NCBI GenBank assembly: GCA_002189035.1
Contig: NEEC01000290.1
Coordinates: 1-50,598, forward strand
DNA: 50,598 nt
Reading direction: 5' to 3'
Origin: Utricularia gibba
Lineage: Eukaryota > Streptophyta > Magnoliopsida > Lamiales > Lentibulariaceae
Shown one piece after another: positions 1 through 50,598 of the stretch; the stretch's first letter is position 1, and each line of letters begins with the position of its first letter. Both the position numbers and the translations under genes were made by a program. The notes under the pieces were generated by a model that saw nothing but the letters and a program-made list of their open reading frames with translations, was not told the origin of the DNA and did not search any database.

Positions 1-178
1 GTTCCTTGAAAAACCATGTAGGCAGCCCCTGAAAACCGAACGTTAATAAATGCATCACTTTAGTTGCCAGGCTACAACTAACTTTCGGCCCAAACCAACC
101 TGACCATTGTCCCGTTCCAGGTGCCCCCCAAGACCGCCTCCTCAAGTATAAAGTAAGTTGTTGAAAAAATCATGTGGG
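1..178 (+). repeat. Partial monomer at left edge
   Basis: The window opens inside a monomer, at GTTCCTTGAAAAACC, the H1/H2 junction. It contains a complete H2 half and the first bases of the next H1 up to the first anchor at 179. Its variants are class A (CCATGTAGG, CCCCTGAAAA, TAGTTGCCAGG). The array therefore continues to the left of the window. Confidence 0.97.
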
Positions 179-3100
179 TGCACGTGACATCTTACTTTAA
201 ACAAATGCATCATTATTTTCGTCGACTCGCACCGGTTGGGCTCATGAGCCGGACAAACGGGGGCCTGACCAAGTGCCCAGTTAAAGTGGCCACACAAAAC
301 GAGAAGCTGTTCCTTGAAAAACCTTGTAGGCAGCGCCCGAAAACCGAACGTTAATAAATGCATCACTTTATTTGCAAGGCTACAACTAACTTTCGTCCCA
401 AGCCCAACCTGACCATTGTCCCGTTCAGGTGCCCCCAAGACCGCCTCCTCAAGTATAAAGTAAGTTGTTGAAAAAATCATGTGGGGTGCACGTGACATCT
501 TACTTTAAACAAATGCATCATTATTTTCGTCGACTCGCACCGGTTGGACTCATGAGCCGGACTGAACGGCGGCCCGACCAAGTGCCTAGCGAGAGTAGTC
601 GCCACAAAACGAGAAGCTGTTCCTTGAAAAACCATGTAGGCAGCCCTGAAAACCGAACGTTAATAAATGCATCACTTTAGTTGCCAGGCTACACTAACTT
701 TCGGCCCAAACCAACCTGACCATTGTCCCGTTCCAGGTGCCCCCCAAGACCGCTCCTCAAGTATAAAGTAAGTTGTTGAAAAAATCATGTGGGTGCACGT
801 GACATCTTACTTTAAACAAATGCATCATTATTTTCGTCGACTCGCACCGGTTGGGCTCATGAGCCGGACCAAACGAGGGCCGACCAAGTGCCCAGTTAAG
901 TGGCCCACAAAACGAGAAGCTGTTCCTTGAAAAACCTGTAGGCAGCCCCGAAAACCGAACGTTAATAAATGCATCACTTTAGTTGCCAGGCTACAACTAA
1001 CTTTCGGCCAAACCAACCTGACCATTGTCCCGTTCTAGGTGCCCCCAAGACCGCTCCTCAAGTATAAAGTAAGTTGTTGAAAAAATCATGTGGGGTGCAC
1101 GTGACATCTTACTTTAAACAAATGCATCATTATTTCGTCGACTCGCACCGGTTGGACTCATGAGCCGGAACGGGGGGCCGACCAAGTGCCCAGCGAGAGT
1201 AGTCGCCACAAAACGAGAAGCTGTTCCTTGAAAAACCATGTAGGCAGCCCCTAAAAACCGAACGTTAATAAATGCATCACTTTTTTGCCAGGCTACAACT
1301 AACTTTCGGCCAAACCAACCTGACCATTGTCCGTTCCAGGTGCCCCCAAGACCGCCTCCTCAAGTATAAAGTAAGTTGTTGAAAAAATCATGTGGGGTGC
1401 ACGTGACATCTTACTTTAAAAATTGCATCATTATTTTCGTCGACTCGCACCCGGTTGGCTCATGAGCCGGACTGAACGGGGGGCCGACCAAGTGCCCAGC
1501 GAGAGTAGTCGCCACAAAACGAGAAGCTGTTCCTTGAAAAAACCATGTAGGCAGCCCCTGAAAACCGAACGTTAATAAATGCATCACTTTAGTTGCAGGC
1601 TACAACTAACTTTCGGCCCAAGCCAAACCTGACCATTGTCCCGTTCCAGGTGCCCCCCAAGACCGCCTCCTCAAGTATAAAGTAAGTTGTTGAAAAAATC
1701 ATGTGGGGTGCACGTGACATCTTACTTTAAACAAATGCATCATTATTTTCGTCGACTCGCACCGGTTGGACTCATGAGCCGGACTGAACGGGGGGCCCGA
1801 CCAAGTGCCCAGCGAGAGTAGTCGCCACAAAACGAGAAGCTGTTCCTTGAAAAAACCATGTAGGCAGCCCCTGAAAACCGAACGTTAATAAATGCATCAC
1901 TTTAGTTGCAGGCTACAACTAACTTTCGGCCCAACCAAACCTGACCATTGTCCCGTTCTAGGTGCCCCCAAGACCGCCTCCTCAAGTATAAAGTAAGTTG
2001 TTGAAAAAATCATGTGGGGTGCACGTGACATCTTACTTTAAAAAATGCATCATTATTTTCGTCGACTCGCACCCGTTGGACTCATGAGCCGGACCGAACG
2101 GGCCCGACCAAGTGCCCAGCGAGAGTAGCCGCACAAAACGAGAAGCTGTTCCTTGAAAAACCATGTAGGCAGCCCCTGAAAACCGAACGTTAATAAATGC
2201 ATCACTTTAGTTGCCAGGCTACAACTAACTTTCGGCCCAACCAAAACCTGACCATTGTCCCGTTCCAGGTGCCCCCAAGACCGCCTCCTCAAGTATAAGT
2301 AAGTTGTTGAAAAAATCATGTGGGGTGCACGTGACATCTTACTTTAAACAAATGCATCATTATTTTCGTCGACTCGCACCGGTTGGGCTCATGAGCCGGA
2401 CTGAACGGGGGCCGACCAAGTGCCCAGCGAAGAGTGGCCACACAAACGAGAAGCTGTTCCTTGAAAAAACCTTGTAGGCAGCCCGAAAACCGAACGTTAA
2501 TAAATGCATCACTTTATTGCAGGCTACAACTAACTTTCGGCCCAAACCAACCTGACCATTGTCCCGTTTAGGTGCCCCCCAAGACCGCCTCCTCAAGTAT
2601 AAAGTAAGTTGTTGAAAAAATCATGTGGGGTGCACGTGACATCTTACTTTAAACAAATGCATCATTATTTTCGTCGACTCGCACCGGTTGGCTCATGAGC
2701 CGGACCGAACGGGGGCCGGACCAAGTGCCCAGCGAGAGTAGTGCCACAAAACGAGAAGCTGTTCCTTGAAAAACCTGTAGGCAGCCCCTGAAAACCGAAC
2801 GTTAATAAATGCATCACTTTAGTTTGCCAGGCTACAACTAACTTTCGGCCCAAGCCAACCTGACCATTGTCCCGTTCAGGTGCCCCCCAAGACCGCCTCC
2901 TCAAGTATAAAGTAAGTTGTTGAAAAAATCATGTGGGGTGCACGTGACATCTTACTTTAAACAAATGCATCATTATTTTCGTCGACTCGCACCGGATTGG
3001 CCTCATGAGCCGGACTGAACGGGGGGCCGACCAAGTGCCCAGCGAGAGTAGTCGCCACAAAACGAGAAGCTGTTCCTTGAAAAACCATGTAGGCAGCCCC

Positions 3101-6100
3101 TGAAACCGAACGTTAATAAATGCATCACTTTAGTTGCCAGGCTACAACTAACTTTCGGCCCAAGCCAACCTGACCATTGTCCGTTCAGGTGCCCCCAAGA
3201 CCGCCTCCTCAAGTATAAAGTAAGTTGTTGAAAAAACATGTGGGGTGCACGTGACATCTTACTTTAAACAAACGCATCATTATTTTCGTCGACTCGCACC
3301 GGTTGGACTCATGAGCCGGACTGAACGGGGGGCCGACCAAGTGCCCAGCGAGAGTAGTCGCCACAAAACGAGAAGCTGTTCCTTGAAAACCATGTAGGCA
3401 GCCCCGAAAACCGAACGTTAATAAATGCATCACTTTATTTGCCAGGCTACAACTAACTTTCGGCCCAAGCCAACCTGACCATTGTCCCGTTCCAGGTGCC
3501 CCCCAAGACCGCCTCCTCAAGTATAAAGTAAGTTGTTGAAAAAATCATGTGGGGTGCACGTGACATCTTACTTTAAACAAATGCATCATTATTTTCGTCG
3601 ACTCGCACCGGTTGGACTCATGAGCCGGACGAACGGGGGCCGACCAAGTGCCCAGCGAGAGTAGTCGCCACAAAACGAGAAGCTGTTCCTTGAAAAACCT
3701 TGTAGCAGCCCGAAAACCGAACGTTAATAAATGCATCACTTTATTTGCCAGGCTACAACTAACTTTCGGCCCAAGCCAACCTGACCATTGTCCCGTTCAG
3801 GTGCCCCCAAGACCGCCTCCTCAAGTATAAAGTAAGTTGTTGAAAAAATCATGTGGGGTGCACGTGACATCTTACTTTAAACAAATGCATCATTATTTTC
3901 GTCGACTCGCACCGGTTGGACTCATGAGCCGGACTGAACGGGGGGCCGACCAAGTGCCCAGCGAGAGTAGTCCCACAAAACGAGAAGCTGTTCCTTGAAA
4001 AACCATGTAGGCAGCCCCTGAAAACCGAACGTTAATAAATGCATCACTTTAGTTGCCAGGCTACAACTAACTTTCGGCCCAAGCCAACCTGACCATTGTC
4101 CCGTTCCAGGTGCCCCCAAGACCGCCTCCTCAAGTATAAAGTAAGTTGTTGAAAAAATCATGTGGGGTGCACGTGACATCTTACTTTAAACAAATGCATC
4201 ATTATTTTCGTCGACTCGCACCGGTTGGACTCATGAGCGGACCGAACGGCCGACCAAGTGCCCAGCGAGAGTAGTCGCCACAAAACGAGAAGCTGTTCCT
4301 TTAAAAACCATGTAGGCAGCCCCTGAAAAACCGAACGTTAATAAATGCATCACTTTATTTGCCAGGCTACAACTAACTTTCGGCCCAAGCCAACCTGACC
4401 ATTGTCCCGTTCGGTGCCCCCAAGACCGCCTCCTCAAGTATAAAGTAAGTTGTTGAAAAAATCATGTGGGGTGCACGTGACATCTTACTTTAAACAATGC
4501 ATCATTATTTTCGTCGACTCGCACCGGTTGGGCTCATGAGCCGGACTGAACGGGGGGCCGACCAAGTGCCCAGCGAGAGTAGTCGCCACAAAACGAGAAG
4601 CTGTTCCTTTAAAAACCATGTAGGCAGCCCCTGAAAACCGAACGTTAATAAATGCATCACTTTAGTTGCCAGGCTACAACTAACTTTCGGCCCAACCAAA
4701 CCTGACCATTGTCCCGTTCCAGGTGCCCCCCAAGACCGCCTCCTCAAGTATAAAGTAAGTTGTTGAAAAAATCATGTGGGTGCACGTGACATCTTACTTT
4801 AAACAAATGCATCATTATTTTCGTCGACTCGCACCGGTTGGACTCATGAGCCGGACTGAACGGGGGGCCGACCAAGTGCCCAGCGAGAGTAGTCGCCACA
4901 AAACGAGAAGCTGTTCCTTGAAAAACCATGTAGGCAGCCCCTGAAAACGAACGTTAATAAATGCATCACTTTAGTTGCCAGGCTACAACTAACTTTCGGC
5001 CCAACCAACCTGACCATTGTCCCGTTCAGGTGCCCCCAAGACCGCCTCCTCAAGTATAAGTAAGTTGTTGAAAAAATCATGTGGGGTGCACGTGACATCT
5101 TACTTTAAACAAATGCATCATTATTTTCGTCGACTCGCACCGGTTGGCTCATGAGCCGGACTGAACGGGGCCGACCAAGTGCCCAGCGAGAGTAGTCGCC
5201 ACAAAACGAGAAGCTGTTCCTTGAAAAACCTGTAGGCAGCCCCTGAAAACCGAACGTTAATAAATGCATCACTTTAGTTGCAGGCTACAACTAACTTTCG
5301 GCCCAACCAACCTGACCATTGTCCCGTTCAGGTGCCCCCAAGACCGCCTCCTCAAGTATAAAGTAAGTTGTTGAAAAAATCATGTGGGGTGCACGTGACA
5401 TCTTACTTTAAACAAATGCATCATTATTTTCGTCGACTCGCACCGGTTGGACTCATGAGCGGACCGAACGGGGGCCCGACCAAGTGCCCCGAGAGTAGTC
5501 GCCACAAAACGAGAAGCTGTTCCTTGAAAACCATGTAGGCAGCCCCTGAAAACCGAACGTTAATAAATGCATCACTTTAGTTGCCAGGCTACAACTAACT
5601 TTCGGCCCAAACCAACCTGACCATTGTCCCGTTCAGGTGCCCCCCAAGACCGCCTCCTCAAGTATAAAGTAAGTTGTTGAAAAAATCATGTGGGGTGCAC
5701 GTGACATCTTACTTTAAACAAATGCATCATTATTTTCGTCGACTCGCACCGGTTGGGCTCATGAGCCGGACGAACGCGACCAAGTGCCCAGCGAGAGTGT
5801 CGCCACAAAACGAGAAGCTGTTCCTTTAAAAACCTGTAGGCAGCCCCGAAAACCGAACGTTAATAAATGCATCACTTTATTGCCAGGCTACAACTAACTT
5901 TCGGCCCAAACCCAACCTGACCATTGTCCCGTTCAGGTGCCCCCAAGACCGCCTCCTCAAGTATAAAGTAAGTTGTTGAAAAAATCATGTGGGGTGCACG
6001 TGACATCTTACTTTAAACAAATGCATCATTATTTTCGTCGACTCGCACCCGGTTGGACTCATGAGCCGGACCGAACGGGGGGCCGACCAAGTGCCCAGCG

Positions 6101-9100
6101 AGAGTAGTCGCCACAAAAACGAGAAGCTGTTCCTTGAAAAACCATGTAGGCAGCCCCTGAAAACCGAACGTTAATAAATGCATCACTTTAGTTGCCAGGC
6201 TACAACTAACTTTCGGCCCAAGCCAAACCTGACCATTGTCCCGTTCCAGGTGCCCCCAAGACCGCCTCCTCAAGTATAAAGTAAGTTGTTGAAAAAATCA
6301 TGTGGGGTGCACGTGACATCTTACTTTAAACAAATGCATCATTATTTTCGTCGACTCGCACCGGTTGGACTCATGAGCCGGACGAACGGGGGCCGACCAA
6401 GTGCCCAGCGAGAGTAGTCGCCACAAAAACGAGAAGCTGTTCCTTGAAAAACCATGTAGGCAGCCCCTGAAAACCGAACGTTAATAAATGCATCACTTTA
6501 GTTGCCAGGCTACAACTAACTTTCGGCCCAAACCAACCTGACCATTGTCCCGTTCAGGTGCCCCCAAGACCGCCTCCTCAAGTATAAAGTAAGTTGTTGA
6601 AAAAATCATGTGGGGTGCACGTGACATCTTACTTTAAAAATGCATCATTATTTTCGTCGACTCGCACCGGTTGGGCTCATGAGCCGGACTGAAAACCAAG
6701 TGCCCAGCGAGAGTGGCCACAAAACGAGAAGCTGTTCCTTGAAAAACCATGTAGGCAGCCCCTGAAAACCGAACGTTAATAAATGCATCACTTTAGTTGC
6801 CAGGCTACAACTAACTTTCGGCCCAAGCCAAACCTGACCATTGTCCCGTTCCAGGTGCCCCCCAAGACCGCCTCCTCAAGTATAAAGTAAGTTGTTGAAA
6901 AAATCATGTGGGGTGCACGTGACATCTTACTTTAAACAAATGCATCATTATTTTCGTCGACTCGCACCGGTTGGGCTCATGAGCCGGACTGAACGGGGGG
7001 CCGACCAAGTGCCCAGTTAAAGTGGCCCCACAAAACGAGAAGCTGTTCCTTGAAAAACCTTGTAGGCAGCCCCGAAAACCGAACGTTAATAAATGCATCA
7101 CTTTAGTTGCCAGGGCTACAACTAACTTTCGGCCCAAACCAACCTGACCATTGTCCCGTTAGGTGCCCCCAAGACCGCCTCCTCAAGTATAAAGTAAGTT
7201 GTTGAAAAAATCATGTGGGGTGCACGTGACATCTTACTTTAAACAAATGCATCATTATTTTCGTCGACTCGCACCGGTTGGACTCATGAGCCGGACCGAA
7301 CGGGCCGACCAAGTGCCCAGCGAGAGTAGTGCCACAAAACGAGAAGCTGTTCCTTGAAAAACCATGTAGGCAGCCCTGAAAACCGAACGTTAATAAATGC
7401 ATCACTTTAGTTGCCAGGCTACAACTAACTTTCGTCCCAAGCCAACCTGACCATTGTCCCGTTCTAGGTGCCCCAAGACCGCCTCCTCAAGTATAAAGTA
7501 AGTTGTTGAAAAAATCATGTGGGGTGCACGTGACATCTTACTTTAAACAAACGCATCATTATTTTCGTCGACTCGCAGCCGGTTGGACTCATGAGCCGGA
7601 CTGAACGGGGCCCGACCAAGTGCCTAGCGAGAGTAGTCGCCACAAAACGAGAAGCTGTTCCTTTAAAAACCATGTAGGCAGCCCCTGAAAACCGAACGTT
7701 AATAAATGCATCACTTTAGTTGCCAGGCTACAACTAACTTTCGGCCCAAACCCAACCTGACCATTGTCCCGTTCAGGTGCCCCAAGACCGCCTCCTCAAG
7801 TATAAAGTAAGTTGTTGAAAAAATCATGTGGGGTGCACGTGACATCTTACTTTAAAAATTGCATCATTATTTTCGTCGACTCGCACCGGTTGGGCTCATG
7901 AGCCGGACCAACGGGGGGCGACCAAGTGCCCAGCGAGAGTAGTCGCCACAAAACGAGAAGCTGTTCCTTGAAAAACCATGTAGGCAGCCCCTGAAAACCG
8001 AACGTTAATAAATGCATCACTTTAGTTGCCAGGCTACAACTAACTTTCGGCCCAAGCCAACCTGACCATTGTCCCGTTCCAGGTGCCCCCAAGACCGCCT
8101 CCTCAAGTATAAAGTAAGTTGTTGAAAAAATCATGTGGGGTGCACGTGACATCTTACTTTAAACAAATGCATCATTATTTTCGTCGACTCGCACCGGTTG
8201 GACTCATGAGCCGGACTGAACGGGGGCCGACCAAGTGCCCAGCGAGAGTAGTCGCCACAAAACGAGAAGCTGTTCCTTGAAAAACCTTGTAGGCAGCCCC
8301 GAAAACCGAACGTTAATAAATGCATCACTTTAGTTGCCAGGCTACAACTAACTTTCGGCCCAAACCAACCTGACCATTGTCCCGTTCCAGGTGCCCCCAA
8401 GACCGCCTCCTCAAGTATAAAGTAAGTTGTTGAAAAAATCATGTGGGGTGCACGTGACATCTTACTTTAAACAAATGCATCATTATTTTCGTCGACTCGC
8501 ACCGGTTGGGCTCATGAGCCGGACCGAACGGGGGGCCGACCAAGTGCCCAGCGAGAGTAGTCGCCACAAACGAGAAGCTGTTCCTTGAAAACCATGTAGG
8601 CAGCCCCGAAAACCGAACGTTAATAAATGCATCACTTTATTTGCCAGGCTACAACTAACTTTCGGCCCAAGCCAAACCTGACCATTGTCCCGTTCCAGGT
8701 GCCCCCAAGACCGCCTCCTCAAGTATAAAGTAAGTTGTTGAAAAAATCATGTGGGGTGCACGTGACATCTTACTTTAAACAAATGCATCATTATTTTCGT
8801 CGACTCGCACCGGTTGGACTCATGAGCCGGACGAACGGGCCCGACCAAGTGCCCAGCGAGAGTAGTCGCCACAAAACGAGAAGCTGTTCCTTTAAAAACC
8901 ATGTAGGCAGCCCCTGAAAACCGAACGTTAATAAATGCATCACTTTTTTGCCAGGCTACAACTAACTTTCGGCCAAACCAACCTGACCATTGTCCCGTTC
9001 CAGGTGCCCCCCAAGACCGCCTCCTCAAGTATAAAGTAAGTTGTTGAAAAAATCATGTGGGGTGCACGTGACATCTTACTTTAAAAATTGCATCATTATT

Positions 9101-12100
9101 TTCGTCGACTCGCACCGGTTGGCTCATGAGCCGGACAAACGGGGGCGACCAAGTGCCCAGCGAGAGTAGTCGCCACAAAACGAGAAGCTGTTCCTTGAAA
9201 AACCATGTAGGCAGCCCCTGAAAACCGAACGTTAATAAATGCATCACTTTAGTTGCCAGGCTACAACTAACTTTCGGCCCAAGCCAAACCTGACCATTGT
9301 CCCGTTCCAGGTGCCCCCAAGACCGCCTCCTCAAGTATAAAGTAAGTTGTTGAAAAAATCATGTGGGGCACGTGACATCTTACTTTAAACAAATGCATCA
9401 TTATTTTCGTCGACTCGCACCGGTTGGACTCATGAGCCGGACTGAACGGGGGGCCGACCAAGTGCCCAGCGAGAGTAGTCGCCACAAAACGAGAAGCTGT
9501 TCCTTGAAAAACCTTGTAGGCAGCCCCGAAAACCGAACGTTAATAAATGCATCACTTTATTTGCCAGGCTACAACTAACTTTCGGCCCAAGCCAACCTGA
9601 CCATTGTCCCGTTCGGTGCCCCAAGACCGCCTCCTCAAGTATAAAGTAAGTTGTTGAAAAAATCATGTGGGGTGCACGTGACATCTTACTTTAAACAAAC
9701 GCATCATTATTTTCGTCGACTCGCACGGTTGGGCTCATGAGCCGGACTGAACGGGGGGCCGACCAAGTGCCCAGCGAGAGTAGTCGCCACAAAACGAGAA
9801 GCTGTTCCTTGAAAAACCTTGTAGGCAGCCCCTGAAAACCGAACGTTAATAAATGCATCACTTTATTTGCCAGGCTACAACTAACTTTCGGCCCAAGCCA
9901 AACCTGACCATTGTCCCGTTCCAGGTGCCCCCAAGACCGCCTCCTCAAGTATAAAGTAAGTTGTTGAAAAAATCATGTGGGGTGCACGTGACATCTTACT
10001 TTAAACAAATGCATCATTATTTTCGTCGACTCGCACCGGTTGGACTCATGAGCCGGACTGAACGGGGGGCCCGACCAAGTGCCAGCGAGAGTAGTCGCCA
10101 CAAAACGAGAAGCTGTTCCTTGAAAAACCATGTAGGCAGCCCCTGAAAACCGAACGTTAATAAATGCATCACTTTATTTGCCAGGCTACAACTAACTTTC
10201 GGCCCAACCCAACCTGACCATTGTCCCGTTCCAGGTGCCCCCCAAGACCGCCTCCTCAAGTATAAAGTAAGTTGTTGAAAAAAATCATGTGGGGTGCACG
10301 TGACATCTTACTTTAAAAAATGCATCATTATTTTCGTCGACTCGCACCGGTTGGGCTCATGAGCCGGACTGAACGGGGGGCGACCAAGTGCCCAGCGAGA
10401 GTAGTCGCCACAAAACGAGAAGCTGTTCCTTGAAAAACCATGTAGGCAGCCCTGAAAACCGAACGTTAATAAATGCATCACTTTAGTTGCCAGGCTACAA
10501 CTAACTTTCGGCCCAAGCCAAACCTGACCATTGTCCCGTTCCAGGTGCCCCCCAAGACCGCCTCCTCAAGTATAAAGTAAGTTGTTGAAAAAATCATGTG
10601 GGGTGCACGTGACATCTTACTTTAAACAAATGCATCATTATTTTCGTCGACTCGCACCGGTTGGACTCATGAGCCGGACTGAACGGGGGGCCGACCAAGT
10701 GCCCAGCGAGAGTAGTCGCCACAAAACGAGAAGCTGTTCCTTGAAAAACCATGTAGGCAGCCCCGAAAACCGAACGTTAATAAATGCATCACTTTATTTG
10801 CCAGGCTACAACTAACTTTCGGCCCAAGCCAACCTGACCATTGTCCCGTTCCAGGTGCCCCCAAGACCGCCTCCTCAAGTATAAAGTAAGTTGTTGAAAA
10901 AATCATGTGGGGTGCACGTGACATCTTACTTTAAACAAACGCATCATTATTTTCGTCGACTCGCACCGGTTGGACTCATGAGCCGGACTGAACGGGGGGC
11001 CGACCAAGTGCCCAGCGAGAGTAGTCGCCCACAAAACGAGAAGCTGTTCCTTGAAAAACCATGTAGGCAGCCCCGAAAACCGAACGTTAATAAATGCATC
11101 ACTTTAGTTGCCAGGCTACAACTAACTTTCGGCCCAAGCCAACCTGACCATTGTCCCGTTCAGGTGCCCCCAAGACCGCCTCCTCAAGTATAAAGTAAGT
11201 TGTTGAAAAAATCATGTGGGGTGCACGTGACATCTTACTTTAAACAAATGCATCATTATTTTCGTCGACTCGCACCGGTTGGACTCATGAGCCGGACTGA
11301 ACGGGGGCCGACCAAGTGCCCAGCGAGAGTAGTCGCCACAAAACGAGAAGCTGTTCCTTGAAAAACCTTGTAGGCAGCCCCGAAAACCGAACGTTAATAA
11401 ATGCATCACTTTAGTTGCCAGGCTACAACTAACTTTCGGCCCAAGCCAAACCTGACCATTGTCCCGTTCAGGTGCCCCCAAGACCGCCTCCTCAAGTATA
11501 AAGTAAGTTGTTGAAAAAATCATGTGGGGTGCACGTGACATCTTACTTTAAACAAATGCATCATTATTTTTCGTCGACTCGCACCGGTTGGACTCATGAG
11601 CCGGACTGAACGGGGGCCGACCAAGTGCCAGCGAGAGTAGTCGCCACAAAACGAGAAGCTGTTCCTTGAAAAACCATGTAGGCAGCCCCGAAAACCGAAC
11701 GTTAATAAATGCATCACTTTAGTTGCCAGGCTACAACTAACTTTCGGCCCAAGCCAACCTGACCATTGTCCCGTTCCAGGTGCCCCAAGACCGCCTCCTC
11801 AAGTATAAAGTAAGTTGTTGAAAAAATCATGTGGGTGCACGTGACATCTTACTTTAAACAAATGCATCATTATTTTCGTCGACTCGCACCGGTTGGACTC
11901 ATGAGCCGGACTGAACGGGGGGCCGACCAAGTGCCCAGCGAGAGTGCCACAAAACGAGAAGCTGTTCCTTTAAAAACCATGTAGGCAGCCCCTGAAAACC
12001 GAACGTTAATAAATGCATCACTTTAGTTGCCAGGCTACAACTAACTTTCGGCCCAAGCCAACCTGACCATTGTCCCGTTCCAGGTGCCCCCAAGACCGCC

Positions 12101-13991
12101 TCCTCAAGTATAAAGTAAGTTGTTGAAAAAATCATGTGGGGTGCACGTGACATCTTACTTTAAACAAATGCATCATTATTTTCGTCGACTCGCACCGGTT
12201 GGACTCATGAGCCGGACCGAACGGGGGGCCCGACCAAGTGCCCAGCGAGAGTAGTCGCCACAAAACGAGAAGCTGTTCCTTGAAAAACCATGTAGGCAGC
12301 CCCTGAAAACCGAACGTTAATAAATGCATCACTTTTTGCCAGGCTACAACTAACTTTCGTCCCAACCCAACCTGACCATTGTCCCGTTCCAGGTGCCCCC
12401 AAGACCGCCTCCTCAAGTATAAAGTAAGTTGTTGAAAAAATCATGTGGGGTGCACGTGACATCTTACTTTAAACAAATGCATCATTATTTTCGTCGACTC
12501 GCACCGGTTGGACTCATGAGCCGGACTGAACGGGGGGCCGACCAAGTGCCCAGCGAGAGTAGTCGCCACAAAACGAGAAGCTGTTCCTTTAAAAACCATG
12601 TAGGCAGCCCCTGAAAACCGAACGTTAATAAATGCATCACTTTAGTTGCCAGGCTACAACTAACTTTCGGCCCAAGCCAAACCTGACCATTGTCCCGTTC
12701 AGGTGCCCCCCAAGACCGCCTCCTCAAGTATAAAGTAAGTTGTTGAAAAAATCATGTGGGGTGCACGTGACATCTTACTTTAAACAAATGCATCATTATT
12801 TCGTCGACTCGCACGGTTGGCTCATGAGCCGGACAACGGGGGGCTGACCAAGTGCCCAGCGAGAGTGCCACAAAACGAGAAGCTGTTCCTTTAAAAACCT
12901 TGTAGGCAGCGCCCGAAAACCGAACGTTAATAAATGCATCACTTTATTTGCAAGGCTACAACTAACTTTCGGCCCAAGCCCAACCTGACCATTGTCCCGT
13001 TCCAGGTGCCCCCCAAGACCGCCTCCTCAAGTATAAAGTAAGTTGTTGAAAAAATCATGTGGGGTGCACGTGACATCTTACTTTAAACAAATGCATCATT
13101 ATTTTCGTCGACTCGCACCGGTTGGGCTCATGAGCCGGACTGAACGGGGGGCCGACCAAGTGCCCAGCGAGAGTAGTCGCCACAAAACGAGAAGCTGTTC
13201 CTTGAAAAACCATGTAGGCAGCCCCTGAAAACCGAACGTTAATAAATGCATCACTTTAGTTGCCAGGCTACAACTAACTTTCGCCCAAACCCAACCTGAC
13301 CATTGTCCCGTTCGGTGCCCCCCAAGACCGCCTCCTCAAGTATAAAGTAAGTTGTTGAAAAAATCATGTGGGGTGCACGTGACATCTTACTTTAAACAAA
13401 TGCATCATTATTTTCGTCGACTCGCACCGGTTGGCTCATGAGCCGGACTGAACGGGGGGCCCGACCAAGTGCCCAGCGAAGTAGTCGCCACAAAACGAGA
13501 AGCTGTTCCTTGAAAAACCTGTAGGCAGCCCCTGAAAACCGAACGTTAATAAATGCATCACTTTAGTTGCCAGGCTACAACTAACTTTCGGCCCAAGCCA
13601 ACCTGACCATTGTCCCGTTCAAGGTGCCCCCCAAGACCGCCTCCTCAAGTATAAAGTAAGTTGTTGAAAAAATCATGTGGGGTGCACGTGACATCTTACT
13701 TTAAACAAATGCATCATTATTTTCGTCGACTCGCACCGGTTGGACTCATGAGCGGGACCGAACGGGCGCCGGACCAAGTGCCCAGCGAGAGTAGTCGCCA
13801 CAAACGAGAAGCTGTTCCTTGAAAAACCATGTAGGCAGCCCCTGAAAACCGAACGTTAATAAATGCATCACTTTAGTTGCCAGGCTACAACTAACTTTCG
13901 GCCCAAGCCAACCTGACCATTGTCCCGTTCCAGGTGCCCCCAAGACCGCCTCCTCAAGTATAAAGTAAGTTGTTGAAAAAATCATGTGGGG
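179..13991 (+). repeat. Monomers 1-45: nearly pure class A block
   Basis: Forty-five consecutive monomers, overwhelmingly of class A. Class B copies with the GTTAAAGTGG-type segment appear only at 179, 794 and 6914. A few hybrids occur, such as the copy at 2326 (B-like first half), and the copy at 12762, whose second half is B-like (CCTTGTAGG, TTTGCAAGG). Four scattered copies (3246, 7525, 9673, 10913) carry the A2 change CAAACGCATC. Several copies have small deletions in the G-rich segment, for example 5696 (299 bp) and 6616 (298 bp). I see no fixed higher-order period here. No gene is present. Confidence 0.9.
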
Positions 13992-15209
13992 TGCACGTGA
14001 CATCTTACTTTAAACAAATGCATCATTATTTTCGTCGACTCGCACCGGTTGGGCTCATGAGCCGGACCAAACGGAGGGCCGACCAAGTGCCAGTTAGAGT
14101 GGCCACACAAAACGAGAAGCTGTTCCTTGAAAAACCATGTAGGCAGCCCGAAAACCGAACGTTAATAATGCATCACTTTAGTTGCCAGGCTACAACTAAC
14201 TTTCGGCCCAAGCCAACCTGACCATTGTCCGTTCAGGTGCCCCCAAGACCGCCTCCTCAAGTATAAAGTAAGTTGTTGAAAAAATCATGTGGGGTGCACG
14301 TGACATCTTACTTTAAAAAATGCATCATTATTTTCGTCGACTCGCACCCGGTTGGACTCATGAGCCGGACCGAACGGCGCCGACCAAGTGCCAGCGAGAG
14401 TAGCCGCACAAAACGAGAAGCTGTTCCTTGAAAAACCATGTAGGCAGCCCCTGAAAACCGAACGTTAATAAATGCATCACTTTAGTTGCCAGGCTACAAC
14501 TAACTTTCGGCCCAAGCCAACCTGACCATTGTCCCGTTAGGTGCCCCCCAAGACCGCCTCCTCAAGTATAAAGTAAGTTGTTGAAAAATCATGTGGGGTG
14601 CACGTGACATCTTACTTTAAACAAATGCATCATTATTTTCGTCGACTCGCACCGGTTGGACTCATGAGCCGGACCGAACGGGGCTGACCAAGTGCCCAGC
14701 GAGAGTAGTCGCCACAAAACGAGAAGCTGTTCCTTGAAAAACCTGTAGGCAGCCCCTGAAAACCGAACGTTAATAAATGCATCACTTTAGTTGCCAGGCT
14801 ACAACTAACTTTCGTCCCAAGCCAAACCTGACCATTGTCCCGTTCTAGGTGCCCCAAGACCGCCCTCAAGTATAAAGTAAGTTGTTGAAAAAATCATGTG
14901 GGGTGCACGTGACATCTTACTTTAAACAATGCATCATTATTTTCGTCGACTCGCACCGGTTGGCTCATGAGCCGGACCGAACGGAGACCAAGTGCCCAGC
15001 GAGAGTAGTCGCCACACAAAACGAGAAGCTGTTCCTTGAAAAACCATTGTAGGCAGCCCCTGAAAACCGAACGTTAATAAATGCATCACTTTAGTTGCCA
15101 GGCTACAACTAACTTTCGGCCCAAGCCAACCTGACCATTGTCCCGTTCAAGGTGCCCCAAAGACCGCCTCCTCAAGTATAAAGTAAGTTGTTGAAAAAAT
15201 CATGTGGGG
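13992..15209 (+). repeat. Monomers 46-49: transition from A-only to mixed A/B
   Basis: The copy at 13992 is class B (CCAAACGGAGG, GTTAGAGTGG). It also lost one A in its AATAAATG motif near 14165. The next three (14295, 14599, 14904) are A-like. To the left B copies are rare; to the right they make up about a third of the array. This is where the class composition changes. No gene is present. Confidence 0.75.
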
Positions 15210-17967
15210 TGCACGTGACATCTTACTTTAAAAATGCATCATTATTTTCGTCGACTCGCACCGGTTGGGCTCATGAGCCGGACAAACGGGGCCGACCAAG
15301 TGCCCAGTTAAGTGGCCGACACAAAACGAGAAGCTGTTCCTTGAAAAACCTTGTAGGCAGCCCCTGAAAACCGAACGTTAATAAATGCATCACTTTATTT
15401 GCAAGGCTACAACTAACTTTCGGCCCAAGCCAACCTGACCATTGTCCCGTTCAGGTGCCCCCAAGACCGCCTCCTCAAGTATAAAGTAAGTTGTTGAAAA
15501 AATCATGTGGGGTGCACGTGACATCTTACTTTAAACAAATGCATCATTATTTTCGTCGACTCGCACCGGTTGGGCTCATGAGCCGGACCAACGGAGGCTT
15601 GACCAAGTGCCCAGTAAAGTGGCGCACAAAACGAGAAGCTGTTCCTTGAAAAACCTGTAGGCAGCCCCTGAAAACCGAACGTTAATAAATGCATCACTTT
15701 AGTTGCAAGGCTACAACTAACTTTCGGCCCAAGCCAACCTGACCATTGTCCCGTTTCAGGTGCCCCCAAGACCGCCTCCTCAAGTATAAAGTAAGTTGTT
15801 GAAAAAATCATGTGGGGTGCACGTGACATCTTACTTTAAACAAATGCATCATTATTTTCGTCGACTCGCACCGTTGGACTCATGAGCCGGACCGAACGGG
15901 CGCCGGACCAAGTGCCCAGCGAGAGTAGTCGCACAAAACGAGAAGCTGTTCCTTGAAAAACCATGTAGGCAGCCCCTGAAAACCGAACGTTAATAAATGC
16001 ATCACTTAGTTGCCAGGCTACAACTAACTTTCGGCCCAAGCCAACCTGACCATTGTCCCGTTCCAGGTGCCCCCCAAGACCGCCTCCTCAAGTATAAAGT
16101 AAGTTGTTGAAAAAATCATGTGGGGTGCACGTGACATCTTACTTTAAACAAACGCATCATTATTTTCGTCGACTCGCACCGGTTGGACTCATGAGCCGGA
16201 CTGAACGGGGGGCCCGACCAAGTGCCCAGCGAGAGTAGTCGCCACAAAACGAGAAGCTGTTCCTTGAAAAACCATGTAGGCAGCCCCTGAAAACCGAACG
16301 TTAATAAATGCATCACTTTAGTTGCCAGGCTACAACTAACTTTCGGCCCAAGCCAACCTGACCATTGTCCCGTTCAGGTGCCCCCCAAGACCGCCTCCTC
16401 AAGTATAAAGTAAGTTGTTGAAAAAATCATGTGGGGTGCACGTGACATCTTACTTTAAACAAATGCATCATTATTTTCGTCGACTCGCACCGGTTGGGCT
16501 CATGAGCCGGACCAAACGGAGGCTTGACCAAGTGCCCAGTTAAGTGGCGACACAAAACGAGAAGCTGTTCCTTGAAAAACCTTGTAGGCAGCCCCCGAAA
16601 ACCGAACGTTAATAAATGCATCACTTTATTTGCAAGGCTACAACTAACTTTCGTCCCAAGCCAAACCTGACCATTGTCCCGTTCAGGTGCCCCCAAGACC
16701 GCCTCCTCAAGTATAAAGTAAGTTGTTGAAAAAATCATGTGGGGTGCACGTGACATCTTACTTTAAAAAGCATCATTATTTTCGTCGACTCGCACCCGGT
16801 TGGGCTCATGAGCCGGACCGAACGCAGCGCCGACCAAGTGCCCAGCGAGAGTGGCGCACAAAACGAGAAGCTGTTCCTTGAAAAAACCATGTAGGCAGCC
16901 CCTGAAAACCGAACGTTAATAAATGCATCACTTTAGTTGCCAGGCTACAACTAACTTTCGGCCCAAACCAACCTGACCATTGTCCCGTTCAAGGTGCCCC
17001 CCAAGACCGCCTCCTCAAGTATAAAGTAAGTTGTTGAAAAATCATGTGGGGTGCACGTGACATCTTACTTTAAACAAATGCATCATTATTTTCGTCGACT
17101 CGCACCGGTTGGACTCATGAGCCGGACCAACGGAGGCCGGACCAAGTGCCCAGCGAGAGTAGTCGCACAAAACGAGAAGCTGTTCCTTGAAAAACCTTGT
17201 AGGCAGCCCCGAAAACCGAACGTTAATAAATGCATCACTTTATTTGCAAGGCTACAACTAACTTTCGGCCCAAGCCAACCTGACCATTGTCCCGTTCAGG
17301 TGCCCCCAAGACCCTCCTCAAGTATAAAGTAAGTTGTTGAAAATCATGTGGGGTGCACGTGACATCTTACTTTAAACAAATGCATCATTATTTTCGTCGA
17401 CTCGCACCGTTGGGCTCATGAGCCGGACCAACGGAGGCCGACCAAGTGCCCAGCGAGAGTGGCGCACAAAACGAGAAGCTGTTCCTTGAAAAACCATGTA
17501 GGCAGCCCCTGAAAACCGAACGTTAATAAATGCATCACTTTATTTGCAAGGCTACAACTAACTTTCGTCCAAAGCCAACCTGACCATTGTCCCGTTCAGG
17601 TGCCCCCAAGACCGCCTCCTCAAGTATAAAGTAAGTTGTTGAAAAAATCATGTGGGGTGCACGTGACATCTTACTTTAAACAAATGCATCATTATTTTCG
17701 TCGACTCGCACCGGTTGGACTCATGAGCCGGACCGAACGGGGCCCGACCAAGTGCCCAGCGAGAGTAGTCGCCACAAAACGAGAAGCTGTTCCTTGAAAA
17801 ACCATGTAGGCAGCCCCTGAAAACCGAACGTTAATAAATGCATCACTTTAGTTGCCAGGCTACAACTAACTTTCGGCCCAAGCCAACCTGACCATTGTCC
17901 CGTTCCAGGTGCCCCCCAAGACCGCCTCCTCAAGTATAAAGTAAGTTGTTGAAAAAATCATGTGGGG
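15210..17967 (+). repeat. Higher-order repeat copy 1, nine monomers (50-58)
   Basis: The order of classes is dB, B, A(CGCCGG), A2, B, X, B-like, B-like, A. Diagnostic sites are the lost CA before ATGCATC at about 15230, GCGCCGG near 15901, CAAACGCATC at 16150, and CGCAGCGCC near 16822. It spans 2758 bp. The following nine monomers repeat nearly the same order in 2759 bp, so the two are probably descendants of one amplified nine-monomer unit. Classes were assigned by eye from about eight sites per monomer. Confidence 0.7.
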
Positions 17968-20726
17968 TGCACGTGACATCTTACTTTAAAAAATGCATCA
18001 TTATTTTCGTCGACTCGCACCGGTTGGGCTCATGAGCCGGACCAAACGGAGCTTGACCAAGTGCCCAGTTAGAGTGGCCGCACAAAACGAGAAGCTGTTC
18101 CTTGAAAAACCTTGTAGGCAGCCCCTGAAAACCGAACGTTAATAAATGCATCACTTTAGTTGCAAGGCTACAACTAACTTTCGGCCCAAGCCAACCTGAC
18201 CATTGTCCCGTTCAGGTGCCCCCCAAGACCGCCTCCTCAAGTATAAAGTAAGTTGTTGAAAAAATCATGTGGGGTGCACGTGACATCTTACTTTAAACAA
18301 ATGCATCATTATTTTCGTCGACTCGCACCGGTTGGGCTCATGAGCCGGACCAAACGGAGGCCGACCAAGTGCCCAGTTAAAGTGGCCCACAAAACGAGAA
18401 GCTGTTCCTTGAAAAACCATGTAGGCAGCCCCTGAAAACCGAACGTTAATAAATGCATCACTTTAGTTTGCCAGGCTACAACTAACTTTCGGCCCAAGCC
18501 AACCTGACCATTGTCCCGTTCAGGTGCCCCCCAAGACCGCCTCCTCAAGTATAAAGTAAGTTGTTGAAAAAATCATGTGGGGGCACGTGACATCTTACTT
18601 TAAACAAATGCATCATTATTTTCGTCGACTCGCACCGGTTGGACTCATGAGCGGGACCGAACGGCGCCGGACCAAGTGCCCAGCGAGAGTAGTCGCCACA
18701 AAACGAGAAGCTGTTCCTTGAAAAACCATGTAGGCAGCCCCTGAAAACCGAACGTTAATAAATGCATCACTTTAGTTGCCAGGCTACAACTAACTTTCGT
18801 CCCAGCCCAACCTGACCATTGTCCCGTTCAGGTGCCCCCCAAGACCGCCTCCTCAAGTATAAAGTAAGTTGTTGAAAAAATCATGTGGGGTGCACGTGAC
18901 ATCTTACTTTAAACAAACGCATCATTATTTTCGTCGACTCGCACCGGTTGGACTCATGAGCCGGACTGAACGGGGGCCCGACCAAGTGCCCAGCGAGAGT
19001 AGTCGCCACAAAAAACGAGAAGCTGTTCCTTGAAAAACCATGTAGGCAGCCCCTGAAAACCGAACGTTAATAAATGCATCACTTTAGTTGCCAGGCTACA
19101 ACTAACTTTCGGCCCAAGCCAACCTGACCATTGTCCCGTTCCAGGTGCCCCCCAAGACCGCCTCCTCAAGTATAAAGTAAGTTGTTGAAAAAATCATGTG
19201 GGGTGCACGTGACATCTTACTTTAAACAAATGCATCATTATTTTCGTCGACTCGCACCGGTTGGGCTCATGAGCCGGACCAAACGGAGGGCCGACCAAGT
19301 GCCCAGTTAAAGTGGCCGACACAAAACGAGAAGCTGTTCCTTGAAAAACCTGTAGGCAGCCCCGAAAACCGAACGTTAATAAATGCATCACTTTATTTGC
19401 AAGGCTACAACTAACTTTCGTCCCAAGCCAACCTGACCATTGTCCCGTTCAGGTGCCCCAAGACCGCCTCCTCAAGTATAAAGTAAGTTGTTGAAAAAAT
19501 CATGTGGGGTGCACGTGACATCTTACTTTAAACAAATGCATCATTATTTTCGTCGACTCGCACCGGTTGGACTCATGAGCGGGACCGAACGGGCGCCGGA
19601 CCAAGTGCCCAGCGAGAGTAGTCGCCACAAAACGAGAAGCTGTTCCTTGAAAAACCATGTAGGCAGCCCCTGAAAACCGAACGTTAATAAATGCATCACT
19701 TTAGTTGCCAGGCTACAACTAACTTTCGGCCCAAGCCCAACCTGACCATTGTCCCGTTCCAGGTGCCCCCAAGACCGCCTCCTCAAGTATAAAGTAAGTT
19801 GTTGAAAAAATCATGTGGGGTGCACGTGACATCTTACTTTAAAAATGCATCATTATTTTCGTCGACTCGCACCGGTTGGGCTCATGAGCCGGACCAAACG
19901 GAGGCTTGACCAAGTGCCCAGTTAAAGTGGCCGACACAAAACGAGAAGCTGTTCCTTGAAAAACCATGTAGGCAGCCCCTGAAAACCGAACGTTAATAAA
20001 TGCATCACTTTATTTGCCAGGCTACAACTAACTTTCGGCCCAAGCCAACCTGACCATTGTCCCGTTCAGGTGCCCCCAAGACCGCCCTCAAGTATAAAGT
20101 AAGTTGTTGAAAAAATCATGTGGGGTGCACGTGACATCTTACTTTAAACAAATGCATCATTATTTTCGTCGACTCGCACCACCCGAGCCGGACCAAACGG
20201 AAAGTGCCCAGTGAGAGTGGCCACACAAAACGAGAAGCTGTTCCTTGAAAAACCATGTAGGCAGCCCCGAAAACCGAACGTTAATAAATGCATCACTTTA
20301 TTTGCCAGGCTACAACTAACTTTCGGCCCAAGCCAAACCTGACCATTGTCCCGTTCTAGGTGCCCCCAAGACCGCCTCCTCAAGTATAAAGTAAGTTGTT
20401 GAAAAAATCATGTGGGGTGCACGTGACATCTTACTTTAAACAAATGCATCATTATTTTCGTCGACTCGCACCGGTTGGACTCATGAGCCGGACCGAACGC
20501 AGCGCCGACCAAGTGCCCAGCGAGAGTAGTCGCCACAAAAACGAGAAGCTGTTCCTTGAAAAACCATGTAGGCAGCCCTGAAAACCGAACGTTAATAAAT
20601 GCATCACTTTAGTTGCCAGGCTACAACTAACTTTCGGCCCAAGCCAACCTGACCATTGTCCCGTTTAGGTGCCCCCAAGACCGCCTCCTCAAGTATAAAG
20701 TAAGTTGTTGAAAAAATCATGTGGGG
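17968..20726 (+). repeat. Higher-order repeat copy 2, nine monomers (59-67)
   Basis: The order is dB, B, A(CGCCGG), A2, B, A(GCGCCGG), dB, B-like, A. Seven or more of the nine positions agree with the preceding nine-monomer block, and its length differs by 1 bp (2759 against 2758). The eighth monomer (20126-20417) has a private deletion, so the near-equal totals are partly compensating. No gene is present. Confidence 0.7.
20126..20417 (+). repeat. Shortest monomer (292 bp), internal deletion
   Basis: The segment after GTCGACTCGCACC reads ACCCGAGCCGG, losing the GGTTGGGCTCATG stretch. A further loss removes bases before AAGTGCCC. The rest is B-like (CCAAACGG, GTGGCC). The remaining parts of the monomer are intact. 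Confidence 0.85.
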
Positions 20727-21034
20727 TGCACGTGACATCTTACTTTAAAAATGCATCATTATTTTCGTCGACTCGCACCGGTTGGGCTCATGAGCCGGAC
20801 CAAACGGAGGCTTGACCAAGTGCCCAGTTAAAGTGGCCGACACAAAACGAGAAGCTGTTCCTTGAAAAACCTTGTAGGCAGCCCCTGAAAACCGAACGTT
20901 AATAAATGCATCACTTTATTTGCAAGGCTACAACTAACTTTCGTCCCAAGCCAACCTGACCATTGTCCCGTTTCAGGTGCCCCCAAGACCGCCTCCTCAA
21001 GTATAAAGTAAGTTGTTGAAAAAATCATGTGGGG
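20727..21034 (+). repeat. Reference class B monomer (no. 68, dB form)
   Basis: A 308-bp example of class B with the lost CA (TTTAAAAATGCATC). Marks are GGGCTC, CCAAACGGAGGCTTG, CAGTTAAAGTGGCCG, CCTTGTAGG, TATTTGCAAGG and TTTCGTCCC. I count about 43 B copies among 164, three in the first 45 monomers and 40 in the remaining 119. Differences from A are concentrated from about 60 bp after the anchor to about 210 bp, so the two classes are not evenly diverged. Confidence 0.85.
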
Positions 21035-22886
21035 TGCACGTGACATCTTACTTTAAACAAACGCATCATTATTTTCGTCGACTCGCAGCCGGTTGGACTC
21101 ATGAGCCGGACTGAACGGGCGCCCGACCAAGTGCCCAGCGAGAGTAGTCGCCACAAAACGAGAAGCTGTTCCTTGAAAAACCATGTAGGCAGCCCCTGAA
21201 AACCGAACGTTAATAAATGCATCACTTTAGTTGCCAGGCTACAACTAACTTTCGGCCCAAACCAACCTGACCATTGTCCCGTTCCAGGTGCCCCCCAAGA
21301 CCGCCTCCTCAAGTATAAAGTAAGTTGTTGAAAAAATCATGTGGGGTGCACGTGACATCTTACTTTAAACAAATGCATCATTATTTTCGTCGACTCGCAC
21401 CGGTTGGGCTCATGAGCCGGACCAAACGGAGGGCTTGACCAAGTGCCCAGTAAAGTGGCCACACAAAACGAGAAGCTGTTCCTTGAAAAACCTTGTAGGC
21501 AGCCCCGAAAACCGAACGTTAATAAATGCATCACTTTATTTGCCAGGCTACAACTAACTTTCGTCCCAAGCCAAACCTGACCATTGTCCCGTTCTAGGTG
21601 CCCCCAAGACCGCCTCCTCAAGTATAAAGTAAGTTGTTGAAAAAATCATGTGGGGTGCACGTGACATCTTACTTTAAACAAATGCATCATTATTTTCGTC
21701 GACTCGCACCGGTTGGACTCATGAGCCGGACCGAACGCAGCGCCGGACCAAGTGCCCAGCGAGAGTAGTCGCCACAAAAACGAGAAGCTGTTCCTTGAAA
21801 AACCATGTAGGCAGCCCTGAAAACCGAACGTTAATAAATGCATCACTTTAGTTGCCAGGCTACAACTAACTTTCGGCCCAAGCCCAACCTGACCATTGTC
21901 CCGTTCAAGGTGCCCCCCAAGACCGCCTCCTCAAGTATAAAGTAAGTTGTTGAAAAAATCATGTGGGGTGCACGTGACATCTTACTTTAAACAAATGCAT
22001 CATTATTTTCGTCGACTCGCACCGGTTGGGCTCATGAGCCGGACCAAACGGGGCTTGACCAAGTGCCCAGTTAAAGTGGCCACAAAACGAGAAGCTGTTC
22101 CTTGAAAAACCTTGTAGGCAGCCCCTGAAAACCGAACGTTAATAAATGCATCACTTTATTTGCCAGGCTACAACTAACTTTCGGCCCAAGCCAAACCTGA
22201 CCATTGTCCCGTTTCAGGTGCCCCCAAGACCGCCTCCTCAAGTATAAAGTAAGTTGTTGAAAAAATCATGTGGGGTGCACGTGACATCTTACTTTAAACA
22301 AATGCATCATTATTTTCGTCGACTCGCACCGGTTGGGCTCATGAGCCGGACCAACGGAGGCCACCAAGTGCCCAGAGAGTGGCCGCACAAAACGAGAAGC
22401 TGTTCCTTGAAAAACCTTGTAGGCAGCCCCGAAAACCGAACGTTAATAAATGCATCACTTTATTTGCAAGGCTACAACTAACTTTCGTCCCAAGCCAACC
22501 TGACCATTGTCCCGTTCTAGGTGCCCCCCAAGACCGCCTCCTCAAGTATAAAGTAAGTTGTTGAAAAAATCATGTGGGGTGCACGTGACATCTTACTTTA
22601 AACAAATGCATCATTATTTTCGTCGACTCGCACGGTTGGACTCATGAGCCGGACTGAACGGGGCCGGACCAAGTGCCCAGCGAGAGTAGTCGCCACAAAA
22701 CGAGAAGCTGTTCCTTGAAAAACCATGTAGGCAGCCCCTGAAAACCGAACGTTAATAAATGCATCACTTTAGTTGCCAGGCTACAACTAACTTTCGGCCC
22801 AAGCCAACCTGACCATTGTCCCGTTCAGGTGCCCCCAAGACCGCCTCCTCAAGTATAAAGTAAGTTGTTGAAAAAATCATGTGGGG
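20727..22886 (+). repeat. Higher-order repeat copy 3, seven monomers (68-74)
   Basis: The order is dB, A2, B, A(GCAGCGCCGG), B, B-like, A. This matches the nine-monomer block if the B-A pair that follows the first dB is removed, a two-monomer deletion typical of unequal exchange. It spans 2160 bp. The A2 copy at 21035 also carries CGCAGCCGG, an extra G found only in A2 copies. Confidence 0.7.
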
Positions 22887-25036
22887 TGCACGTGACATCT
22901 TACTTTAAAATGCATCATTATTTTCGTCGACTCGCACCGGTTGGGCTCATGAGCCGGACCAAACGGAGGCTTGACCAAGTGCCCAGTTAAAGTGGCCGAC
23001 ACAAAACGAGAAGCTGTTCCTTGAAAAACCTTGTAGGCAGCCCCTGAAAACCGAACGTTAATAAATGCATCACTTTATTTGCAAGGCTACAACTAACTTT
23101 CGGCCCAAGCCAACCTGACCATTGTCCCGTTCAGGTGCCCCAAGACCGCCTCCTCAAGTATAAAGTAAGTTGTTGAAAAAATCATGTGGGGTGCACGTGA
23201 CATCTTACTTTAAACAAACGCATCATTATTTTCGTCGACTCGCACCGGTTGGACTCATGAGCCGGACTGAACGGGGCCCGACCAAGTGCCTAGCGAGAGT
23301 AGTCGCCACAAAACGAGAAGCTGTTCCTTGAAAAACCATGTAGGCAGCCCCTGAAAAACCGAACGTTAATAAATGCATCACTTTAGTTGCCAGGCTACAA
23401 CTAACTTTCGGCCCAAACCAACCTGACCATTGTCCCGTTCCAGGTGCCCCCAAGACCGCCTCCTCAAGTATAAAGTAAGTTGTTGAAAAAATCATGTGGG
23501 GTGCACGTGACATCTTACTTTAAACAAATGCATCATTATTTTCGTCGACTCGCACCGGTTGGGCTCATGAGCCGGACCAAACGGAGGGCTTGACCAAGTG
23601 CCCAGTTAAGTGGCCCACAAAACGAGAAGCTGTTCCTTGAAAAACCTTGTAGGCAGCGCCGAAAACCGAACGTTAATAAATGCATCACTTTATTTGCAAG
23701 GCTACAACTAACTTTCGTCCCAAGCCAAACCTGACCATTGTCCCGTTCTAGGTACCCCAAGACCGCCTCCTCAAGTATAAAGTAAGTTGTTGAAAAAATC
23801 ATGTGGGGTGCACGTGACATCTTACTTTAAAAATTGCATCATTATTTTCGTCGACTCGCACCCGGTTGGGCTCATGAGCCGGACCGAACGCAGCGCCGAC
23901 CAAGTGCCCAGTGAGAGTGGCCGACACAAAACGAGAAGTTGTTCCTTTAAAAACCATGTAGGCAGCCCCTGAAAACCGAACGTTAATAAATGCATCACTT
24001 TAGTTGCCAGGCTACAACTAACTTTCGGCCCAACCAACCTGACCATTGTCCCGTTCCAGGTGCCCCCAAGACCGCCTCCTCAAGTATAAAGTAAGTTGTT
24101 GAAAAAATCATGTGGGGTGCACGTGACATCTTACTTTAAACAAATGCATCATTATTTTCGTCGACTCGCACCTGGTTGGGCTCATGAGCCGGACCAAACG
24201 GAGGGCTTGACCAAGTGCCAGTTAAAGTGGCCACAAAACGAGAAGCTGTTCCTTGAAAAACCTTGTAGGCAGCCCGAAACCGAACGTTAATAAATGCATC
24301 ACTTTAGTTGCCAGGCTACAACTAACTTTCGGCCCAAACCTAACCTGACCATTGTCCCGTTTTAGGTGCCCCCCAAGACCGCCTCCTCAAGTATAAAGTA
24401 AGTTGTTGAAAAAATCATGTGGGGTGCACGTGACATCTTACTTTAAACAAATGCATCATTATTTTCGTCGACTCGCACGGTTGACTCATGAGCGACGAAA
24501 CGGAGGCCCCAAGTGCCCAGCGAGAGTAGTCGCCACAAAACGAGAAGCTGTTCCTTGAAAAACCATGTAGGCAGCCCGAAAACCGAACGTTAATAAATGC
24601 ATCACTTTAGTTGCCAGGCTACAACTAACTTTCGGCCCAAGCCAAACCTGACCATTGTCCCGTTCCAGGTGCCCCAAGACCGCCTCCTCAAGTATAAAGT
24701 AAGTTGTTGAAAAAATCATGTGGGGTGCACGTGACATCTTACTTTAAACAAATGCATCATTATTTTCGTCGACTCGCACCGGATTGGACTCATGAGCCGG
24801 ACCGAACGCAGCGCTGGACCAAGTGCCCAGCGAGAGTAGTCGCCACAAAACGAGAAGCTGTTCCTTGAAAAACCATGTAGGCAGCCCCTGAAACCGAACG
24901 TTAATAAATGCATCACTTTAGTTGCCAGGCTACAACTAACTTTCGTCCCAAGCCAACCTGACCATTGTCCCGTTCCAGGTGCCCCCAAGACCGCCTCCTC
25001 AAGTATAAAGTAAGTTGTTGAAAAAATCATGTGGGG
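22887..25036 (+). repeat. Higher-order repeat copy 4, seven monomers (75-81), degraded
   Basis: The order begins dB, A2, B, X, B, as in the preceding block. The sixth copy (24425) is unusually diverged in the G-rich segment and the seventh (24726) is an A copy with GGATTGG and GCAGCGCTGG. The length is 2150 bp against 2160 bp for the block before. The match weakens towards the right end, so this boundary is approximate. Confidence 0.55.
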
Positions 25037-26561
25037 TGCACGTGACATCTTACTTTAAACAAATGCATCATTATTTTCGTCGACTCGCACCGGTTGGCCT
25101 CATGAGCCGGACTGAACGGGGGGGCTGACCAAGTGCCTAGCGAGAGTAGTCGCCACAAAACGAGAAGCTGTTCCTTGAAAAACCATGTAGGCAGCCCTGA
25201 AAACCGAACGTTAATAAATGCATCACTTTAGTTGCCAGGCTACAACTAACTTTCGGCCCAAGCCCAACCTGACCATTGTCCCGTTCAGGTGCCCCCAAGA
25301 CCGCCTCCTCAAGTATAAAGTAAGTTGTTGAAAAAATCATGTGGGGTGCACGTGACATCTTACTTTAAACAAACGCATCATTATTTTCGTCGACTCGCAC
25401 CGGTTGGACTCATGAGCCGGACGAACGCAGCGCCGGACCAAGTGCCCAGCGAGAGTAGTCGCCACAAAACGAGAAGCTGTTCCTTGAAAAAACCATGTAG
25501 GCAGCCCCTGAAAACCGAACGTTAATAAATGCATCACTTTAGTTGCCAGGCTACAACTAACTTTCGTCCCAACCAACCTGACCATTGTCCCGTTTCAGGT
25601 GCCCCAAGACCGCCTCCTCAAGTATAAAGTAAGTTGTTGAAAAAATCATGTGGGGTGCACGTGACATCTTACTTTAAACAAACGCATCATTATTTTCGTC
25701 GACTCGCACCGGTTGGGCTCATGAGCCGGACCAAACGGAGGGCCGACCAAGTGCCCAGTGTGGCCGCACAAAACGAGAAGCTGTTCCTTGAAAAACCATG
25801 TAGGCAGCCCCGAAAACCGAACGTTAATAAATGCATCACTTTATTTGCAAGGCTACAACTAACTTTCGTCCCAAGCCAAACCTGACCATTGTCCCGTTCA
25901 GGTGCCCCCAAGACCGCCTCCTCAAGTATAAAGTAAGTTGTTGAAAAAATCATGTGGGGTGCACGTGACATCTTACTTTAAACAAATGCATCATTATTTT
26001 CGTCGACTCGCACCCGGTTGGCTCATGAGCCGGACCGAACGGGCCCGACCAAGTGCCCAGCGAGAGTGGCCGCACAAAACGAGAAGCTAAAAAACCATGT
26101 AGGCAGCCCCTGAAAACCGAACGTTAATAAATGCATCACTTTAGTTGCAGGCTACAACTAACTTTCGGCCCAACCCCTGACCATTGTCCCGTTCCAGGTG
26201 CCCCCAAGACCGCCTCCTCAAGTATAAAGTAAGTTGTTGAAAAAATCATGTGGGGTGCACGTGACATCTTACTTTAAACAAATGCATCATTATTTTTCGT
26301 CGACTCGCACCGGTTGGGCTCATGAGCCGGACCAAACGGGGGCTTGACCAAGTGCCCAGCGAGAGTGGCCCACAAAACGAGAAGCTGTTCCTTGAAAAAA
26401 TTGTAGGCAGCCCCGAAAACCGAACGTTAATAAATGCATCACTTTATTTGCAAGGCTACAACTAACTTTCGGCCAAGCCAAACCTGACCATTGTCCCGTT
26501 CTAGGTGCCCCAAGACCGCCTCCTCAAGTATAAAGTAAGTTGTTGAAAAAATCATGTGGGG
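25037..26561 (+). repeat. Monomers 82-86: mixed block
   Basis: Five copies: A with CCTAGCGAG, A2 with GCAGCGCCGG, B carrying the A2 change CAAACGCATC, an X/A hybrid with a small deletion, and a B-like copy. The B copy with CAAACGCATC at 25656 is the only clear B copy of that kind I found, and suggests exchange between classes. No gene is present. Confidence 0.7.
25960..26255 (+). repeat. Monomer with deletion at the H1/H2 junction (296 bp)
   Basis: Around 26087 the sequence reads GAGAAGCTAAAAAACC, so GTTCCTTG is missing from the otherwise well conserved H1/H2 junction. It is the only copy I found with a loss of this size at that point. Confidence 0.85.
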
Positions 26562-28413
26562 TGCACGTGACATCTTACTTTAAAAATTGCATCATTATTT
26601 TCGTCGACTCGCCCGGTTGGCTCATGAGCCGGACCGAACGCAGCGCCGACCAAGTGCCCAGCGAGAGTGGCCGCACAAAACGAGAAGCTGTTCCTTGAAA
26701 AACCATGTAGGCAGCCCCTGAAAACCGAACGTTAATAAATGCATCACTTTAGTTGCCAGGCTACAACTAACTTTCGCCCAAGCCAAACCTGACCATTGTC
26801 CCGTTCCAGGTGCCCCCCAAGACCGCCTCCTCAAGTATAAAGTAAGTTGTTGAAAAAATCATGTGGGGTGCACGTGACATCTTACTTTAAACAAATGCAT
26901 CATTATTTTCGTCGACTCGCACCGGTTGGGCTCATGAGCCGGACCAAACGGAGGCTTGACCAAGTGCCCAGTTAAAGTGGCCACAAAACGAGAAGCTGTT
27001 CCTTGAAAAACCTTGTAGGCAGCCCCGAAAACCGAACGTTAATAAATGCATCACTTTAGTTGCCAGGCTACAACTAACTTTCGGCCCAAACCAACCTGAC
27101 CATTGTCCCGTTCTAGGTGCCCCCAAGACCGCCTCCTCAAGTATAAAGTAAGTTGTTGAAAAAATCATGTGGGGTGCACGTGACATCTTACTTTAAACAA
27201 ATGCATCATTATTTTCGTCGACTCGCACCGGTTGGACTCATGAGCCGGACCGAACGGGCGCCGACAAGTGCCCAGCGAGAGTAGTCGCCACAAAAACGAG
27301 AAGCTGTTCCTTGAAAAACCATGTAGGCAGCCCCCTGAAAACCGAACGTTAATAAATGCATCACTTTAGTTGCCAGGCTACAACTAACTTTCGGCCCAAA
27401 CCAACCTGACCATTGTCCCGTTCTAGGTGCCCCCCAAGACCGCCTCCTCAAGTATAAAGTAAGTTGTTGAAAAAATCATGTGGGGTGCACGTGACATCTT
27501 ACTTTAAACAAATGCATCATTATTTTCGTCGACTCGCACCGGTTGGGCTCATGAGCCGGACGAACGGGGGGCCGACCAAGTGCCCAGCGAGAGTAGTCGC
27601 CACAAAACGAGAAGCTGTTCCTTGAAAAACCATGTAGGCAGCCCCGAAAACCGAACGTTAATAAATGCATCACTTTATTTGCAGGCTACAACTAACTTTC
27701 GGCCCAAGCCAAACCTGACCATTGTCCCGTTCCAGGTGCCCCCCAAGACCGCCTCCTCAAGTATAAAGTAAGTTGTTGAAAAAATCATGTGGGGTGCACG
27801 TGACATCTTACTTTAAAAAATGCATCATTATTTTCGTCGACTCGCACCGGTTGGACTCATGAGCCGGACTGAACGGGGGGCCCGACCAAGTGCCAGCGAG
27901 AGTAGTCGCCACAAAACGAGAAGCTGTTCCTTGAAAAACCATGTAGGCAGCCCCTGAAAACCGAACGTTAATAAATGCATCACTTTAGTTGCCAGGCTAC
28001 AACTAACTTTCGGCCCAAGCCAAACCTGACCATTGTCCCGTTCCAGGTGCCCCCCAAGACCGCCTCCTCAAGTATAAAGTAAGTTGTTGAAAAAATCATG
28101 TGGGGTGCACGTGACATCTTACTTTAAACAAATGCATCATTATTTTCGTCGACTCGCACCGGTTGGGCTCATGAGCCGGACCAAACGGAGGGCTTGACCA
28201 AGTGCCCAGTTAAAGTGGCCCACAAAACGAGAAGCTGTTCCTTGAAAAACCTTGTAGGCAGCCCCGAAAACCGAACGTTAATAAATGCATCACTTTATTT
28301 GCCAGGCTACAACTAACTTTCGGCCCAAGCCAAACCTGACCATTGTCCCGTTCAGGTGCCCCCAAGACCGCCTCCTCAAGTATAAAGTAAGTTGTTGAAA
28401 AAATCATGTGGGG
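26562..28413 (+). repeat. Hexameric block 1 (monomers 87-92), opens X-B-A
   Basis: The first three copies are X (AAAATTGCATC and CGCAGCGCC), B and A(GCGCC). They are followed by two A copies, one with the lost CA, and a B copy. It spans 1852 bp. The X-B-A opening recurs at 28414, 31510 and 33366, and in a weaker form at 29647. Confidence 0.6.
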
Positions 28414-29646
28414 TGCACGTGACATCTTACTTTAAAAATTGCATCATTATTTTCGTCGACTCGCACCCGTTGGGCTCATGAGCCGGACCGAACGCAGGCC
28501 CGACCAAGTGCCCAGAGTGGCCGACACAAAACGAGAAGCTGTTCCTTGAAAAACCATGTAGGCAGCCCCTGAAAACCGAACGTTAATAAATGCATCACTT
28601 TAGTTGCCAGGCTACAACTAACTTTCGGCCCAAGCCAAACCTGACCATTGTCCCGTTCCAGGTGCCCCCCAAGACCGCCTCCTCAAGTATAAAGTAAGTT
28701 GTTGAAAAAATCATGTGGGGTGCACGTGATCTTACTTTAAACAAATGCATCATTATTTTCGTCGACTCGCACCGGTTGGCTCATGAGCCGGACCAAACGG
28801 AGGGCTTGACCAAGTGCCCAGTTAAGTGGCCACACAAAACGAGAAGCTGTTCCTTGAAAAACCTTGTAGGCAGCCCCGAAACCGAACGTTAATAAATGCA
28901 TCACTTTAGTTGCCAGGCTACAACTAACTTTCGGCCCAAGCCAACCTGACCATTGTCCCGTTCAGGTGCCCCCCAAGACCGCCTCCTCAAGTATAAAGTA
29001 AGTTTTGAAAAAATCATGTGGGGTGCACGTGACATCTTACTTTAAACAAATGCATCATTATTTTCGTCGACTCGCACCGGTTGGACTCATGAGCGGGACC
29101 GAACGCAGCGCCCGACCAAGTGCCCAGCGAGAGTAGTCGCCACAAAACGAGAAGCTGTTCCTTGAAAAAACCATGTAGGCAGCCCCTGAAAACCGAACGT
29201 TAATAAATGCATCACTTTAGTTGCCAGGCTACAACTAACTTTCGGCCCAAACCAACCTGACCATTGTCCCGTTCTAGGTGCCCCCCAAGACCGCCTCCTC
29301 AAGTATAAAGTAAGTTGTTGAAAAAATCATGTGGGGTGCACGTGACATCTTACTTTAAACAAACGCATCATTATTTTCGTCGACTCGCACCGGTTGGACT
29401 CATGAGCCGGACGAACGGGGGCCCGACCAAGTGCCTAGCGAGAGTAGTCGCCACAAAACGAGAAGCTGTTCCTTGAAAAACCATGTAGGCAGCCCCTGAA
29501 AAACCGAACGTTAATAAATGCATCACTTTTTTGCCAGGCTACAACTAACTTTCGGCCAAAACCCAACCTGACCATTGTCCCGTTCCAGGTGCCCCCAAGA
29601 CCGCCTCCTCAAGTATAAAGTAAGTTGTTGAAAAAATCATGTGGGG
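28414..29646 (+). repeat. Tetrameric block (monomers 93-96), X-B-A-A2
   Basis: X (AAAATTGCATC, GCAGGCCC), B, A (GCGGGACC, GCAGCGCCC), then A2 with CCTAGCGAG. It reads as a shortened version of the neighbouring six-monomer blocks. The B copy at 28721 has lost two bases just after CACGTG. The A copy at 29024 follows a junction that has lost TG in GTAAGTTGTTG. Confidence 0.55.
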
Positions 29647-31509
29647 TGCACGTGACATCTTACTTTAAACAAATGCATCATTATTTTCGTCGACTCGCAC
29701 CCGGTTGGGCTCATGAGCCGGACCGGGGGGCCGACCAAGTGCCCAGCGAGAGTAGTCGCACAAAACGAGAAGCTGTTCCTTGAAAAACCATGTAGGCAGC
29801 CCCTGAAAACCGAACGTTAATAAATGCATCACTTTAGTTGCCAGGCTACAACTAACTTTCGGCCCAAGCCAAACCTGACCATTGTCCCGTTCCAGGTGCC
29901 CCCAAGACCGCCTCCTCAAGTATAAAGTAAGTTGTTGAAAAAATCATGTGGGGTGCACGTGACATCTTACTTTAAACAAATGCATCATTATTTTCGTCGA
30001 CTCGCACCGGTTGGCTCATGAGCCGGACCAAACGGAGGGCTTGACCAAGTGCCCAGTTAAAGTGGCCAACACAAAACGAGAAGCTGTTCCTTGAAAAACC
30101 TTGTAGGCAGCCCCGAAAACCGAACGTTAATAAATGCATCACTTTAGTTGCCAGGCTACAACTAACTTTCGGCCCAAACCAACCTGACCATTGTCCCGTT
30201 CTAGGTGCCCCCCAAGACCGCCTCCTCAAGTATAAAGTAAGTTGTTGAAAAAATCATGTGGGGTGCACGTGACATCTTACTTTAAACAAATGCATCATTA
30301 TTTTCGTCGACTCGCACCGGTTGGACTCATGAGCCGGACCGAACGCAGCGCCGACCAAGTGCCCAGCGAGAGTAGTCGCCACAAAAAACGAGAAGCTGTT
30401 CCTTTAAAAACCATGTAGGCAGCCCCTGAAAACCGAACGTTAATAAATGCATCACTTTAGTTGCCAGGCTACAACTAACTTTCGGCCCAAACCAACCTGA
30501 CCTTTGTCCCGTTCAGGTGCCCCCAAGACCGCCTCCTCAAGTATAAAGTAAGTTGTTGAAAAAATCATGTGGGGTGCACGTGACATCTTACTTTAAACAA
30601 ATGCATCATTATTTTCGTCGACTCGCACCGGTTGGACTCATGAGCCGGACTGAACGGGGGGCCCGACCAAGTGCCTAGCGAGAGTAGTCGCCACAAAACG
30701 AGAAGCTGTTCCTTGAAAAAACCATGTAGGCAGCCCCGAAAACCGAACGTTAATAAATGCATCACTTTATTTGCCAGGCTACAACTAACTTTCGGCCCAA
30801 GCCAAACCTGACCATTGTCCCGTTCCAGGTGCCCCCCAAGACCGCCTCCTCAAGTATAAAGTAAGTTGTTGAAAAAATCATGTGGGGTGCACGTGACATC
30901 TTACTTTAAACAAATGCATCATTATTTTCGTCGACTCGCACCGGTTGGGCTCATGAGCCGGACTGAACGGGGGCCCGACCAAGTGCCCAGCGAGAGTAGT
31001 CGCCACAAAACGAAAGCTGTTCCTTGAAAAACCATGTAGGCAGCCCCTGAAAACCGAACGTTAATAAATGCATCACTTTAGTTGCAGGCTACAACTAACT
31101 TTCGGCCCAAGCCAACCTGACCATTGTCCCGTTCCAGGTGCCCCCCAAGACCGCCTCCTCAAGTATAAAGTAAGTTGTTGAAAAAATCATGTGGGGTGCA
31201 CGTGACATCTTACTTTAAACAAACGCATCATTATTTTCGTCGACTCGCACCGGTTGGACTCATGAGCCGGACTGAACGGGGGGCCCGACCAAGTGCCCAG
31301 CGAGAGTAGTCGCCACAAAACGAGAAGCTGTTCCTTGAAAAACCATGTAGGCAGCCCCTGAAAACCGAACGTTAATAAATGCATCACTTTAGTTGCCAGG
31401 CTACAACTAACTTTCGGCCCAAACCAACCTGACCATTTGTCCCGTTCCAGGTGCCCCCAAGACCGCCTCCTCAAGTATAAAGTAAGTTGTTGAAAAAAAT
31501 CATGTGGGG
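29647..31509 (+). repeat. Hexameric block 2 (monomers 97-102)
   Basis: The order is an X-position copy without the CGCAGCGCC mark, B, A(GCAGCGCC), A with CCTAGCGAG, A with GGGCTC, then A2. It spans 1863 bp. It ends in A2, as does the next six-monomer block, so the two A2 copies lie exactly six monomers apart (31197 and 33056). Confidence 0.55.
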
Positions 31510-33365
31510 TGCACGTGACATCTTACTTTAAACAAATGCATCATTATTTTCGTCGACTCGCACCGGTTGGCTCATGAGCCGGACCGAACGCAGGCCGACC
31601 AAGTGCCCAGCGAGAGTGGCCGACACAAAACGAGAAGCTGTTCCTTGAAAAACCATGTAGGCAGCCCCTGAAAACCGAACGTTAATAAATGCATCACTTT
31701 AGTTGCCAGGCTACAACTAACTTTCGGCCCAAGCCAAACCTGACCATTGTCCCGTTCCAGGTGCCCCCCAAGACCGCCTCCTCAAGTATAAAGTAAGTTG
31801 TTGAAAAAATCATGTGGGGTGCACGTGACATCTTACTTTAAACAAATGCATCATTATTTTCGTCGACTCGCACCGGTTGGGCTCATGAGCCGGACCAAAC
31901 GGAGGGCCGACCAAGTGCCCAGTTAAAGTGGCCACAAAACGAGAAGCTGTTCCTTGAAAAACCATGTAGGCAGCCCCGAAAACCGAACGTTAATAAATGC
32001 ATCACTTTATTTGCAAGGCTACAACTAACTTTCGTCCCAAGCCCAACCTGACCATTGTCCCGTTCAGGTGCCCCCCAAGACCGCCTCCTCAAGTATAAAG
32101 TAAGTTGTTGAAAAAATCATGTGGGGTGCACGTGACATCTTACTTTAAACAAATGCATCATTATTTTCGTCGACTCGCACCGGATTGGACTCATGAGCCG
32201 GACCGAACGCAGCGCCGGACCAAGTGCCCAGCGAGAGTAGTCGCCACAAAACGAGAAGCTGTTCCTTGAAAAACCATGTAGGCAGCCCCTGAAAACCGAA
32301 CGTTAATAAATGCATCACTTTAGTTGCCAGGCTACAACTAACTTTCGGCCCCAAGCCCAACCTGACCATTGTCCCGTTCCAGGTGCCCCCAAGACCGCCT
32401 CCTCAAGTATAAAGTAAGTTGTTGAAAAAATCATGTGGGGTGCACGTGACATCTTACTTTAAACAAATGCATCATTATTTTCGTCGACTCGCACCCGGTT
32501 GGGCTCATGAGCCGGGAAACGGAGGGCCCCCAAGTGCCAGAGAGTGGCGCCACAAAACGAGAAGCTGTTCCTTTAAAAACCTGTAGGCAGCCCCGAAAAC
32601 CGAACGTTAATAAATGCATCACTTTATTGCCAGGCTACAACTAACTTTCGGCCCAAGCCAAACCTGACCATTGTCCCGTTCCAGGTGCCCCCCAAGACCG
32701 CCTCCTCAAGTATAAAGTAAGTTGTTGAAAAAATCATGTGGGGTGCACGTGACATCTTACTTTAAACAAATGCATCATTATTTTCGTCGACTCGCACCGG
32801 TTGGACTCATGAGCCGGACTGAACGGGGGGCCCGACCAAGTGCCTAGCGAGAGTAGTCGCCACAAAACGAGAAGCTGTTCCTTGAAAAACCATGTAGGCA
32901 GCCCCTGAAAACCGAACGTTAATAAATGCATCACTTTAGTTGCCAGGCTACAACTAACTTTCGGCCCAAGCCAACCTGACCTTTGTCCCGTTCTAGGTGC
33001 CCCCCAAGACCGCCTCCTCAAGTATAAAGTAAGTTGTTGAAAAAATCATGTGGGGTGCACGTGACATCTTACTTTAAACAAACGCATCATTATTTTCGTC
33101 GACTCGCAGCCGGTTGGACTCATGAGCCGGACTGAACGGGGGCCCGACCAAGTGCCTAGCGAGAGTAGTCGCACACAAAACGAGAAGCTGTTCCTTGAAA
33201 AACCATGTAGGCAGCCCCTGAAAACCGAACGTTAATAAATGCATCACTTTAGTTGCCAGGCTACAACTAACTTTCGGCCCAAACCAACCTGACCTTTGTC
33301 CCGTTCTAGGTGCCCCCAAGACCGCCTCCAAGTATAAAGTAAGTTGTTGAAAAAATCATGTGGGG
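31510..33365 (+). repeat. Hexameric block 3 (monomers 103-108), X-B-A opening
   Basis: X (GCAGGCC, GTGGCCGACAC), B, A (GGATTGG, GCAGCGCCGG), a diverged B at 32441, A with CCTAGCGAG, then A2 with CGCAGCCGG and CCTAGCGAG. It spans 1856 bp. The third copy shares GGATTGG plus GCAGCGCCGG with the third copy of the following block, good evidence of common descent. Confidence 0.6.
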
Positions 33366-33675
33366 TGCACGTGACATCTTACTTTAAAAATTGCATCATT
33401 ATTTTCGTCGACTCGCACCGGTTGGGCTCATGAGCCGGACCGAACGCAGCGCCGACCAAGTGCCCAGCGAGAGTGGCCGACACAAAACGAGAAGCTGTTC
33501 CTTTAAAAACCATGTAGGCAGCCCCTGAAAACCGAACGTTAATAAATGCATCACTTTAGTTGCCAGGCTACAACTAACTTTCGGCCCAAGCCAAACCTGA
33601 CCATTGTCCCGTTCCAGGTGCCCCCAAGACCGCCTCCTCAAGTATAAAGTAAGTTGTTGAAAAAATCATGTGGGG
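33366..33675 (+). repeat. Reference class X monomer (no. 109), an A/B mosaic
   Basis: It combines GGGCTC and GTGGCCGACAC (B marks) with CGAGAG, CCATGTAGG and TAGTTGCCAGG (A marks). Its own marks are AAAATTGCATC and CGCAGCGCC. The layout suggests a recombinant between A and B that was then amplified. Close copies start at 23809, 26562 and 28414. Others with CGCAGCGCC but without the rest are common. Confidence 0.7.
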
Positions 33676-34292
33676 TGCACGTGACATCTTACTTTAAACA
33701 AATGCATCATTATTTTCGTCGACTCGCACCGTTGGGCTCATGAGCCGGACAAACGGAGGGCTTGACCAAGTGCCCAGTTAAAGTGGCCCACAAAACGAGA
33801 AGCTGTTCCTTGAAAAACCTTGTAGGCAGCCCCGAAAACCGAACGTTAATAAATGCATCACTTTATTTGCAAGGCTACAACTAACTTTCGGCCCAAGCCC
33901 AACCTGACCATTGTCCCGTTTCAGGTGCCCCCCAAGACCGCCTCCTCAAGTATAAAGTAAGTTGTTGAAAAAATCATGTGGGGTGCACGTGACATCTTAC
34001 TTTAAACAAATGCATCATTATTTTCGTCGCACCGGATTGGACTCATGAGCCGGACCGAACGCAGCGCCGGACCAAGTGCCCAGCGAGAGTAGTCGCCACA
34101 AAAACGAGAAGCTGTTCCTTGAAAAACCATGTAGGCAGCCCCTGAAAACCGAACGTTAATAAATGCATCACTTTAGTTGCCAGGCTACAACTAACTTTCG
34201 GCCCAAGCCAACCTGACCATTGTCCCGTTCAAGGTGCCCCCCAAGACCGCCTCCTCAAGTATAAAGTAAGTTGTTGAAAAAATCATGTGGGG
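33366..34292 (+). repeat. X-B-A triad (monomers 109-111)
   Basis: X at 33366 (AAAATTGCATC, CGCAGCGCC, GTGGCCGACAC), B at 33676, and A at 33984 with GGATTGG and GCAGCGCCGG. The A copy has lost ACTCG after TCGTCG, removing the GTCGAC palindrome that is otherwise nearly universal. From 34293 the pattern changes to the duplicated heptamer. Confidence 0.6.
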
Positions 34293-36452
34293 TGCACGTG
34301 ACATCTTACTTTAAACAAACGCATCATTATTTTCGTCGACTCGCAGCCGGTTGGACTCATGAGCCGGACTGAACGGGGGCCCGACCAAGTGCCTAGCGAG
34401 AGTAGTCGCCACAAAACGAGAAGCTGTTCCTTGAAAAACCATGTAGGCAGCCCCTGAAAACCGAACGTTAATAAATGCATCACTTTAGTTGCCAGGCTAC
34501 AACTAACTTTCGGCCCAAACCCCGACCATTGTCCCGTTCCAGGTGCCCCCCAAGACCGCCTCCTCAAGTATAAAGTAAGTTGTTGAAAAAATCATGTGGG
34601 GTGCACGTGACATCTTACTTTAAACAAATGCATCATTATTTTCGTCGACTCGCACCGGTTGGGCTCATGAGCCGGACCAAACGGAGGGCTTGACCAAGTG
34701 CCCCAGTTAAAGTGGCCGCACAAAACGAGAAGCTGTTCCTTGAAAAACCTTGTAGGCAGCCCCGAAAACCGAACGTTAATAAATGCATCACTTTAGTTGC
34801 CAGGCTACAACTAACTTTCGCCCAAACCAACCTGACCATTGTCCCGTTCTAGGTGCCCCCCAAGACCGCCTCCTCAAGTATAAAGTAAGTTGTTGAAAAA
34901 ATCATGTGGGGTGCACGTGACATCTTACTTTAAACAAACGCATCATTATTTTCGTCGACTCGCAGCCGGTTGGACTCATGAGCCGGACTGAACGGGGGGC
35001 CGACCAAGTGCCTAGCGAGAGTAGTCGCCACAAAACGAGAAGCTGTTCCTTTAAAAACCATGTAGGCAGCCCCTAAAAACCGAACGTTAATAAATGCATC
35101 ACTTTTTTGCCAGGCTACAACTAACTTTCGGCCCAAACCCAACCTGACCATTGTCCCGTTCCAGGTGCCCCCAAGACCGCCTCCTCAAGTATAAAGTAAG
35201 TTGTTTAAAAAATCATGTGGGGTGCACGTGACATCTTACTTTAAAAAATGCATCATTATTTTCGTCGACTCGCACCGGTTGGGCTCATGAGCCGGACCAA
35301 ACGGGGCCGACCAAGTGCCCAGTTAGAGTGGCGACACAAAACGAGAAGCTGTTCCTTGAAAAACCTTGTAGGCAGCCCCTGAAAACCGAACGTTAATAAA
35401 TGCATCACTTTATTTGCAAGGCTACAACTAACTTTCGGCCCAAGCCAACCTGACCATTGTCCCGTTCAGGTGCCCCCCCAAGACCGCCTCCTCAAGTATA
35501 AAGTAAGTTGTTGAAAAAATCATGTGGGGTGCACGTGACATCTTACTTTAAACAAATGCATCATTATTTTCGTCGACTCGCACCGGTTGGACTCATGAGC
35601 CGGACTGAACGGGGGCCCGACCAAGTGCCCAGCGAGAGTAGTCGCCCACAAACGAGAAGCTGTTCCTTGAAAAACCATGTAGGCAGCCCCTGAAAACCGA
35701 ACGTTAATAAATGCATCACTTTAGTTGCCAGGCTACAACTAACTTTCGGCCCAAACCAACCTGACCTTTGTCCCGTTCTAGGTGCCCCCAAGACCGCTCC
35801 TCAAGTATAAAGTAAGTTGTTGAAAAAATCATGTGGGGTGCACGTGACATCTTACTTTTAAAAAATGCATCATTATTTTCGTCGACTCGCACCGGTTGGG
35901 CTCATGAGCCGGACCAAACGGAGGGCCGACCAAGTGCCCAGTTAAAGTGGCCCACAAAACGAGAAGCTGTTCCTTGAAAAACCTTGTAGGCAGCCCCGAA
36001 AACCGAACGTTAATAAATGCATCACTTTATTTGCAAGGCTACAACTAACTTTCGTCCCAAGCCCAACCTGACCATTGTCCGTTTCAGGTGCCCCCAAGAC
36101 CGCCTCCTCAAGTATAAAGTAAGTTGTTGAAAAAATCATGTGGGGTGCACGTGACATCTTACTTTAAACAAATGCATCATTATTTTCGTCGACTCGCACC
36201 GGTTGGACTCATGAGCCGGACTGAACGGGCGCCGGACCAAGTGCCAGCGAGAGTAGTCGCCACAAAACGAGAAGCTGTTCCTTGAAAAACCATGTAGGCA
36301 GCCCTGAAAACCGAACGTTAATAAATGCATCACTTTAGTTGCCAGGCTACAACTAACTTTCGGCCCAAGCCAACCTGACCATTGTCCCGTTCAGGTGCCC
36401 CCCAAGACCGCCTCCTCAAGTATAAGTAAGTTGTTGAAAAAATCATGTGGGG
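34293..36452 (+). repeat. Duplicated seven-monomer block, copy 1 (monomers 112-118)
   Basis: The order is A2, B, A2, dB, A, dB, A. Both A2 copies carry CGCAGCCGG and CCTAGCGAG. It spans 2160 bp. The same seven-class order appears 3075 bp to the right. Alternation of A-type and B-type copies means the basic unit here is effectively a 615-bp dimer. Confidence 0.7.
34912..35222 (+). repeat. Reference class A2 monomer (no. 114)
   Basis: An A copy with three linked changes: CAAACGCATC instead of CAAATGCATC, CGCAGCCGG instead of CGCACCGG, and CCTAGCGAG instead of CCCAGCGAG. I found CAAACGCATC in 23 copies; 11 of these also have CCTAGCGAG. The extra-G form CGCAGCCGG occurs in six copies (7525, 21035, 33056, 34293, 34912, 42579), all of them A2. 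Confidence 0.8.
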
Positions 36453-37367
36453 TGCACGTGACATCTTACTTTAAACAAATGCATCATTATTTTCGTCGAC
36501 TCGCACCCGGTTGGGCTCATGAGCCGGACCAAACGGAGGGCCGACCAAGTGCCCAGAGAGTGGCCGACACAAACGAGAAGCTGTTCCTTGAAAAACCTTG
36601 TAGGCAGCCCCTGAAAACCGAACGTTAATAAATGCATCACTTTATTTGCCAGGCTACAACTAACTTTCGGCCCAAGCCAACCTGACCATTGTCCCGTTCA
36701 GGTGCCCCCCAAGACCCTCCTCAAGTATAAAGTAAGTTGTTGAAAAAATCATGTGGGGTGCACGTGACATCTTACTTTAAACAAATGCATCATTATTTTC
36801 GTCGACTCGCACCGGTTGGGCTCATGAGCCGGACCAAACGGAGGCTTGACCAAGTGCCCAGCGAGAGTGGCCGCACAAAACGAGAAGCTGTTCCTTGAAA
36901 AACCTTGTAGGCAGCCCCTGAAAACCGAACGTTAATAAATGCATCACTTTAGTTGCAAGGCTACAACTAACTTTCGGCCCAAGCCAACCTGACCATTGTC
37001 CGTTCAGGTGCCCCCAAGACCGCCTCCTCAAGTATAAAGTAAGTTGTTGAAAAAATCATGTGGGGTGCACGTGACATCTTACTTTAAAAAAATGCATCAT
37101 TATTTTCGTCGACTCGCACCGGTTGGACTCATGAGCCGGACCGAACGGGCCGACCAAGTGCCCAGCGAGAGTAGTCGCCACAAACGAGAAGCTGTTCCTT
37201 GAAAAACCATGTAGGCAGCCCTAAAACCGAACGTTAATAAATGCATCACTTTAGTTGCAGGCTACAACTAACTTTCGGCCCAAGCCAACCTGACCATTGT
37301 CCCGTTCCAGGTGCCCCCAAGACCGCCTCTCAAGTATAAAGTAAGTTGTTGAAAAAATCATGTGGGG
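36453..37367 (+). repeat. Three-monomer spacer between duplicated heptamers (119-121)
   Basis: A degraded B (AGAGAGTGGCC) at 36453, a B/A hybrid at 36759 (GAGGCTTGACC with CGAGAGTGG), and an A copy at 37066 with an A-run in place of CAAATG. They separate the two seven-monomer blocks and make the duplication offset ten monomers. Confidence 0.65.
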
Positions 37368-39514
37368 TGCACGTGACATCTTACTTTAAACAAACGCATC
37401 ATTATTTTCGTCGACTCGCACCGGTTGGACTCATGAGCCGGACTGAACGGGGCCCGACCAAGTGCCAGCGAGAGTAGTCGCCACAAAACGAGAAGCTGTT
37501 CCTTGAAAAACCATGTAGGCAGCCCCTGAAAACCGAACGTTAATAAATGCATCACTTTAGTTGCAGGCTACAACTAACTTTCGGCCCAAGCCAACCTGAC
37601 CATTGTCCCGTTCCAGGTGCCCCCAAGACCGCCTCCTCAAGTATAAAGTAAGTTGTTGAAAAAATCATGTGGGGTGCACGTGACATCTTACTTTAAACAA
37701 ATGCATCATTATTTTCGTCGACTCGCACCGGTTGGGCTCATGAGCCGGACCACGGGGCTTGACCAAGTGCCCAGTTAAAGTGGCCGCCACAAAACGAGAA
37801 GCTGTTCCTTGAAAAACCTTGTAGGCAGCCCCTGAAAACCGAACGTTAATAAATGCATCACTTTATTTGCAAGGCTACAACTAACTTTCGGCCCAAGCCA
37901 ACCTGACCTTGTCCCGTTCCAGGTGCCCCCCAAGACCGCCTCTCAAGTATAAAGTAAGTTGTTGAAAAAATCATGTGGGGTGCACGTGACATCTTACTTT
38001 AAACAAACGCATCATTATTTTCGTCGACTCGCACCGGTTGGACTCATGAGCCGGACTGAACGGGGGGCCCGACCAAGTGCCAGCGAGAGTAGTCGCCACA
38101 AAACGAGAAGCTGTTCCTTGAAAAACCATGTAGGCAGCCCCTGAAAACCGAACGTTAATAAATGCATCACTTTAGTTGCCAGGCTACAACTAACTTTCGG
38201 CCCAAACCAACCTGACCATTGTCCCGTTCCAGGTGCCCCCAAGACCGCCTCCTCAAGTATAAAGTAAGTTGTTGAAAAAATCATGTGGGGTGCACGTGAC
38301 ATCTTACTTTAAAAAATGCATCATTATTTTCGTCGACTCGCACCGGTTGGGCTCATGAGCCGGACAAACGGAGGGCTTGACCAAGTGCCCAGTTAAGTGG
38401 CGCCACAAAACGAGAAGCTGTTCCTTGAAAAACCTTGTAGGCAGCGCCCGAAAACCGAACGTTAATAAATGCATCACTTTATTTGCAGGCTACAACTAAC
38501 TTTCGTCCCAAGCCCAACCTGACCATTGTCCGTTCAGGTGCCCCCAAGACCGCCTCCTCAGTATAAAGTAAGTTGTTGAAAAAATCATGTGGGGTGCACG
38601 TGACATCTTACTTTAAACAAATGCATCATTATTTTCGTCGACTCGCACCGGTTGGACTCATGAGCCGGACGAACGGGGCCCGACCAAGTGCCCAGCGAGA
38701 GTAGTCGCCACAAAACGAGAAGCTGTTCCTTGAAAAACCATGTAGGCAGCCCCTGAAAACCGAACGTTAATAAATGCATCACTTTAGTTGCCAGGCTACA
38801 ACTAACTTTCGGCCCAAACCAACCTGACCATTGTCCCGTTCAAGGTGCCCCCAAGACCGCCTCCTCAAGTATAAAGTAAGTTGTTGAAAAAATCATGTGG
38901 GGTGCACGTGACATCTTACTTTAAAAAATGCATCATTATTTTCGTCGACTCGCACCGGTTGGGCTCATGAGCCGGACCAAACGGGGCCGACCAAGTGCCC
39001 AGTGTGGCCGCACAAAACGAGAAGCTGTTCCTTGAAAAACTTGTAGGCAGCCCTGAAAACCGAACGTTAATAAATGCATCACTTTAGTTGCAAGGCTACA
39101 ACTAACTTTCGGCCCAAGCCAACCTGACCATTGTCCCGTTCAGGTGCCCCCAAGACCGCCTCCTCAAGTATAAAGTAAGTTGTTGAAAAAATCATGTGGG
39201 GTGCACGTGACATCTTACTTTAAACAAATGCATCATTATTTTCGTCGACTCGCACCCGGTTGGGCTCATGAGCCGGACTGAACGGGGGGGCCCGACCAAG
39301 TGCCCAGCGAGAGTAGTCGCCACAAAACGAGAAGCTGTTCCTTGAAAAAACCTTGTAGGCAGCCCCTGAAAACCGAACGTTAATAAATGCATCACTTTAG
39401 TTGCCAGGCTACAACTAACTTTCGGCCCAAGCCAACCTGACCATTGTCCCGTTCAGGTGCCCCCCAAGACCGCTCCTCAAGTATAAAGTAAGTTGTTGAA
39501 AAAATCATGTGGGG
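37368..39514 (+). repeat. Duplicated seven-monomer block, copy 2 (monomers 122-128)
   Basis: The order A2, B, A2, dB, A, dB, A matches the block starting at 34293 at all seven positions. It spans 2147 bp against 2160 bp. The A2 copies here lack CGCAGCCGG and CCTAGCGAG, so the two blocks have diverged or been partly converted since duplication. The second dB (38903) has a shortened segment (AGTGTGGCC). Confidence 0.7.
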
Positions 39515-40403
39515 TGCACGTGACATCTTACTTTAAACAAATGCATCATTATTTTCGTCGACTCGCACCGGTTGGCTCATGAGCCGGACCGAACGGCGCC
39601 GACCAAGTGCCCAGCGAGAGTAGTCGCCACAAAACGAGAAGCTGTTCCTTGAAAAACCATGTAGGCAGCCCCTGAAAACCGAACGTTAATAAATGCATCA
39701 CTTTAGTTGCCAGGCTACAACTAACTTTCGGCCCCAAGCCAACCTGACCATTGTCCCGTTCAGGTGCCCCAAAGACCGCCTCCTCAAGTATAAAGTAAGT
39801 TGTTGAAAAAATCATGTGGGGTGCACGTGACATCTTACTTTAAACAAATGCATCATTATTTTCGTCGACTCGCACCGGTTGGACTCATGAGCCGGACTGA
39901 ACGGGGGGCCCGACCAAGTGCCCAGCGAGAGTAGTCGCCACAAAACGAGAAGCTGTTCCTTGAAAAACCATGTAGGCAGCCCCTGAAAACCGAACGTTAA
40001 TAAATGCATCACTTTAGTTGCCAGGCTACAACTAACTTTCGGCCCAAGCCAACCTGACCTTGTCCCGTTCTAGGTGCCCCAAGACCGCCTCCTCAAGTAT
40101 AAAGTAAGTTGTTGAAAAAATCATGTGGGGTGCACGTGACATCTTACTTTTAAAAAATGCATCATTATTTTCGTCGACTCGCACCGGTTGGGCTCATGAG
40201 CCGGACCAAACGGAGGCCGACCAAGTGCCCAGAAAGTGGCCGCACAAAACGAGAAGCTGTTCCTTGAAAAACCATGTAGGCAGCCCCTGAAAACCGAACG
40301 TTAATAAATGCATCACTTTATTTGCCAGGCTACAACTAACTTTCGGCCCAAGCCAACCTGACCATTGTCCCGTTCAGGTGCCCCCCAAGACCGCCTCCTC
40401 AAG

Positions 40404-40410
40404 TATAAAG
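40404..40410 (+). promoter_or_regulatory. TATAAAG (TATA-box-like), once per monomer
   Basis: Context AAGTATAAAGTAAG, about 30 bp before the anchor CACGTG. It is preserved in nearly all monomers; TATAAG replaces it near 2296, 5056 and 36421. It could be a fortuitous AT-rich match. There is no evidence of transcription in the sequence itself. Confidence 0.25.
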
Positions 40411-40438
40411 TAAGTTGTTGAAAAAATCATGTGGGGTG

Positions 40439-40444
40439 CACGTG
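40439..40444. other. CACGTG palindrome (E-box/G-box core), once per monomer
   Basis: The reference copy of a six-base palindrome in the most conserved part of the monomer, context GTGCACGTGAC. I found it in every anchor copy except the one at 47172. In other systems CACGTG is bound by bHLH or bZIP factors. Whether any protein binds here is not shown. Confidence 0.6.
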
Positions 40445-40462
40445 ACATCTTACTTTAAACAA

Positions 40463-40468
40463 ATGCAT
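40463..40468. other. First ATGCAT palindrome (H1), polymorphic
   Basis: Part of AAATGCATCATT. It is intact in most copies, but changed to ACGCAT in the 23 A2 copies and to TTGCAT in X-type copies. The flanking AAACAA is often shortened by two bases in B copies. Confidence 0.75.
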
Positions 40469-40498
40469 CATTATTTTCGTCGACTCGCACCGGTTGGA

Positions 40499-40506
40499 CT
40501 CATGAG
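40499..40506. other. CTCATGAG palindrome, 8 bp in class A
   Basis: In class A the sequence GGACTCATGAGCCGG holds an 8-bp perfect palindrome. In class B the same site reads GGGCTCATGAGCC, giving a perfect 12-bp palindrome (GGCTCATGAGCC). One A/G difference between the classes therefore sets the length of the symmetrical element. Confidence 0.7.
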
Positions 40507-40520
40507 CCGGACTGAACGGG

Positions 40521-40555
40521 GCCCGACCAAGTGCCCAGCGAGAGTAGTCGCCACA
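40521..40555 (+). repeat. Hypervariable segment of the monomer
   Basis: The stretch from the G run through CCGACCAAGTGCCCAGCGAGAG to AGTCGCC carries most of the length variation and most class differences. G-run and C-run lengths vary from copy to copy, and larger losses occur here at 6687, 20190, 24500 and 44205. Part of the homopolymer variation could be sequencing error. Confidence 0.75.
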
Positions 40556-40611
40556 AAACGAGAAGCTGTTCCTTGAAAAACCATGTAGGCAGCCCCTGAA
40601 AACCGAACGTT

Positions 40612-40617
40612 AATAAA
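40612..40617 (+). promoter_or_regulatory. AATAAA (poly(A)-signal-like), once per monomer on + strand
   Basis: Context GTTAATAAATGC. It is the canonical hexamer and recurs in almost every copy, for example absent at about 14165. If the + strand were transcribed, it could limit transcript length. It may equally be a by-product of an AT-rich conserved block. Confidence 0.25.
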
Positions 40618-40622
40618 TGCAT
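40617..40622. other. Second ATGCAT palindrome (H2), nearly invariant
   Basis: Part of AATAAATGCATCACTTT, the homologue of the first ATGCAT 154 bp upstream. I saw no recurrent variant of the six bases themselves. Isolated changes lie beside it, such as the lost A near 14165 and the lost CAC near 49201. Confidence 0.7.
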
Positions 40623-41969
40623 CACTTTAGTTGCCAGGCTACAACTAACTTTCGGCCCAAGCCAACCTGACCATTGTCCCGTTCAGGTGCCCCCAAGACC
40701 GCCTCCTCAAGTATAAAGTAAGTTGTTGAAAAAATCATGTGGGGTGCACGTGACATCTTACTTTAAACAAATGCATCATTATTTTCGTCGACTCGCACCG
40801 GTTGGGCTCATGAGCCGGACCAAACGGGGGCTTGACCAAGTGCCCAGTTAGTGGCCACAAAACGAGAAGCTGTTCCTTGAAAAACCTGTAGGCAGCGCCC
40901 GAAAACCGAACGTTAATAAATGCATCACTTTATTTGCAAGGCTACAACTAACTTTCGGCCCAAGCCAACCTGACCATTGTCCCGTTTAGGTGCCCCCAAG
41001 ACCGCCTCCTCAAGTATAAAGTAAGTTGTTGAAAAAATCATGTGGGGTGCACGTGACATCTTACTTTAAACAAATGCATCATTATTTTCGTCGACTCGCA
41101 CCGGTTGGACTCATGAGCCGGACCGAACGCAGCGCCGACCAAGTGCCCAGCGAGAGTAGTCGCCACAAAACGAGAAGCTGTTCCTTGAAAAACCATGTAG
41201 GCAGCCCCTGAAAACCGAACGTTAATAAATGCATCACTTTAGTTGCCAGGCTACAACTAACTTTCGTCCCAAGCCAAACCTGACCATTGTCCCGTTCCAG
41301 GTGCCCCCCAAGACCGCCTCCTCAAGTATAAAGTAAGTTGTTGAAAAAATCATGTGGGGTGCACGTGACATCTTACTTTAAACAAATGCATCATTATTTT
41401 CGTCGACTCGCACCGTTTGGCTCATGAGCCGGACAAACGGGGCCGACCAAGTGCCAGCAGAGAGTCACACAAAACGAGAAGCTGTTCCTTGAAAAACCAT
41501 GTAGGCAGCCCGAAAACCGAACGTTAATAAATGCATCACTTTATTTGCCAGGCTACAACTAACTTTCGGCCCAAGCCCAACCTGACCATTGTCCCGTTCA
41601 GGTGCCCCAAGACCGCCTCCTCAAGTATAAAGTAAGTTGTTGAAAAAATCATGTGGGGTGCACGTGACATCTTACTTTAAAAAAATGCATCATTATTTTC
41701 GTCGACTCGCACCGGTTGGGCTCATGAGCCGGACCGAACGCAGCGCCGACCAAGTGCCCAGCGAGAGTAGTCGCCACAAAACGAGAAGCTGTTCCTTGAA
41801 AAACCATGTAGGCAGCCCCTGAAAACCGAACGTTAATAAATGCATCACTTTAGTTGCAGGCTACAACTAACTTTCGTCCCAAGCCAAACCTGACCATTGT
41901 CCCGTTCCAGGTGCCCCCCAAGACCGCCTCCTCAAGTATAAAGTAAGTTGTTGAAAAAATCATGTGGGG

Positions 41970-44724
41970 TGCACGTGACATCTTACTTTAAACAAACGCA
42001 TCATTATTTTCGTCGACTCGCACCGGTTGGACTCATGAGCCGGACTGAACGGGGGGCCCGACCAAGTGCCTAGCGAGAGTAGTCGCCACAAAACGAGAAG
42101 CTGTTCCTTGAAAAACCATGTAGGCAGCCCCTGAAAACCGAACGTTAATAAATGCATCACTTTAGTTGCCAGGCTACAACTAACTTTCGGCCCAAAAACC
42201 TGACCATTGTCCCGTTCCAGGTGCCCCCAAGACCGCCTCCTCAAGTATAAAGTAAGTTGTTGAAAAAATCATGTGGGGTGCACGTGACATCTTACTTTAA
42301 AAATGCATCATTATTTTCGTCGACTCGCACCGGTTGGGCTCATGAGCCGGACCAAACGGAGGCTTGACCAAGTGCCCAGTTAAAGTGGCCACAAAACGAG
42401 AAGCTGTTCCTTGAAAAACCTTGTAGGCAGCCCTGAAAACCGAACGTTAATAAATGCATCACTTTATTGCAAGGCTACAACTAACTTTCGGCCCAAGCCA
42501 ACCTGACCATTGTCCCGTTCAGGTGCCCCCAAGACCCTCCTCAAGTATAAAGTAAGTTGTTGAAAAAATCATGTGGGGTGCACGTGACATCTTACTTTAA
42601 ACAAACGCATCATTATTTTCGTCGACTCGCAGCCGGTTGGACTCATGAGCCGGACTGAACGGGGGGCCCGACCAAGTGCCTAGCGAGAGTAGTCGCCACA
42701 AAACGAGAAGCTGTTCCTTGAAAAACCATGTAGGCAGCCCGAAAACCGAACGTTAATAAATGCATCACTTTAGTTTGCCAGGCTACAACTAACTTTCGGC
42801 CCAAACCAACCTGACCATTGTCCCGTTCAGGTGCCCCCCAAGACCGCCTCCTCAAGTATAAAGTAAGTTGTTGAAAAAATCATGTGGGGTGCACGTGACA
42901 TCTTACTTTAAACAAACGCATCATTATTTTCGTCGACTCGCACCGGTTGGACTCATGAGCCGGACTGAACGGGGGCCCGACCAAGTGCCTAGCGAGAGTA
43001 GTCGCCACAAAACGAGAAGCTGTTCCTTGAAAAACCATGTAGGCAGCCCCTGAAAACCGAACGTTAATAAATGCATCACTTTATTTTGCAGGCTACAACT
43101 AACTTTCGTCCCAAGCCCAACCTGACCATTGTCCCGTTCAGGTGCCCCCCAAGACCGCCTCCTCAAGTATAAAGTAAGTTGTTGAAAAAATCATGTGGGG
43201 TGCACGTGACATCTTACTTTAAACAAATGCATCATTATTTTCGTCGACTCGCACCGGTTGGCTCATGAGCCGGACTGAACGGGGGGCCGACCAAGTGCCC
43301 AGCGAGAGTAGTCGCCACAAAACGAGAAGCTGTTCCTTGAAAAACCATGTAGGCAGCCCCTGAAAACCGAACGTTAATAAATGCATCACTTTAGTTGCCA
43401 GGCTACAACTAACTTTCGGCCCAAACCAACCTGACCATTGTCCCGTTCCAGGTGCCCCCCAAGACCGCCTCCTCAAGTATAAAGTAAGTTGTTGAAAAAA
43501 TCATGTGGGGTGCACGTGACATCTTACTTTAAAAAATGCATCATTATTTTCGTCGACTCGCACCGGTTGGGCTCATGAGCCGGACCAAACGGGGGCTTGA
43601 CCAAGTGCCCAGTTAAAGTGGCCACACAAACGAGAAGCTGTTCCTTGAAAAACCTTGTAGGCAGCCCCGAAAACCGAACGTTAATAAATGCATCACTTTA
43701 TTGCAAGGCTACAACTAACTTTCGGCCCAAGCCAACCTGACCATTGTCCCGTTTAGGTGCCCCCCAAGACCGCCTCCTCAAGTATAAAGTAAGTTGTTGA
43801 AAAATCATGTGGGGTGCACGTGACATCTTACTTTAAACAAATGCATCATTATTTTCGTCGACTCGCACGGTTGGACTCATGAGCCGGACCGAACGGGCGC
43901 CGGACCAAGTGCCCAGCGAGAGTAGTCGCCACAAAACGAGAAGCTGTTCCTTGAAAAACCATGTAGGCAGCCCCTGAAAACCGAACGTTAATAAATGCAT
44001 CACTTTAGTTGCCAGGCTACAACTAACTTTCGGCCCAAGCCAACCTGACCATTGTCCCGTTCCAGGTGCCCCCCAAGACCGCCTCCTCAAGTATAAAGTA
44101 AGTTGTTGAAAAAATCATGTGGGGTGCACGTGACATCTTACTTTAAACAAATGCATCATTATTTTCGTCGACTCGCACCGGTTGGACTCATGAGCCGGAC
44201 CGAACGTGCCCAGCGAGAGTAGTCGCCACAAAAACGAGAAGCTGTTCCTTGAAAAACCATGTAGGCAGCCCCTGAAAACCGAACGTTAATAAATGCATCA
44301 CTTTAGTTGCCAGGCTACAACTAACTTTCGGCCCAAGCCAACCTGACCATTGTCCCGTTCCAGGTGCCCCCAAGACCGCCTCCTCAAGTATAAAGTAAGT
44401 TGTTGAAAAAATCATGTGGGGTGCACGTGACATCTTACTTTAAACAAATGCATCATTATTTTCGTCGACTCGCACCGGTTGGGCTCATGAGCCGGACCAA
44501 ACGGGGGGCCGACCAAGTGCCCAGTCCGACACAAAACGAGAAGCTGTTCCTTGAAAAACCATGTAGGCAGCCCCTGAAAACCGAACGTTAATAAATGCAT
44601 CACTTTAGTTGCCAGGCTACAACTAACTTTCGGCCCAAGCCAAACCTGACCATTGTCCCGTTCTAGGTGCCCCCAAGACCGCCTCCTCAAGTATAAAGTA
44701 AGTTGTTGAAAAAATCATGTGGGG
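41970..44724 (+). repeat. Monomers 137-145: A2-rich block
   Basis: The order is A2, dB, A2, A2, A, dB, A(GCGCCGG), A (short, 297 bp), B (short segment AGTCCGACAC). The three A2 copies (41970, 42579, 42890) all carry CCTAGCGAG, and the one at 42579 also has CGCAGCCGG. It resembles the heptamer at 34293 but is not colinear with it throughout. Confidence 0.65.
44125..44421 (+). repeat. Monomer with deletion in the G-rich segment (297 bp)
   Basis: Around 44203 the sequence runs GACCGAACGTGCCCAGCGAG, losing the G run and CCGACCAA. It is class A elsewhere. It shows that the variable segment tolerates loss of about 12 bp. Confidence 0.85.
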
Positions 44725-47479
44725 TGCACGTGACATCTTACTTTTAAACAAATGCATCATTATTTTCGTCGACTCGCACCCGGTTGGCTCATGAGCCGGA
44801 CCGAACGGGCCCGACCAAGTGCCAGCGAGAGTAGCGCCACAAAACGAGAAGCTGTTCCTTGAAAAACCATGTAGGCAGCCCCTGAAAACCGAACGTTAAT
44901 AAATGCATCACTTTAGTTGCCAGGCTACAACTAACTTTCGGCCCAAACCAACCTGACCATTGTCCCGTTCTAGGTGCCCCCAAGACCGCCTCCTCAAGTA
45001 TAAAGTAAGTTGTTGAAAAAATCATGTGGGGTGCACGTGACATCTTACTTTAAACAAATGCATCATTTTTTCGTCGACTCGCACCGGTTGGACTCATGAG
45101 CCGGACCGAACGGGGGCCCCCAAGTGCCCAGGAGAGTAGTCGCCACAAAACGAGAAGCTGTTCCTTTAAAAAACATGTAGGCAGCCCCGAAAACCGAACG
45201 TTAATAAATGCATCACTTTAGTTGCCAGGCTACAACTAACTTTCGGCCCAAGCCAACCTGACCATTGTCCCGTTCCAGGTGCCCCCAAGACCGCCTCCTC
45301 AAGTATAAAGTAAGTTGTTGAAAAAATCATGTGGGGTGCACGTGACATCTTACTTTAAACAAATGCATCATTATTTTCGTCGACTCGCACCGGTTGGACT
45401 CATGAGCCGGACTGAACGGGGGCCGACCAAGTGCCCAGCGAGAGTAGTCGCCACAAAACGAGAAGCTGTTCCTTGAAAAACCATGTAGGCAGCCCGAAAA
45501 CCGAACGTTAATAAATGCATCACTTTATTGCCAGGCTACAACTAACTTTCGGCCCAAGCCAACCTGACCATTGTCCCGTTCAGGTGCCCCCAAGACCGCC
45601 TCCTCAAGTATAAAGTAAGTTGTTGAAAAAATCATGTGGGGTGCACGTGACATCTTACTTTAAACAAATGCATCATTATTTTCGTCGACTCGCACCGGTT
45701 GGCTCATGAGCCGGACTGAACGGGGCCGACCAAGTGCCCAGCGAGAGTAGTCGCCACAAAACGAGAAGCTGTTCCTTGAAAAACCATGTAGGCAGCCCCT
45801 GAAAACCGAACGTTAATAAATGCATCACTTTAGTTGCCAGGCTACAACTAACTTTCGGCCCAAGCCAAACCTGACCATTGTCCCGTTCTAGGTGCCCCCC
45901 AAGACCGCCTCCTCAAGTATAAAGTAAGTTGTTGAAAAAATCATGTGGGGTGCACGTGACATCTTACTTTAAACAAATGCATCATTATTTTCGTCGACTC
46001 GCACCGGTTGGCTCATGAGCCGGACTGAACGGGGCCGGACCAAGTGCCCAGCGAGAGTAGTCGCCACAAAACGAGAAGCTGTTCCTTGAAAAACCATGTA
46101 GGCAGCCCCTGAAAACCGAACGTTAATAAATGCATCACTTTAGTTGCCAGGCTACAACTAACTTTCGGCCCAAGCCCAACCTGACCATTGTCCCGTTCAG
46201 GTGCCCCCCAAGACCGCCTCCTCAAGTATAAAGTAAGTTGTTGAAAAAATCATGTGGGGTGCACGTGACATCTTACTTTAAACAAACGCATCATTATTTT
46301 CGTCGACTCGCACCGGTTGGGCTCATGAGCCGGACTGAACGGGGCCCGACCAAGTGCCCAGTAGAGTGGCGCACAAAACGAGAAGCTGTTCCTTGAAAAC
46401 CTTGTAGGCAGCCCCTGAAAACCGAACGTTAATAAATGCATCACTTTAGTTGCCAGGCTACAACTAACTTTCGGCCCAAGCCAACCTGACCATTGTCCCG
46501 TTCAGGTGCCCCCAAGACCGCCTCCTCAAGTATAAAGTAAGTTGTTGAAAAAATCATGTGGGGTGCACGTGACATCTTACTTTAAACAAATGCATCATTA
46601 TTTCGTCGACTCGCACCGGTTGGGCTCATGAGCCGGACCAAACGGAGGCGACCAAGTGCCAGCGAAGTGGCCGCACAAAACGAGAAGCTGTTCCTTGAAA
46701 AACCTTGTAGGCAGCCCCTGAAAACCGAACGTTAATAAATGCATCACTTTATTTGCCAGGCTACAACTAACTTTCGGCCCAAGCCAACCTGACCATTGTC
46801 CCGTTCAGGTGCCCCCAAGACCGCCTCCTCAAGTATAAAGTAAGTTGTTGAAAAAATCATGTGGGGTGCACGTGACATCTTACTTTAAACAAATGCATCA
46901 TTATTTTCGTCGACTCGCACCGGCTCTCATGAGCCGGACCGAACGCAGCGCCACCAAGTGCCCAGCGAGAGTAGTCGCCACAAAACGAGAAGCTGTTCCT
47001 TGAAAAACCATGTAGGCAGCCCCTGAAAACCGAACGTTAATAAATGCATCACTTTAGTTGCCAGGCTACAACTAACTTTCGGCCCAAGCCAACCTGACCA
47101 TTGTCCCGTTCAGGTGCCCCCAAGACCGCCTCCTCAAGTATAAAGTAAGTTGTTGAAAAAATCATGTGGGGTGCACGACATCTTACTTTAAACAAATGCA
47201 TCATTATTTTCGTCGACTCGCACCGGTTGGGCTCATGAGCCGGACTGAACGGGGGCCCCGACCAAGTGCCCAGCGAGAGTGTCGCCACAAAACGAGAAGC
47301 TGTTCCTTGAAAAACCATTAGGCAGCCCCTGAAAACCGAACGTTAATAAATGCATCACTTTAGTTGCCAGGCTACAACTAACTTTCGGCCCAAACCAACC
47401 TGACCATTGTCCCGTTCCAGGTGCCCCCCAAGACCGCCTCCTCAAGTATAAAGTAAGTTGTTGAAAAAATCATGTGGGG
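44725..47479 (+). repeat. Monomers 146-154: A-rich block
   Basis: Mostly class A copies. Hybrids occur at 46260 (CAAACGCATC with GTAGAGTGG) and 46564 (CCAAACGGAGG with GCGAAGTGG). The copy at 45032 reads CATCATTTTTT instead of CATCATTATTT. The copy at 46867 reads CCGGCTCTCATGAG. The copy at 47172 has lost TG from CACGTGACATC and is the only copy I found lacking CACGTG. No gene is present. Confidence 0.7.
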
Positions 47480-50400
47480 TGCACGTGACATCTTACTTTA
47501 AACAAATGCATCATTATTTTCGTCGACTCGCACCGGTTGGCTCATGAGCCGGACCAAACGGAGGGCCGACCAAGTGCCCAGCGAGAGTGGCCGCACAAAA
47601 CGAGAAGCTGTTCCTTGAAAAACCATGTAGGCAGCCCCGAAAACCGAACGTTAATAAATGCATCACTTTATTTGCCAGGCTACAACTAACTTTCGGCCCA
47701 AGCCAAACCTGACCATTGTCCCGTTCCAGGTGCCCCCCAAGACCGCCTCCTCAAGTATAAAGTAAGTTGTTGAAAAAATCATGTGGGGTGCACGTGACAT
47801 CTTACTTTAAACAAATGCATCATTATTTTCGTCGACTCGCACCGGTTGGACTCATGAGCCGGACTGAACGGGGCCGGACCAAGTGCCCAGCGAGAGTAGT
47901 CGCCACAAAACGAGAAGCTGTTCCTTGAAAAACCATGTAGGCAGCCCCTGAAAACCGAACGTTAATAAATGCATCACTTTATTTGCCAGGCTACAACTAA
48001 CTTTCGGCCCAAGCCCAACCTGACCATTGTCCCGTTCAAGGTGCCCCCAAGACCGCCTCCTCAAGTATAAAGTAAGTTGTTGAAAAAATCATGTGGGGTG
48101 CACGTGACATCTTACTTTAAACAAATGCATCATTATTTTCGTCGACTCGCACCGGTTGGGCTCATGAGCGGACCAAACGGAGGCTTGACCAAGTGCCCAG
48201 TTAGAGTGGCCGACACAAAACGAGAAGCTGTTCCTTGAAAAACCATGTAGGCAGCCCCTGAAAACCGAACGTTAATAAATGCATCACTTTAGTTGCCAGG
48301 CTACAACTAACTTTCGCCCAAGCCAACCTGACCATTGTCCCGTTCAGGTGCCCCCAAGACCGCCTCCTCAAGTATAAAGTAAGTTGTTGAAAAAATCATG
48401 TGGGGTGCACGTGACATCTTACTTTAAACAAATGCATCATTATTTTCGTCGACTCGCACCGGTTGGACTCATGAGCCGGACCAACGGAGGCCGACCAAGT
48501 GCCCAGTTAAAGTGGCCGACACAAAACGAGAAGCTGTTCCTTGAAAAACCTTGTAGGCAGCCCCGAAAACCGAACGTTAATAAATGCATCACTTTATTGC
48601 AAGGCTACAACTAACTTTCGGCCCAAGCCAACCTGACCATTGTCCCGTTCAGGTGCCCCAAGACCGCCTCCTCAAGTATAAAGTAAGTTGTTGAAAAAAT
48701 CATGTGGGTGCACGTGACATCTTACTTTAAACAAATGCATCATTATTTTCGTCGACTCGCACCGGTTGGACTCATGAGCGGACCGAACGGGGCCGGACCA
48801 AGTGCCCAGCGAGAGTAGTCGCCACAAAACGAGAAGCTGTTCCTTGAAAAACCTGTAGGCAGCCCCTGAAAACCGAACGTTAATAAATGCATCACTTTAG
48901 TTTGCCAGGCTACAACTAACTTTCGTCCCAAGCCAACCTGACCATTGTCCCGTTCAGGTGCCCCCAAGACCGCCTCCTCAAGTATAAAGTAAGTTGTTGA
49001 AAAAATCATGTGGGGTGCACGTGACATCTTACTTTAAACAAATGCATCATTATTTTCGTCGACTCGCACCGGTTGGGCTCATGAGCCGGACCAAACGGAG
49101 GCCGACCAAGTGCCCAGAGAGTGGCCGCCACAAAACGAGAAGCTGTTCCTTGAAAAACCTTGTAGGCAGCCCCTGAAAACCGAACGTTAATAAATGCATC
49201 TTTATTTGCAAGGCTACAACTAACTTTCGGCCCAAGGCCAACCTGACCATTGTCCCGTTCAGGTGCCCCCCACCTCCTCAAGTATAAAGTAAGTTGTTGA
49301 AAAAATCATGTGGGGTGCACGTGACATCTTACTTTAAACAAACGCATCATTATTTTCGTCGACTCGCACCGGTTGGACTCATGAGCCGGACTGAACGGGG
49401 CCCGACCAAGTGCCTAGCGAGAGTAGTGCCACAAAACGAGAAGCTGTTCCTTGAAAAACCATGTAGGCAGCCCTGAAAACCGAACGTTAATAAATGCATC
49501 ACTTTATTGCCAGGCTACAACTAACTTTCGGCCCAAACCAACCTGACCATTGTCCCGTTCCAGGTGCCCCCAAGACCGCCTCCTCAAGTATAAAGTAAGT
49601 TGTTGAAAAAATCATGTGGGGTGCACGTGACATCTTACTTTAAACAAATGCATCATTATTTTCGTCGACTCGCACCGGTTGGGCTCATGAGCCGGACCAA
49701 CGGGCGACCAAGTGCCCAGTTAAAGTGGCGACACAAAACGAGAAGCTGTTCCTTGAAAAACCTGTAGGCAGCCCCGAAAACCGAACGTTAATAAATGCAT
49801 CACTTTATTTGCAAGGCTACAACTAACTTTCGGCCCAAGCCAACCTGACCATTGTCCCGTTTCAGGTGCCCCCCAAGACCGCCTCCTCAAGTATAAAGTA
49901 AGTTGTTGAAAAAATCATTGGGGTGCACGTGACATCTTACTTTAAACAAACGCATCATTATTTTCGTCGACTCGCACCGGTTGGACTCATGAGCCGGACT
50001 GAACGGGGGCCCGACCAAGTGCCTAGCGAGAGTAGTCGCCACAAAAACGAGAAGCTGTTCCTTGAAAAACCATGTAGGCAGCCCTGAAAACCGAACGTTA
50101 ATAAATGCATCACTTTAGTTGCCAGGCTACAACTAACTTTCGGCCCAAACCTAACCTGACCATTGTCCCGTTCCAGGTGCCCCCAAGACCGCCTCCTCAA
50201 GTATAAAGTAAGTTGTTGAAAAAATCATGTGGGGTGCACGTGACATCTTACTTTAAACAAATGCATCATTATTTTCGTCGACTCGCACCGGTTGGGCTCA
50301 TGAGCCGGACCAAACGGAGGGCTTGACCAAGTGCCCAGTTAAAGTGGCCGACACAAAACGAGAAGCTGTTCCTTTAAAAACCTGTAGGCAGCCCCTGAAA

Positions 50401-50541
50401 ACCGAACGTTAATAAATGCATCACTTTATTTGCCAGGCTACAACTAACTTTCGGCCAACCAAACCTGACCATTGTCCCGTTCAGGTGCCCCCAAGACCGC
50501 CTCCTCAAGTATAAAGTAAGTTGTTGAAAAATCATGTGGGG
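47480..50541 (+). repeat. Monomers 155-164: mixed block ending in A2/B alternation
   Basis: A B-like hybrid (47480), A, B, B, A, then B, A2, B, A2, B from 49016 to 50541. The last five copies alternate strictly, like the start of the blocks at 34293 and 37368. The copy at 49016 is short (300 bp) through losses in CATCACTTT and in CCCAAGACCGCC. No gene is present. Confidence 0.7.
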
Positions 50542-50598
50542 TGCACGTGACATCTTACTTTAAACAAATGCATCATTATTTTCGTCGACTCGCACCCG
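50542..50598 (+). repeat. Partial monomer at right edge
   Basis: The last 57 bp are the start of a monomer, from the anchor to CTCGCACCCG. The array therefore continues beyond the window on this side as well. Confidence 0.97.

Follow-up and report, generated by a model that had tools for sequence, protein, structure and literature searches.

Primate alpha-satellite arrays are organized in higher-order repeats (HORs), in which multi-monomer blocks recur and copies from which a whole number of monomers is missing also occur. Similarity between the copies of such a unit is usually much higher than that among the monomers inside it. Among plant satellites, the Arabidopsis CEN178 arrays show local, patchy higher-order repetition. 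The satellite contig of Utricularia gibba described here (C158) shares with alpha-satellite HORs the recurrence of blocks and has whole-monomer variants, but its copies number only four and are about 95.2% identical in register versus 93.6% for random monomer pairs. It resembles CEN178, by description rather than by sequence, in the patchiness of its order and differs from it in monomer length.

A clearer case lies in the same genome. Contig C47 belongs to the same superfamily, with a ~312-bp monomer that is ~75% identical to the C158 consensus, and carries a clear four-monomer HOR. Over the 20,000 of its 79,478 bases that were compared (L002, L003), monomers at offsets 4, 8, 12, and 16 differ at 3.0 to 3.7 positions and those at other offsets up to 15 at 59.5 to 67.6, whereas C158 shows 14.8 differences in register and 19.6 at random. 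Contigs C62 and C108 (20,000 bases each) are of the same subfamily as C158, with a ~313-bp monomer. Unlike C158, they hold a single monomer type, so no higher-order arrangement is visible there.

Results

The window analyzed is one whole unplaced contig of 50,598 bp from a genome of ~100 Mb, filled end to end by a ~307-bp satellite (positions 1 to 50598, forward strand, as are all features below). The monomers belong to one family and lie head to tail (165 anchors, spaced 292 to 314 bp apart); in related contigs, the monomer appears as two ~155-bp halves. This plant satellite array is built from two main types of monomer, A and B, together with the subtypes A2 and dB. Type A makes up 37 of the 44 monomers numbered 0 to 43. 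B monomers rarely adjoin (5 B-B neighbors versus 13.05 expected; P = 0.0004), and adjacent monomers are dissimilar (lag 1, z = -3.9; -4.2 in the homopolymer-compressed run), with weak similarity at lag 2 (z = 2.4 to 3.1; 1.6 compressed). The related contig C417 shows the opposite pattern, with neighbors alike (lag 1, z = +2.8). The window contained no Rfam match at gathering score and no closed open reading frame of at least 150 amino acids; there is thus no sign of a known RNA or of a long protein-coding gene. In the spliced-leader search, the family was matched in no control genome.

By a rough estimate, the satellite superfamily occupies ~5.8 Mb of the genome, and it ends a telomere-bearing 3.7-Mb contig. 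We inspected 28 ends of 14 large contigs: the end of C213 consists entirely of superfamily satellite, opposite telomere repeats, and the start of C414 has 160 bp of this satellite. On the remaining 26 ends there was none. The exact matches listed begin at contig C34.

The first-pass annotation had proposed that a nine-monomer order (dB-B-A-A2-B-X/A-B-B-A) occurs twice and then shortens to seven monomers in two further copies. Its coordinates held to within one base upon segmentation, and its lengths were exact. Copy 1 (monomers 49 to 57) spans positions 15209 to 17966 (2,758 bp), copy 2 (58 to 66) spans 17967 to 20725 (2,759 bp), copy 3 (67 to 73) spans 20726 to 22885 (2,160 bp), and copy 4 (74 to 80) spans 22886 to 25035 (2,150 bp). 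Our labels read dB-B-A-A2-B-dX-X-X-A and dB-B-A-A2-B-A-dB-X-A in the nine-monomer copies and dB-A2-B-A-B-B-A and dB-A2-B-dX-B-A-A in the seven-monomer copies. These labels are identical between copies 1 and 2 over the first five positions and untidy after them. Relabeling the window on a second alignment changed some labels elsewhere and none in monomers 49 to 80.

Block comparison and the scan described below both identified the extra B-A pair, which occupies positions 15512 to 16124 in copy 1 (monomers 50 and 51) and 18274 to 18889 in copy 2 (59 and 60) and has no counterpart in copies 3 and 4. The pair is itself half out of register, as its two B monomers (50 and 59) differ at 17 positions and B monomers in general at 16.9. 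In copy 3, the putative dB/A2 junction should lie between a site of B type in monomer 67 and the first site of A2 type in monomer 68 (positions 20924 to 21062), an interval whose second half is nearly invariant across monomers; the two flanking monomers measure 308 and 312 bp. The corresponding interval in copy 4 would be 23083 to 23219. The best-conserved positions in register are those of the A2-B core (positions 16125 to 16743 in copy 1, monomers 52 and 53, compared with 61-62, 68-69, and 75-76), at which in-register pairs have 3.9 and 7.9 fewer differences than pairs sharing a label. Taken with dB and the last A, the A2 and the fifth-position B are 3.4 to 7.9 differences closer in register than expected from their labels. 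Position 8 is out of register, with 20 to 34 differences between copies.

The 9-9-7-7 order is real but faint and worn. As the first-pass annotation had predicted, among diagonals of at least 3 pairs, the minimum falls at offset 9 in the 15.2- to 20.7-kb interval (15.4 differences over 10 pairs; next lowest, 16.7) and at offset 7 in the 20.7- to 25.1-kb interval (15.1 differences over 8 pairs). The identity well above that of neighboring monomers that it also anticipated was not found in any strong sense: of ~307 columns, a mean of 14.8 differ in register, 17.2 between same-label monomers, and 19.6 between random ones. Under its proposed refutation test, shuffling within full labels, the two offsets fell short of significance for raw differences (P = 0.108 at offset 9 and P = 0.055 at offset 7) and passed narrowly after homopolymer compression (P = 0.038 and 0.034). 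With substitutions only, the single-offset within-label test yielded P = 0.166 (offset 9) and 0.337 (offset 7).

A joint four-block model (44 pairs, shuffled within full labels) gave 14.8 raw differences versus 17.15 ± 1.0 (P = 0.007), with a borderline result for substitutions only (P = 0.059) and P = 0.004 after compression. We also scanned monomers 44 to 163 for a 9-9-7-7 order with a free contiguous two-monomer deletion (200 shuffles); monomers 0 to 43 were excluded from the scans and from the gapped self-alignment on raw differences. The best starts were monomers 46 to 48, always deleting 50-51 (and 59-60), a placement equivalent to the proposed register with its frame shifted, and the same two monomers were dropped in the best placement with all five distance measures (P = 0.005 for all differences, 0.005 for substitutions, 0.030 for the 5' half, 0.020 for the 3' half, and 0.005 compressed). 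When shuffles kept class neighbors, P was 0.049 on differences and 0.016 on labels (the floor of 60 shuffles). The 9/7 combination ranked first among 29 combinations of unit size, itself included: its z score was 6.8 for labels, where the null maximum was 3.95, and 3.8 for differences, where the null maximum was 3.71 (60 shuffles). A reading in which the order fails its within-label test was rejected in view of the four-block model, the 29-combination scan, the two monomer halves, and the compressed data.

For raw differences, gapped self-alignment gave no significant result (34 versus 27.9 ± 4.6, with null values up to 41 in 60 shuffles). Self-alignment of the labels gave P = 0.007 to 0.033 when gapped and, depending on the null and the offset limit, 0.007 to 0.17 when ungapped; we set it aside because the best gapped path spans 92 steps and partly reflects B-B avoidance. 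The blocks immediately flanking the four copies do not follow the order (21.1 differences at monomers 81 to 87 and 20.2 at 40 to 48). The type order recurs as a multi-monomer block beyond chance, as in a HOR; a homogenized unit repeated many times was not found, as there are four copies only and the adjoining blocks misfit.

Discussion

The first-pass annotation interpreted the shortening as a two-monomer loss by unequal exchange. The missing pair was well placed: in the four block comparisons, deleting positions 2 and 3 ranked 1, 1, 1, and 2 of 36 when raw differences were counted; with substitutions, the ranks were 1, 1, 2, and 3. The lengths change by a whole number of monomers, in phase (2,758/2,759 versus 2,160/2,150 bp). 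The passage from nine to seven is supported, whereas exchange is the presumed cause, loss and gain look alike, and the copies are not near-identical; a two-monomer loss by exchange is plausible. We think it probable that a worn HOR survives in four copies at 15.2 to 25.0 kb and that its nine/seven change arose by out-of-register exchange, in either direction. Exchange within sequence common to the monomers would be the simplest mechanism for a change of exactly two, with unequal crossover, conversion, or single-strand annealing as candidate routes. A shift of two would tend to keep A facing A and B facing B, making a two-monomer step natural in an A/B array.

A reading with a somewhat lower probability, which overlaps that of the exchange account, is that the seven-mer is older and the nine-mers gained a B-A pair, e.g., by duplication of a neighboring one. 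The A of the next B-A pair (monomer 63) differs from monomers 51 and 60 at only 6 and 8 positions, but monomers 44, 57, and 142 also differ from 60 at 8 positions each, and the distance between 142 and 51 is smaller still, at 4. Neither motif had a clear copy elsewhere in the window or in C173 or C417 (P = 0.035 to 0.84). Outside monomers 49 to 80 of the window, the seven-mer had a borderline match (P = 0.05) and the nine-mer none (P = 0.27), which favors an older seven-mer, whereas C173 fits the nine-mer profile slightly better (P = 0.035 versus 0.065). Neither C173 nor C417 is a clear outgroup for loss versus gain.

We regard it as unlikely that the order is mainly an assembly effect, in which long, noisy reads from multiple copies or locations in the array were merged and the labels, the mixed monomers, and perhaps the monomer counts are consensus products. 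Much of the scatter in C158 does look like consensus noise, also at class-defining sites, and part of the between-copy differences is probably of this kind. The contig is unplaced and all satellite (50.6 kb). At 11 sites, A and B alleles occur together in 101 of 164 monomers, with 87 haplotypes. The less pure monomers measure 305.2 bp (n = 73) and the purer ones 308.6 bp (n = 91), a significant difference (P = 2e-10); rare states are twice as frequent in the former (2.6 versus 1.3), and deletions average 10.4 per polymorphic column versus 0.6 at columns at least 21 away. Of the 64 monomers segmented in C62, a uniform contig, the first 53 have a length of 312.7 ± 1.7 bp, and pairs of them differ on average by 0.39 substitutions and 2.85 indels. 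However, pure B monomers are also short (305.1 bp; n = 10), which makes the contrast in length in part a property of type B, although intermediate monomers are the shortest (303.8 bp; n = 12). Two of five isolated polymorphic sites have no drop-outs (the others have 15, 9, and 4 of 164), and a column distant from the sites treated as polymorphic has 43 gaps. The A/B alleles occur in longer runs than under random mixing (2.30 versus 2.88 switches), a pattern that is also consistent with genuine short-tract exchange. The register persists after homopolymer compression and in both monomer halves, and the 20 to 34 differences at position 8 indicate that the copies are not a single read stretch repeated fourfold.

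That two types and a few marked subtypes yield such runs by chance somewhere in 165 monomers is improbable: raw single-offset tests are weak, ungapped label runs under neighbor-keeping shuffles without an offset limit give P = 0.07 to 0.17, and generic B-B avoidance accounts for part of the signal, but shuffles keeping class neighbors rarely reach the 9-9-7-7 scan, the 29-combination scan exceeds its null maximum, and both monomer halves agree.

The 9-to-7 change is an ordinary variant, of a known kind, for satellite arrays, and the order in C158 is a modest, worn example of a HOR. It also carries a warning that monomer classes read from such a satellite contig may contain consensus noise.

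Putative centromeres of U. gibba have been described as being without satellite repeats. The literature consulted included PMC10663240, PMC8333044, and PMC6982007, and no title among the matches listed concerned this satellite. We tentatively suggest, from sequence, that the ~310-bp superfamily (2 × ~155 bp) and a second, ~344-bp satellite may form putative (peri)centromeric blocks of several chromosomes. One species would then have both satellite-rich and satellite-free centromeres, and the 9-to-7 order would be a trace of satellite turnover. If the estimated satellite content and its placement at contig ends hold, the genome has megabases of satellite, partly at the inner ends of chromosome-arm contigs, and this content would bear on the claim that U. 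gibba centromeres are satellite free.

Register of the higher-order repeat

Tandem Repeats Finder described the window, which is the complete contig C158 (50,598 bp) of an assembly of 100.09 Mb in 516 contigs, as a single unit of 307 or 309 bp repeated 164.8 times over positions 1 to 50596. Cutting at the anchor CACGTGACATCTTACTTTAAA (165 occurrences, spaced 292 to 314 bp apart) gave 164 complete monomers, numbered 0 to 163. The window had no Rfam match at the gathering score and no closed open reading frame of at least 150 amino acids. Type A accounts for 38 of the 45 monomers from 0 to 44 (178 to 13990) and B types are common from about 15 kb onward, so composition shifts along the array.

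The first-pass annotation had proposed a nine-monomer higher-order repeat that shortens to seven. Its boundaries and lengths were borne out to one base by the anchor segmentation, which placed copies 1 and 2 at 15209 to 17966 (2758 bp) and 17967 to 20725 (2759 bp) and copies 3 and 4 at 20726 to 22885 (2160 bp) and 22886 to 25035 (2150 bp). We labeled the monomers independently as A, B, or X by 11 sites; a C at column 29 added "2" to the label, and a gap at column 25 added "d." With these labels, the class order held for the first five monomers, identical in copies 1 and 2, but later positions were mixed.

Comparing copies 1 to 4 in all six pairings (44 monomer pairs), we found 14.8 differences per pair in the claimed register. 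Shuffled controls gave higher values: 19.6 with the order fully random (P = 0.0004), 18.3 when shuffling stayed inside the A/B/X classes (P = 0.0007), and 17.15 when it stayed inside full labels (P = 0.007; P = 0.059 for substitutions only). We also scanned monomers 44 to 163 for a 9-9-7-7 pattern with a freely placed, contiguous two-monomer deletion (200 shuffles); type A makes up 37 of the 44 preceding monomers (0 to 43), which is why the scans excluded them. The optimum started at monomer 46, 47, or 48 and always deleted monomers 50 and 51, which is the claimed register with the frame shifted. This result was the same for all differences (P = 0.005), substitutions (P = 0.005), columns 0 to 160 (P = 0.030), columns 161 to 339 (P = 0.020), and homopolymer-compressed edit distance (P = 0.005). 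Against shuffles that kept class neighbors, P was 0.049 for differences and 0.016 for labels, the latter being the floor of 60 shuffles. Among 29 unit-size combinations, itself included, 9/7 ranked first by labels (z = 6.8; null maximum, 3.95) and by differences (z = 3.8; null maximum, 3.71), each with 60 shuffles.

The offset test within labels, suggested in the first-pass annotation, fell short on raw differences and passed narrowly on compressed sequence. At offset 9 (monomers 49 to 66; 9 pairs), 16.0 columns differed, versus 17.95 ± 1.54 when shuffled within the full label (P = 0.108); at offset 7 (monomers 67 to 80; 7 pairs), the values were 14.0 versus 16.66 ± 1.64 (P = 0.055). Substitutions alone gave P values of 0.166 and 0.337, respectively. 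With homopolymer lengths removed, the within-label P values were 0.038 (offset 9), 0.034 (offset 7), and 0.004 (four blocks). The top gapped self-alignment on differences, also weak, paired monomers 61 to 69 with 68 to 76 (score of 34 versus 27.9 ± 4.6; 60 shuffles).

The register was uneven along the unit. In-register pairs were closer than same-label pairs by 3.5 (dB), 3.9 (A2), 7.9 (fifth-position B), and 3.4 (last A) differences and by 1.5 and 1.9 at positions 6 and 7; position 8 had no register (20 to 34 differences, 5.3 above expectation). Within the pair missing from copies 3 and 4, the A monomers (51 versus 60) were 3.7 differences closer than expected and the B monomers (50 versus 59) were no closer than expected. 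Flanking blocks did not fit (21.1 differences at monomers 81 to 87 and 20.2 at 40 to 48), and other starts (81 to 99 for seven, 30 to 40 for nine) reached minima, carrying no shuffle P value, of 16.9 (start 89) and 17.3 (start 32).

The pattern is a faint relative of the clear four-monomer higher-order repeat (unit of about 1254 bp) of contig C47 (stretches L002 and L003), whose related monomer has about 75% identity to the window consensus. There, with two odd intervals dropped, 61 monomers sampled from 20,000 of 79,478 bases showed 3.0 to 3.7 differences at offsets 4, 8, 12, and 16, versus 59.5 to 67.6 at the remaining offsets up to 15.

Mixed monomers

We read the window consensus as assembled from reads of mixed copies. 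Monomers average 307.1 bp, a pair shows 9.9 substitutions and 19.6 differing columns in total, and deletions cluster at polymorphic columns (mean of 10.4 per column versus 0.6 at columns at least 21 away). A and B alleles occur together in 101 of the 164 monomers (11 sites; 87 haplotypes), and the less pure monomers are shorter (305.2 versus 308.6 bp), with twice the rare states. Pure B monomers are short too, however (305.1 bp; n = 10), two of five isolated polymorphic sites have no drop-outs, 43 gaps fall in one column distant from the sites treated as polymorphic, and allele runs are longer than under random mixing (2.30 versus 2.88 switches per mixed monomer). Real short-tract exchange may therefore contribute alongside the mixed-copy consensus.

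Exact A2 and B words occur beyond C158 only in contigs C173 and C417, which appear similarly mixed (20,000 of 30,860 bases examined in C417). Contig C62, of the same subfamily, has one uniform monomer type: the first 53 of its 64 segmented monomers are 312.7 ± 1.7 bp long, with 0.39 substitutions and 2.85 indels per pair, and the final 11 are ragged (294.8 ± 15.2 bp). Monomers turn short and ragged from about 17 kb in C62 (L009; down to 264 bp) and at about 18 to 20 kb in the uniform array of C108 (L011; down to 214 bp), which looks like poor consensus.

Mechanism and direction

B monomers sit next to one another less often than expected (5 B-B neighbors versus 13.05; P = 0.0004). In the window, monomers are dissimilar at lag 1 (z = −3.9; −4.2 compressed) and weakly similar at lag 2 (z = 2.4 to 3.1; 1.6 compressed); at lag 1, C173 leans as the window does (z = −2.6), whereas C417 does not (z = +2.8). 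In a region of alternating types, an exchange offset by two monomers would set like opposite like, making a two-monomer step natural. The junction would be expected within 20924 to 21062 in copy 3 and 23083 to 23219 in copy 4. The second half of this interval varies little among monomers, which is compatible with homologous exchange but also with a gain in the opposite direction. The first-pass annotation had favored loss; neither the remaining window nor C173 or C417, searched for both the nine-mer and the seven-mer, settled loss versus gain.

Satellites elsewhere in the genome

PMC6982007 gives a 101-Mb Utricularia gibba genome (records NEEC01000001 to NEEC01000518) with chromosomes 1 to 4. 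The putative centromeres of this species have been reported to be free of satellite repeats. The assembly is that of a plant, given 46 chlorophyll a/b-binding protein matches and TTTAGGG repeats at the beginning of contigs C1, C2, and C3. In the sequence as examined, telomere repeats lie at both ends of C3 and C4 and only at the start of C1 and C2.

We surveyed the outer 2.5 kb at both ends of 14 contigs (C1 to C4 and ten large ones). A second satellite (period, 336 to 347 bp; 3,218 genomic occurrences of its 18-mer) fills the start of C508 (L017) and C480 (L023) and the end of C451 (L035) and C244 (L039); the opposite ends carry 6, 6, 9, and 61 telomere-type heptamers per 2.5 kb, respectively. 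C304, C328, C375, and C413 bear telomere-type repeats at one end, and the opposite end of each lacks both satellites. The nontelomeric starts of C304 (L022) and C328 (L024) share 2.1 kb at 98.5% identity. Among the exact matches listed, seemingly sorted by contig, the first contig is C34 for the 310-bp family and C32 for the second satellite, so C1 to C4 may lack both.

For a 19-mer of the window monomer, the genome has 3,261 exact matches and 18,587 matches when up to 2 mismatches are allowed (reversed control, 2); the 19-mer recurs once per 310 to 417 bp in 20 satellite stretches and is absent from two stretches of the second satellite. By estimate, at 312 bp per copy, the superfamily totals about 5.8 Mb if the unplaced contigs are nonredundant. 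It was absent from 26 of the 28 surveyed ends (outer 2.5 kb); the start of C414 has 160 bp of it, and the end of C213 (3.70 Mb; L030) consists of it entirely, resembling C34/C37 at 93 to 95% and the window at about 71%. C213 starts with telomere repeats (L016), so the ~310-bp superfamily here occupies the inner end of a contig that represents a chromosome arm and may lie close to a centromere.
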